A model generated the notes under the pieces. The model was not told the origin of the DNA. It worked only from the letters and a program-made list of their open reading frames with translations, and made no database searches. Position numbers and translations under genes: made by a program. Of a stretch of DNA of 49,171 nt, positions 1-49,171 are shown in pieces. Position 1 is the stretch's first letter; every line of letters starts with the position of its first letter. Location: assembly GCA_023701125.1 (NCBI GenBank), contig JAMPXO010000024.1, positions 1 to 49,171 of the forward strand, in the 5' to 3' direction. Origin of the DNA: Vicinamibacteria bacterium. GTDB taxonomy: Bacteria; Acidobacteriota; Vicinamibacteria; Fen-336.

Positions 1-678
1 CGCGGCGGAGACCGCGCTGTAGGGCCGCGCGCAGGTCAGCATCAGCCGGTCGTGGAAGCGCCACGGCTCCGCTTTCGCCACCCGCTTCATCTCGTCCGGC
101 CAGGCCTGCGGCCCCTGCTCCGCCTCGAAGCGCACGCGGTAGCGGTGGACGCGGTCCCAGTTGATGAAGCCCGCGATCATCCGGGCGTTGACCGCGGGGC
201 TGATCGGCTCCGGCTCGGAGCGGAACGCGAAGGCGCGCGAGAGCGCCTCGAAGTCGGCGCGGTTCGGCGTCGCCAACACCGGCAGCGCCCCGGCCGGGTG
301 CTCGTGGATGTGCAGCTTCAGCTCGAAGGGCGCCGCGAGCTGGAGGCGACCGCCGAAGTCGCGCTCGTCGAAGGCCTCGCCGCGACGCGACACGGCGCGG
401 TACGCGTCGCTGGCCGAGACGCCGGCGACGATCGGCACGCCGAGCTGCGGCAGCTTCGCCTGCAGGTAACGCAGCGGGTCCGCACCGGCTTCGGCCGCAT
501 AAACGCGCCAGTCCGCCACGTGCGGCTCGTCGGCCTGCGGCAGCACCGGCGCCGGGCAGGTCCGCTCCAGCGAGAACGGGCTCTCGCAGTAGCGCAGCGC
601 CTCTTCGACGACCTCGGGCGAGGCGGCGTGCGCTTCGAGCGTACGCCTTCGCAGTCGTCGGGCGACGTCCAGGTCCAT
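1..678 (-). CDS. Unrecognised protein at the RiPP cluster edge (3' end outside the window)
   Basis: An open frame of 226 residues starts with ATG at 678 and runs off the left edge without a stop. It is soluble-looking, with no signal peptide or membrane segment. Recognisable stretches are a region around LHIHEHPAG (near residue 120) and an INWDRVHRYRVRF segment (near residue 170). I cannot assign a family. Its own promoter candidate lies at 710-738, so it may be transcribed separately from the upstream radical SAM gene, whose stop is 74 bases away. Location and orientation suggest it could be part of the RiPP locus, but that is inference. Confidence 0.7.
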   Translation of the reverse strand, partial: MDLDVARRLRRRTLEAHAASPEVVEEALRYCESPFSLERTCPAPVLPQADEPHVADWRVYAAEAGADPLRYLQAKLPQLGVPIVAGVSASDAYRAVSRRGEAFDERDFGGRLQLAAPFELKLHIHEHPAGALPVLATPNRADFEALSRAFAFRSEPEPISPAVNARMIAGFINWDRVHRYRVRFEAEQGPQAWPDEMKRVAKAEPWRFHDRLMLTCARPYSAVSAA

Positions 679-709
679 GACACCCCAAGGCTGTGAAGAA
701 GAGGGCGGG

Positions 710-738
710 AGTGTATGTTCTCCACCCAGCGTTGGCAA
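710..738 (-). promoter_or_regulatory. Sigma-70-type promoter candidate for the left-edge gene
   Basis: On the minus strand TTGCCA (738-733) and TACACT (715-710) are separated by 17 bases. This places transcription start near 703 and gives a leader of about 25 bases before the ATG at 678. It is one of the better consensus matches in this GC-rich window, seen by eye only. Confidence 0.5.
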
Positions 739-752
739 AGCCCAATCGCCGC

Positions 753-2861
753 TCATGCGCGAGTCCGCGTCCAGCTCTCGGGCGTGCGGCGCCAGTCGGC
801 GGCGACCGGCAGCGCCAGCAGGCGGCAGTCGTGGGCGCCGCCGCCCTCCTCCAGCAGCAGCCCCGCCTCGAACAGCGGTTGCAGGCACTCGCGCGGACGC
901 GCGACGAAGTCCGCCGCGCAGAAGCGGAGCGCCGTCGCATCCGCGCCACGGGTCGCTTCCCCGTCGGGCGGCTCGCGCCGGGCAGAGCCCGGCGCTCGGG
1001 CCCTCGGGGGCTCCGTCGCGAACGAACGCTCCTCCGCCCCCGAACCCCCGTCGGGCGGCTCGCGCCGGGCAGAGCCCGGCGCTCGGGCCCCCGGGGGCTC
1101 CGTCGCGAACGAACGCTCCTCCGCCCCCGAACCCCCGTCCGCGTGCTCGCGCGCCAGGCGCAGCAGTCCGGACAGGGTGCCGACGTCGGTCAGCGCGGGC
1201 ACGATCGCGGCGGCGAAGCCGCCCAGCCGCCACTGCCGCGGACCGAAACCCGGGCGCCGGTCGTCGACCACCACCTCGTCCCCGATCTGCTGCCAGGTCA
1301 GCAGGCAGTCGTCCTCGCGCCAGGCCGCGCACCAGGCCATCACGGCCTGCGCGAACTCCCGCACGTGGGGCCCGAGCTGGGCGCCGCGCACGTCTTCGAA
1401 GAAGTAGCCGATCCGCGCCAGCGCGTCGTCCCCGAACGGGTGCAGGAAGTGGTAGTCGGCGGCTGGCCGCAGCTCGAGGCCGAACGCCTGCGGCTCCCGC
1501 TGATAGGGGCTGAAGCGGTGGAACTCGACCGGCGCGACCGCCGCGGGCGGGTGCAGGTGGGCGAGCTTCGGCAGCAGCTCCCGCAGCGGTGCGTAGTCGT
1601 CCGCGTGCTCGCCGGGGATGCCGACCAGCAGGTTGTACGCAGGCAGCAGTCCGAGCTCCCGCGCGTGCTTGAGGAAGGCGACGTTCTGCAGCGGCGTGAC
1701 GCCCTTGCGGATCTGCTGGAGCAGGCGCGCCGACAGGCTCTCGATCCCCGGCTGGACGGCGGTGATGCCCGCCGCCACCAGCCGCTCCGCCTGCGCGCGG
1801 CGCACGTTGGCCTTGATCTCGTAGAAGAACTGAACGCGCACGCCGCGCCGCGCCGTCCACTCCGCGAAGCGCTCGTCGTAGCGCGGGGCCAGGATGTTGT
1901 CCGTCATCAGCAGGTGGCCGACGCGATGGCGCTCGACCACCGCCGTCACCTCGTCGAAGAAGCGCTCGGGGCTCTTCGTGCGGTAACCCATGCCAGAGGC
2001 GTTGAGACCGCAGAAGGTGCAGTGCTGGCGCTCGCCCCACCAGCAGCCGCGCGACGACTCGAGCGCCAGCGTCAGCTCGCGGGTTTCGCCGAGGCCGGAG
2101 CGGGTGAAGGCCTCGACGTAGTCGTCGAAGTCGGGCACGGGCAGGCTGTCGAGGTCCGCCAGCGGCACGGCCGCGGGGCCGGTGAGCGGCTGGCCGTCGG
2201 GTCCCCGGCGCACGAGGCCGGCGACGTCGTCCGTCGCCTGACCGTCGGCCCGTCGCCGCACGTAGTCGGGAAACGCGTGGTCGACCTCGCCCTCGAACAC
2301 CGCGTCGAGGAACGGGAACAGCTCGAGCAGCGCCCGGCCCATGCCGCCGTCCGCGTTGGCCCCGCCCAGCACCACGTGCTGCTGCGGCCGCAGCGCCTTG
2401 AGCCGCTTCGCCAACGCCAGTGCCGGAACGTTCTGGAAGAAGGTCGACGCCAGCCCGACCACGTCGAAGCCCGAGAGCCGCTCGGCCATCGCCTCGACCC
2501 ACTCCACGGCCCGCTCGCGCAGGGCGAGGATCGCCCGCCCGCGAGCGATGGACGCGGGCGCGTCGCCGTGGCGCGCGAAGTAGGCCTGCTGCAGGGCCGG
2601 TTGCTGCGCGGGCAGCGCGTCGCCGTGCAGCGCGCCCGCGAAGATCCACTCGTTGAAGGGATGGAAGCGGCGGCTGGTCAGCGCGTCGTAGAGGTCGGCC
2701 CGCTCGCGCGGAGCGCCCGGGAACTCGGGCACCAGGTCCAGGCCCCAGTAGAAGGTGCGGCACTCGAGACCGCGCGCCCGCACCCCCGCGTGGAGCAGGC
2801 CGAGGCCGAGGCTCGGCACCCCGGCCGGCGCGAACGGCGGATGGACGAGCGCGACCTTCAA
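753..2861 (-). CDS. Cobalamin-type radical SAM RiPP maturase (paralogue A, carries a repeat insertion)
   Basis: This 702-residue protein has a B12-binding-like N-terminal Rossmann region (start KVALVHPPF, later VVLGGANADGG) followed by a radical SAM core with Cys273, Cys281 and Cys284 in a CWWGERQHCTFC motif. That C-x7-C-x2-C spacing and context are typical of the RiPP maturation radical SAM protein 1 family, whose members often C-methylate or otherwise modify core peptides. The start is TTG at 2861, overlapping the upstream stop as TTGA; the longer frame upstream is a shadow. Compared with its paralogue at 9314-11287, it has about 58 extra residues (near 575-634) encoded by an 87-bp tandem repeat. 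The substrate is presumably one or more of the three NHLP precursors; the exact reaction is unknown. Confidence 0.88.
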   Translation of the reverse strand: MKVALVHPPFAPAGVPSLGLGLLHAGVRARGLECRTFYWGLDLVPEFPGAPRERADLYDALTSRRFHPFNEWIFAGALHGDALPAQQPALQQAYFARHGDAPASIARGRAILALRERAVEWVEAMAERLSGFDVVGLASTFFQNVPALALAKRLKALRPQQHVVLGGANADGGMGRALLELFPFLDAVFEGEVDHAFPDYVRRRADGQATDDVAGLVRRGPDGQPLTGPAAVPLADLDSLPVPDFDDYVEAFTRSGLGETRELTLALESSRGCWWGERQHCTFCGLNASGMGYRTKSPERFFDEVTAVVERHRVGHLLMTDNILAPRYDERFAEWTARRGVRVQFFYEIKANVRRAQAERLVAAGITAVQPGIESLSARLLQQIRKGVTPLQNVAFLKHARELGLLPAYNLLVGIPGEHADDYAPLRELLPKLAHLHPPAAVAPVEFHRFSPYQREPQAFGLELRPAADYHFLHPFGDDALARIGYFFEDVRGAQLGPHVREFAQAVMAWCAAWREDDCLLTWQQIGDEVVVDDRRPGFGPRQWRLGGFAAAIVPALTDVGTLSGLLRLAREHADGGSGAEERSFATEPPGARAPGSARREPPDGGSGAEERSFATEPPRARAPGSARREPPDGEATRGADATALRFCAADFVARPRECLQPLFEAGLLLEEGGGAHDCRLLALPVAADWRRTPESWTRTRA
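961..1137 (+). repeat. Two near-identical 87-bp tandem repeats inside a coding region
   Basis: Units begin at 961 and 1048 with a period of 87 bases (29 codons) and differ at one position only. Each contains a perfect 9-bp hairpin, GCGCCGGGC-aga-GCCCGGCGC (975-983 with 987-995 in the first unit). On the minus strand they encode two in-frame copies of a 29-residue stretch starting DGGSGAEERSFATEPP, inside the C-terminal linker of the radical SAM maturase. A related sequence lies between genes at 31342-31412 and a fragment at 37369-37395, so this is a dispersed repeat family that tolerates insertion into a gene. Confidence 0.85.
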
Positions 2862-3760
2862 TCGCGCGAGGCGCCCGCGAGATCGTCCGGGCCCCAGGTC
2901 GCCCCGCTGCCCTCGCGGAAACCCGGGGCCTGCAGCTTGCGCGCCCACAGCGGCAGGTTGCGGCCGACCTCCACCAGGTGCGACGCCAGGTTCGAGCGGT
3001 TGACGAAGTTGAAGGTCAGCGAGATCGCCGGCTCCAGCGCGATCACGCGGTGGGCCCAGCCACGCGGGATGGCGATCACCTCGCCCGGCTCCAGCACGGC
3101 CTCGATCGGCCGCGCCTGCGGCAACAGCGGGAAGCGCTCGAGGTCGGGGGCATCGGGATCGAAGGCGCCCCCGTACAGGTACGGGCGATCCGCCGGCGAG
3201 TAGAGCAGGAAGTGCTTGCGGCCGCAGACCTGTGCGAGCCACGCGTGGGTGCCGAACAGGTCGACGTGGAGCGGCGACAGCGTGCCCGGCGGGCCGATGA
3301 AGATCCACGAGAACTGCTCCACGTACCAGTCCCACAGCGGCCCCTGCAACTCGCGCAGCGCGTTGTCGACGAAGTAGGGCTCGTCGAAGTCGCGCAGCAG
3401 CTCGGGGTGGCGCGCGAAGGGCGAAAAGCTGGTCAGGTAGAAGGGCGTGGGCCCGGCGACCGCGGCCAGCGACGTGAGCGCCGGGAAGCGGCTGTAGACC
3501 ATGAAATCGCCCAACTTGCAGCGCCGGCCGCGGGTGGCGCCCGCCAGGCGATCGGTGACGATCACCGTCTCCTCGCCGTAGCGGTCCGCGAAGAAGTCGA
3601 AGCTCCAGGTCTCCGTGGCCGCCCACGAGCGCATGGCGTCGGTGACGATCACGGGCCGGCCGACGCCGTTCAGGTGCTGCCGCTCGAACTCCACCCGGTC
3701 GACGCCGGCGACGCGCTCGATCGGCACCGAGGTCAGGCTGTAGTGGACGTCGAGGCTCAT
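2858..3760 (-). CDS. JmjC/cupin-like Fe(II)/2-oxoglutarate oxygenase
   Basis: This 300-residue protein resembles the cupin_8/JmjC family. The iron ligands visible are His165 and Asp167 (LSPLHVDLFG) and His237 (PRGWAHRV), giving the HxD...H facial triad; Lys182 is a candidate 2-oxoglutarate contact. In RiPP clusters such enzymes hydroxylate side chains or act on the leader-bound peptide, so a tailoring hydroxylase is the likely role, by inference. The ATG at 3760 overlaps the stop of the upstream arginase-like gene (ATGA), and its own stop overlaps the TTG start of the radical SAM gene. This implies coupled translation of the four-gene minus-strand arm. Confidence 0.82.
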   Translation of the reverse strand: MSLDVHYSLTSVPIERVAGVDRVEFERQHLNGVGRPVIVTDAMRSWAATETWSFDFFADRYGEETVIVTDRLAGATRGRRCKLGDFMVYSRFPALTSLAAVAGPTPFYLTSFSPFARHPELLRDFDEPYFVDNALRELQGPLWDWYVEQFSWIFIGPPGTLSPLHVDLFGTHAWLAQVCGRKHFLLYSPADRPYLYGGAFDPDAPDLERFPLLPQARPIEAVLEPGEVIAIPRGWAHRVIALEPAISLTFNFVNRSNLASHLVEVGRNLPLWARKLQAPGFREGSGATWGPDDLAGASRD

Positions 3761-4686
3761 CGCGCGATCTCCGCGACCCGGGCCAGCGTGCGCGCTCGCC
3801 ACGGCTCCGGCAGCAGGTCGTGGATGCTCCGCTCCGCCAGCGGCCACAACTCCGCGAGCGCCGCGCGCAGCCCGCTCTCGATGCGCTCGATCACGTCGCG
3901 CGGCATGTAGCCGCTCTCGACCGAGCGGCAGAAGATCACCAGCTCGGGCCGCACGCCGTTCTCGCGCAACTGGGTCGCCAGCGCCGCGATGCGGGCCGGG
4001 ATCTCGTCCACCTGGGCTGTGCGGCCCGGCGGCTCCGGGTAGTCGTTGAAGCGCAGGTAGTGGCGGCCGTCGCGCCGGAACGCCGAGATCCGGCTGCCGG
4101 GAGCGATGCGCAGGAAGTGGTAGGGGTTCTCGGTGAAGTCGCGATAACCATCGGCCGAGATCTCCAGCTCCCGGCCCGCGTAGTCCGGGTAGTCGTTGGA
4201 GCAGAAGTAGTCGAGGTCGACGTCGAGCACGACGGGCTGGTCGGTGCGCACCATGTCACCGGGGTGGATCGGGGCGAACTCCATGCGCTGGCGGTCGGCG
4301 GCGTGCTCCCACTCGGTGCCCTCCAGCTTGCCGGTGACGAACTCCAGCCCGCTCGCGTTGCGGGCGCAGATCGCCATCTCCCGCCAGCCGCCCGCGCCCT
4401 TGTGCTTGTGGCGCAGCCACAGCACGCGGTTGAAGTGGCCCTGGTAGACGGCGGCCCAGATGAAGTTGCCGATGTCGAGTTCCTGGTACGTGAAGTCGGC
4501 CAGCGCCTGCACGTCCGTTCGCTGCGGCAGCGGCCGCCGCAACCGCGGCACCGACATGTCGGAGTGCTCGTCGACGTGGAGCAGGGTCACCTCGCCGGAG
4601 GGCATCCAGCCCTCGACGGCGGCCTTGTTCCAGGCGAAGAACGCCTCGTGGTGCTCCTCGACCACGACCAGCGGCACGGCCTTCAT
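3757..4686 (-). CDS. UPF0489-family protein, likely peptide arginase (OspR-like)
   Basis: This 309-residue protein carries the two metal-binding signatures of the arginase fold as seen in UPF0489: D39-x-H41-x-D43 (HVDEHSDM) and D155-x-D157-x-D159 (LDVDLDYF). Members found beside RiPP precursors (OspR of the landornamide pathway) convert Arg in a precursor peptide to ornithine, releasing urea. All three precursors here have one Arg in the core, directly before the first Cys, which is the obvious target. The start is ATG at 4686, overlapping the stop of the upstream GNAT gene (ATGA). The family is clear from motifs; the peptide substrate is inferred. Confidence 0.85.
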   Translation of the reverse strand: MKAVPLVVVEEHHEAFFAWNKAAVEGWMPSGEVTLLHVDEHSDMSVPRLRRPLPQRTDVQALADFTYQELDIGNFIWAAVYQGHFNRVLWLRHKHKGAGGWREMAICARNASGLEFVTGKLEGTEWEHAADRQRMEFAPIHPGDMVRTDQPVVLDVDLDYFCSNDYPDYAGRELEISADGYRDFTENPYHFLRIAPGSRISAFRRDGRHYLRFNDYPEPPGRTAQVDEIPARIAALATQLRENGVRPELVIFCRSVESGYMPRDVIERIESGLRAALAELWPLAERSIHDLLPEPWRARTLARVAEIAR

Positions 4687-5573
4687 GCGACCTCCCCGCC
4701 GCCGGCGAACGCGTGCGAGCGACGCACGATCCAGCGCTTGACCAGCAGCCACGGTCCCAGCCGCCGCTCCACGAAACGCAGCATCTCGGGATTGTGGGTG
4801 GCGACGTCGAAGTAGGCCTTGTCGACCTCCGTGCCCTCGTGGCGCCAGATCGACTCGGCCAGCAACTGCGCGGCGCGACCGAGTCGCTGCAGGTCGCGGC
4901 GCACGAACAGCCGGAAGAAGCGGATCGTGTCGGGCTTCATGCGGTGGGTGATGCACCAGCCGACGACCTCGCCGTGCAGGCGCAGGCCGAGGCTGCTCAC
5001 CGGCTCGACCCGCTCGGGCTCCGGGTACGGGGACAGCGTCTCGGGGTACCACGGCGCGGCCTGCTGGCGGCCGCGGATCGACGCGTCGTCCGCCGCGCTG
5101 CGGTCCACCCAGCGGAACACCTCGTACTCCGGCGGGAACTGCGGCCGCGCCATCCACGGCGCGCGGGTGATGGTCGCGAAGTCCGACTCGCAGATCAGCA
5201 TCCGGCGGCGCGCGGGCAGCCAGCCGCGGGCGTCGAGCGCGCGCTCCACGCGCGGCGAGTAGGCCAGCCCCTCCATGTAGACGGCGGAGGCCCCGGCATA
5301 ACCCTCGCCCGCGAGTTCGTGCTCGACGTGATCGAACAGCAGGCGACCGAGGCCGGCGCCACGGAACGGGACGGCCACCGCCAGCGAGTGGATGCGCGCG
5401 ACGCGCGGGTACTCGCCGTCGGGACCGGCCAGCGCCAGGCCGATCGGCTGGCCCAGCGCCGCAACACCGACGGCGACGCTGTCGGGTCGCTCGAGCAGGG
5501 GGCGGAAGTAGGGGAAGGTGAGGTCGGCGAAGCCGGTGGCTTGCGCCGGCGTCAGGCGCAGCGGGACGTGCAC
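4683..5573 (-). CDS. GNAT-family protein, double-domain type (paralogue A)
   Basis: This protein has about 296 residues. The N-terminal half has a GNAT acetyl-CoA loop (IHSLAVAVPFRGAGLGRLLF), and the C-terminal half looks like a second, degenerate GNAT-like unit (RIFRLF-type strand, then VATHNPEMLRFVERRLGPWL). It is a paralogue of the protein at 12575-13474, with the same layout and the shared pattern LTFPxFRPxLxxPD near the N-terminus. It may acylate the peptide or a free amine, by inference from its position just after the precursor genes. The start is uncertain: GTG at 5573 is chosen because longer frames run into the precursor gene. A stable hairpin (5585-5611) lies just upstream, which could limit its expression relative to the precursors. 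Confidence 0.75.
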   Translation of the reverse strand: MHVPLRLTPAQATGFADLTFPYFRPLLERPDSVAVGVAALGQPIGLALAGPDGEYPRVARIHSLAVAVPFRGAGLGRLLFDHVEHELAGEGYAGASAVYMEGLAYSPRVERALDARGWLPARRRMLICESDFATITRAPWMARPQFPPEYEVFRWVDRSAADDASIRGRQQAAPWYPETLSPYPEPERVEPVSSLGLRLHGEVVGWCITHRMKPDTIRFFRLFVRRDLQRLGRAAQLLAESIWRHEGTEVDKAYFDVATHNPEMLRFVERRLGPWLLVKRWIVRRSHAFAGGGEVA

Positions 5574-5584
5574 CGGCGAAGTGG

Positions 5585-5611
5585 GGGGCGCAGCGGAGAC
5601 CGCTGCACCCC
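5585..5611 (-). terminator. Hairpin between precursor 1 and the GNAT gene (attenuator-like)
   Basis: On the minus strand a 12-bp stem with a three-base loop forms (arms 5600-5611 and 5585-5596, one G-U pair). There is no U-tract, so it is more likely an RNA-stabilising or partial-termination element than a strong terminator. It separates the precursor genes from the downstream enzyme genes, a common way to make precursor in excess. Confidence 0.5.
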
Positions 5612-5622
5612 GCTCCCCCGCC

Positions 5623-5982
5623 CTAGATGCAGCCGCCGACAGCTCCCACCCCGGGCAGACCGACGCTGATCGTGGAGGTGACCCCACAGGACGCCGCGCA
5701 AGACGCCGCGCAACGCCCGCCGCCGGCGACCTGCTCGAGCTGCGTGTCGCTCAGCTCGCCGTCGTCGGCGACCAGCTCGGGCAGCACGATGCTGACGTGG
5801 GCGCCGGTGCCGTCGAAGAACTTGATCTTCAGGCTCTCCGGTATGCCGCGGCCCGCGACCTTCATCACGGCCATGTTCGGGTCCTTCAGCGCGAGCTTGC
5901 GGAACTCCGCGTCCGTCTGGCCGCGACGCACCGTCTCACGAATGACCCGGTCGATCTCCTCGGAAGTCCACTGCTCGGCCAT
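5623..5982 (-). CDS. NHLP-leader RiPP precursor 1 (divergent core)
   Basis: This 119-residue peptide has a nitrile-hydratase-alpha-like leader (from EEIDRVIRETVRRG to the LSDTQLEQVAGGG end) followed by a 31-residue core that begins RCAASCAASCGV and ends GAVGGCI. The core has four Cys, four Ser and two Thr, which suits lanthionine formation by the LanM at 13471-16725. It also has a single Arg directly after the GGG motif. The hydrophobic Gly/Val-rich C-terminal tail is absent from the two other precursors. GGGAGG lies about nine bases before the ATG. Leader identity is high confidence; the ring pattern cannot be predicted. Confidence 0.92.
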   Translation of the reverse strand: MAEQWTSEEIDRVIRETVRRGQTDAEFRKLALKDPNMAVMKVAGRGIPESLKIKFFDGTGAHVSIVLPELVADDGELSDTQLEQVAGGGRCAASCAASCGVTSTISVGLPGVGAVGGCI

Positions 5983-6006
5983 CTCCTGGATCCTCCCTGG
6001 CTAGCG

Positions 6007-6339
6007 CTAGACGATCGCGGAGATGCCGCAGGACACGACGCACGAGCCGCCGCAACGGTTGGCGTCGCCGCCGCCCGCGACCTGCTCGAGCTCGGCATCC
6101 GACAACTCGCTGCTCTGCGACGGCGGGTCGGGCAGCACGACGGTCAGGGTCGCGCCCGCGTTGTCCACGAAGCGCACCTTGAACCACTTCGGCAGCGGCG
6201 TGGGGTCGATCTTCGCGATCGCCGCGACCGGGTCCGCCAGCGCCAGCTTGCGGAACTCCATGTCCGTCTGCGCGCGCTTCGCGAGCTCGCGCAACTTCTC
6301 GTTCGCCTTGTCCTGCGTCCAGCCGTTGGTCTCGACCAT
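6007..6339 (-). CDS. NHLP-leader RiPP precursor 2
   Basis: This 110-residue precursor has an NHLP leader ending ELSDAELEQVAGGG and a short core, DANRCGGSCVVSCGISAIV. The last 17 residues are identical to those of precursor 3, yet the DNA differs at Arg, Gly, Ser and Val codons, including a TCG-to-AGC serine switch that needs more than one base change. The core has three Cys, three Ser and one Arg. The ribosome-binding site AAGGAG (6352-6347) is seven bases before the ATG. A GC-rich hairpin (6370-6392) separates it from precursor 3. It is presumably dehydrated and cyclised by the LanM and further tailored by the arginase and radical SAM enzymes. Confidence 0.94.
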   Translation of the reverse strand: MVETNGWTQDKANEKLRELAKRAQTDMEFRKLALADPVAAIAKIDPTPLPKWFKVRFVDNAGATLTVVLPDPPSQSSELSDAELEQVAGGGDANRCGGSCVVSCGISAIV

Positions 6340-6369
6340 TCGATTTCTCCTTACAGAAGGCAGAAAGGC

Positions 6370-6392
6370 GGAGCGGGGGCGCCCCCCGCTCC
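6370..6392 (-). terminator. Perfect 10-bp GC-rich hairpin between precursors 2 and 3
   Basis: GGAGCGGGGG (6370-6379), a three-base loop, and the exact reverse complement (6383-6392). No U-run follows. It lies in the short spacer after the stop of precursor 3 and before the ribosome-binding site of precursor 2, so an mRNA-stabilising or attenuating role is likely. Confidence 0.55.
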
Positions 6393-6405
6393 GACGGGTG
6401 AGCGA

Positions 6406-6744
6406 CTAGACGATCGCGGAGATGCCGCAGGAGACGACGCAGCTCCCGCCGCAGCGGTTGCCCGAGCCGCCGCCGCCGGCCACCTGCTCGAGCTCGGCGT
6501 CGGAGAGCTCGCTGTCCGCCTTGATCGGGTCCGGCAGGACGACGGTCAGCGTCGCGCCCGCGTTGTCGACGAAGCGGATCTTGAACCAGGCCGGCATCGG
6601 CGCGGGGTCGATCTTGGCGATGGCCGCGGCCGGGTCAGCCAGGGCCAGCTTGCGGAACTCCATGTCCGTCTGCGCGCGCTTGGCCAGCACCCGCAGCTTC
6701 TCGTTGGCCTTCTCCTGCGTCCAGCCGTTCGTCTCCTGGGTCAT
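6406..6744 (-). CDS. NHLP-leader RiPP precursor 3
   Basis: This 112-residue precursor is a close paralogue of precursor 2. Its leader differs at only a few positions (such as KADSELSDAELEQVAGGG), and its core, GSGNRCGGSCVVSCGISAIV, ends in the same 17 residues. The ATG at 6744 is chosen because AGGAGG (6755-6750) lies five bases upstream. The upstream extension of the frame is non-coding. As the promoter-proximal gene it probably heads the minus-strand operon. Single core Arg, three Cys and three Ser as in precursor 2. Confidence 0.94.
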   Translation of the reverse strand: MTQETNGWTQEKANEKLRVLAKRAQTDMEFRKLALADPAAAIAKIDPAPMPAWFKIRFVDNAGATLTVVLPDPIKADSELSDAELEQVAGGGGSGNRCGGSCVVSCGISAIV

Positions 6745-7004
6745 CGAATCCTCCTGTGCGCGGTGCGCGATTGGGAATGGCGAATGGCGGCAATCTGGGC
6801 GAGCGACGCCACTCCGTAAACCCCCTCGCGGGCGCTCGGCGGCCGGGAACGCCGCCTCGGCCGGGGTGCGGTCGAACGGCCGCGCGGAGGCCGAAGCGCA
6901 CGGCGCGCTAGCCCCTGCGGGTCGCGAGCGACGAGCGACGCTCGCGGCTCCCGCGACCTCAGGCACGAGGTCAGGCTCTCAAAAAAAATCCGCCGCGCGC
7001 GACC
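6745..7004. other. Spacer upstream of the precursor operon
   Basis: This 260-base stretch carries no convincing gene. It must contain the promoter for the precursor operon, but I found no strong -35/-10 pair by eye. It holds a GC-rich hairpin (6920-6958) and an inverted repeat with an eight-base T run on the minus strand (6962-7009). Confidence 0.5.
6920..6958. repeat. GC-rich inverted repeat upstream of the precursors
   Basis: GGTCGCG (6920-6926) pairs with CGCGACC (6952-6958). Inside it GCGAGCG and CGCTCGC arms can pair around an ACGAGCGA loop. It may fold in RNA or serve as an operator; function unknown. Confidence 0.45.
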
Positions 7005-7009
7005 TCATG
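6962..7009 (-). terminator. Inverted repeat with T8 run after repA-like gene
   Basis: On the minus strand GCATGAGGTC (7009-7000) and GACCTCGTGC (6971-6962) form a 10-bp stem with one G-U pair. The loop contains an eight-base T run (about 6988-6981) that directly follows a GC-rich stretch. It overlaps the last codons of the repA-like gene. It may end repA-like transcription before the precursor operon; the T run inside rather than after the stem makes this unusual. Confidence 0.45.
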
Positions 7010-7874
7010 CACGTGTGTTGCTCGAGCGGGCCGCCCGGACGTCGCGGAGGAAGGCGAGCGCCGCGGGCTCGTGCTCGGGCTCGCGATGGCCGATCAGCAG
7101 GCTGCAACCGTCTCCGGTGAGCTCGGCGGTCCAGCTCGGATCGAAGCCCCGGACCCGCTCGAGCCAGCCGCGCACCTTGGCCCGGAAGTCGCGTTCCTGG
7201 GCGTACACCAGGCCCAGTTGGCGCATCAGCCCGGCCGCGCCCGTCAGCGTGATGGCCGTCATCCCGCCCGGCCGGATGGCCGCGGCGCGGGCGATGGTCC
7301 AGAGGTAGAAGTCGAGGTTGGCCGGGCTGTCCGAGAGCTGTCGCACCGCTTCCCACGGGAAGGACACGAAGCTGCGCCGCAACTCGCGCCAGAAGTCGCT
7401 GCTCAAGCGGGTGCGGTTGACCCCCCGCGGGTCGTCGGCGGCGGGTGGAGTGGCGCCCTCGCACCACAGGTGGGCATGGTCGAAGCACAGCAGCGAACTG
7501 CGCTGGGCTGGCTTCCCGTCGGGCGTCCGGAACTGCTGTCGCACGATCAGGGCGGCGTTGCAGACCCGCAGCAGGCGCTGCGCCATGCGCTGGTAGTTGC
7601 GGCCGTCCGGCGGCAGGCCCAGGTCGCCCAGGATGGCGAAGGCCGAGCCGAGGTCGACCTCGCGACTGTTCGCGTAGACCGCGCGCGTGCAGGCCAGCAG
7701 CAGCAACGCTCGATCCTGACCGAACGGCACCCCGTACTCGGGCGCGCCGAAGACCTGGACCTCGCTGGGCCCAAGCCGCCGCGTCCAGGTGGTGGACCGG
7801 AAGGGGCGCACCGGCAGCGCGCCGAAGACCAGGGCGCGAACGGCGTAGCCGATCCGCGGCGGGCCCGCGCTCAC
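7005..7874 (-). CDS. Plasmid-type replication initiator (RepA_C family-like)
   Basis: This 289-residue protein matches my memory of the plasmid RepA_C pattern: EVQVFGAPEYGVPFGQDRALLLLAC (near residues 37-61), then SREVDLGSAFAILGDLGLPPDGRNYQRMAQRLLRV, an early strand-helix pair, and later FWRELRRSF. Such proteins bind origin iterons and start plasmid replication. Here it sits between a RiPP precursor operon and an S41 protease gene on an otherwise chromosomal window, suggesting a captured plasmid remnant or a domesticated DNA-binding protein. No iterons were seen in the flanks. Family call is moderate; role is open. Confidence 0.65.
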   Translation of the reverse strand: MSAGPPRIGYAVRALVFGALPVRPFRSTTWTRRLGPSEVQVFGAPEYGVPFGQDRALLLLACTRAVYANSREVDLGSAFAILGDLGLPPDGRNYQRMAQRLLRVCNAALIVRQQFRTPDGKPAQRSSLLCFDHAHLWCEGATPPAADDPRGVNRTRLSSDFWRELRRSFVSFPWEAVRQLSDSPANLDFYLWTIARAAAIRPGGMTAITLTGAAGLMRQLGLVYAQERDFRAKVRGWLERVRGFDPSWTAELTGDGCSLLIGHREPEHEPAALAFLRDVRAARSSNTRA

Positions 7875-7957
7875 GGCGCCCCCGACAGGGCGCAGAGCGC
7901 GCGCACGCTTGGTTCGACGTGGCCGCGCTGCATCGAGGGTCGTTAGTATAGCGAGCG

Positions 7958-9304
7958 ATGGATCGGTTCCCGGCGGACGAGCGTGAGCGCGAGGCCGCCT
8001 GGCTGCGCGCCCTCGGCCTGCGCGTGCCGGAGCGATTCTTCGCCGACCCGTTCGTGCAGCCCACGGCCTGGTTCGCCCACCCCGCCTCGAGCGTCGATCC
8101 CCACGCGCTGGCCGACGACCTGCCGCTGCTGCGCGAGACCCTGCGCGACGCGTACGCGGGTTGGGAGACCGCGAGCGAGGCCGACTGGGGCACGCTCTTC
8201 ACCGCGTGGGAGCGCCACCTGCGCGGCACGCCGGCACCGCGCGACGCCTTCGCTCCCTGGACCGCGTGGCAAGGCCGCTGCCCCGATCGCCACACCGGCC
8301 CCTGGCCCGGCTCGCCGACACCACAGCCGTTTACGGGGGTCGTCCAGGGCGCCCTCGAGGGCGCGGAGGCCTGGCGCGACGCGAGCGGCGTCGAGCACGC
8401 CCTCGACCATGGAGTGCGCGTGCACGCCGCGTACGCGGAGTCCCGCCGCGTCGGCGTCGTGCGCGCCCTCGCCGAGGCGCCGGCTCCCGCCGCGGTGCGC
8501 AGCGCGGGCGCGTGGCATGTCGTGCGTCCGCTGTTGCCCCTCCCCACTCCTCCGCTGGCCGACGAGCCAGCAACCGGGGCCCTCGCGCCCGACGTCGGGT
8601 CGATTCGCATCCCCACTGCGACCCCGGCGCACGTCGCCCCGCGCCTGCCCTCCTCGCAATGGCGCCTCGTCGTCTGCGACCTGCGCGGCAACCGCGGCGG
8701 CGGCCTCGGCCCCTGGCTCGACTACCTGTGCGCCTGGCTCGGGGCGTCCGTGCTCGACCCGTGGCGCCAGGTCGGCGGCTGGGATGTGAGGTCGCCGCGC
8801 ACGCCGGCCCTGCACTGGGGCGTGGCGCAGGCGGCTGTCGTGGGCCACCACTCCCCGCTCGAGGAGCCGCTGCGAACCCAGGCTCAGGCCGTGCTCGACG
8901 GCCTCGGCTCGTGCCCGCGACGCGAGGTCGTGAGGCGCTCGGGACACTGGCGCTGGCCGGTTTCCCCGCGGCCCGCCCCGACGGACGAACCGCGGCTGAT
9001 CGTGCTCGTCGACGATCGCTGCGGCTCGGACGGCGAGTTGCTCGCCATGCTGCTGGCGGTCCGCCCCGGCGCGCGGCTGGTCGGCCGCGGAACGGCGGGC
9101 GCCTGCGGCTGGGTGCGGCCCGGGCGGCTGGTGCTGCCCCGCTCGCGGGTGGGCTTCCAGCTCGCCACGGGGCGACTCGACCCGCTGGGACCCGACCGGC
9201 CCGTGGACGGCCTCGGTCTGCCGGTCGACGTGCTGGTGGAAGCGTGGCCCGCGGACGACGCGGGCCTGCTGGCCCTCGCGCGCGCGGCGGACGGCTGCCC
9301 CTAG
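7958..9304 (+). CDS. S41-family serine protease, candidate leader peptidase
   Basis: This 448-residue protein has an N-terminal S41-like helical region (AYAGWETASEADWGTLFTAW) and a C-terminal S41 core: VVCDLRGNRGG, then LVDDRCGSDGELLAMLL with the likely nucleophile Ser in CGSDGE, followed by LVGRGTAGACGW and the GLGLPVDV end. No signal peptide is visible, so it probably acts in the cytoplasm. It is transcribed divergently from the repA-like gene and is followed nine bases later by the second radical SAM maturase. No other protease occurs in the cluster, so removal of the NHLP leader is a reasonable but unproven role. An AT-rich TAGTAT box lies nine bases before the ATG. Confidence 0.78.
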   Translation: MDRFPADEREREAAWLRALGLRVPERFFADPFVQPTAWFAHPASSVDPHALADDLPLLRETLRDAYAGWETASEADWGTLFTAWERHLRGTPAPRDAFAPWTAWQGRCPDRHTGPWPGSPTPQPFTGVVQGALEGAEAWRDASGVEHALDHGVRVHAAYAESRRVGVVRALAEAPAPAAVRSAGAWHVVRPLLPLPTPPLADEPATGALAPDVGSIRIPTATPAHVAPRLPSSQWRLVVCDLRGNRGGGLGPWLDYLCAWLGASVLDPWRQVGGWDVRSPRTPALHWGVAQAAVVGHHSPLEEPLRTQAQAVLDGLGSCPRREVVRRSGHWRWPVSPRPAPTDEPRLIVLVDDRCGSDGELLAMLLAVRPGARLVGRGTAGACGWVRPGRLVLPRSRVGFQLATGRLDPLGPDRPVDGLGLPVDVLVEAWPADDAGLLALARAADGCP

Positions 9305-9313
9305 AATCGCGGC

Positions 9314-11287
9314 TTGCTCCCCTCCACCGCGGTCCGAGTCGCGCTCGTCCAGCCGCCGTTCGGCTCCGGCATCCTGCCCGGCCTCGGTCTCGCGCTGCTC
9401 AAGGGCGAGTTGCTGCAGCGCGGCCTCGAGTGCCGGATCTTCTACTGGGACCTCGACCTGCTCGCGGAGATCCCCGGACGCACCGCGCGCGAGCGCTTCC
9501 AGGGCTTCTCCGAGTTGACGTCGCGGCCGTGGTTCCCGTTCAACGAGTGGGTCTTCGCCCAGGTCGTGCACGACGACCGCCTCGACCACCGCGCCGAGGC
9601 GCTGACGGCACGGCTGCGCCCGTTCGCCCGCAGCCGCCGCAACGGCGAGGCGCTGGCCGAGCATCTGCTCGGGTTGCGCCGCGACGCGCCCGCGGTGGTC
9701 GACCGCTGCGTCGACCAGCTCGCGGCCTACGACGTGGTCGGCATCGGCACGACGTTCCTGCAGAACACGGCGGCGCTGGCGCTGGCCCGCCGCGTCAAGC
9801 AGCGCTGGCCGCACAAGACGGTCGTGCTCGGCGGGGCCAACTGCGACGGCGAGATGGGGGCTGCGCTGCTCGAGCACTTCCCGTTTCTCGATCACGTCTT
9901 CTCGGGCGAGGTCGACTTCGCCTTCCCGGCGTTCGTGCAGGCGCTCGCGGCCGGACAGCCGGCCGGCGACGTGCCCGGCCTCATCTCCCGAGACGGCGCG
10001 GGCCGCGTGACGGGGACGCCGGCACCGCCGCTCGGCGCACTCGACGCGCTCGCCGTTCCCGACTACGAGGACTACACCGAGGCCTTCCACCGCCACGGCC
10101 TCGACGGCTTCCTGCGGCTGACGCTCTCGCTCGAGTCGTCGCGCGGCTGCTGGTGGGGCGAGCGCCACCACTGCACGTTCTGCGGACTGAACGCCGGCGG
10201 CATGGCGTTCCGGCGCAAGAGCCCCGAGCGCTTCGAGGCCGAGGTCGACGAGGTCGTGCGCCGCTACGGCGTGCGCTATCTCTACATGGCCGACAACATC
10301 CTCGCGGTCGACTACTACGGCGGCCTGCTCGAACGCATGCGCCCGCGCGACGTCGAGTTCTTCTACGAGATCAAGTCGAACGTGACCCGCCGCCAGGTCG
10401 CCAGCCTGGCCGCCGGCCACGTCAGCTACGTGAAGCCCGGCATCGAGCACTTCTCGTCCGCGATCCTGGCCCGCATGCGCAAGGGGGTCACGGGCATCCA
10501 GAACGTCGCCCTGCTGCGACTGGCGCGCGAGTACGGCGTGCTCGTCGATTACGGCTTCCTCGTCAACTTCCCGGGTGAAGAGACGGAGGAGTACGACCGC
10601 CTCGCGCTGGAGTTGCCCAGGCTCAGCCACCTGCGCCCGCCCGTGGCGCTGACCCCGATCGAGTTCCACCGCTTCAGTCCCTATCACCAGGACCCCGCGC
10701 AGTTCGGCCTCGCGCTGCGACCCTGGCGGGAGTACGCGGAGATCTACCCGCTGCCCGAGGACCAGGTCGCGCGCGTCGCCTACGTGTTCGAGAGCTCGCA
10801 GGGGGTGCCGCCGGACTTTGCGCACCTGCGACGGCTGCTCGAACAGGTGCGGCGCTGGCACGCGCTGTACGACGAGCAGCGCTGCACGCTGGTGTGGGAG
10901 GCCGACGGCGACGACGTGGTCGTCGACGACACGCGGCCCGGGTTCGGGCCCCGTCGCTACCGCGTCAGCGGCTTCGCCGTCGAGGTCTTGCGCCTGCTCG
11001 ACGAGCCGAAGCCGCTGCTGGCCCTGTCGCGAGCCGCGGCGGCCGCCGCGAGTGCCGCCGTGCCCGCCCCGCCCCCGCTGCGAGCGGACGAAACCGCGAT
11101 CCACTTCGACGCGGGCGCCTTCCGCGCAGACCCCGAGGCGTGCCTCGCTCCGCTGCGCGAAGCGGGGCTGCTTTTCGAAGAGGCTCTCTCGCGGCTCGCG
11201 GGCTCCAACGCCACGGAGACCTACGCGCTGGCGCTGCCGGTACCACGCGCCTGGCGTCCGGCCAACCTCGACTGGCTCGTCTACTGA
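9314..11287 (+). CDS. Cobalamin-type radical SAM RiPP maturase (paralogue B)
   Basis: This 657-residue protein is a full-length paralogue of the maturase at 753-2861. It has a B12-binding-like N-terminus (VRVALVQPPFGSG, VVLGGANCDGEMG), a radical SAM core with Cys279, Cys287 and Cys290 (CWWGERHHCTFC) and a C-terminal domain without the repeat insertion of paralogue A. The start is TTG at 9314, nine bases after the protease stop; no ATG or GTG fits better. Both maturases probably act on the NHLP precursors, perhaps at different positions or on different precursors. Its last seven bases overlap the convergent HTTM gene. Confidence 0.88.
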   Translation: MLPSTAVRVALVQPPFGSGILPGLGLALLKGELLQRGLECRIFYWDLDLLAEIPGRTARERFQGFSELTSRPWFPFNEWVFAQVVHDDRLDHRAEALTARLRPFARSRRNGEALAEHLLGLRRDAPAVVDRCVDQLAAYDVVGIGTTFLQNTAALALARRVKQRWPHKTVVLGGANCDGEMGAALLEHFPFLDHVFSGEVDFAFPAFVQALAAGQPAGDVPGLISRDGAGRVTGTPAPPLGALDALAVPDYEDYTEAFHRHGLDGFLRLTLSLESSRGCWWGERHHCTFCGLNAGGMAFRRKSPERFEAEVDEVVRRYGVRYLYMADNILAVDYYGGLLERMRPRDVEFFYEIKSNVTRRQVASLAAGHVSYVKPGIEHFSSAILARMRKGVTGIQNVALLRLAREYGVLVDYGFLVNFPGEETEEYDRLALELPRLSHLRPPVALTPIEFHRFSPYHQDPAQFGLALRPWREYAEIYPLPEDQVARVAYVFESSQGVPPDFAHLRRLLEQVRRWHALYDEQRCTLVWEADGDDVVVDDTRPGFGPRRYRVSGFAVEVLRLLDEPKPLLALSRAAAAAASAAVPAPPPLRADETAIHFDAGAFRADPEACLAPLREAGLLFEEALSRLAGSNATETYALALPVPRAWRPANLDWLVY

Positions 11288-12030
11288 ACGAGCCGACGGA
11301 TCTCGCCGGCCCAGAACACGACGGCGGGCAGCGGCGCCGCGAACGCCCACGGGAACACGTTGAGGCCCATCGCGAAGGCCGTCGCGAAGTGGAAGCCGAG
11401 AGCGGCGAGGCAGAAGGCGAGCGCCCCCGTCTCGCCGCTCACCAGCGCCAGCGGAAAGGCGCTCTCGAACAAGATCACCATCCAGCCGAAGGCGGGCGCG
11501 GTGCGGCCCGGGATCACCATCCGCGCGATCAGCGGGTGCCCGTAGGGGCGCGTGCGCAACAGCGCGGCCAGCAGGCTGCCGTCGCGCCACGAGGCCATCC
11601 ACGCCTTCATCACGCCGGCCGTCGTGTAGGCCGCGACGGAGAGCGTCGCGGCGAAGCCCAGGAACGCGCGCACGACGGCGTCGGTCGGCGCCGCCGCGGC
11701 CAGCGCCAGCGCGACGCCGAGCACGAACTGGAGCTGGTCCGCGCCCTCGAGGCCCCAGCGCGCGCGCAGCATCAACAGCAGCGACGAGACGGCCGCCAGC
11801 ACCGCGGCGGGCAGCACGAGGTCGGGCCAGCTCCCGCAGGCGACGCCGACGCCGGCCGCCGCGCGGAGCGCCGCGACCAGCACCCACGGGCCGCGCCCGC
11901 CGCTCTCCCCCCAGTAGGAAGCCGCGCTCCACTCGCGGACGAGCGCGAGCCACTCCAGCGAGGACAGCACCAGCGCCGCGCCGAGGAAGAGGCGCAACCA
12001 GGCGAGGGCGTCGAGCGGGTCGGCGAGCAT
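11281..12030 (-). CDS. HTTM/SdpB-like integral membrane protein (copy A)
   Basis: This 249-residue protein has about six hydrophobic segments, beginning with ALAWLRLFLGAALVLSSLEWL. The central YTTAGVMKAWMASWRDGSLLAALLRTRPYGHP region matches the HTTM (vitamin K carboxylase-like) family pattern. SdpB, required with SdpA for maturation of the SDP peptide toxin, belongs to this membrane family. The gene directly follows a 163-residue anchored protein through a TGATG junction, the same order as sdpA-sdpB. A paralogous pair lies at 17636-18921. Role in peptide maturation or immunity is inferred. Confidence 0.72.
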   Translation of the reverse strand: MLADPLDALAWLRLFLGAALVLSSLEWLALVREWSAASYWGESGGRGPWVLVAALRAAAGVGVACGSWPDLVLPAAVLAAVSSLLLMLRARWGLEGADQLQFVLGVALALAAAAPTDAVVRAFLGFAATLSVAAYTTAGVMKAWMASWRDGSLLAALLRTRPYGHPLIARMVIPGRTAPAFGWMVILFESAFPLALVSGETGALAFCLAALGFHFATAFAMGLNVFPWAFAAPLPAVVFWAGEIRRLVQ

Positions 12031-12521
12031 CAGCCGCGGCAGTTCTCGGAGACGAACAACAACTGCGGAGCCGCCTCCGCGGCCAGCACGTCACGGGCGC
12101 GCACCGCGAACTGGAACCCGGCCCCCGCCGGCACGTACTCCGCCGCCCGCTGCCGCAACACGGCATAGGCGGGGTCCGACGGGGCCTCGGCCCGACGCCC
12201 CTGGAGGCGCAGCCCGGTGAGTTGCAGCGCGAGGTCGAGGTAGGCCTTGGCGTGGCGCCGCTCCGGGTGCCACAGGAACCACAGCGGACCGCGCGGGCGC
12301 GCCGTCTCGACCACTCGCCACGGCCCGTGACCGCCGGCCGGCAACTCCTCGCGCACGACGAGTTCCAGCTCGTGGCCCACGATCCGCGAGGTGAAGAACA
12401 TGAAGTTGGGCACGAGGCCCAGGCTGCGCCGGCCGCCGATCCGGGCGCCGACGGCGGGGATCTGGCCGAGCGCGGCGAGCAGCGCCCACGTCACGAAGAC
12501 GACCACCACCAGCGAGCTCAT
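12030..12521 (-). CDS. SdpA-like small membrane-anchored protein (copy A)
   Basis: This 163-residue protein has one N-terminal membrane segment (LVVVVFVTWALLAALG) and then a soluble domain that includes LGLVPNFMFFTSR and a C-terminal cysteine (VSENCRG). It has the same length and layout as the protein at 17636-18127, which precedes the second HTTM protein. The arrangement resembles SdpA/SdpB. It overlaps the HTTM gene by one base (TGATG). Sequence similarity to true SdpA is only a pattern-level impression. Confidence 0.65.
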   Translation of the reverse strand: MSSLVVVVFVTWALLAALGQIPAVGARIGGRRSLGLVPNFMFFTSRIVGHELELVVREELPAGGHGPWRVVETARPRGPLWFLWHPERRHAKAYLDLALQLTGLRLQGRRAEAPSDPAYAVLRQRAAEYVPAGAGFQFAVRARDVLAAEAAPQLLFVSENCRG

Positions 12522-12574
12522 GTCACCGGCGCGGATTCTGCCACGCGTGCCGCGGTTATCATGCCCGCCTCCTC

Positions 12575-13474
12575 ATGATCGCGGTCGCGCCACTCCCCGC
12601 CCAGGACGCTCCGGCCTGGGAGCACCTGACCTTCCCGCTCTTCCGGCCGCAACTGCAGGAGCCGGACGTGCTGTGCGTCGCCGCGTCCTGCGGCGGCCAG
12701 CCGGTGGGCCTGGCGGTGGCCCGCCGCGGCCGCACCGCCCAGTTGTTGTCGATCGCCGTGGACTCGCCCTGGCGCAAGCAGGGCATCGGCGGCCGCCTGC
12801 TCGCCGCGACCCTGGAGCAGTTGAGCGCGGACGGCGCCGACAGCGTGGAGGCCGTCTACATCGCGGGCCAGCCCTCGACGCCGGCACTGGAGCGATTGCT
12901 CCAGCACCACGACTTCGCGCCGCCGCAGCCGCGGATGCTCGTCTGCCGGGCCCTGATCGCCACCCTCGTCGAGGCCCCGCTGGTCGCCGGTCGCCGGCAG
13001 CCGCGCCGCGGTCGGATCGTCGGCTGGGACGAGATGGGGGCGCACACCCGCGAGGCGCTGCACGAGGAGGCCAGCCGGCCCGGCGCCTGCCCCGACTGGG
13101 CGTGGCCGTTCTTCGACGAAGCGCGGATCGAGCCGGCGAACAGCGTCGTGCTCGAGCACGCCGGCCGCGTGCAGGGCTTCATGGTCAACCACCGCATCGC
13201 CGCCGACACGGTGCGCTACTCGCGCCTGTTCCTGTTTCCCGGAGCGGCCCGCGGCGCGGGCTTCGCGCTCGCCGGCGAGTCGCTCTGGCGCCAGCACGAG
13301 CGGCTGGGCGCGCGGGTCCCGAAAGGCTCTTGCGACCTCGAGGTCGCCAATCGCATGATGCTCAACTTCCTCGGGCGCCACCTGCGCCCGTGGCTCACCA
13401 GCGTGGCCGTCAGCAAGGTGGCGCGCAAGGTCCTGGTGCCGCAGGCAAAGGCTGTCGGAGATCCCGCTCGATGA
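12575..13474 (+). CDS. GNAT-family protein, double-domain type (paralogue B)
   Basis: This 299-residue protein has an acetyl-CoA loop at LSIAVDSPWRKQGIGGRLL in the N-terminal half. A second GNAT-like half ends DLEVANRMMLNFLGRHLRPWL, matching the C-terminal pattern of the paralogue at 4683-5573. It heads the plus-strand arm and its stop overlaps the LanM start (ATGA), so it is made together with the synthetase. Acylation of the peptide (for example N-terminal or ornithine side chain) is a plausible but untested role. The ATG at 12575 has no clear Shine-Dalgarno. Confidence 0.78.
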   Translation: MIAVAPLPAQDAPAWEHLTFPLFRPQLQEPDVLCVAASCGGQPVGLAVARRGRTAQLLSIAVDSPWRKQGIGGRLLAATLEQLSADGADSVEAVYIAGQPSTPALERLLQHHDFAPPQPRMLVCRALIATLVEAPLVAGRRQPRRGRIVGWDEMGAHTREALHEEASRPGACPDWAWPFFDEARIEPANSVVLEHAGRVQGFMVNHRIAADTVRYSRLFLFPGAARGAGFALAGESLWRQHERLGARVPKGSCDLEVANRMMLNFLGRHLRPWLTSVAVSKVARKVLVPQAKAVGDPAR

Positions 13475-16400
13475 CGCTCGACGACGACGCCCTCCGCCGC
13501 ATCGTGTGCCGCGCCGCGACCCTCGAGGAGCGGCTGCACGCGCCGTTCGTGCCGGCGCCGCCGCGAACCGACGACGAACGGGAGCGGGCGCAGGCCCGCA
13601 TCGCCCGCTGGCAGCAGGGCAGCGCGATCGGCGACGACGCGCTGTTCGCGCGGCGCCTGGCCTGGGACGGTCTCGACGCGGAGCGCGCGCTCGCGGTCGC
13701 CAACGGCGTGCGCCTGGCCGACGGTGCGGGGCTGCCCACGTGGACCGAGGTGCTGCGGCGCGGGGTCGCGCGGGCGACGGAACTCGCCCCGCTCTCGCGC
13801 GCGGAGATCGCGCAGCGCTGTGCGTTCCTGAAGGCCGACGAGCCCTGCGCCTTCGAGCAGGTCCTCGCGCCCTTCGTGGAGATCGCCAGCGAGCGGCTGA
13901 CAGCCGAGGCGCCCGACCTCGACGCCCTCGTCACGCCCGCCGCACTGGCGGACATGCAGCGCCACCTGCTGCAGTGGCTGTGCGCCGCCGGGGCCGAGAC
14001 GCTCGGCCTCGAGTTCAGCCTCGCGCGCTCGCTGGCCCCGGTCGGCTCCGGCTTCCAGGTCTACTGGTTCGGCCACGCGGACGGCGGCGGCGCGCCGGGC
14101 AGCGAGCGCTACGACGCCTTCGTGCGCGAGCTGCTCGGCGGCGGGCTGGCGCGGGTGGTGGAGGAGTTCGCGTTCCTCGGCCGCCTGCTCGGCCGCGTCA
14201 CGGAGCTGTGGACCGAGTCCAGCCTCGAGTTCGTCGATCGCCTGCGCGCCGATCGGGGCGAGTTGCAGCGCGCCTTCGGGGGCGAGGCTCCGCTCGGCCG
14301 CGTCGCCGCCGCCCACGCGGGCCTGTCCGACCGCCACCGCGGGGGCCGCACGACCTGGCACGTCACGTTCGAGTCCGGCGCCTGCTGCATCTACAAGCCG
14401 AAGGGGCTCGAGTCGGAGCGCGTGTTCCTGGAGCTGCTCGCCTGGCTCAACACCCACGGCGCCCCGCTGCCGCTGCGGGTGTTCGCGGCGGTCCACCGCC
14501 CCACCCACGGCTGGGTCGAGGTCGTGAAGCCCGGCTCGTGCGACGACGAAGCGGCGGTCGCTCGCTACTACCAGCGGGCGGGCCACATGCTGGCACTCGC
14601 CTACCTGCTCGACGGCAGCGACTTCCACCACGAGAACGTGATCGCCTCCGGCGAGCACCTCGTCTTCATCGACCTGGAGACCATCCTCTGCCACCGCGTG
14701 CGCGACCTCGGCCTCGAGGAGGAGGGCGCCAACTCGCTCGCCAACCGCGTCTTCTACTGGGACTCGGTGTTCCGCACGGCGCTGCTGCCGCGCTGGGAGT
14801 TCGGCGCGGGCGGCGAGAGCTACGACGTGAGCGGCCTCGGCGGCGTGTCCGCCCAGGCGACGTCGTTCACCCGCAAGGCGTGGAAGCACATCAACACCGA
14901 CGGCATGGAGCTCGCGCGCGAGGTGCTGAAGACACAGCCCTCGCAGAACGTGGTCCGCGTCGGCGAGCGCGTCGTCTCGCCCGCCCTCCACGTCGAGGAG
15001 ATGGTGCAGGGCTTCGCCGAGATGCACGGCCTGTTCCGCGAGCGCCGCAAGGAGCTGCTGGCCGGGCCGCTACGGGCGATGGCCGAGCTGCCGCTGCGCT
15101 TCATCTACCGCCACACCAAGATCTACACGGTGCTGCTCGGCTCGTACCTGCTGCCGCAGTTCCTCCGCGACGGCTTCGACGCCTCGCTGCAGGTCGACCG
15201 CCTGGCGCGGCCGCTGCTGCACACCGAGGAGCGCCACCCGTTCTGGCCGCTGATCGCCTCCGAGTCGCGCCAGCTCCTGCAGGCCGACATCCCGCTGCTG
15301 GGCTCGTGGGCCCACCGCGACGCGCTGGAGATGTCCGATGGCGAGGAGTTGCCCGGCTTCTTCGCCGAGCCCAGCTTCGACGCGCTCCGCCGGCGACTGG
15401 AGGACCTCGACGAGGCCGACCTCGCGCGCCAGGCGCAGTACATCCGCGCCTCGTTCCAGCTGCCGGAGCTCGCGCGGCCGGCGACCGCCGCCGCCGAGGA
15501 GCCCGTCGGCGAGGCTCCACCTTTGACCGACGACGCGCTGATCGCCGCTGCCGTGCGACTGGCAGACGAGATGGAACGGACCTCGATCCGCGCCGGCGGC
15601 ACCGCGACCTGGATCACGCTGCAGTACCACGCCGAGGCCCAGCGCTGGCAACTGCAGCCGATGGCGCCGCGGCTCTACGACGGCGTCGCCGGCACCGCGC
15701 TGTTCCTGGCCGGGCTGCACCACGCGACGGGCCACGAGGCCGCAGGCCGGCTCGCCCGCGAGGCCTTCCGCGGGGCCGCCGCCCAGCTCGACCCGACCTG
15801 GTTCCGGCTGCTGTTCGAGCCCGGCATCGGCGCGGGGCTCGGCGCGACCTCGCTACTTTACGGATTGCTGCGCGGCGCCCAACTGCTCGACGAGCCGGAG
15901 CTGCTCCAGGCCACCCTGCGCGGCGTCGCCTGCGTGACGCCCGAGCGCATCGCCCACGACGCCCGGCTCGACCTGCTGGGCGGGGTCGCCGGCGCGGCCG
16001 TGACGCTGCTCGCCCTGCACCGCGCCGGCGGCGACGACCACACGCTCGACCTGGCCGTGGCCTGCGGGCGTCACCTGCTCGACAAGCGGCGCGCCGCCGA
16101 CGGCGGCCTTCGGGCCTGGCCGACGCTCAACGCGACGGTGCTGGCCGGCTTCTCGCACGGCGCGGCGGGCATCGTGCTGGCGCTGGAGCGGCTGCACGCG
16201 GCGACGGGCCTGGACGAGTTCGGACAGGCCGCGCTCGAAGGCCGCGAGTGGGAGAACTCGATCTACGACGAAGCGGAGGGCAACTGGCCCGACTTCCGCT
16301 CGCCGCGCACCGGCCGCGGCCACGCGTTCCAGAGCACCTGGTGCCACGGCGCGTCGGGCATCGGCCTCGGCCGCGTCGATCGCCCGGGCGGACTCGACGA

Positions 16401-16725
16401 CACGGCCCGCCGCGACGTGGAGCGGGCGGTGGCCAAGACGCTGGAGGCCCGAGTGACGGACATCGACCATCTCTGCTGCGGCGAGTTGGGCCGGGTCGAG
16501 CTGCTGTTCGAGGCCGGCCGCCGGCTGGACCGCCCCGACCTCGTCGCCGAGGGCCGCCGTCGGGTCGAAGCCGTCGTCCACGCCGCGGAGCGGCGGGGTC
16601 GCTACGCACTGGGCTTCGAGTCGGGCCCCAGCGTTCCTTCGTTCTTCCAGGGCACGGCCGGCGTCGGCTGGGCCCTGCTGCGCGCGGCTCGTCCGGAGCT
16701 GCCCTCGGTGCTGCTGTGGCAGTGA
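13471..16725 (+). CDS. lanM: Class II lanthipeptide synthetase LanM, CCG type
   Basis: This 1084-residue bifunctional enzyme dehydrates Ser/Thr and closes thioether rings. The N-terminal DUF4135 dehydratase shows YKPKGLESERVF, DGSDFHHENV and FIDLETILCH (kinase-like phosphate and metal residues). The C-terminal LanC-like cyclase shows WCHGASGIG (near 957) and CCGELG (near 1002). In most LanMs the second motif is CHG; the third zinc ligand is therefore Cys here, as in ProcM-type synthetases known for broad substrate range. This fits a cluster with divergent precursors. ATG at 13471 overlaps the GNAT stop (ATGA); the stop overlaps the next GTG. Confidence 0.95.
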   Translation: MTLDDDALRRIVCRAATLEERLHAPFVPAPPRTDDERERAQARIARWQQGSAIGDDALFARRLAWDGLDAERALAVANGVRLADGAGLPTWTEVLRRGVARATELAPLSRAEIAQRCAFLKADEPCAFEQVLAPFVEIASERLTAEAPDLDALVTPAALADMQRHLLQWLCAAGAETLGLEFSLARSLAPVGSGFQVYWFGHADGGGAPGSERYDAFVRELLGGGLARVVEEFAFLGRLLGRVTELWTESSLEFVDRLRADRGELQRAFGGEAPLGRVAAAHAGLSDRHRGGRTTWHVTFESGACCIYKPKGLESERVFLELLAWLNTHGAPLPLRVFAAVHRPTHGWVEVVKPGSCDDEAAVARYYQRAGHMLALAYLLDGSDFHHENVIASGEHLVFIDLETILCHRVRDLGLEEEGANSLANRVFYWDSVFRTALLPRWEFGAGGESYDVSGLGGVSAQATSFTRKAWKHINTDGMELAREVLKTQPSQNVVRVGERVVSPALHVEEMVQGFAEMHGLFRERRKELLAGPLRAMAELPLRFIYRHTKIYTVLLGSYLLPQFLRDGFDASLQVDRLARPLLHTEERHPFWPLIASESRQLLQADIPLLGSWAHRDALEMSDGEELPGFFAEPSFDALRRRLEDLDEADLARQAQYIRASFQLPELARPATAAAEEPVGEAPPLTDDALIAAAVRLADEMERTSIRAGGTATWITLQYHAEAQRWQLQPMAPRLYDGVAGTALFLAGLHHATGHEAAGRLAREAFRGAAAQLDPTWFRLLFEPGIGAGLGATSLLYGLLRGAQLLDEPELLQATLRGVACVTPERIAHDARLDLLGGVAGAAVTLLALHRAGGDDHTLDLAVACGRHLLDKRRAADGGLRAWPTLNATVLAGFSHGAAGIVLALERLHAATGLDEFGQAALEGREWENSIYDEAEGNWPDFRSPRTGRGHAFQSTWCHGASGIGLGRVDRPGGLDDTARRDVERAVAKTLEARVTDIDHLCCGELGRVELLFEAGRRLDRPDLVAEGRRRVEAVVHAAERRGRYALGFESGPSVPSFFQGTAGVGWALLRAARPELPSVLLWQ

Positions 16726-17639
16726 AAAAGCTGTCGGTCCTCGAACTCGGTTACCGCCTGCCCGGCGACTCGCCCGCCAAGGTGGTGCGCGAGATCGCCG
16801 CCTCGGCGCAGGTGCTGGAACGGTTGGGCTACCACCGCCTGTGGTTCGCGGAGCACCACGCCGACCAGCACGTCTACGCTTCCCCCGAACCGCTGGTGGC
16901 GCACGCGGCCGCGGTCACCAGCCGCCTGCGGGTGGGCCCCGCCGGCATCCTGATGAACGTCCACGTGCCGGTGCGGGTGGCCGAGGTGTTCCGCACGCTG
17001 GAGGCGCTGCACCCGGAGCGGATCGACCTCGGCGTCGCCGGCGGGCGGCTGCTGGGCGAGCACGAGAAGGCCTACGGCGTCGAGCCCGAGGAGGTCCTGC
17101 GCTCGGGCCTCTACGGCCGTCGCGTCGAACAGCTCGTCGCCCACCTGCGGGGCGAGCCCGCCCGGGGCCCGCTCGGCGGCCCCGACGTGGCCCCGCGCGA
17201 CGTCGACGGGCCGATCGTGATCTGCCTGGGCGCGGGCCAGGGCCGCGGCAACATGGCGATCGCCGCGAAGCTGGGCCTGCCCTTCTGCTACTCGCTGTTC
17301 CACAGCGGGCCCGACCACGCGCGCGAGGTGATCTCCGAGTACCGCGAGACGTTCCAGCCCAGCCGCTGGCTGCCGCGGCCGTACGCGCTGCTGGCCGTCA
17401 ACATGCTCTGCGGCGCCACCAACAACGACGCGGCGGCGATGCTCAACCGGGCCCGCCTGCACTCGGCCGGCTTCCGGCCTGCGATCCTCGGTCGGCCCGC
17501 GCTGTGCCGCGAGCAGATCGAGCGCCTGCTCGCGCAAAAGGGCGCGGACGAGGTCGTGATCGCCAGCTCGTACCAGGAGGTCTCCGAGCGGCTCGAGGCC
17601 TACCACCTGCTGGCCGAAGCCTGCGGGCTGGGGTCTTGA
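16722..17639 (+). CDS. LLM-class flavin-dependent oxidoreductase (MsnO8-like)
   Basis: This 305-residue protein has the luciferase-like monooxygenase fold. The pattern LGYHRLWFAEHHADQHVYASPEPLVAHAA, followed by RLRVGPAGILMNVHVPVRVAEVF, is diagnostic of the group. It probably uses FMN or F420. Located between LanM and an SdpAB-like pair with four-base overlaps on both sides (GTGA, TTGA), it is likely a tailoring oxidoreductase, for instance reducing dehydroalanine or oxidising a side chain. The reaction is inferred. Confidence 0.85.
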   Translation: MKKLSVLELGYRLPGDSPAKVVREIAASAQVLERLGYHRLWFAEHHADQHVYASPEPLVAHAAAVTSRLRVGPAGILMNVHVPVRVAEVFRTLEALHPERIDLGVAGGRLLGEHEKAYGVEPEEVLRSGLYGRRVEQLVAHLRGEPARGPLGGPDVAPRDVDGPIVICLGAGQGRGNMAIAAKLGLPFCYSLFHSGPDHAREVISEYRETFQPSRWLPRPYALLAVNMLCGATNNDAAAMLNRARLHSAGFRPAILGRPALCREQIERLLAQKGADEVVIASSYQEVSERLEAYHLLAEACGLGS

Positions 17640-18127
17640 TCGCCACCGCGATCCTGGTCGCGCTGGCGGCCTGGCTCGGCGCCCTGCTGTGGGCGCAGCG
17701 CGCGGGCGGAGCCTTCGGCTTCCGCCTGGCGCGGATGCTGGCGCCGCAGTGGGGCCTGTTCACCGCGCCGGTGCCGTGGCTCAGCATGGTCGCCCTGTAC
17801 CGGGTGGAAGACGAGGGCGGCCCGGCGAGCGAGTGGCTGGAGTTGCCGCCGCGCCGCGCGCCCACGGGCTACGAGGCGCCGTGGGGGCTCGAGCGCCGCT
17901 ACGGCAAGATCCACGCGGACCTGGCCGGCGAGCTCGTGCAGGCGCGGCTCGCGCTGCCGCGCCCGCAGGTCGCCGAGTGCCGGGCCTACCGCGCCCTGCT
18001 CGACCAGGCTCGGCACGCGGCGCAGGGCGCCGGAGGCAGCGTGCGCTTCTGCCTGCGCACCGAGGACCCCGATTGGCCCGCAGAGCGGCCGCGCATCGTG
18101 TTCCTGTCCGAGGCTCACCCGCTGTGA
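17636..18127 (+). CDS. SdpA-like small membrane-anchored protein (copy B)
   Basis: This 163-residue protein has an N-terminal membrane segment (IATAILVALAAWLGALLWA) and a soluble domain with MLAPQWGLFTAPVPWLSMVALY, reminiscent of the WGFF motif region of SdpA proteins. It has exactly the same length as copy A at 12030-12521. The start is TTG at 17636, overlapping the upstream stop (TTGA). It is followed by an HTTM membrane protein through GTGA. Confidence 0.66.
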   Translation: MIATAILVALAAWLGALLWAQRAGGAFGFRLARMLAPQWGLFTAPVPWLSMVALYRVEDEGGPASEWLELPPRRAPTGYEAPWGLERRYGKIHADLAGELVQARLALPRPQVAECRAYRALLDQARHAAQGAGGSVRFCLRTEDPDWPAERPRIVFLSEAHPL

Positions 18128-18921
18128 GCCCCGAACACGCGCAGCGGCTGGTCGAGGCCTGCGTCGGCGGCGCGATCGCGCTGTCGTCACTCGAGGGCCT
18201 GTGCCTGCACCGCGAGCGCGAGCCCGGCCGGGCCTGGGCGTGGAGCCCGCACCACGTCGCACGGCCCGCGCCCCTGCAGCCGCTCTATGCGGAGCCGGGC
18301 TACACGGTGGCGTGCGGGTTGCGGCTGGCGTTGGCCCTCGCTCTGGCGCTGGGCGCGCTCGACGGCCTCGGGCGCGCGCTCGCGCTGTTCACGCTGCTGC
18401 TGATCGGCTTCCTCGTCCACGACCGCCTGCGCTACGGCACGACCGGCGCCGACCTGATGATGGGCATCGTCATCGGCGCCCTCGCCCTCGGTTCGCTCGC
18501 ACCCGCAGATCCCGCCGTGCGCCAGGGCGTGCTGTGGTTCGTCGCCCTGCAGGCCGTGATCGCCTACGCGGCCACCGGCGTCACCAAGCTGCGGGTCCCG
18601 GCCTGGCGCGACGGCCGATACCTCGCTGCCGTCTTCCGCAGCCGCACGATGGGTCATCCGCTGGGCGCCTGGCTGACCGCCGACCGCCGCGTCGCGCGCG
18701 GCCTCTCGCAGGCGGTGATCGCGTTCGAGTGCGCGTTCCCGCTGGCGCTCGTCTGCGGCGAGTGGGGCGCGCTCGCCTTCTGCGCAGCGGCCCTCGTCTT
18801 CCACGCGTCGATCGCGTGGCTGATGGGCCTGAAGATGTTCATCCTCGCCTTCGGCGCCACCTGGCCGGCGATCGTGTGGTGCGCGGGGGAGGCCGAGCGC
18901 GTCCTCCGCGCGATGTTCTAG
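18124..18921 (+). CDS. HTTM/SdpB-like integral membrane protein (copy B)
   Basis: This 265-residue polytopic membrane protein is paralogous to that at 11281-12030. It shares ALSSLEGL near the start, an [25 protein letters not shown] segment matching TTAGVMKAWMASWRDGSLLAALLRT, and a [20 protein letters not shown] segment near the C-terminus. Together with the preceding gene it forms the second SdpAB-like pair. It closes the plus-strand arm of the RiPP cluster, its stop sharing a CTAG with the convergent macrodomain gene. Maturation, export or self-protection are all possible. Confidence 0.72.
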
Positions 18922-19454
18922 TCGCCGACCGCGCTCGCCACGGCGCGGCGGAGCTCGCGCTCGACCTCGTCGTCGAACAGCACCGCGAAGAGCACGCGCG
19001 TGATCGACGGGTGGCGCTGCAGTTCCCGCGTCACGGTTCGCGCGGCGACGTCCGCGCCAAGGTCCTTCGGGTAGCCGTAGATGCCGCAACTGATCGCCGG
19101 GAAGGCCAGGCTCGCGCAGCCGTGGGCAGTGGCCAGCTCGATCGCGACCCGGTAGCACGAGGCGAGCTGCTCGGGCTCGCCCTGGCCACCGCCGCGCCAG
19201 ACTGGCCCCACCGCGTGGATCACGTAGCGCGCCTTCAGCCGGTGGCCGCGGGTGATCTTCGCGGAACCGGTCGCGCAGCCGCCGAGCGCGCGGCACTCGG
19301 CGAGCAGTTCCGGGCCCGCGGCGCGATGGATCGCCCCGTCGACTCCCCCGCCGCCGAGCAGGCTCGCGTTGGCGGCGTTGACGATCGCGTCCACGTCGAG
19401 GGTCGTGATGTCGGCCCGCACGACCTCGATCCTGGACGCGCCCACAAGCGTCAC
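18918..19454 (-). CDS. Macrodomain protein (O-acetyl-ADP-ribose deacetylase-like)
   Basis: This 178-residue single-domain macro protein has [24 protein letters not shown] near residue 25 and [12 protein letters not shown] near residue 115, the ADP-ribose binding signatures of the YmdB/MacroD-type group. It likely removes ADP-ribose or acetyl from ADP-ribosylated targets. GTG start at 19454 overlaps the stop of the upstream DMP19-like gene (GTGA). Confidence 0.9.
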
Positions 19455-20191
19455 AGCGCCTCTTCCATCGGCTGCACGTAACGCATGCAGAGCGCGGCGA
19501 GGTCCTCGGGGCGGTCGTAGAACGCCGTATCGAGCCGGCCGAGGGCCGCCTCGTCGTCGGCCTTCTCGAGCGCTGTCCGCAACCAGCGCGCCGTGCGTGC
19601 GGCGCCGATCTGCTCGAGCGCCCGGGCCGCGTCACCTGCCCGCCGCCGCCCCTTGTTCAGGAGGTACTGCGAGAACCCGCCGTTGTTGACGTCGGCCTCC
19701 AGGTCGCCCACCAGCAGCACCAGCCGATCGCCCTTCGCGAGGCGGCGCGGGCGCGGCTTCCCCGCCTCGGGCCCGAGGCCCGCGGCGGCGGCGAAGCGCG
19801 CGTAGAACGCTTCGTGCAGCGCCGCCCGCGCGCGCTCGCCCCGCTTCTGCGGGCGCGGCGCGACCGCGACCTCCCACTTCACCAGCGCGCTGAAGACGAC
19901 CGGGCCGGGATTGACCACGATCTCGAGCACGCGTCCGTCGCGGCGGACCTCGCGCCAGCTGCGGAACGGCCCGGCCTGCACGACGGCTTCGAGCGCGTGC
20001 CCCGAGGCCTTGAGCCGCTCGATCAGCGCCTGCGCGCCCGAGGCGCCCGCGTCGCGGACCAGCCGGAACAGCTCGTTCTCGGCCCGCGCCCGCGCGTCCG
20101 CGATCTTCCCGCCCTCCGGCGCCTTGGCCACCAGCGCGGCGATCCGCTCCACGACCGCGTCGACCAGCGCCTGCCGCTTCGAAGAATTCAT
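19451..20191 (-). CDS. DUF4375/DMP19-like domain protein
   Basis: This 246-residue protein has an N-terminal region of unclear fold and a C-terminal DMP19-like (DUF4375) domain: [20 protein letters not shown], then [18 protein letters not shown]19 proteins include acidic DNA mimics, but many members are of unknown function; the N-terminal half here is basic rather than acidic. It is coupled to a macrodomain gene, so the pair may act together, possibly in stress or defence (inference). ATG at 20191 is chosen; an upstream in-frame ATG would add a few residues. Confidence 0.72.
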
Positions 20192-20279
20192 CGCTCCAAC
20201 GACCATGCCAGTGCCGGCGCGGCCTTGCAAGGTCCCGCACGCGCGACGCTCGACGATCCGGATGAGGGACAATTCACCC

Positions 20280-21224
20280 GTGGTGCTCGACCGGTTGTTC
20301 GCGCGGCGGCTCGTGTTCCTGTCCGGCAAGGGCGGGGTCGGCAAGAGCGTCGTCGGGGCGGCACTCGCGTTGTGCGCGCAGAAGCGCGGGATGCGGGTCG
20401 TGCTGGTCGAGGTCGAGGCGCCGCTGCCGGTGGCGCGACTGCTCGGCGGGCGGCCCGGCGCGTCGCCCATCCATCCCGAAGAAGTGCTGCCGGGCATCCT
20501 CACCGTCAACCTCGAGCCGGCGGCGGTGATGGAGGAGTACATCAAGCGCACGCTGCACATCCAGATGTTCGTGCGGCGGATCGTGCAGAGCCCGATCTAC
20601 CAGCGCTTCTACTCGGCCGCGCCGGGGCTGCCCGAGCTGATGCTGCTGGGCAAGATCATGGACCTGACCGACGACCGCCACGACCACGACCTGGTGATCG
20701 TCGATTCGCCCGCGACGGGGCACGGGCTCTCGTTCCTGAAGGTGCCCTTCGCGGCCTCGGCCGCGATCCCGATCGGCCCCGTCGGCAACGCCGCGCGGCG
20801 CGTGATCAGCCACCTCCAGGACCACGAGCACACGGCGCTGGCCGTCGTCGCGATCCCCGAGGAGATGGCGGTCGTCGAGGGCCTCGAGTTCCTGGAGCAG
20901 GCGCAGCGCGAGGTCGGCATCGCGGCCGAGGCCGTGATCCTCAACCAGTGCCACGAGGCCGTCTTCGACGAGTCGGAAGAGGCCCGCGTGCTCGAGTTGC
21001 TGGCCGGCGAGGCCGGTGGGCGCCTGGCGCGCGGCGTCAGCCTGCGCGGGGCGCTGGTCGCCGCCCGGCGCCAGATGCGGCGCCGCAAGCTGACCCGCTT
21101 CTACGAGACGCGGTTGAAGCGGGCGACGCCGCTGCCGCTGCTGCGCCTGCCCCGCATCTTCGCAGAGGAACTGGGCCTCGACGACCTGCGGGGGCTGGCG
21201 GCTCGACTGGAGGCCCATCCATGA
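20280..21224 (+). CDS. ArsA-family ATPase 1
   Basis: This protein of about 314 residues has the deviant Walker A SGKGGVGKS near residue 16 and the ArsA-family segment DLVIVDSPATGHGLSFLKVP. The usual switch I DPA is replaced by VEVEAPLPVARLLGG. GTG at 20280 is preferred because GAGGGA precedes it by 10 bases; an in-frame ATG at 20262 is the alternative. First of three adjacent, non-identical ArsA paralogues joined by four-base overlaps, suggesting a hetero-oligomeric ATPase. Known relatives handle arsenite or insert membrane proteins (Get3); no arsenic genes occur here. Confidence 0.85.
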   Translation: MVLDRLFARRLVFLSGKGGVGKSVVGAALALCAQKRGMRVVLVEVEAPLPVARLLGGRPGASPIHPEEVLPGILTVNLEPAAVMEEYIKRTLHIQMFVRRIVQSPIYQRFYSAAPGLPELMLLGKIMDLTDDRHDHDLVIVDSPATGHGLSFLKVPFAASAAIPIGPVGNAARRVISHLQDHEHTALAVVAIPEEMAVVEGLEFLEQAQREVGIAAEAVILNQCHEAVFDESEEARVLELLAGEAGGRLARGVSLRGALVAARRQMRRRKLTRFYETRLKRATPLPLLRLPRIFAEELGLDDLRGLAARLEAHP

Positions 21225-22387
21225 GCCCGCGCCGCGAGCCGGCCGCCGCGCTGCGCGAGGCGTTGCAGGAGCGTCACGTGATCGTCGTCTGCGGCGCGGG
21301 CGGCGTCGGCAAGACGACGACCGCCGCGGCGCTGGGTGTGCAGGCCGCGATGCTCGGTCGCCGCGTCCTCGTCTGCACCATCGACCCCTCGCGGCGGCTG
21401 GCGACGAGCCTCGGCCTGACCCGGCTCTCGGACAAGCCGCGCGCGCTGACCCTCGCGAGGGTGGCGCCGGATGCCGCGGGCGAGATGTCCGCGATGATGC
21501 TCGACACCAAGAGCACGTTCGACGCCCTCGTCCACCGTTACGCGAAGGACGAGGCGGCGCGCGACCGCATCCTCCAGAACCGCTTCTACAAGCACGTCTC
21601 GGCGGCGCTCCACGGCTCCCACGAGTACATGGCGATGGAGAAGCTGCTGGAGCTGACGCTCGACGAGCGCTTCGACCTGGTCGTGCTCGATACCCCGCCC
21701 ACGCTCCACGCGCTCGACTTCCTGGAGGCGCCCGACCGCCTGATGAGCTTCCTCGACGCGAGCGTGTTGCGCTTCTTCCTGCGCCCCTACTTCGCGGCCG
21801 GCCGGGTGACGCTGCGGATCGCCACCCGCACCGGTGCGCTGGCGTTGAAGCTGGCCGATCGCCTGCTCGGGCTGCAGTTCCTGCAGGACCTGTCGGAGTT
21901 CTTCCTCGCCTTCGAGTCGATGTACGACGGTTTCAAGGAGCGGGCGGCCAAGGTCCACGCGCTGCTGCGCGACCCGAGTTCGGGTTTCGTGCTGGTCACC
22001 GCCCCCAATGCCGCCACCCTCGACGAGGCCCGCTACTTCCACGAGCGGCTCACGGAGAAGCAGATGCCGTTCGTCGCCTTGATCGTCAACCGCCTTCACC
22101 CCGACCCAGCGCAGGAACCCGACCCTGGCGGCCCGCTGCCGACACTGCCCGCCGGGCTCGACGCCAAGTTGATCGCCGTGCACCGCGACATGCAGGCGCT
22201 GGCCCGGGCCGAGGCCAAGACGCTGATCCGGCTCGAGGTCGACACCGGCGAGCCGCCGCTGCTGGTGCCGGAGCTGGAGACCGACATCCACGACCTGCGC
22301 GGCCTGCGCGAGGCCGGCGACCTGATCCTGGGCGCCCGGACCCTGCCCCGGCGGCGGGTGCGGCGCGCGGCAGGAGCGCGGGCGTGA
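21221..22387 (+). CDS. ArsA-family ATPase 2
   Basis: This 388-residue protein has Walker A CGAGGVGKTTT near residue 27 and switch I TIDPSRRLATSLGL, a form seen in ArsA-like ATPases of Actinobacteria and other phyla. It also has DLVVLDTPPTLHALDFL for Walker B/switch II. A hydrophobic stretch (VLRFFLRPYFAAGRVTLRI) could bind a membrane-protein client. ATG at 21221 overlaps the previous stop (ATGA). Confidence 0.87.
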   Translation: MSPRREPAAALREALQERHVIVVCGAGGVGKTTTAAALGVQAAMLGRRVLVCTIDPSRRLATSLGLTRLSDKPRALTLARVAPDAAGEMSAMMLDTKSTFDALVHRYAKDEAARDRILQNRFYKHVSAALHGSHEYMAMEKLLELTLDERFDLVVLDTPPTLHALDFLEAPDRLMSFLDASVLRFFLRPYFAAGRVTLRIATRTGALALKLADRLLGLQFLQDLSEFFLAFESMYDGFKERAAKVHALLRDPSSGFVLVTAPNAATLDEARYFHERLTEKQMPFVALIVNRLHPDPAQEPDPGGPLPTLPAGLDAKLIAVHRDMQALARAEAKTLIRLEVDTGEPPLLVPELETDIHDLRGLREAGDLILGARTLPRRRVRRAAGARA

Positions 22388-23562
22388 GGATCGTCCTCTA
22401 CTCCGGCAAGGGTGGCGTCGGCAAGACCAGCCTGTCGGCGGCCTCGGCCGTGCGGGCCGCGCAACTCGGCCACCGCACGCTGGTCGTCAGCACGGACGCG
22501 GCGCACTCGCTGGCCGACGCGCTCGACGTGCCGGTCGGCGGCGTGCCCACGCCGGTCGCCAAGAACCTCGACGCGCTCGAGATCGACGTCAACCTCGAGC
22601 TGGAGTCGCACTGGGGCGTGATCCACGAGTGGCTGACCCGGTTCATGACGGCCAAGGGCGTGGCCGACGCGGTGGCCGAGGAGATCGCGATCCTGCCCGG
22701 GCTGGAGGAGCTGTTCAGCCTGCTCAAGGTGCGTCGCTACGCGCCCGACTACGACTTCGTCGTGGTCGACTGCGCGCCGACCGGCGAGACCGTGCGCATG
22801 CTGGCCGTGCCCGAGGTGCTCTCCTTCTACTTCACCCGCATCTTCCCGCTGCAGCGCTCGATCGTGCGCACGGTGCGGCCGATCGCCCAGCACATGACCG
22901 ACCTGCCACTGCCCCCGGACGACGTGTTCAGCGCGGTCAAGTCGCTCTACGACCAGATGCAGGACCTCGGCCCGCTGCTGCAGGACCCGAAGCTGACCTC
23001 GATCCGGCTGGTGCTGAACCCCGAGCGGATGGTCGTCAAGGAGTCGGAGCGGCTGTACACCTACCTCAACCTGTTCGGCTTCGCGGTCGACGCCGTGGTC
23101 GCCAACCGCGTGCTGCCGGCCGAAGCCGGGGGCGGCTACTTCGACCGCTGGCTGGAGATCCAGAAGGGCCACCTCGCCCACGCGCGCCGGACCTTCGAGC
23201 CGCTGCCGTTCCTGGAGGCAAGACTGTTCGACCGCGAGATGGTCGGCCTGCCGCGGCTCTCGGAGTTCGCGCGCGAGGTCTTCGACTCGCTCGACCCGGC
23301 AGCGGTGATGCACGAGGAGCGCCCCGTCGAGGTCAAGCGCGAGGGCCGCTTCTACGCCCTCTACGTGCGGCTGCCGTTTGCGGAGAAGGACTCGATCGAC
23401 GTCCACGCCTCGGGCGAGGACCTGGTGATCCAGGTCGACAACCAGCGCCGCACGCTGTTGCTGCCGCGGACCCTGGCCGGGCGCCGGGTCACCGGCGCCA
23501 CCTTCCGCGACCGTCGCCTGCGGGTCGCCTTCGGAGAGAGAATGCGCCATGCCCGAGCGTGA
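22384..23562 (+). CDS. arsA: ArsA-family ATPase 3 with C-terminal HSP20-like domain
   Basis: This 392-residue protein has Walker A SGKGGVGKTSL, switch I STDAAHSLADALDV and FVVVDCAPTGETVRMLAVPEVL. The last 75 residues (VKREGRFYALYVRLPF to GATFRDRRLRVAF) match the ArsA HSP20-like domain found in many bacterial ArsA homologues. This is the most canonical of the three paralogues. GTG start at 22384 overlaps the upstream stop (GTGA). No arsenite-binding Cys cluster is evident, so arsenite transport is unlikely. Confidence 0.9.
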   Translation: MRIVLYSGKGGVGKTSLSAASAVRAAQLGHRTLVVSTDAAHSLADALDVPVGGVPTPVAKNLDALEIDVNLELESHWGVIHEWLTRFMTAKGVADAVAEEIAILPGLEELFSLLKVRRYAPDYDFVVVDCAPTGETVRMLAVPEVLSFYFTRIFPLQRSIVRTVRPIAQHMTDLPLPPDDVFSAVKSLYDQMQDLGPLLQDPKLTSIRLVLNPERMVVKESERLYTYLNLFGFAVDAVVANRVLPAEAGGGYFDRWLEIQKGHLAHARRTFEPLPFLEARLFDREMVGLPRLSEFAREVFDSLDPAAVMHEERPVEVKREGRFYALYVRLPFAEKDSIDVHASGEDLVIQVDNQRRTLLLPRTLAGRRVTGATFRDRRLRVAFGERMRHARA

Positions 23563-23767
23563 GAGGTCCCGCAAGGCGTGCTGCATGGTGTCGGAGCTGC
23601 TCGAAGAATCGGGCGTCGACCGCGAGAAGCTGCGGCTCGCCAGGCGCCAGATCCTGGAAGGCGTGATCCTGATGTGCCGCTGGCAGCTCGAGCGGATGGA
23701 GGAGGCGACCGCAGCCGAGCCCGCGCCGAAGAAGCCGCGGCGCGGCCGCCGGATCGTGGTCGAGTAG
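23549..23767 (+). CDS. Small uncharacterised protein after the ArsA genes
   Basis: This 72-residue protein overlaps the third ArsA gene by 14 bases. It has a predicted helical core (ACCMVSELLEESGVDREKLRL, then ARRQILEGVILMCRWQLERM) with three Cys and a basic, proline-containing tail (KKPRRGRRIVVE). GAGAGA lies a few bases before the ATG. No family recognised. Its conserved position in the operon would support a partner or regulator role for the ATPases. Confidence 0.7.
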   Translation: MPERERSRKACCMVSELLEESGVDREKLRLARRQILEGVILMCRWQLERMEEATAAEPAPKKPRRGRRIVVE

Positions 23768-23772
23768 GCGCC

Positions 23773-25098
23773 ATGCGCTCCCTGCCCTCCGCGCGGGTGC
23801 TGATCGTGGCCGGCTCGCGGAAAGACGGGGACCGCCTGCGCGAGGTGCTGGCCAAGCTCGGGCACCAGCCCACGCTCGCCCACAACGCGGCGGGAGCCCT
23901 GGCCCATCTCGACGAGGAGTCGTTCGACGTCGTGCTGCTCGACCCGGCCTTGCCCGATGGCGGGAGCGAGGACGTCCAGGCCCGAGTCCACAGCGAAGAC
24001 CTGCCCACCCGGGTGCTGGTGCTGGCGCGCACGCCGGCGCATGAGGGTCGCGTCCTGGTTCGCGACGGCGCCGGCTGGATCGCCGCCGACGGCCCCGAGG
24101 ACGAACTCGACCTGCGCGTGCGCGAGGCCGCCCGCGAGGCCCGCAACCAGCGCCTGGTCCAGCGTCTCGCGGCCCGGCTCGCCGCGGCACGTCCGGTCGC
24201 CACCGACTTCGTCGCCGCGGACCCCGCGATGCGCCAGCTCGTGGCGGCCGCGGACCGCGCCGCAGCCTCGGAGCTGCCGGTGTTGATCGAAGGCGAAGCG
24301 GGCGTGGGAAAGGCCGCGCTCGCCCGCCGCATCCACGCGCGCAGCGCCCGGGCCAGCGCCCCGTTCGTCGATGCGGACTGCCGCGACCGCAACGAGGCCG
24401 AGCTGGAAGCGGTGCTGTTCGGCACCGGCCGCGCACCCGGCCTGGCCGAGGCAGCCGACGGCGGGGTGCTGCTGCTGCGCGGGGTCGAGACGCTGAGCGC
24501 CGCGCTGCAGGCGCGACTGCTGCGGCTGATCGAGACCCGCGACCTGTTCCGCGCCGGGGCCGCCCGCGCCATCCCGGCCGACGTCCGGGTGATCTCCACC
24601 TGCCGTGGCGATCTCGACGCCTTCGTCCGCTCCGGCCGGTTGCAGGAAGGGCTGTTCGACCGGCTGGACGGTTTGCGCTTCCGGCTGCCTCCGTTGCGCG
24701 AGCGCCTCGCCGACGTCGGCGCCCTCGCCAGCCACTTCCTCGCCGTCCACGGCCGTGGGCGGCTTCACCTCACGCCCGAGGCGCTCGAACGTCTGCGCGA
24801 GATGCCGTGGCCTGGCAACGTGGCGGAATTGCTCATCGCCATCCGTTGGGCGGCGGCGCGAGCCGCGGGCGACCGCGTCGACGCCCCGGACCTGGCCGTG
24901 CCCGCCGGCAGCCGCGGCGGGCTCGAACTGGCGCAGGGGCTGCCGTTGCGCAAGGTCGAGCGCGCCTACATCGAAGCCGCGCTGCAGCGCAATCGTGGCC
25001 ACAGGGGGCGCACCGCGCGCGAGCTGGGCATCGACCCCAAGACCCTCTACAACAAGCTGGGGGCGGAACGGCCCCGCAAGAAGGCAGGTGCCCCCTGA
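23773..25098 (+). CDS. Degenerate NtrC-type response regulator
   Basis: This 441-residue protein has receiver, AAA+ and Fis-like HTH parts. The receiver keeps LLDPALPDGG with the phospho-Asp, but the N-terminal acidic pair is replaced (LIVAGSRKD) and the usual Lys is missing. The AAA+ part has Walker A GEAGVGKAALA, but GAFTGA is absent (LFGTGRAPGLAEAADGG) and the Walker B DE is lost (GVLLLRGVETLS). The C-terminus has RTARELGIDPKTLYNKLG, an intact HTH. It probably cannot activate sigma-54 RNA polymerase and may act as a DNA-binding scaffold or repressor. It sits five bases after the 72-residue gene. Confidence 0.85.
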   Translation: MRSLPSARVLIVAGSRKDGDRLREVLAKLGHQPTLAHNAAGALAHLDEESFDVVLLDPALPDGGSEDVQARVHSEDLPTRVLVLARTPAHEGRVLVRDGAGWIAADGPEDELDLRVREAAREARNQRLVQRLAARLAAARPVATDFVAADPAMRQLVAAADRAAASELPVLIEGEAGVGKAALARRIHARSARASAPFVDADCRDRNEAELEAVLFGTGRAPGLAEAADGGVLLLRGVETLSAALQARLLRLIETRDLFRAGAARAIPADVRVISTCRGDLDAFVRSGRLQEGLFDRLDGLRFRLPPLRERLADVGALASHFLAVHGRGRLHLTPEALERLREMPWPGNVAELLIAIRWAAARAAGDRVDAPDLAVPAGSRGGLELAQGLPLRKVERAYIEAALQRNRGHRGRTARELGIDPKTLYNKLGAERPRKKAGAP

Positions 25099-25577
25099 GC
25101 CGTCTCTCGCGCTGGTTCGTCGCCGGCCTGGCGCTGGCCCTGTTCGCCGCCCCGGCGACCGCCGTCGACCTGACCGCGTTCGTGGCCGCCGGCGGTCCCC
25201 AGGCCACCTGGAGCCGCGGCTACGGCGGCTCGCTGGGCGTCCGCGTGCTGGGCCTCGTCACGTTCGAGGGCGAGGCGATGCGGTTGCCGATCGAGGCGCT
25301 GAAGCCGGACGGTTCCGTGGTGGCCTTCACGGCTGCGGCCCTGATCTCTCCCCCGCTCGAGCTGATCGTGCCCTACGGCGGCCTCGGGGTCGGGCTGTTC
25401 CGGCAGACCTCGGGGGACCTGTCCGACACGGGCCGGCTCTCCGCGCTGATCCTCGGCGTACGGGCCAAGCTCGGCCCCGCCTTTGCCCGCGCCGAGTTCC
25501 GCAGCTACTCGCTGCCGGACAACCCGCTGCTGCCGCTCGACAAGCGCTACTCGCTGGGCCTCGGGCTGTCCTTCTAA
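25095..25577 (+). CDS. Exported barrel-like protein of unknown function
   Basis: A signal peptide (SRLSRWFVAGLALALFAAPATA) is followed by about 135 residues of alternating beta-strand character ending in LGLGLSF, with an aromatic C-terminus typical of outer membrane barrels. About 160 residues. No ATG, GTG or TTG is available near the signal peptide; CTG at 25095 overlaps the upstream stop as CTGA, like the other coupled starts in this window, and is the best candidate. No family recognised. Confidence 0.65.
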   Translation: MSRLSRWFVAGLALALFAAPATAVDLTAFVAAGGPQATWSRGYGGSLGVRVLGLVTFEGEAMRLPIEALKPDGSVVAFTAAALISPPLELIVPYGGLGVGLFRQTSGDLSDTGRLSALILGVRAKLGPAFARAEFRSYSLPDNPLLPLDKRYSLGLGLSF

Positions 25578-25621
25578 CCGGGCCCGGCGGGCGGTGGCGG
25601 GGATGTTATGCTCGCGCCACC

Positions 25622-26809
25622 GTGGTCTTCCTGAACTACACCACGATGCAAATGACGGCCAAGATCGTGTACTACGGTCCTGGCCTGTGTGGGAAGACCA
25701 CCAACCTCCAGTTCATCCACAAGAAGACAGCACCGGGCTCGCGCGGCGAGATGGTCAGCCTGGAGACCGAGGCCGACCGCACCCTCTTCTTCGACCTGCT
25801 GCCGCTCGACGTCGGCGTGATCGGCGGGATGAAGGTGCGGCTCCAGCTCTACACGGTGCCCGGCCAGGTCTTCTACGACGCCACCCGCAAGCTGGTGCTG
25901 AAGGGCGTCGACGGCATCGTGTTCGTGGCCGACTCGCAGACCGCCATGCTCGACGCGAACCTCGAGTCGTTCCACAACATGGCGGAGAACCTGCGCGAGC
26001 TGGGCCTGGCCCCGGGCACCGACGTGCCGCTGGTGCTCCAGTACAACAAGCGCGACATCCGCAACACGCTGCCGATCGAAGAGCTGGACCGCAACCTGAA
26101 CCCCGAGGGGCGCTTCCCCAAGTTCGAGGCGGCGGCCCTGCACGGGATCGGCGTGTTCGAGACGCTGAAAGGCATCTCGAAAGAGGTCATCACGGGGATC
26201 CGGACCCGGGCCCAGGCCGATCGCCGGCCCGTGGCCCCCCGGCCCGCCGTGCCGGCGCCGCACGCGGCAGCGGCGCCGCACGTGGCGCCGCCGTTGCCGG
26301 CGGCCCCGGCGCCCAGGGCCCCCGGCCCACCGCCCACCCGGCCCGTCGCAGCCGCTCGGGTCCCGGCGCCGGCCGCCGCGCCCCCGTCCGGCTCCATCGA
26401 CCCGCTCGGCCACCTGCTCGGTCAGGGCAGCGTCGAGTTCGCCGAAGAAGACACGGACAAGCAGCTGCGCGCGGTGCAGACCAAGCAGCAACTCGACATC
26501 CACGACGAGCTCGAGAAGCTGCGCACGCTGGCTGCCGGCAAGGCGAAGGCTGCGCCGCGGCGCAGCGCCGAGGACCAGCTCGAGGACGTCCTGCGCGGCC
26601 CCGAGCGCACCGAGATCCGGCGCCGCGCCAGCGTCGAGTTGTCCCCGCTGGTGCTGGCCCAGGCCACCAACGTCCGCGTGGAGCTGGTGTTCGAGACGCC
26701 CGCCGGCGAGCAGCGGGTGATGCCGCTCGAGGTGCGCCTGACGCCCGCGCCCCGCACCCGCCTCCAGCTCGACCTCGCGCTCGCGCTCGAGGCCCGGCCA
26801 AGGGAATAG
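25622..26809 (+). CDS. MglA-like Ras-family GTPase with long C-terminal extension
   Basis: This 395-residue protein is MglA-like over residues 1-195: FLNYTTMQMTAKIVYYGPGLCGKTTNL (P-loop), TEADRTLFFDLLPL, LYTVPGQVFYDATRKLVLKGVDG and QYNKRD. MglA controls cell polarity and motility in Myxococcus and related proteins occur in many phyla. After it comes a Pro/Ala-rich linker (about 200-260), then a region with possible coiled coil (TDKQLRAVQTKQQLDIHDELEKL) and a beta-rich end. True MglA is about 195 residues, so the extension is unusual. GTG at 25622 matches the family N-terminus. It closes the ArsA operon; no MglB gene is nearby. Confidence 0.9.
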   Translation: MVFLNYTTMQMTAKIVYYGPGLCGKTTNLQFIHKKTAPGSRGEMVSLETEADRTLFFDLLPLDVGVIGGMKVRLQLYTVPGQVFYDATRKLVLKGVDGIVFVADSQTAMLDANLESFHNMAENLRELGLAPGTDVPLVLQYNKRDIRNTLPIEELDRNLNPEGRFPKFEAAALHGIGVFETLKGISKEVITGIRTRAQADRRPVAPRPAVPAPHAAAAPHVAPPLPAAPAPRAPGPPPTRPVAAARVPAPAAAPPSGSIDPLGHLLGQGSVEFAEEDTDKQLRAVQTKQQLDIHDELEKLRTLAAGKAKAAPRRSAEDQLEDVLRGPERTEIRRRASVELSPLVLAQATNVRVELVFETPAGEQRVMPLEVRLTPAPRTRLQLDLALALEARPRE

Positions 26810-26812
26810 AAA

Positions 26813-26844
26813 AGGCCCGTCCCCGGCGCTGCGGGAACGGGCCT
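26813..26844. terminator. Terminator-like hairpin shared by convergent genes
   Basis: A 13-bp stem with one mismatch (arms starting AGGCCCGT and ending ACGGGCCT). On the minus strand it is followed by CTTTTC, so it fits termination of the lipoprotein gene best; it may also end the GTPase operon. Confidence 0.65.
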
Positions 26845-26867
26845 CGAATCGGCGTCGGGCGGCGCGC

Positions 26868-27851
26868 CTACTTCTTCGCGGGGGCCTTCGCCGCCGCAGC
26901 GGGCGCGGCCGAAGCCAGGGCCATGGCGTCCTGGACGCTGCCCTCGGCCATCGCGCCGAGGCGGTCGGCTTCGCCCACGTACAGGTGGTAGACCATCATG
27001 CCCAGCTCGCGCTCGTCGGTGTTGCTGATGCCACGAGCCTTGGGCACGAACGACTGGTTCATCGCCAGCTTCAGGTCGACCCACTCGGCGTCACCGAGGT
27101 CGGCGGCCTTGAAGCGGATGCGCTTCAGAAAGACCTCCGAATCCGCGATCGGGATCGTCACGCCCGTCTTGCCCTGGGCCGACACGGTGAGGACCGGCGG
27201 CTGGTCGAAGGCCTTGGCGTTGGTGTCGGCCTCGAGGTAGACGATCACGTCCTTCTTCGGGTTCTTGAAGGAGGCCAGCGCCTCCTTCTTGGTCCAGGTG
27301 CGCTCCAGGCCCGGGTTCTGCGGGGAGGACTCGGGGCTGTGCCAGCCCTCCTTGTAGACGAGATAGATGTTCTCGGTCTGCGGCAGGAACTCCATCTTGG
27401 AGACCTTGTACTCCCGCAGGCCGAGGTCCTCGCCCTTCATCGCGACGCGCTCGCCACGGCCGGAGGCCGGGTACAGGCCCATCACGACCTGGACGTCGCC
27501 GACGTAGGGGTAGACCGGCACGAACACCGTGCGCTTGTAGCTGTAGGTCTTGCCCGGTTCCCACGTCGCCGGCGCCGGGTTCGGCGTGTGGTCGTCGGTG
27601 AACAGCACGACCTTGTGCGAGTCGAGATAGTGGACGAGGGCGCGGTAGTCGCCGGCGATCTTCTTGGCCCCCGGCTCCAGCGTCCAGGTGTAGGTCACCT
27701 CGATCGCGCTGCCGAGCGGCGCCTGCGGCCGGTTGACCGCGAAGCTGGGAACGATCGCGTTCACCTCGGAGGGCTTCTGGCCCTTGCAGCCGGCGACGGC
27801 CGCAAGAGCGCCGATCACGGCGAGGGTCGCCGCAGAGCGTCGCACGTTCAT
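26868..27851 (-). CDS. Lipoprotein of unknown function
   Basis: This 327-residue protein has a lipoprotein signal ending AAVAGC|KG. The mature part is beta-rich with an Ig-like first half (APLGSAIEVTYTWTLEPGAKK, then DVQVVMGLYPASGRGERV), and it ends in an Ala/Lys-rich low-complexity tail. The domain arrangement suggests a periplasm- or outer-membrane-facing protein. Family not named. The ribosome-binding site is GGAGGAGAA; its promoter candidate is at 27939-27968. Confidence 0.75.
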   Translation of the reverse strand: MNVRRSAATLAVIGALAAVAGCKGQKPSEVNAIVPSFAVNRPQAPLGSAIEVTYTWTLEPGAKKIAGDYRALVHYLDSHKVVLFTDDHTPNPAPATWEPGKTYSYKRTVFVPVYPYVGDVQVVMGLYPASGRGERVAMKGEDLGLREYKVSKMEFLPQTENIYLVYKEGWHSPESSPQNPGLERTWTKKEALASFKNPKKDVIVYLEADTNAKAFDQPPVLTVSAQGKTGVTIPIADSEVFLKRIRFKAADLGDAEWVDLKLAMNQSFVPKARGISNTDERELGMMVYHLYVGEADRLGAMAEGSVQDAMALASAAPAAAAKAPAKK

Positions 27852-27938
27852 CTTTTTCGTTCTCCTCCCGCCGCCAAGTGCCGGAACAGGGGCGGGGCTG
27901 TGGGACTTTCGATGCCAGACACGGCAAAAAACCTGTTT

Positions 27939-27968
27939 AGGATAGTCGAGGAAGGCTCGCACCGTCAA
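27939..27968 (-). promoter_or_regulatory. Sigma-70-type promoter for the lipoprotein gene
   Basis: TTGACG (27968-27963) and TATCCT (27944-27939) on the minus strand, 18 bases apart. Predicted start near 27932 gives an 80-base leader. Confidence 0.6.
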
Positions 27969-27987
27969 CGAGTTCCCGGAAAAGCGG

Positions 27988-28016
27988 GTGACGCCTCCCG
28001 GCCCCTTTGCTAGACT
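27988..28016 (+). promoter_or_regulatory. Promoter candidate for the aldehyde dehydrogenase
   Basis: GTGACG (27988-27993) and TAGACT (28011-28016), spacer 17. Only four of six matches in each box. It lies in the 227-base divergent spacer 27852-28078, which otherwise holds no gene. Confidence 0.4.
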
Positions 28017-28078
28017 CGTCCGACTCTCTGGCGGGGCTCGCTGCGCCGATCGAGGAGTCTCCCGGGGCTGGAGGAAGA

Positions 28079-29692
28079 GTGACCGACCGCGACCTGCGCT
28101 CCGTGCAACAGGCCCGAGACCTCGCGGTCCGCGCGCGCGAGGCCCAGGCGGCGCTGGCGCGCTTCAGCCAGGAGCAGGTCGACGCGATCGTGGCGGCGAT
28201 GGCCGCGGCGACCCGGCCCGAGGCCGAGCGCCTCGCCCGCCTCGCCCACGAGGAGACCGGCTACGGCAACGTCGCCGACAAGACCCGCAAGAACCTGTTC
28301 GCGTCCGAGGACGTGGCCGCGTTCATCGCGCCGATGAAGACGGTCGGGGTGTTGCGCGAGGACCGCGAGCGCCGGGTGCTCGAGATCGCCGAGCCGATGG
28401 GCCCGGTGGCCGCGGTGATCCCCTCGACCAACCCCACCTCGACCGCGATCTTCAAGGCCCTGGTCTCGATCAAGGCCCGCGACGCCTGCGTGCTCTCCCC
28501 GCACCCGTCCGCCGAGAAGTGCATCCTCGAGACCCACGCCGTCCTGCTCTCCGCGGCCCGCCAGGCCGGGCTGCCGGAGGCGGCCCTCTCCTGCATGACG
28601 GACGTGACCCTCGAGGGCACCCAGGAGTTGATGAAGCACCGCGAGATCGCGGTGATCCTGGCCACCGGCGGGATCGGCCTCGTGCGCGCGGCGTACTCGT
28701 CGGGCAAGCCCGCCTACGGTGTGGGCCCCGGCAACGTGCCGGTCTACGTCGACCGCAGCGCCGACGTGGCGCAGGCCGCGCGCGACCTGATCGCCGGCAA
28801 GACCTTCGACTTCGGGACGCTGTGCTCTTCCGAGCAGGCGGTCGTCTGCGACCAGGCCGTCGCCGACGCGTTGCTCTCGGAATTGCAGAAGAACGGCGCC
28901 CACGTGCTGTCGGACGCGGACGCCGGGAAGGTCGCGGCGACCGTCGTCCAGCCGAACCTGCTGCCCAACCCGAGGATCGTGGGCAAGCCCGCGGCGTACA
29001 TCGCGGCGCTGGCCGGGGTGACGGTGGCCCCGGACACGCGGGTGCTGCTCGCGCGGCTGAACGGGGTCGGCCGCGACCACCCGCTGTCGATCGAGAAGCT
29101 CTCGCCCGTGCTCGCGTTCTACGTCGTGGCGGGCCTCGACGAGGGCATCGAGCGCTGCCGCGCGCTGCTGCGCTTCGGCGGCACGGGTCACACCTGCGGC
29201 ATCCACGCGAAGGACGACGCGGCGATCCGCCGCTTCGCGCTGGCCCAGCCCGCGTTCCGGGTGGTGGTCAACACCCAGACCTCGATGGGCGCGACGGGCT
29301 ACGCCACTGCGCTCTCCCCCTCGATGAGCCTGGGCTGCGGCGCCTGGGCCGGCAACGCGACCTCCGACAACGTCACCCCCCTGCACCTGCTCCACCTGAA
29401 GCGGGTGGTGTGGGGCCTGCCGCGCGAGCAGCGACAGGCGCTGTACGATCGCCCGCCCGCGCCCGCCTCGGTGATGCCACCGCCGACGTGCGTGCCCTCG
29501 GGCTCCGCCACGGCGCCCGAGGCGGAAGCCGACGACGCTGTCGACTTCGTGGCCGAGGACGACGTCAAGCGCGCCCTGCGCGCCGGCCGCACGTTGCGGC
29601 TGCTGGAGCGCGCGATCGTCACCCCCGCGGCCCGCGACGCGGCCTCCGGGCATCGCGTGCTGGTGCGGGCGGACGGGGAGCCGTGGGCGTGA
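28079..29692 (+). CDS. CoA-acylating aldehyde dehydrogenase with C-terminal extension
   Basis: This 537-residue protein converts acetaldehyde or a related aldehyde plus CoA to acyl-CoA. Motifs: [27 protein letters not shown] and the catalytic Cys249 in [11 protein letters not shown], all typical of EutE/AdhE-N-type enzymes. About 80 residues follow the core: a proline-rich linker, then [28 protein letters not shown]. This tail motif resembles segments seen in proteins of ethanolamine and propanediol utilisation (inference), but no microcompartment shell genes are present. GTG start at 28079 with GGAGGA just upstream. Its stop overlaps the mltD start (GTGA). Confidence 0.87.
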
Positions 29693-31326
29693 GGCGCTTC
29701 GGGACGCTCGCGCTCGCCGTCGTCGCCACGGGCCTCGTCGGCTGCGGCGCGGGCCGCTCGACGCCACCGAATACCGTGCCGAAACCAGTCGCCAGCGCGG
29801 CCGACGCGGTGACGAAGCGGATCGCACAGGCCGAAGAACTGCTGCGCGAGGGGCTCGCCGACCTGCGCCAGGGCCACGTCAACGGCGCTCGCGAGCGGTT
29901 CGACGCCGCGGTGGAGCTGTACCTGGAGGCCCCCGGCGGCGCCTACTCCGACCCGCGGCTGGCCGAGGCGTATCGCAAGACGCTGGAGACCGTGCACGTC
30001 GCCGAGGTCGAGGCGATGGCCCAGGGCCAGGGCCTGGGCGAGACCGGGCTGGAGCCCGCGCTGATCGACGAGGTCGGCGACCTGCCGATGAACACCCACG
30101 CCAGCGCGGAGTCCCGGCGCACGGCCGAGGCGGCGGTGGCCGAAGAGGTCAACGACTTCCCCGTCGAGCTCAACGACACGGTGCTGGCCTCGATCGACCT
30201 GTACCAGGGCCGGCTGCGCGACTGGTTCGGCGAGGCGCTGGCCCGCGGCGGGCGCTACCTGCCCCACATCCGCGAGACCTTCGCGAAGGAGGGCATCCCC
30301 CAGGACCTGGCCTACGTGGCGCTGGTCGAGAGCGCCTTCAAGACGAGCGCCTACTCCCGGGCCAAGGCCCGCGGCGTGTGGCAGTTCATCCCGGCCACGG
30401 GCAAGCGCTACGGCCTCCGGCAGGACTGGTGGATCGACGAGCGCTCCGACCCCAAGAAGGCCACCGAGGCGGCGGCCAAGTACCTGAAGACGCTGTACGA
30501 GCTGTTCGGCGACTGGAACCTGGCACTGGCCGGCTACAACGCGGGCGAGGGCCGCATCAGCCGCGGCCTGAAGAAGTACGGCGTCGACGACTTCTGGTCC
30601 CTGGCGCAGACCCGGGCGCTGGCCCGCGAGACGAAGAACTACGTGCCGCTGATCCACGCGGCGATCGTGGTCGCCAAGGCGCCCGAGAAGTACGGCTTCA
30701 CGGTCACGCCCGACGCGCCGCTGGCCTACGACCGGGTGGCGGTGGAAGGTGCGGTCGACCTGCGCACGGTCGCCGAGTGCGCGGGGGCCGACCTCGAGGC
30801 CGTGCGCCAGCTCAACCCGGAGCTGCGGCGGATGGCGACGCCCGCCAACCGCACGTTCGACGTGCGCATCCCCCCGGGCGGCGGCCAGGCCGCCAAGGCG
30901 TGCCTCGACTCGTTGCCCGCCGACAAGCGCCTGCGCTTCCGCACCCACACGGTCGCCCGCGGCCAGACGCTGTCCGTGATCGGCCGCAAGTACGGGCTGA
31001 CCGCCAGCGACCTGGCCGCGGCCAACGGCTTCCCCGTCACCCGCCGGCTCTCGATCGGCCAGGAGTTGATCGTCCCCTACGAACCGCCGCGGGGAGCGAC
31101 CCGCGCCGCGGCCGCACGACCGGCGCCTGCGCCGAGAGCGCCCTCGCTCCAGACGCGCGAGGACGCGGTGCGGCTGTCGTACAAGATCAAGCGCGGCGAC
31201 ACGCTGTCCGGGATCGCCTCGCAGTACGGCACCACGGTCGGCGCGATCAAGTCCTGGAACGGCCTGCGCAGCACGAAGCTGGCGGTCGGACAGGTGCTGA
31301 CGCTCTACAGCCAGCGCCGAAATTAG
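29689..31326 (+). CDS. mltD: MltD-like lytic transglycosylase lipoprotein with two LysM domains
   Basis: This 545-residue protein has a lipobox GLVGC (Cys19), an N-terminal helical region, then an SLT domain with catalytic Glu in [21 protein letters not shown] and [15 protein letters not shown] plus AGYNAGEGR. Two LysM repeats ([18 protein letters not shown] and [18 protein letters not shown]) bind peptidoglycan. It cleaves murein in the periplasm. GTG at 29689 overlaps the aldehyde dehydrogenase stop; the coupling is probably positional rather than functional. Confidence 0.93.
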
Positions 31327-31341
31327 CCACCGGGTTCCGGT

Positions 31342-31412
31342 GTCGGGCGGAGCCCGCCACCGGTCCCATGGGGGCTACGTCGCGAACGGAGTTCCTCCGC
31401 CCCCAAAACCCC
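31342..31412 (+). repeat. Dispersed palindromic repeat, intergenic copy
   Basis: Related to the 87-bp units at 961-1137: shared GTCGGGCGG start, GGGGGCT-CGTCGCGAACG middle and CCTCCGCCCCC end, with a 14-base deletion. It contains a short hairpin (CGGGC-gga-GCCCG). It lies in the 179-base spacer between mltD and yifB. A separate small hairpin (CACCGG-GTT-CCGGTG) comes just before it. Confidence 0.65.
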
Positions 31413-31505
31413 AGGACCTGGCGCGGCGCCCCGCGGTGCGATCCTCGGCGTGTCGTCTTCCACTCTGGCCGCGGCTCTCCCCCGCTCATTCTTTCGGGGG
31501 TTCGT

Positions 31506-33026
31506 GTGCTCGCCACTTCGCTCACCGCCGCGCTGTCGGGCGTCCGTGCCCGCCTCGTCCGGGTCGAGGCCGACCTCGCCGCCGGCTTTCCGGGCTTCAC
31601 CATCCTCGGCCTGCCCGACTCCGCGGTGCGCGAGAGCGAGGGCCGCATCCGGCCCGCTCTGCGCAACTGCGGGTTCGACTTCAAGTGGGACCGCCGGGTC
31701 ACCGTCAACCTGGCGCCCGCTCACCTGCGCAAGGTGGGCTCCTCCTTCGACCTCGCCCTCGCGATCGGCCTGCTCGGCGCGGACGGGGCGATCGAGGCCT
31801 CCCGCCTCGCCCAGTTCCTGCTGGTCGGGGAACTGGCGCTCGACGGCGCGTTGCGGCCCGTCGGCGGCCTGCTGCCGATGTGCCTGGCGGCTCGCGAGGC
31901 GGGGCTCCAGCACGTGGTCTGCGCCGAGGCCAACGCGGCCGAGGCCGCCGCGGTGCCCGGCTTGTCGGTCTACGGGCTGGCGTCGTTGCCCGACGCCTTC
32001 AGCCTGCTCCGCTCCGACCCGCTGGCCCCACCCCCGCCCATCGCGCCGAGCGCCGGCACAGGAGCTTCGGCCGTGGCCGGCGACCTCACCGACGTGCGCG
32101 GGCAGCCGCTCGCCCGTCGCGCGCTCGAGGTCGCGGCGGCCGGCGGCCACAACCTGCTGTTGTGGGGCCCGCCAGGCTCCGGCAAGACGATGCTGGCCCG
32201 CCGGCTGCCCGGCCTGCTGCCGCCGCTCACGGCGGGCGAGGCATTGGAGGTCACGGCCATCCACTCGGCCGCCGGCCTCGGCCCGCGCGGCTTGTTGCAC
32301 GAGCGCCCGTTCCGCGCTCCCCATCACACCTGCAGCGCGCCGGCCCTGGTCGGCGGCGGCACCCCGCCGCGGCCCGGCGAGGTCAGCCTGGCCCACCTCG
32401 GCGTGCTGTTCCTCGACGAGCTGGCCGAGTACCCGCGCCACGCCCTGGAGGCGCTGCGGCAACCGCTCGAGGACCGGGCGGTGGCCGTGGCGCGGGTGCG
32501 CGAGCGCCTCGAGCTGCCCGCTCGGTTCCAGCTCGTCGCCGCCTCGAACCCCTGCCCCTGCGGCCGGCGCGGCGTCTCCGGCCACGGCTGCCGGTGCACG
32601 CCGCGAGCGGCGGAGAGCTACCTTCGGCGGCTATCCGGCCCGCTGCTCGACCGCATCGACCTCCACGTGGAGATGCCGGCGCTCGGGCTCGAGGACCTGG
32701 ACGGCCCACCGGGTGAAGCCTCGGCCCCGGTGCGCGACCGGGTCGGCGCCGCCCGGGACCGCCAGCAGGCGCGGCCCAACGGCCTCGGGCGCCTCAACGC
32801 CGACCTGCCCGCCGGCGCCCTCCGCGAGCTCCCGGAGCCCGAAACCGCGGCGCGCCGGCTGCTCGCCGCCGCGTTCGCCCGGCTGGGGCTCAGTGCCCGG
32901 GCCCACGATCGGGTCCTGCGCGTGGCCCAGACCCTCGCCGACCTCGACGGCGCGCCCCGGATCGGCGTCGCCCACGTCGCCGAGGCGCTGCACTTCCGGT
33001 GCCCGGCGACTCCCACAAGTGCTTGA
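31506..33026 (+). CDS. yifB: YifB/ComM-family Mg-chelatase-like AAA ATPase
   Basis: This 506-residue protein has the YifB N-terminal domain (GFPGFTILGLPDSAVRESEGRIRPAL), Walker A GPPGSGKT near residue 221, Walker B LFLDEL, AASNPCPCG and the C-terminal Mg_chelatase_C region. ComM acts as a branch-migration helicase in natural transformation in some bacteria. GTG at 31506 matches the family N-terminus (VLATSLTAALSG). Confidence 0.93.
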   Translation: MLATSLTAALSGVRARLVRVEADLAAGFPGFTILGLPDSAVRESEGRIRPALRNCGFDFKWDRRVTVNLAPAHLRKVGSSFDLALAIGLLGADGAIEASRLAQFLLVGELALDGALRPVGGLLPMCLAAREAGLQHVVCAEANAAEAAAVPGLSVYGLASLPDAFSLLRSDPLAPPPPIAPSAGTGASAVAGDLTDVRGQPLARRALEVAAAGGHNLLLWGPPGSGKTMLARRLPGLLPPLTAGEALEVTAIHSAAGLGPRGLLHERPFRAPHHTCSAPALVGGGTPPRPGEVSLAHLGVLFLDELAEYPRHALEALRQPLEDRAVAVARVRERLELPARFQLVAASNPCPCGRRGVSGHGCRCTPRAAESYLRRLSGPLLDRIDLHVEMPALGLEDLDGPPGEASAPVRDRVGAARDRQQARPNGLGRLNADLPAGALRELPEPETAARRLLAAAFARLGLSARAHDRVLRVAQTLADLDGAPRIGVAHVAEALHFRCPATPTSA

Positions 33027-33052
33027 CTGGACGAGAGAACGTCTGCTAGGTT
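33023..33052 (+). promoter_or_regulatory. Promoter candidate for the M23 peptidase gene
   Basis: TTGACT (33023-33028) and TAGGTT (33047-33052), spacer 18. Transcription would begin about 4 bases before the ATG at 33063, which implies a leaderless or nearly leaderless mRNA, in line with the lack of a Shine-Dalgarno there. The -35 overlaps the yifB stop. Confidence 0.5.
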
Positions 33053-33062
33053 CGTGCGGTCG

Positions 33063-33950
33063 ATGGCCAACGATTTTTTTACCCTGATCGTCGTTCCCCA
33101 CGCCAAGGCGAGGTTCCGCAAGATCCAGGTCCCGCTCAAGCTGGCCCGCTGGGCCGGCGGGCTGGCGGCGACCGCCGTCGTGGTCTTTCTCGTGGTCGTG
33201 GGGCGTTACGCGAGCATGGCCTACGAGGTCGCCGAGGTGGAGCGCCTGCGCTCCGAGAACGCGAGCCTGCTGTCCAAGAACCAGGAGTACGAAAAGCACG
33301 CGGGCCAGCTCCAGGCCAAGGTCGAGGGGCTGGAGCGGATGGTCGCCAAGCTCGGCGTGATGGCCGGGCTGGAGACGGTCGTCCCGGCCGGGCCGACATC
33401 GGCGGGCCTCGGTGGCGTGCTCGGGGTGGAGGCGCAGGCGCCGCGCACCTCGCTGCCCCTGCTCGGCCGCAACCTGATCGAACTGGAGCGCAAGTCGGGC
33501 AAGCTCGAGGAGTTCTACCGGGACCAGCGGGCACTGCTCGCGGCCACGCCTTCGATCTGGCCGGCTCGCGGCTACCTCTCCTCGAACTTCGGCAACCGCA
33601 CCGACCCGTTCACGGGCCAGCGCGACTTCCACGCGGGCCTCGACATCTCGGGGCCGGTCGGCACCCGGATCATCGCCCCGGCCGACGGCCTGGTGGTCTC
33701 TGCCGGGGTCGCCGGCGCCTACGGCAACGCGATCGTCCTCAACCACGGCTTCGGCGTCGTCACCCGCTACGCCCACATGTCGCGCTTCAACGTGCGCCCC
33801 GGGCAACGGGTGCGCCGCGGCGAGGTGATCGGCTTCATGGGCTCCACGGGCCGCTCGACCTCGACCCACCTCCACTACGAGGTCTGGGTGCGTGACCAGG
33901 CCCAGAACCCGATCCACTACATCCTCGACGAGTACCGCTCGTTCGGATAG
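33063..33950 (+). CDS. M23-family peptidoglycan endopeptidase, membrane-anchored
   Basis: This 295-residue protein has a short cytoplasmic start, one membrane segment (near residues 33-50), a coiled coil (about 56-100, VERLRSENASLLSKNQEYEKH) and a LytM domain with zinc ligands in FHAGLD and THLHYE. It cleaves cross-links or acts as an activator of amidases. The coiled coil plus LytM layout matches EnvC/NlpD- and MepM-like factors. Confidence 0.9.
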   Translation: MANDFFTLIVVPHAKARFRKIQVPLKLARWAGGLAATAVVVFLVVVGRYASMAYEVAEVERLRSENASLLSKNQEYEKHAGQLQAKVEGLERMVAKLGVMAGLETVVPAGPTSAGLGGVLGVEAQAPRTSLPLLGRNLIELERKSGKLEEFYRDQRALLAATPSIWPARGYLSSNFGNRTDPFTGQRDFHAGLDISGPVGTRIIAPADGLVVSAGVAGAYGNAIVLNHGFGVVTRYAHMSRFNVRPGQRVRRGEVIGFMGSTGRSTSTHLHYEVWVRDQAQNPIHYILDEYRSFG

Positions 33951-33975
33951 CCGACGGGGTTGACCGGCTGGAGGG

Positions 33976-34006
33976 AGGGGCGCCACGAGGCGCCCCTTCT
34001 GCTTTT
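33976..34006 (+). terminator. Rho-independent terminator after the M23 peptidase gene
   Basis: AGGGGCGCC, loop ACGA, GGCGCCCCT (9-bp stem), then TCTGCTTTT. It is the clearest intrinsic terminator in the window. The remaining spacer to secA (34007-34142) holds a weak TATCCT box but no convincing promoter. Confidence 0.85.
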
Positions 34007-34142
34007 GGTATCCTAGAGGTCTCTTGGCCGTGATGCCCTGCCCCGGGAGCCGAGACGGCATCCCACACCCGATCCCCTCGCCCTCCGCGGAAGCTCGCCT
34101 GCACGGGGCATCCGAAGGCCACCCGCGGCGCTCTGGAAGGAC

Positions 34143-37367
<3,225 letters not shown>

Positions 37368-37368
37368 C

Positions 37369-37395
37369 GGGTTCCTCCGCCCCCAAACCCCCGGG
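37369..37395 (+). repeat. Repeat-family fragment between secA and guaB
   Basis: GTTCCTCCGCCCCCAAA (37371-37387) is identical to bases 31391-31407 of the intergenic repeat and close to the end of the coding copies at 961-1137. It lies in the 37-base spacer just before the guaB ribosome-binding region. Confidence 0.55.
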
Positions 37396-37404
37396 AGAGT
37401 CCAG

Positions 37405-38868
37405 ATGATCGAGGACCGCATTTCCGAGGCGTTGACCTTCGACGACATCCTGCTGGTGCCGCAGCGCTCCGAGGTGCTGCCGTCGGACGTCGACATCTCG
37501 ACCCGGCTGACCCGCAACATCGCGCTCAAGGTGCCGATCATCTCGGCGGCGATGGACACGGTCACCGAGGCCCACCTCGCGATCGCGCTGGCCCAGGAGG
37601 GCGGGCTCGGCATCGTCCACAAGAACATGACGATCGAGCAGCAGGCCGCGGAGGTCGACAAGGTCAAGCGCTCCGAGTCCGGCATGATCGTCGACCCCGT
37701 CACGGTCGCGCCCGACGCTCGCGTCGCCGACGCCCTCGACGTGATGGCGCGTTACCGCATCAGTGGCGTGCCCGTCACCGTCGGCCGCAAGCTGGTCGGC
37801 ATCCTGACCAACCGCGACCTGCGCTTCGAGACCCGCACCGAGCTGCGCGTCTCGGAGCTGATGACCCGGGACAACCTGATCACGGTGCCGGTCGGCACGA
37901 CCCTGGAGCAGGCCAAGGAGATCCTCCACCGCCACAAGGTCGAAAAGCTGCTGGTCGTCGACGCGGACGGCAACCTCAAGGGCCTGATCACGGTCAAGGA
38001 CATCCAGAAGCAGATCAAGTACCCGAGTGCCTGCAAGGACAGCCTCGGCCGGCTGCGCGTCGGCGCGGCGATCGGGGTCGGCCCCGACGTGCTCGACCGC
38101 ACCGCCGCGCTGGTCGAGGTCAAGGTCGACGTGGTCGCGATCGACACCGCCCACGGCCACACGAAGAAGGTCCTGGAGACGATCGAGCGGGTCAAGAAGG
38201 CGTTCCCCGGCGTCGAGGTGATCGCCGGCAACGTCGGCACCTACGAGGGGGCCCGCGAGCTGGCCGAGGCCGGCGTCGACGCCGTCAAGGTCGGCATGGG
38301 CCCCGGCTCGATCTGCACCACCCGCGTCGTCTCCGGCGCCGGCATGCCGCAGATCACCGCGGTGTCCGAGGCCGCCCGCGCCTGCGGGCCGCTCGGCGTG
38401 CCCGTGATCGCCGACGGCGGCATCAAGTTCTCCGGCGACGTGGTCAAGGCGATCGCGGTCGGCGCCGACTCGGTGATGATCGGCTCGCTGTTCGCCGGCA
38501 CCGACGAGAGCCCGGGCGAGCTGATCCTGCGCCAGGGCCGCTCGTTCAAGAGCTACCGCGGCATGGGCTCGCTGGCGGCCATGAAGCAGGGCTCGAAGGA
38601 CCGCTACTTCCAGGAGTTCGAGGGCAACGTCGGCAAGCTGGTGCCCGAGGGCATCGAGGGCATGGTCCCCTACAAGGGCCCGCTCCACGCCATGATCCTG
38701 CAGCTCGTCGGCGGCCTCCGCGCGGGCATGGGTTACTGCGGCACGGCCAACATCCACGAGCTGCAGACCCGCACCCGCTTCGTGAAGATCACCAGTGCCG
38801 GGCTCAAGGAGAGCCACGTGCACGACGTGACCATCACGAAGGAGGCCCCCAACTACCGGATCGAGTAG
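37405..38868 (+). CDS. guaB: Inosine-5'-monophosphate dehydrogenase
   Basis: This 487-residue enzyme oxidises IMP to XMP in GMP synthesis. Core: [20 protein letters not shown], catalytic loop GPGSICTTR, and [19 protein letters not shown]. Two CBS domains occupy about 95-200 ([40 protein letters not shown]). Full length for the family. GGGAGAG precedes the ATG. Confidence 0.97.
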
Positions 38869-38869
38869 C

Positions 38870-39871
38870 GTGCGCCCCGCGCACCCGGCCGCCGCGGTCG
38901 GTCTCGCCCTGGCCCTGGCCGGGACGACGCTCGCCCTGCCAGCCTGCCGCGGCGGCAGCGGTGCGGCGTTCGTCCTCAGCTACGACGACGCGGTGTCGCT
39001 CTCGATCCCCTACCCGGCGGGCTGGACCACCGAACAGGCCACCCAGGACGGCCAGTGGTACCGCTACTTCCTGCCGCCGGCAGCCCCGGGCGCGGCCCGC
39101 GGGACGGGCCTGAGCGTGACGCTGTTCGTGGGGCCGCTGGCCGGACGCACGCTCGGCAACTACGCCTCCACCTACCTCGAGGGTGGCACGCCCGAGTCCG
39201 AACGCGAGACCACCCGCGCCGGCCTGGCCGGCCGCGAGTACCGTTACGGCGACGCGGACGGCCGAACGGCCCACGCCCTGCTGCTGCTCGAGGCCGGTGA
39301 CCGCCTCTACGGCCTGCACGCGCGAGGTCCCCGCGCGGACCTCGACGCGTTCGATCCGACCCTGGAGCGGATGCGCGCCGGCCTGCGCGTCGAGCGGGCC
39401 GAAGACTGGCCGCTGCGGCGCGAGGCCGGGCACGGCTTCGCGCTGCGCGTGCCCGAGAGCTGGCCCGAGGCCCGTCGCTTCGCCGGCAACGACCGCCTGC
39501 TGATCGTCCACTCCTCTCCGCTGATGGCGATGGACGCCGGCGGCCAGCCGGTCCACGCCTCGTTCTCGGTCACGGTCGAGAAGCTGTCCGCCGGGGTCGC
39601 CGACGCGGACGCGTTCTACAATGACGTACGCATGAAGCTCGGAGACTCCTATGCCGTCGTGTCCCACGCTCCCTGGCAGGACGGCTTCGTCGACGTGATG
39701 AAGAGCGAGACCACCCTCTCGGGCGTCCGCGTCAAGCGCTACTACCGGGTGCGCGACGGGCGCGGCTACGTGCTCTCCTACGAAGCGCGGGAGGACGTCT
39801 TCCACCGCTACGCGCGCTGGTTCGACCGCATCGCCGGCAGCTTCGAGCTGGGCCCGGCGGCGGCGCGATGA
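38870..39871 (+). CDS. Lipoprotein with two PsbP/DUF1795-like halves
   Basis: This 333-residue protein has a signal ending LALPAC|RGG. The mature part shows two similar units: AVSLSIPYPAGWTTE (near 43) and GFALRVPESWPEARRF (near 186), each followed by beta strands, suggesting an internal duplication of a PsbP/DUF1795-like fold. Function unknown. GTG start at 38870, one base after the guaB stop; the next gene overlaps through ATGA. Confidence 0.75.
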   Translation: MRPAHPAAAVGLALALAGTTLALPACRGGSGAAFVLSYDDAVSLSIPYPAGWTTEQATQDGQWYRYFLPPAAPGAARGTGLSVTLFVGPLAGRTLGNYASTYLEGGTPESERETTRAGLAGREYRYGDADGRTAHALLLLEAGDRLYGLHARGPRADLDAFDPTLERMRAGLRVERAEDWPLRREAGHGFALRVPESWPEARRFAGNDRLLIVHSSPLMAMDAGGQPVHASFSVTVEKLSAGVADADAFYNDVRMKLGDSYAVVSHAPWQDGFVDVMKSETTLSGVRVKRYYRVRDGRGYVLSYEAREDVFHRYARWFDRIAGSFELGPAAAR

Positions 39872-41421
39872 GCACGGCGCTCGCGCGCTTCACCGGCGCG
39901 CTCCGCGGCCTGCTCGGCGGCGAGGACGAGCTGCACGTCCAGGTCGGAACCGAGGGCCCGACGGGGCCGATCGACGTCCCCAATGCCGGCGACGGCGCGT
40001 GGCAGGTCGCCAGCGCCGGCGGCCGCCCGGTGTTGACGCCTGCCGAGTCCGCCCACTACCTCTACTTCACGCTGCCGGACTCCTTCCGGTCGCGGGCGAC
40101 GGCAGGCCTGTGGCTGGAGATCGAGTACCACGGCGCGTCCTACGCCCGCTTCCGCGTCCAGTACGCCTCGCGCGATCACGGCGCGGAGTTCGACGGGCTG
40201 TACAAGAGCGCCGAGCAGCGCTGGAGCGGCAGCGGCACGGGCCTCGCCCACTTCCGCACGGCCCTGTTCCCGCTGCCGGACTTCGCCCCCGATCGGATCC
40301 AGAACCACGGGGCATCGTTCCGGGTCGAGTTCCGCGAGGAGGTGAAGATCGCCTCGCTGCGGGCCCGGCTGGCCCCGCCCCCGGACGCGGAGGCCTATCC
40401 GGTCGTGGCGCCGCTGCCGGAGCTGAAGAAGCTGCCCGGCCGCTTCTACCCGATCAACTACCTCTTCATCGAGATCACCAACGCGTGCAACTTCAAGTGC
40501 ACGTGGTGCCCGGACGACATCATGGGCCGCAAGCGCGGCTTCATGAAGAAGAAGAAGGCGTTCGCGATCCTCGACGAGATCGCGCAGAAGCGCCCGCGGC
40601 TGGGGCCGCTCTACCCGGTCAAGCTGCACCAGATGGGCGAGCCGTTCCTGCACCCCGACCTGGCCGAGATCGTCGCCCACGCCGAGCGCCAGGGCGTCGG
40701 CATCGAGCTCAACACCAACTGCGGGCTGCTGACCGAGAAGAACGTCGACGCCCTCTACGCCGCGGGCCTGACCAGCCTGATCCTGTCGTACCAGACGCCC
40801 GACGCCCTGTCGTTCAAGACCCGCAAGGCGCCCAGCCTCAAGTTCGACGACTACCGCGACAAGGTGCGGATGGCGGTCGAGCGCAAGGTGATGCGGGGCG
40901 CGCGCACGCGGCTCGAGATCGACATCATGAACACCAAGCACGCCGACGGCTACGCCATCGTCTCCGAGGACGAGCAGGCCAAGGCCTTCCTGCGCGACTG
41001 GATCTCGTTCGCCCAGGAGCTCGAGCAGCGCTACGGGCTGACGCCCCGGCCCCACGACTGGTCGACGCTGGAGAACCGCCAGTTCCTCGACGCCGACGAG
41101 AACGGCAGCCGCTACGACCTGCTCGACGGCGTGACCCTGATCTGGAAGCGCTGCCACTCGTGGGGCAACGTGATCGGCGGCCACAAGCTGGCCGAGGTCA
41201 AGGACACCTACTGCCCTGCCCCGTACGACCAGTTCGTGATCCAGTGGAACGGGGACGTGGTCTCGTGCTGCACCGACTACGAGGGCGGCACCAAGATCGC
41301 GAACGTGTTCCGCGAGTCGATCGAGGACGTGTGGACGGGCGAGGCGCTCAGGCGCCGCAAGCAGGACATGCTCGAGGGCCGCCTGCTCGACGTCTGCGCG
41401 AAGTGCATCGGCGTCAAGTAG
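39868..41421 (+). CDS. Radical SAM/SPASM protein with N-terminal beta-rich domain
   Basis: This 517-residue protein has a first 170-residue region that looks beta-sandwich-like (SAHYLYFTLPDSFRSRATAGLWLEIEYHG), then a radical SAM core with Cys207, Cys211 and Cys214 (CNFKCTWC). It ends in a SPASM-type cluster region (DTYCPAPYDQFVIQWNGDVVSCCTDYEGG, then CAKC). SPASM enzymes modify peptides, proteins or sugars. No peptide substrate is obvious nearby, so its substrate is open. ATG overlaps the previous stop; its end overlaps the convergent gene by eight bases. Confidence 0.87.
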   Translation: MSTALARFTGALRGLLGGEDELHVQVGTEGPTGPIDVPNAGDGAWQVASAGGRPVLTPAESAHYLYFTLPDSFRSRATAGLWLEIEYHGASYARFRVQYASRDHGAEFDGLYKSAEQRWSGSGTGLAHFRTALFPLPDFAPDRIQNHGASFRVEFREEVKIASLRARLAPPPDAEAYPVVAPLPELKKLPGRFYPINYLFIEITNACNFKCTWCPDDIMGRKRGFMKKKKAFAILDEIAQKRPRLGPLYPVKLHQMGEPFLHPDLAEIVAHAERQGVGIELNTNCGLLTEKNVDALYAAGLTSLILSYQTPDALSFKTRKAPSLKFDDYRDKVRMAVERKVMRGARTRLEIDIMNTKHADGYAIVSEDEQAKAFLRDWISFAQELEQRYGLTPRPHDWSTLENRQFLDADENGSRYDLLDGVTLIWKRCHSWGNVIGGHKLAEVKDTYCPAPYDQFVIQWNGDVVSCCTDYEGGTKIANVFRESIEDVWTGEALRRRKQDMLEGRLLDVCAKCIGVK

Positions 41422-42229
41422 CCGACAGTCGCAGGAGCGCCTCTTCGGCGCTCTCCTCCACCTCGCGATAGCCCGCGACGACCAGCGCCTCCAGCGACAG
41501 CCCCGTGCGCTCGGCGTAGGGATGCGCCGAGCGCCGCACGGCGCGCACCACCACGGCCCCCTCCGGGAAGCGCAGCGGGCCGCCGGGCACGGGCCGCAGC
41601 CGCTCGCGGCGGACCAGGTCGAACACCGGCAGCGCCGGCGAGACGACGACGCCCGGGGCGACGACCGCGCGCCGGTCGAGCACGACGGGCCCCTCGACCA
41701 GCGCCCCCGCGCCGATCCAGGCGTCGTCCGCGACCACCGGGGACAGCGCCGCGACGGGCTCCAGGTCGGCCACCAGCTTCGCCCCCGCGCCGACGTGAGC
41801 GCGGCGGCCGACGTGCACGCAGGCCCCGATCCAGGCTCCGGGGCCGACCTCGGCCTCCGGTCCGACCCGGGCCCCGAGATCGAGGAACGCGCGCGCCCGC
41901 AGCACCGCCCCGCGACCGACGTGGACCCCGGGGCGGACCAGCGGCCCGGCCGAGGCCGGCAGCGAGCGCGGCTGCAGGGTGTCGATCTCGAGGAAGCGCA
42001 GCGGCCCGGCTTCCGCTTCGATCACGCGGCCGAGGCGCACGCCGAGCACGAGGCCCGCCTTGATCCAGGCGTGGCCGAACCAGCCCTCGTCGCCTTCTTC
42101 GCTGGGCCGCAGGTCGCCGGCCTCGAGCCCCGCGACCAGTTCCTCGAACGCGGCCAGCCCCGCGGCGCCCCACGCGGACGGCGGCAGCGCGGCGAGCGCC
42201 AGCACCCGCTCGCGGAGGCTGTGGCTCAC
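41414..42229 (-). CDS. DapD-like hexapeptide-repeat acyltransferase
   Basis: This 271-residue protein has a left-handed beta helix: VRPGVHVGRGAVLRARAFLDLGARVG, EVGPGAWIGACVHVG, and VADDAWIGAGALVEGPVVLDRRAVVAPGVVV. Length and layout fit tetrahydrodipicolinate N-succinyltransferase (DapD, lysine/diaminopimelate pathway). However, the Asp and Glu that I recall as catalytic in E. coli DapD appear to be replaced (VDTWATVG by VGPGAWIG; SEVVEG by GALVEG), so it may act on another substrate. GTG at 42229 overlaps the sulfatase-like stop (GTGA). Confidence 0.75.
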   Translation of the reverse strand: MSHSLRERVLALAALPPSAWGAAGLAAFEELVAGLEAGDLRPSEEGDEGWFGHAWIKAGLVLGVRLGRVIEAEAGPLRFLEIDTLQPRSLPASAGPLVRPGVHVGRGAVLRARAFLDLGARVGPEAEVGPGAWIGACVHVGRRAHVGAGAKLVADLEPVAALSPVVADDAWIGAGALVEGPVVLDRRAVVAPGVVVSPALPVFDLVRRERLRPVPGGPLRFPEGAVVVRAVRRSAHPYAERTGLSLEALVVAGYREVEESAEEALLRLSAT

Positions 42230-43659
42230 GAGCAACCCGCGATGACGTAACCGAGCGCCTTGAGCTTCTCGCAGGCCTCGGGGCTCACCTTCTCCTCGCC
42301 GCTGCGGCCTTCGACCTTGCGGCGGGTGGTCAGCCACTCCTTGTCGCGGGCCTCCAGGAACAGCTCCATCTCGCGGCGCCAGGCCCGCAGGTCGTCCGCG
42401 CGCTCGCGCGAGACGCGCCGCTCGTCGGCCGAACCCGGTTCGCGGGCGTAGAGCTCGAAGCGCTGGCCCGACTCGCCCGGGGTCGCCACCACCTTCGTGG
42501 CCACGTCGAACGTGGCGCTCAGGTTGCGGTCGTTCTGGGCGTGGAGCCGCTCCCGGCCCGGGGCCGTGCCCCCGCTCGCCGCGCCGAGCAGGCTGCGGCC
42601 CGCGAGGTCGGGCGGGTACGAGACCTTGACCGCGTCCAGCACCGTCGGCACGACGTCGAGGGTCGAGGCCAGGGCCGGCACGCGGACGCCGGCGGGCGCG
42701 CCGGGCGCCACCACCAGCAGCGGCACCCGCAGCGACGGGTCGAACACGTCCTCGCCGTGGTCGAAGTAGTAGTCGTTCTCGCCCAGGCTCTCGCCGTGGT
42801 CCGAGGTGACGACGATCAGCGTGCGCGAGGCGTGCGGGCTGCGCTCCAGCGCCTGCAGCACCTTCGCCACCTCGGCGTCGACGGTCGCGATCTCGCCGTC
42901 GTAGAGGGCGACGTACTCGGACAGCTTGCGCTTGCCCGGCATCGCCCACTGCATCGGCACCCCGCCGTGGAAGCCCGAGACGACTTTCAGCACCGGGCCC
43001 TGCTTCGACTCGGTGTCCATGAACGCCTGGTCGTGCGGGGCCGGCGGGTCGTACGGCGCGTGCGGGTTGACGTAGTGCAGCCACAGGAAGAACGGCTTCC
43101 CCGCCGGCGCCTTCTCCAGGTACGAGACACCGGCCGCGGTGATCGCCCGCGTGCGGTCCATCTCGGTCGCCAGCTCCTTCTCTTCCCACGTCTCGCGGTA
43201 GGAGGCGAAGCCCTTCGCGTAGCCGAGCGAAGCGGCGACGTTGGGGTTGTCGACGACGGCCGCCGTGGCGTAGCCCGCCTCGGCCAGCACGCTGGCCAGG
43301 GTCGGGTTGAAGTCGAGCAGCATCGGGTGGTGCTTGCTGTAGCCGTTGAGCGACGGGTGGCGGCCGGTGTGGATCATCACGAAGCTGCCGCGGGTCTTGG
43401 GCCAGAACGAGTAGGCCTGCTCGAAGAGCGCGCCGCGCGCGGCCAGCGCGTCGAGCGTCGGGCTGGTCTTGCGCCGGTAGCCGTAGGCGCCGAGGTGGTC
43501 GGCGCGCAGCGTGTCGATCGTCAGCAGCAGCACGTTCCAGCCGTTGCCCGGCCGCGGCGTCGCGGCCGCTGCGGGCTTCGGCTCGGGCCTGCGGCCGGGA
43601 CACGCCGCCGTCGCCAGCCCCAGCGCCACACACGCCAGCGCCAGCGTCAGCCGCTTCAT
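42226..43659 (-). CDS. Sulfatase-superfamily lipoprotein, Thr in place of the formylglycine site
   Basis: This 477-residue protein has a lipoprotein signal ending LATAAC|PG. Metal-binding motifs of the alkaline phosphatase/sulfatase superfamily are present: LLTIDTLRADHLGAYGYRR and VVTSDHGESLGEND. The usual C/S-x-P-x-R site before TGR reads TRGSFVMIHTGR, so Thr stands where the formylglycine precursor would be. That favours a phosphohydrolase or phosphotransferase over a true sulfatase. Probably periplasmic or outer-membrane-anchored. Start overlaps the tsaE stop (ATGA). Confidence 0.83.
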   Translation of the reverse strand: MKRLTLALACVALGLATAACPGRRPEPKPAAAATPRPGNGWNVLLLTIDTLRADHLGAYGYRRKTSPTLDALAARGALFEQAYSFWPKTRGSFVMIHTGRHPSLNGYSKHHPMLLDFNPTLASVLAEAGYATAAVVDNPNVAASLGYAKGFASYRETWEEKELATEMDRTRAITAAGVSYLEKAPAGKPFFLWLHYVNPHAPYDPPAPHDQAFMDTESKQGPVLKVVSGFHGGVPMQWAMPGKRKLSEYVALYDGEIATVDAEVAKVLQALERSPHASRTLIVVTSDHGESLGENDYYFDHGEDVFDPSLRVPLLVVAPGAPAGVRVPALASTLDVVPTVLDAVKVSYPPDLAGRSLLGAASGGTAPGRERLHAQNDRNLSATFDVATKVVATPGESGQRFELYAREPGSADERRVSRERADDLRAWRREMELFLEARDKEWLTTRRKVEGRSGEEKVSPEACEKLKALGYVIAGCS

Positions 43660-44084
43660 TCCGGTCGCTCCACCCGCACCTCGCGCAGATCCTCGCCGCG
43701 GTGTTCGATGTGGACGAGGATCCTCCGCGGCCACGGCAACTCCGCCAGCCGCTCGGCCCACTCCACCGCCAGCACGCCGTCGGCCCCGGGCAACTCTTCC
43801 AGTCCGAGGTCCGCGGCGTCGGCCGCGCCGAGCCGATAGAGGTCGGCGTGCCACAACTTGAGGCGGGCGGGGTACCACGTCAGCAGCACGAACGTGGGGC
43901 TCGCCACCTCTCCCGGGTCCGCGCCGAGGCCTTCCGCCAGGCCCTTCACGAAAGCGGTCTTCCCCGCTCCCAGTTCGCCGTGAAGCAGGATCACCTCGCC
44001 ACCGCGCAGGCTCTCCGCCAGCGCTCGGGCGACGGCGGCGGTCTGCTCGGGCGCCGCGGTCTCGTGCACCGACGAAAGGGTCAC
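43656..44084 (-). CDS. tsaE: tRNA threonylcarbamoyladenosine biosynthesis ATPase TsaE
   Basis: This 142-residue protein has Walker A GELGAGKTAFVKGLAEGLG, SPTFVLL and HADLYRL, and the ELPGADGVLAVEWAERL region. It supports the TsaBCDE pathway making t6A37 in tRNAs. GTG at 44084 overlaps the nnr stop (GTGA). Confidence 0.94.
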   Translation of the reverse strand: MTLSSVHETAAPEQTAAVARALAESLRGGEVILLHGELGAGKTAFVKGLAEGLGADPGEVASPTFVLLTWYPARLKLWHADLYRLGAADAADLGLEELPGADGVLAVEWAERLAELPWPRRILVHIEHRGEDLREVRVERPE

Positions 44085-45610
44085 GCCCGGGTCAGCTCCC
44101 CGATCGCCGAGGGCAGGGCCGCGACGATGTCCAGGGCGGTCAGCGACTCCTCGCCCACGCGTTGCGCCGCGAGGTCGCCTGCCCGTCCGTGGACCCAGAC
44201 GGCGGCGCGGGCGGCCAGCGGCGCGTCCGTGCCGCGCGCCAGCAGGGCACCGACCAGCCCGGCCAGCACATCGCCGCTGCCCGCCGTGGCCATGCCGGGG
44301 TTGCCCGTGGGGTTGAGCGTCACCGTGCCGTCGCGCTGGGCGACGAGGGTGCCGGCGCCCTTGAGCACCGTCACGGCCTCGGACTCCTCGGCGCAGCGGC
44401 GGGCGCAGCCGACGCGGTCGCCCTGGACGTCCTCGGCCACGACGCCCAGCAGTCGCGCCATCTCGCCGGGGTGCGGCGTCAGCACCGTCGCGGCCGGCCG
44501 CCGCAGCAGCGCCGGCGTCCCGCGCGCGAAATGAAGGCCGTCCGCATCGATCACCATCGGCCCCGAAAAACGCCGCAGCAGGCCGCGGCAGAACTGGGCG
44601 ACCGGCGCCGCCTGGCCGAGCCCGGGTCCCAGCACGACCACGTCGACGCCTCGCGCCAGCGACACGGCCTGTTCGACGCCGCTCGTGTCGAACTGAAGGC
44701 CCTCGGTCATCAGCTCGGGCCGGGCCGCCGCGACCAGCGACTGGATCGCCGCCGGCACACCGACCGTGACCAGACCCGCCCCGCCGACGAGCGCGCCGAG
44801 GCCGGCGAGGACCGCGGCTCCGCTCTTGCCCTCGGAGCCGGCCAGCACCAGCACGTGGCCGAACACGCCCTTGTGCGCCTCGCGGCGACGCGACGGGAAC
44901 GCCGCCACGACGTCCGCGGCCTCCAGTTCGCCCAGCGACGCCCCGAGCAGCGACGACGGGATGCCGATGTCCTCGACCCGCAGCTCGCCCACTCGTTCGC
45001 ACGCCGGGGAGAGGCGGTGGCCGAGCTTGGCCGCCCCGAAGGTCACCGTCAGCGCGGCTCGCACCGCGGCGCCGGGCAGCGCGCCGGAGTCCGACGCCAC
45101 ACCCGAGGGCAGGTCGACCGCCACCACCCGCGGGCCGGACGGATCGAGTTGCTCGAGGTCCACGATCGCAGCGCCCACCAGCCCGCGTGGCGCCTCGCTC
45201 AGACCCGTCCCCAGCAGCGCGTCGACGAGCACGTCGCAGGCGAGCAGCTCGGCGCGGCGGGCCACCCACGCGGCCTCGTCGCCGATCACCTCGACGGCGC
45301 CACCCGCCTTTTCGAAGGCCGCCTTGTGCGCGGCGGCGTCGCCCTGCACCTGGCCGGACTCCGCCAACAGCGCGCAGCGCAGCTCGAGGCCGGCCGACAG
45401 CAGCCGCCGGGCGACCACGAAACCGTCGCCGCCGTTGTTGCCGCGCCCGCAGAGGACGCTCACCCGGCGGGCCTCCGGGTAGCGCTCGCGGATCGCGCGC
45501 GCAACGGCAGCGCCCGCGCTCTCCATCAGGGCGAAGCCGGACACGCCGATCTCCTCGATCGTGCGGCGGTCCGCTTCGCGCATCTGGGCGGCAGTCAGCA
45601 GCGGTCTCAC
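44081..45610 (-). CDS. nnrD: Bifunctional NAD(P)H-hydrate epimerase/ADP-dependent dehydratase
   Basis: This 509-residue fused repair enzyme restores damaged NAD(P)HX. The N-terminal epimerase part (NnrE/YjeF-N) shows LCGRGNNGGDGFVVAR and VDALLGTGL. The C-terminal ribokinase-like dehydratase (NnrD) shows LTPHPGEMARLLG and NPGMATAGSGDVLAG. GTG start at 45610; it follows uppP by 13 bases. Confidence 0.95.
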   Translation of the reverse strand: MRPLLTAAQMREADRRTIEEIGVSGFALMESAGAAVARAIRERYPEARRVSVLCGRGNNGGDGFVVARRLLSAGLELRCALLAESGQVQGDAAAHKAAFEKAGGAVEVIGDEAAWVARRAELLACDVLVDALLGTGLSEAPRGLVGAAIVDLEQLDPSGPRVVAVDLPSGVASDSGALPGAAVRAALTVTFGAAKLGHRLSPACERVGELRVEDIGIPSSLLGASLGELEAADVVAAFPSRRREAHKGVFGHVLVLAGSEGKSGAAVLAGLGALVGGAGLVTVGVPAAIQSLVAAARPELMTEGLQFDTSGVEQAVSLARGVDVVVLGPGLGQAAPVAQFCRGLLRRFSGPMVIDADGLHFARGTPALLRRPAATVLTPHPGEMARLLGVVAEDVQGDRVGCARRCAEESEAVTVLKGAGTLVAQRDGTVTLNPTGNPGMATAGSGDVLAGLVGALLARGTDAPLAARAAVWVHGRAGDLAAQRVGEESLTALDIVAALPSAIGELTRA

Positions 45611-45623
45611 GGCTGTTCCGACT

Positions 45624-46457
45624 CTACCCCCGGCCGCCCGCGCGGACCAACACCGCGCCGAGGGTCAGCGCCGCGAACGCGAAGCGATACCAGACGAAGG
45701 GCTTGTAGTCGCGGGTGCGCACGTAGCGCAGCAGCAGGCGGATCGCGGCGAAGCCGACCAGGGCCGCCGAAGCCATGCCGACCAGCACGGGCGTCCAGTC
45801 GGCGGCGCGCAACACCTCGGGCGCCTTGAGCGCCGCAGCGCCGAAGGTGATCGGGGTCGCCAGCAGGAAGCTGAAGCGGGCGGCCTCCTCGCGGCGGTGG
45901 CCGAGGAACAGCGCCGCGCTGATCGTCGCGCCCGAGCGCGACACGCCGGGCACCAGTGCCAGCGCCTGCGCGCAACCGATCAGGATCGCGTCGCGCAACG
46001 AGACCGGGTCGGGCTCTGGGCCGGCGGCGCGGGCACGGCGGTCCGCGATCCACAGCACGCCGCCCATCAGCGCCATCGTGCAGCCGACCAGCAGCGGCGA
46101 GCGGAACACGGTCTCGGCCCACTCGTCGAGCAGCAGCCCGGCCACCGCGCCGGGCACCGAGGCCAGCGCCAAGAGCCCCAGCAGCTTGCCGTCAGGGTTC
46201 GCGAACGGCCGGCCCTGGGCGAGGCCCGTGAAGAAGCCGCGGAACAGCCGAATCCAGTCGCCGGCGAACGCATAGGCCACCGCCACCAGCGTGCCGAGGT
46301 GGAGCGCCACGTCGAAGGCCAGGCTCTGATCGGGCCAGCCGAACAGCCACGGCACCACGATCAGGTGGCCTGAGCTGCTGATCGGCAGGAACTCGCCCAG
46401 GCCCTGCAGCGCGCCCAGCAACGCGGCCCGCCCGGGCGGCAGCGACTCGGGGCTCAT
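45624..46457 (-). CDS. uppP: Undecaprenyl-diphosphatase UppP (BacA)
   Basis: This 277-residue membrane enzyme recycles the lipid carrier for peptidoglycan. Signature motifs: GLGEFLPISSSGHLIV and ALVPGVSRSGATI. About eight membrane segments. It heads the minus-strand operon uppP-nnr-tsaE-sulfatase-dapD-like, divergent from the aminotransferase. Confidence 0.95.
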   Translation of the reverse strand: MSPESLPPGRAALLGALQGLGEFLPISSSGHLIVVPWLFGWPDQSLAFDVALHLGTLVAVAYAFAGDWIRLFRGFFTGLAQGRPFANPDGKLLGLLALASVPGAVAGLLLDEWAETVFRSPLLVGCTMALMGGVLWIADRRARAAGPEPDPVSLRDAILIGCAQALALVPGVSRSGATISAALFLGHRREEAARFSFLLATPITFGAAALKAPEVLRAADWTPVLVGMASAALVGFAAIRLLLRYVRTRDYKPFVWYRFAFAALTLGAVLVRAGGRG

Positions 46458-46492
46458 CGCGCGCCCGGGGCCGAGGTGTCGGCCTCAGCGAC

Positions 46493-46498
46493 TACAAT
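46493..46498 (+). promoter_or_regulatory. -10-like box before the aminotransferase
   Basis: TACAAT at 46493-46498, without a clear -35. Start would be near 46505, which favours the ATG at 46518 over the one at 46497. Confidence 0.35.
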
Positions 46499-46517
46499 GG
46501 CGGCACTCCGAGGCTCC

Positions 46518-47384
46518 ATGGGATTTTTCGCGTCCGTCGACGGCTTGATCACCCCCGCGCACGAGGCGCGGGTCTCCGTGCTCGACAATGGCTTCACCTT
46601 CGGCGACGCGGTGTACGAGACCCTGCGCACGTACGGCGGCCGCCCCTTCGCGCTGGCGCGCCACCTGCGACGACTGCGCGCCTCGGCAGCCCGGCTCGGG
46701 ATCGCGATCCCCCTGGCCGACGGCGAACTGACCGCCCGCCTCGACGCCCTGCTGGCCCGCGCGGAAAACGCCGAATCTTACATCCGCTTCGTGGTCAGCC
46801 GCGGCGTCGGCGACATCTCCTACCACTTCGAGCGCGTGCAGGGACCCACGATCGTGATGGTCGTCAAGCCCTACGAGCGGCCGCCGGCGTCCTGGCGCAC
46901 CGAGGGCGTCCGTGTGTCGCTGGTCGACGTCCGCCGCAACCACCCGACGGCACTCGATCCCGCGATCAAGTCGTGCAACCTGCTCAACAACATCCTGGCG
47001 ATGCGCGCGGCCCAGACCGCGGGGGCGATCGAGGCCATCCTGCTCAACGACCGCGGCGAGATCGCCGAAGGCGCTGGCTCCAACGTGTTCGTGGTGCGCG
47101 GGGGGCAGGTGCTGACGCCGCCGCTCGGCGCGGGCATCCTGGCGGGCATCACCCGCGAGGTGCTGTTCGAGCTGGCGCCCGGAGTCGAGGTGACGATCCA
47201 CGAGGCGCCGCTTCGGCCGCACGACCTGCTCGACGCTGACGAGGCGTTCCTGACCAGTACCCTCAAGGAGCTGGCGCCGATCACCCGCGTCGACGACCGG
47301 GCGATCGGGACCGGCCAGCCCGGGCCCGTCACGCTGAAGCTGCTGGACGCCTTTCAGCGCCACGCCCCGAGCGAGGCGCTGTAA
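46518..47384 (+). CDS. Class IV PLP aminotransferase (branched-chain or D-amino acid type)
   Basis: This 288-residue fold-type IV transaminase begins FFASVDGLITPAHEARVSVLDNGFTFGDAVYETLRT. It has the PLP Lys in DPAIKSCNLLNNILAM and EGAGSNVFVVRGGQVLTPP. Class IV includes IlvE, D-alanine aminotransferase and aminodeoxychorismate lyase; motifs fit IlvE or Dat best and I cannot choose. ATG at 46518 chosen; it ends six bases from mutL, convergent. Confidence 0.88.
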   Translation: MGFFASVDGLITPAHEARVSVLDNGFTFGDAVYETLRTYGGRPFALARHLRRLRASAARLGIAIPLADGELTARLDALLARAENAESYIRFVVSRGVGDISYHFERVQGPTIVMVVKPYERPPASWRTEGVRVSLVDVRRNHPTALDPAIKSCNLLNNILAMRAAQTAGAIEAILLNDRGEIAEGAGSNVFVVRGGQVLTPPLGAGILAGITREVLFELAPGVEVTIHEAPLRPHDLLDADEAFLTSTLKELAPITRVDDRAIGTGQPGPVTLKLLDAFQRHAPSEAL

Positions 47385-47390
47385 CCGGCG

Positions 47391-49154
<1,764 letters not shown>

Positions 49155-49171
49155 TGGGTTCCGTGGCCGAC

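Follow-up and report, generated by a model that had tools for sequence, protein, structure and literature searches.

The tandem palindromic repeat found in a radical SAM enzyme gene of a Vicinamibacteria genome most probably belongs to a family of non-autonomous miniature mobile elements of 84–87 bp, which consist of two hairpins and carry no gene of their own, and whose copies within genes would be tolerated passengers. We put the probability of this reading, which is built on sequence comparison, at roughly 0.78. In the mechanism that we propose, an enzyme supplied in trans would move the element by acting on its folded hairpins. A further copy could then enter the junction of an earlier copy, and near-identical neighbours would arise by local duplication, together giving rise to arrays. 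Landings within genes would persist only in loops or linkers, with a stop-free frame and an inserted length divisible by three (84 or 87 nt), and all others would be purged; an accepted peptide would then be a passenger that adds about 28 disordered residues.

The inserted block in the radical SAM gene

The window, by which we mean the whole stretch of 49,171 nucleotides analysed here, is contig C148 of a source genome (G000) of 5.41 Mb in 254 contigs with 73% G+C. Its features are collected in Table 1. Near the 3′ end of a minus-strand radical SAM gene, two 87-nt copies lie head to tail at 959–1045 and 1046–1132, identical at 86 of 87 positions (99%), and the minus-strand frame is open across both, in agreement with the preliminary description of two in-frame 87-bp units with one mismatch. 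Limits drawn from the element itself, CGGG...CCCCC twice, are those used in the table. Each unit contains the perfect 9-bp hairpin that had been described, GCGCCGGGC-AGA-GCCCGGCGC, and a search of the window with this hairpin gave four matches, two of them exact, where shuffles gave 0.14 on average. Relatives had also been described in the spacers at 31342 and 37369; the former is indeed a full copy, but the latter is a 25-bp relic and not a whole unit, with the start and end of the element joined and the middle lost.

Table 1. Features of the inserted block and of related sequences in the window
Feature	Position	Strand	Basis or remark
Host gene, RiPP maturation radical SAM C-methyltransferase (TIGR03975), 703 aa including the insert	756–2864	−	NCBIfam TIGR03975, Pfam Radical_SAM
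Left dinucleotide GT at the insertion	963–964		Read from sequence; family statistic
Inserted block, two head-to-tail units (174 nt including one GT)	965–1136	+	Absent from orthologue L167/G001
Element unit 1, subfamily B, 85 nt CGGG..CCCCC, 87-nt period	965–1049	+	
Hairpin 1 of unit 1, perfect 9-bp stem, loop AGA	975–995		Covariation in family
Core / hairpin 2 of unit 1 (GGGGGC ... GCCCCC)	1006–1041		Covariation in family
Element unit 2, one mismatch against unit 1	1052–1136	+	
Hairpin 1 of unit 2	1062–1082		
Core / hairpin 2 of unit 2	1093–1128		
Right dinucleotide GT, possible 2-bp duplication, boundary approximate	1137–1138		Read from sequence; family statistic
Paralogue without insert, comparison only	9314–11287	+	
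Intergenic single copy of subfamily A, following the stop of ORF 27988–31326	31331–31412	+	Core 31370–31404
Internally deleted relic of 25 bp, immediately behind the stop of ORF 34143–37367	37368–37392	+	

The host gene, whose start codon was set from homologues, matches NCBIfam TIGR03975 with 514.9 bits (cut-off 281.85), and the insert, translated in frame on the minus strand, corresponds to about residues 576–640 of the protein. The orthologue in the sister genome G001 aligns on both sides of the insert and is without about 60 residues there, in keeping with the 58 or so residues that had been expected from two 29-codon units; the alignment at the site is the same for JAMQGV010000045.1 (Vicinamibacteria bacterium isolate ACD1, L167). 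The linker is also short in the paralogue, as had been noted. AlphaFold, run on the window protein and six relatives, gave a mean pLDDT of 79 and values below 50 for residues 578–641, that is, the insert, which lies between a confident helix (564–576) and a confident strand (643–648). These low values come from a shallow alignment and are not proof, yet the predicted model fits a disordered loop added to the linker. For this enzyme, a landing in a linker of the C-terminal region, followed by duplication, would account for the 58 extra residues. The two genes for RiPP-type radical SAM C-methyltransferases, about 6.5 kb apart, hint at a RiPP locus.

Distribution, structure and target site of the family

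The preliminary description had likened the unit to mobile palindromic elements; when it was searched for genome-wide, many further copies were found, both in frame within genes and outside genes. An initial DNA search, in which 40 of the 307 candidates were scored, pointed to at least 52 places. With a strict pattern, the copies number 162 in G000, 32 in G001 and 51 in G002, while seven other genomes of the same family and 395 further genomes of the phylum contain none (G001 and G002 being counted separately). In G000, two tolerant core patterns matched 77 and 110 times, against no match for a reversed control. A covariance model under strict filters likewise found the element in each of the three genomes of the genus, but not in a further 97 relatives, among them 11 from the same family. 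As far as these searches reach, the element family is restricted to this Vicinamibacteria genus. Six contigs of the source genome (C72, C152, C177, C183, C194 and C222) start within element arrays, so that the family is probably a cause of breaks in the assembly and has more copies than were counted.

The surroundings were read for 177 core matches, a set that leaves aside 10 of the 110 matches of the second tolerant pattern. Both ends of the element were recognisable in 136 of these cores, which form 121 blocks, 108 of them single, 11 double and two triple; the remaining 41 cores, left out of the counts, are chance matches, divergent or composite copies, or lie at contig edges. In subfamily A the inserted length is mostly 84 or 85 nt, while subfamily B, to which the window copy belongs, has 87 nt and makes up 22 of the 121 blocks. 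Random pairs of units share a mean identity of 84%. In the sister genomes, much of the family has a different 38-nt core, and the main core types differ from those of G000. A two-unit array of B type in one of them (L178, G002:C3:19277–19447) is 89% like the window array and lies at a different place. Two composite copies, in which an inverted hairpin 1 of B type stands before the core (L058 near 2067 on the element strand, L181 near 1693), suggest an exchange of modules. At another locus (L069, 1993–2075), a copy starts 4 nt beyond the 3′ terminus of a tRNA gene, which was matched at 2080–2160.

An alignment of 105 units yields a consensus of two hairpins. Seven of its 14 predicted pairs have changed on both sides with pairing kept (one pair, for example, is U-A in 71 units and C-G in 33), although these figures, taken over related sequences, count units and not events. 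Folded singly and compared with shuffles, the window unit is only mildly better (z −1.73); for an 84-nt copy z is −3.51, and for the copy at 31342, folded as a shortened piece, it is −1.18.

The flanks of 83 strict single copies show a preferred site, CC-RN-CGGG. On the left, the preference is for CC-R-(T/A), with C at −3 in 60 of 83; on the right it is for R-N-C-G-G-G, with C at +3 in 56 of 83 and G at +6 in 53 of 83. Two base pairs are identical across the insert in 23 of 83 copies against 12.3 expected, a value reached by none of 2000 shuffles. However, the base at left −1 is A or T in 78 of 83, whereas its supposed duplicate at right +2 is so in 37 of 83, and such unlike biases on the two sides are a poor fit to a plain 2-bp duplication. 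The head-to-tail junction of the element reads CCCCC-RN-CGGG and thus recreates the preferred site, which would explain the tandem arrays. Adjacent units within arrays are 96–100% identical in 13 of 15 pairs and divergent in two (0.84 and 0.88); judged by identity, most arrays look like local duplication and a few like a second landing.

Copies inside genes

Whether a block lies within a gene was decided by a host-frame test, in which both flanks had to be coding and, with the insert removed, in one host frame; since the insert is removed beforehand, continuity of the frame through it is not presupposed. Coding was called on 210-nt flanks with a codon model for which the same stretches had served as training data; 110 of the 121 blocks were readable. 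(An earlier, stricter coding threshold, which this test replaced, gave 4 of 146 clusters.) One continuous host frame was found for 25 of the 72 blocks with a length divisible by three, against one of the 38 others (Fisher p = 9e-5), leaving 84 of the 110 outside such a frame. The sole exception to the length rule, a block of 172 nt (L115), may be due to chance. In the sister genomes, 32 blocks were readable, and here 8 of 23 with a length divisible by three are in frame against none of nine others (p = 0.07). Restricted to blocks whose two flanks are coding on the same strand, the comparison gives 25 of 32 against one of three and is no longer significant (p = 0.16), since very few blocks of other lengths fall in this subset. 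A cluster near 2705 of L131 proved to be a chance match and not an element, and is outside the 121 blocks.

The hosts include HisF, MoeA, RecQ, an AMP-binding enzyme and a kinase. Pfam domains continue on both sides of the insert for HisF, MoeA_N, AMP-binding, Amidohydro_1 and MFS_1, while the insert of RecQ lies between Helicase_C and RQC, and the kinase domain is split at the insert. In a scan of 19 proteins, seven were without a Pfam match at 1e-8; these were called as genes from codon usage, supplemented by sister orthologues where such were scored.

The joined flanks of 20 of 25 genic sites were searched for in G001, G002 and two other genomes. Sister orthologues span the joint with a length difference of at most 30 nt at 17 of the 20, which are thus empty, and none is filled; L049, L097 and L105 have no scored row, and the kinase (L049) may have been compared with paralogues. 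The DNA joints were also compared for eight genes including that of the window, some being blurred by divergence. Empty sites in the sisters imply that the insertions are younger than the split from them; the alternative, a repeated loss in the sisters each time, is less likely. The recent event that had been proposed for the window locus is supported at both steps, in that the insertion is absent from the sister species and that the two units are 98.8% identical to each other and 96.5% to the nearest other copy, as local duplication would leave them.

Copies of 84 nt are read in five of the six frames (phases 0, 1 and 2 on the plus strand, phases 0 and 2 on the minus strand), the unused sixth being the one that carries TAG in copies with CTAC. 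Over the 121 units, 81% of frames are open; shuffling the units lowers this share to 68%, and random host stretches give 77%, so that openness is largely due to the high G+C content. The use of five frames means that no particular peptide is conserved, which favours tolerance over a selected peptide. Taken together, the data favour a peptide that is tolerated rather than selected, with length modulo three as the filter.

Origin, relatives and significance

What moves the element was approached through two candidate transposases, neither of which was retained. The Y1 (RAYT) transposase PF01797 was found in none of G000, G001 and G002, with a control that matched in 5 of 14 genomes, and mobilisation by RAYT was therefore rejected for the three genomes of the genus. 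IS110 transposases (PF02371), considered because of the 2-bp identity, are present (three in G000, one in G001 and two in G002), but the six stretches flanking them held no convincing element halves, with matches of chance strength only (L264, E 0.76; L259, a 17-mer with three mismatches), and this source was rejected too. Beside one IS110 transposase gene (L259, 1–121 and 579–699; G000:C211), there is a direct repeat of about 120 bp, 93% identical, which is also found in a sister genome (L262, G001:C40).

If, as hairpin-prone DNA is replicated, short stretches of homology (CC-RN-CGGG) gave rise to template switching or recombination, the element could spread with no transposase. Such a spread would account for a target that resembles the element's own ends, for the lack of a linked transposase in the Y1 and IS110 searches and for the high identity within 13 of the 15 adjacent pairs, which local duplication predicts. 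We nevertheless consider it rather unlikely, because the 121 blocks are dispersed over unrelated sites with recurring ends and the two divergent pairs look like separate landings. Selection could instead act on the intergenic copies, as a functional RNA or a regulatory signal such as a terminator or mRNA stabiliser, with genic copies as accidents. Compensatory change in the hairpins, the large share of blocks outside a continuous host frame, the copy just after a tRNA gene and the relic just after a stop codon speak for this proposal; yet no Rfam family was found at the elements at gathering score in the seven sources scanned, the family is confined to one genus and the sister genomes differ in their main core types. 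Some copies may have a functional role, but as an account of the family we regard this as unlikely.

Two further proposals concern the genic copies. The tandem copy number at 961–1137 might be an assembly artefact, the true count being one or more than two, since the genome is in 254 contigs, several of which start inside arrays, and units of equal length favour collapse or expansion. This appears improbable, as the units differ by one base, both outer junctions lie in one 49-kb contig and double units occur at other loci too; in any case, the main conclusion is independent of the copy number, because gaining or losing whole 87-nt units leaves the frame intact. That the peptide is useful, subfamily B being adapted to coding regions and modifying its host proteins, is very improbable. 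Its 87-nt units are free of the in-frame TAG of subfamily A copies with CTAC, and seven of the 22 B blocks are genic and in frame, but 84-nt A-type copies occur in genes about as often and in several frames, with no conserved peptide, and disorder is predicted for the window insert. We have therefore dropped subfamily B as a coding-specialised form and retain the miniature mobile element, with its genic copies as probable passengers.

Protein-coding palindromes are best known from Rickettsia and Wolbachia, which are reduced intracellular bacteria. Published accounts describe the Rickettsia palindromic elements (RPE) of Ogata and co-workers and the Wolbachia elements as short palindromes that occur between genes and in frame within unrelated genes, which stay unbroken (PMC10969869, PMC2229807, PMC3767692, PMC3733652); RPE are reported to be 100–150 bp long, with a peptide that is conserved for each element, and inserts of RPE-1 to -3 are reported to be shared between orthologues. 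The family described here is alike in that a palindromic repeat stands in frame in several unrelated genes, with domains on both sides. It differs in its length of 84–87 bp, in the five of six frames used by 84-nt copies with no conserved peptide, in the empty sites of the scored sister orthologues and in belonging to another class of bacteria, the comparison being one of descriptions and not of sequences. The likeness to Rickettsia that had been drawn earlier thus holds for the mode of working and not necessarily for descent, and the family here differs in using several reading frames.

REP elements are reported to be high-copy hairpin repeats of 20–40 bp, some within genes, with a GTAG superfamily, linked to RAYT, and a CGTC superfamily, in which the tag CGTC is followed by an 8–9-bp stem with a 4–5-nt loop (PMC3733652). 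Hairpins, high copy number and some genic copies are shared, whereas units of 84–87 bp in head-to-tail arrays and the lack of a Y1 transposase in the genus are not; furthermore, CGTC in our core is followed by GCGAACGGAGCTCC, and the alignment and consensus structure do not contain the described stem and loop. MITE-like elements (the 107-bp form of NEMIS/Correia, ERIC, YPAL) are also non-autonomous with some in-frame fusions. However, MITE terminal inverted repeats are given as 15–30 bp (PMC3733652), while the ends of our element, CGGGTT and AAACCCCC, pair over only about five bases on inspection of the alignment. In Neisseria, NEMIS/Correia is reported to enter genes in its open-frame 107-bp form but scarcely in its 155-bp form, which has stops (PMC2229807), a form-dependent entry that parallels the length rule, although exclusion here is by length modulo three and not by stop codons. 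As at least one tested feature fails for each known family, we class the repeat as a new family of a known kind; titles and abstract openings on repeats in Acidobacteria and Vicinamibacteria contained no earlier description of it. A stronger claim, which we make only tentatively, is that it exemplifies a new, frame-blind class of miniature element. This would be a double hairpin of high GC content, stop-free in most frames, accepted in genes mainly by length modulo three, and targeting a sequence that its own joined ends recreate, and its mobiliser would be an enzyme other than a Y1 or a linked IS110 transposase.

The family provides a further case, in which a 5.4-Mb genome with 73% G+C shows the same outcome as Rickettsia and Wolbachia with many examples. 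With empty and filled sister pairs and length classes side by side, the question of a selected versus a tolerated peptide becomes testable. For annotation, it serves as a warning that disordered insertions of 28–29 residues in HisF, RecQ, MoeA and other proteins may be mobile DNA. Finally, should the frame-blind class prove true, the core types and length classes that differ between congeners would constitute a natural experiment on the gain of disordered segments.

What the first reader, a model, noticed from the sequence alone, without database searches (positions are those of the whole stretch)
3757..6744. Peptide-arginase-like enzyme beside three precursors that each have one core Arg next to the first Cys
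The UPF0489 protein at 3757-4686 carries both arginase metal motifs (DEHSD, DVDLD). All three precursor cores have exactly one Arg: NRC in precursors 2 and 3 and RC directly after GGG in precursor 1. In landornamide biosynthesis an OspR arginase of this family makes ornithine in a LanM-processed NHLP precursor. The invariant position suggests ornithine next to the first thioether ring is a fixed feature of these products.
Basis: partly seen in the sequence, partly recalled or inferred. Interest (0 to 1): 0.85.

Follow-up and report, generated by a model that had tools for sequence, protein, structure and literature searches.

The report
Arginine-to-ornithine lipolanthipeptide gene cluster
A bacterium (probably an Acidobacteriota) carries a gene cluster predicted to make small ring-bearing peptides in which one arginine is turned into ornithine and then probably hydroxylated and fatty-acylated, a new variant of a recently described peptide family.

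Summary
The gene at 3757-4686 (-) is an intact peptide arginase: all three motifs, all six metal ligands, and a confident model whose only strong PDB match is OspR. Each of the three NHLP-like precursors has exactly one core Arg, directly before the first Cys. P2 and P3 are paralogs, so the strong evidence is comparative. In related clusters from Caulobacteraceae, Elusimicrobia and Bdellovibrionota the order precursor-GNAT-arginase-JmjC-LanM recurs and every core starts GG-R-C. None of 18 arginase clusters with a readable precursor lacks a core Arg; six GNAT clusters with no arginase seen nearby have Lys there instead.

The interpretation needs changing. The gene set matches phaeornamide better than landornamide, and in phaeornamide ornithine is an intermediate. 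The arginase overlaps a tandem GNAT gene and a JmjC hydroxylase gene. I predict Arg to Orn to hydroxy-Orn to N-acyl-hydroxy-Orn beside lanthionine rings, with two B12 radical-SAM C-methyltransferases as extras. No chemistry has been shown. It is a new variant of a known kind (selidamide-like), not categorically new.

The parts
6406..6744 (-). Precursor 3, NHLP-like leader, core GSGNRCGGSCVVSCGISAIV; Arg codon CGC at 6454-6456
   Evidence: TIGR03793 46.0 bits (cut-off 50.9); conserved in L003 with an identical core
6007..6339 (-). Precursor 2, core DANRCGGSCVVSCGISAIV; Arg codon CGT at 6055-6057
   Evidence: TIGR03793 47.4 bits; identical core in L003, Arg codon CGC there
5623..5982 (-). Precursor 1, core RCAASCAASCGVTSTISVGLPGVGAVGGCI; Arg codon CGT at 5713-5715
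   Evidence: TIGR03793 48.8 bits; L003 copy differs by 2 residues in the core region, Arg kept with codon CGC
4683..5573 (-). Tandem GNAT acyltransferase 1 (start codon uncertain)
   Evidence: PF00583 in two stretches; homologs beside NHLP/Nif11 precursors in other phyla; stop overlaps arginase start at 4683-4686
3757..4686 (-). Peptide arginase (UPF0489/OspR superfamily)
   Evidence: PF12640, NF052474, PDB 8BRP 3e-48; six ligands intact; model pLDDT 93.6, Foldseek OspR 3.1e-30
2858..3760 (-). JmjC/Cupin_8 2-oxoglutarate oxygenase, predicted ornithine hydroxylase
   Evidence: PF13621; H165, D167, H237 invariant; JMJD5 and JMJD6 nearest in PDB; start overlaps arginase stop
753..2861 (-). B12 radical SAM RiPP C-methyltransferase 1 (TTG start assumed)
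   Evidence: TIGR03975 514.9 bits, cut-off 281.85
7958..9304 (+). S41-family peptidase-like protein, role in the cluster uncertain
   Evidence: PF03572 30.7 bits, cut-off 24; kept at the same place in L003
9314..11287 (+). B12 radical SAM RiPP C-methyltransferase 2
   Evidence: TIGR03975 537.4 bits
12575..13474 (+). Tandem GNAT acyltransferase 2
   Evidence: PF00583 40.3 bits; 33% identical to GNAT 1
13471..16725 (+). Class II lanthionine synthetase LanM
   Evidence: TIGR03897 792 bits, cut-off 304; DUF4135 and LANC_like domains

Best explanation
This is a selidamide-like class II lanthipeptide cluster. Precursors 1-3 are made with NHLP-like leaders. The peptide arginase hydrolyses the single core Arg beside the first Cys to ornithine. 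The JmjC enzyme then probably hydroxylates that ornithine, and the tandem GNAT probably places a fatty acyl group on its side-chain nitrogen, as PhaR, PhaI and PhaN do in phaeornamide. LanM dehydrates Ser/Thr and closes thioether rings with the Cys residues, two B12 radical-SAM enzymes add C-methyl groups, and a C39-type transporter elsewhere in the genome or another protease removes the leader at GG/GGG. Shown here: gene identities, intact metal sites, gene order, and conservation of Arg together with the arginase. Inferred: every chemical step, the order of steps, the acyl chain, the methylation sites and the ring pattern.
For: Arginase family, fold and six ligands. Start/stop overlaps GNAT-arginase-JmjC-rSAM. 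Same order precursor-GNAT-arginase-JmjC-LanM in L013, L018, L027, L049 with GG-R-C cores. Arg in a core of all 18 arginase clusters with readable precursors against 4 of 14 arginase-lacking genomes. GNAT clusters without a nearby arginase have Lys as the first basic core residue (Fisher p = 0.0023). Phaeornamide has the same enzyme set and order of steps (PMC9505594); BipG and PbsQ show JmjC/cupin ornithine hydroxylation after a UPF0489 arginase; NpuN acylates the Lys1 side chain. JmjC nearest to JMJD5/JMJD6.
Against: No reaction was measured. PhaI, PhaN, KspN and NpuN sequences could not be fetched for direct comparison. No C39 transporter lies beside the window cluster (one lies on contig C184). 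In L013 and L018 the arginase has lost a metal ligand while RC is kept, which weakens the link there. Fisher tests treat clusters as independent, and only about 8 kb of flank was checked for an arginase.
Confidence: 0.65

Rival explanations
1. Landornamide-like: the arginase makes ornithine and it stays free in the product, while GNAT and JmjC act on other sites such as the N-terminal amine, Asn or Val.
For: OspR leaves ornithine unmodified in landornamide (PMC10028609). N-terminal acylation by GNATs is known for lipolanthines (PMC13060382). P2 and P3 have Asn beside the Arg.
Against: GNAT and JmjC are adjacent to the arginase across four phyla. The Asn is absent in the other clusters' cores. 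In P2 and P3 the Arg keeps its place beside Cys but not relative to GGG, so it is not tied to the N-terminus. The radical SAM enzymes are C-methyltransferases, not epimerases.
Confidence: 0.2
2. The arginase is inactive or acts on another substrate, and the Arg beside Cys is kept for leader cleavage or for LanM recognition.
For: Arg is at or near the cleavage site. One arginase-lacking control precursor also has Arg at position 1 (L075). Arginases of L013 and L018 have lost a metal ligand while RC stays.
Against: Distance from the cleavage site varies within the window; no RC at the first Cys in 16 arginase-lacking control cores; Lys replaces Arg in GNAT clusters without a nearby arginase; the window enzyme keeps all six ligands.
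Confidence: 0.07

Closest known systems
Phaeornamide cluster (selidamides; phaA, R, M, I, N, T)
   Same: NHLP precursor, UPF0489 arginase, class II LanM, Fe(II)/2-oxoglutarate hydroxylase and GNAT N-acyltransferase (PMC9505594)
   Different: Three precursors, two GNATs and two B12 radical SAM C-methyltransferases here; no transporter adjacent; whether PhaI is a JmjC protein was not verified
Landornamide cluster (OspA, R, M, D)
   Same: Peptide arginase, LanM and NHLP precursor
   Different: Landornamide has a radical SAM epimerase and two unmodified ornithines, and the sources read name no GNAT or hydroxylase; the window arginase is outside the OspR/cyanobacterial group in the tree
Nostolysamides (NpuA, M, N)
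   Same: LanM with a tandem GNAT that acylates a core side-chain amine at the start of the core
   Different: Lys1 is acylated directly and no arginase is reported; Nif11 leader
Biphenomycins (BipC, BipG, BipD; PbsE, PbsQ)
   Same: UPF0489 arginase followed by a JmjC/cupin ornithine hydroxylase, and a B12 radical SAM enzyme
   Different: Different precursor (FRF motif), MNIO and biaryl cross-link, no LanM or GNAT reported

Membership tests
Peptide arginase (PF12640, OspR type) | Motifs EEH(N/H)EAF, DxHxD and LDxDLDYF with six metal ligands | tested here: met
   EEHHEAF, DEHSD, LDVDLDYF; ligands HDHDDD
Peptide arginase (PF12640, OspR type) | OspR fold and sequence family | tested here: met
   PF12640 over cut-off; 8BRP 3e-48; Foldseek 3.1e-30, TM 0.81
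Peptide arginase (PF12640, OspR type) | Arg-to-Orn activity on the precursor | not testable with these tools
   Needs co-expression and MS
FlmR/OhkR subfamily (NF052474) | Score at or above the curated cut-off of 350 bits | tested here: not met
   229.3 bits: related, but not a member of that subfamily
NHLP (proteusin) precursor | Leader scoring above the TIGR03793 cut-off | tested here: inconclusive
   46.0-48.8 bits against 50.9; ELSDxxLEQVAGG end present
Class II lanthipeptide | LanM and a core with Ser/Thr and Cys | tested here: met
   TIGR03897 792 bits; cores with Ser and Cys; ring formation not tested
Selidamide | RiPP cluster with a GNAT of the tandem type beside the precursor | tested here: met
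   Two acetyltransferase stretches in GNAT 1; homologs beside K- or R-start cores; NpuN itself not compared
Selidamide | Fatty acyl group on an Orn or Lys side chain | not testable with these tools
   Needs product analysis
Landornamide pathway | Radical SAM peptide epimerase (OspD type) | tested here: not met
   Both radical SAM proteins near the precursors are TIGR03975 C-methyltransferases over cut-off
JmjC ornithine hydroxylase (BipG/PbsQ-like) | HxD...H iron triad in a JmjC/Cupin_8 fold | tested here: met
   H165, D167, H237 invariant; Foldseek JMJD5 1.4e-19; direct comparison with BipG not made
JmjC ornithine hydroxylase (BipG/PbsQ-like) | Hydroxylates ornithine after arginase action | not testable with these tools
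   Needs assay

The most novel reading that the evidence does not exclude
A cross-phylum family of lipolanthipeptides (Acidobacteriota, Alphaproteobacteria, Elusimicrobiota, Bdellovibrionota), C-methylated in the window's lineage, defined by a GG-(x)n-R-C core start and a mobile precursor-GNAT-arginase-JmjC-LanM cassette that builds N-acyl-hydroxyornithine, with an evolutionary switch between Lys (no arginase) and Arg plus arginase at the acylation site, and with degenerate arginase paralogs kept as possible partner proteins in some clusters.
Probability: 0.35. Interest if true: 0.65.

Novelty: new variant of a known kind. Interest (0 to 1): 0.5.

Why it matters
Side-chain lipidation of ribosomal peptides is known from very few examples. 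This cluster predicts a modification site from sequence (the Arg beside the first Cys), suggests a comparative rule (Lys alone, or Arg with an arginase) for which residue a GNAT will acylate, and points to the same machinery in Acidobacteriota, Elusimicrobiota and Bdellovibrionota. The cores are short and hold one Arg, so each step should read out as a single clean mass shift, which suits peptide engineering.

Tried and rejected
Plasmid collection: no arginase relative. Alphaproteobacteria, 385 genomes: only the known Caulobacteraceae hit, so phaeornamide itself was not reached. Landornamide membership rejected on the radical SAM type. FlmR/OhkR subfamily membership rejected on the curated cut-off. 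Tried to show that cyanobacterial contigs L053 (GNAT, LanM, Arg-rich core) and L008 (arginase, same genome) are neighbours by shared end k-mers: none found, so L053 is left out of the Arg/Lys test. N-terminal acylation considered and ranked below side-chain acylation, because the Arg tracks the Cys and not the GGG. Precursors near the GNATs of L103, L105-L108 and L111-L115 could not be recognised, so those loci say nothing.

Full report
Observation. The window is contig C148 of a 5.4 Mb genome; its nearest relative found is a Vicinamibacteria MAG (L003, 88% arginase identity, same gene arrangement), so it is probably an Acidobacteriota. Against OspR (PDB 8BRP) it gives 3e-48 by sequence; an AlphaFold2 model with mean pLDDT 93.6 has three OspR chains as its only PDB matches at E <= 0.001. 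The six metal ligands H12, D39, H41, D43, D155 and D157 are intact.

Precursors. P1, P2 and P3 have NHLP-like leaders that score just below the TIGR03793 cut-off and cores RCAASCAASC..., DANRCGGSCVVSC... and GSGNRCGGSCVVSC.... Each core has one Arg, directly before the first Cys. P2 and P3 are paralogs with nearly the same core, so the within-window invariance is weaker than it looks. Between the window and L003 the core regions differ at 19 synonymous and 2 amino-acid-changing codons, and the Arg of P1 and P2 is kept through a CGT/CGC change.

Neighbourhood. The operon reads P3-P2-P1-GNAT-arginase-JmjC-rSAM on the minus strand, and the last four genes overlap by start and stop codons (4683-4686, 3757-3760, 2858-2861; from the sequence). 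Facing it are an S41-like peptidase, a second TIGR03975 radical SAM C-methyltransferase, a second tandem GNAT and a class II LanM. The set is kept in L003.

Comparative test. The genome scan found 28 arginase loci; the genome search added more. The order NHLP-GNAT-arginase-JmjC-LanM occurs in L013 (Caulobacteraceae), L018 (Elusimicrobia), L027 (Bdellovibrionales) and L049 (a second genome of that phylum), with cores starting GG-R-C in every case. All 18 arginase clusters with a readable precursor have Arg in a core; among NHLP precursors found in arginase-lacking genomes of the window's phylum, 4 of 14 genomes do, and none has Arg directly before the first Cys. About a dozen arginase loci had no recognisable precursor and are not counted. 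The arginase is rare: 2 of 396 genomes of the phylum, the window's own included.

Lys/Arg switch. GNAT homologs were searched in Cyanobacteria and the home phylum. Where a precursor could be read and no arginase was found in the flanks (L052, L054, L102, L104, L109, L110), the first basic residue of the core is Lys at position 1-3. Where an arginase is present it is Arg (window with L003, L004, L013, L018, L027, L049, L101), with L019 mixed. At cluster level this gives p = 0.0023 by Fisher's test, which treats clusters as independent; flanks of only about 8 kb or less were seen. The L102 core (KRKSCPLNTSFTACFIRSGCWGSKC) has Lys at 1, 3 and 24, the positions reported for NpuA, whose Lys1 is acylated. 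L053 has a similar core with Arg at positions 1-4, in a genome that has an arginase on another contig; it is suggestive only.

Mechanism. Phaeornamide has the same enzyme set, and its reported order is Arg to Orn (PhaR), Orn to 4-hydroxy-Orn (PhaI), then acylation (PhaN) (PMC9505594). BipG, a JmjC protein, hydroxylates Orn after the UPF0489 arginase BipC (PMC12707348), and PbsQ does the same after PbsE (PMC12257519). The window JmjC keeps the iron triad, and its nearest solved structures are JMJD5 and JMJD6, known for action on Arg and Lys. I therefore read the Arg as the seat of three successive modifications. What is shown is gene identity, intact sites and co-conservation; the reactions are inferred.

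Caveats and oddities. In L013 and L018 the third arginase motif reads GVCLDFF and DVCLDYF, so a metal ligand is Cys. Both clusters of the Bdellovibrionales phylum carry an intact arginase next to a paralog that has lost all six ligands. In L012 and L015 (cyanobacteria) a degenerate arginase domain is fused to a 2OG-Fe(II) oxygenase domain beside an intact arginase. Since peptide arginases are homodimers (PMC12703449), the degenerate copies may be binding partners; this is untested. The window cluster lacks an adjacent C39 transporter; the genome has one on contig C184, while L018 and L027 have one beside the cluster.

Verdict. Observation confirmed; interpretation partly supported. It is a new variant of a known kind, best described as selidamide-like.

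Noticed in passing
L027 8051-9001; L049 9106-10011: Arginase paralogs that have lost all six metal ligands, directly beside an intact arginase in two related genomes; possible heterodimer or substrate-binding partners.
   Followed up: partly
L012 7296-8921; L015 7605-8975: In two cyanobacteria a degenerate arginase domain is fused to a C-terminal 2OG-Fe(II) oxygenase domain, next to an intact arginase, hinting at coupled ornithine hydroxylation.
   Followed up: partly
L013 9001-9873; L018 9001-9849: Arginases with the third motif GVCLDFF or DVCLDYF: a metal-ligand Asp is replaced by Cys, although GG-R-C precursors are kept. Activity and metal use unclear.
   Followed up: no
window 7005-7874 (-): A 289-aa protein of no recognised family (NCBIfam, PHROGs, Pfam) beside the precursors, kept in L003; by eye it recalls plasmid replication initiators.
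   Followed up: partly
window 11281-12521 (-) and 17689-18921 (+): Two copies of an unrecognised membrane-like protein (related to each other), one with a small upstream neighbour, flank the LanM side; no family match.
   Followed up: partly
L004 7527-9924: Acidobacteriaceae cluster with an NHLP core VNRNNVNL (one Arg, no Cys), GNAT and arginase but no LanM seen: possibly a linear lipidated ornithine peptide.
   Followed up: partly
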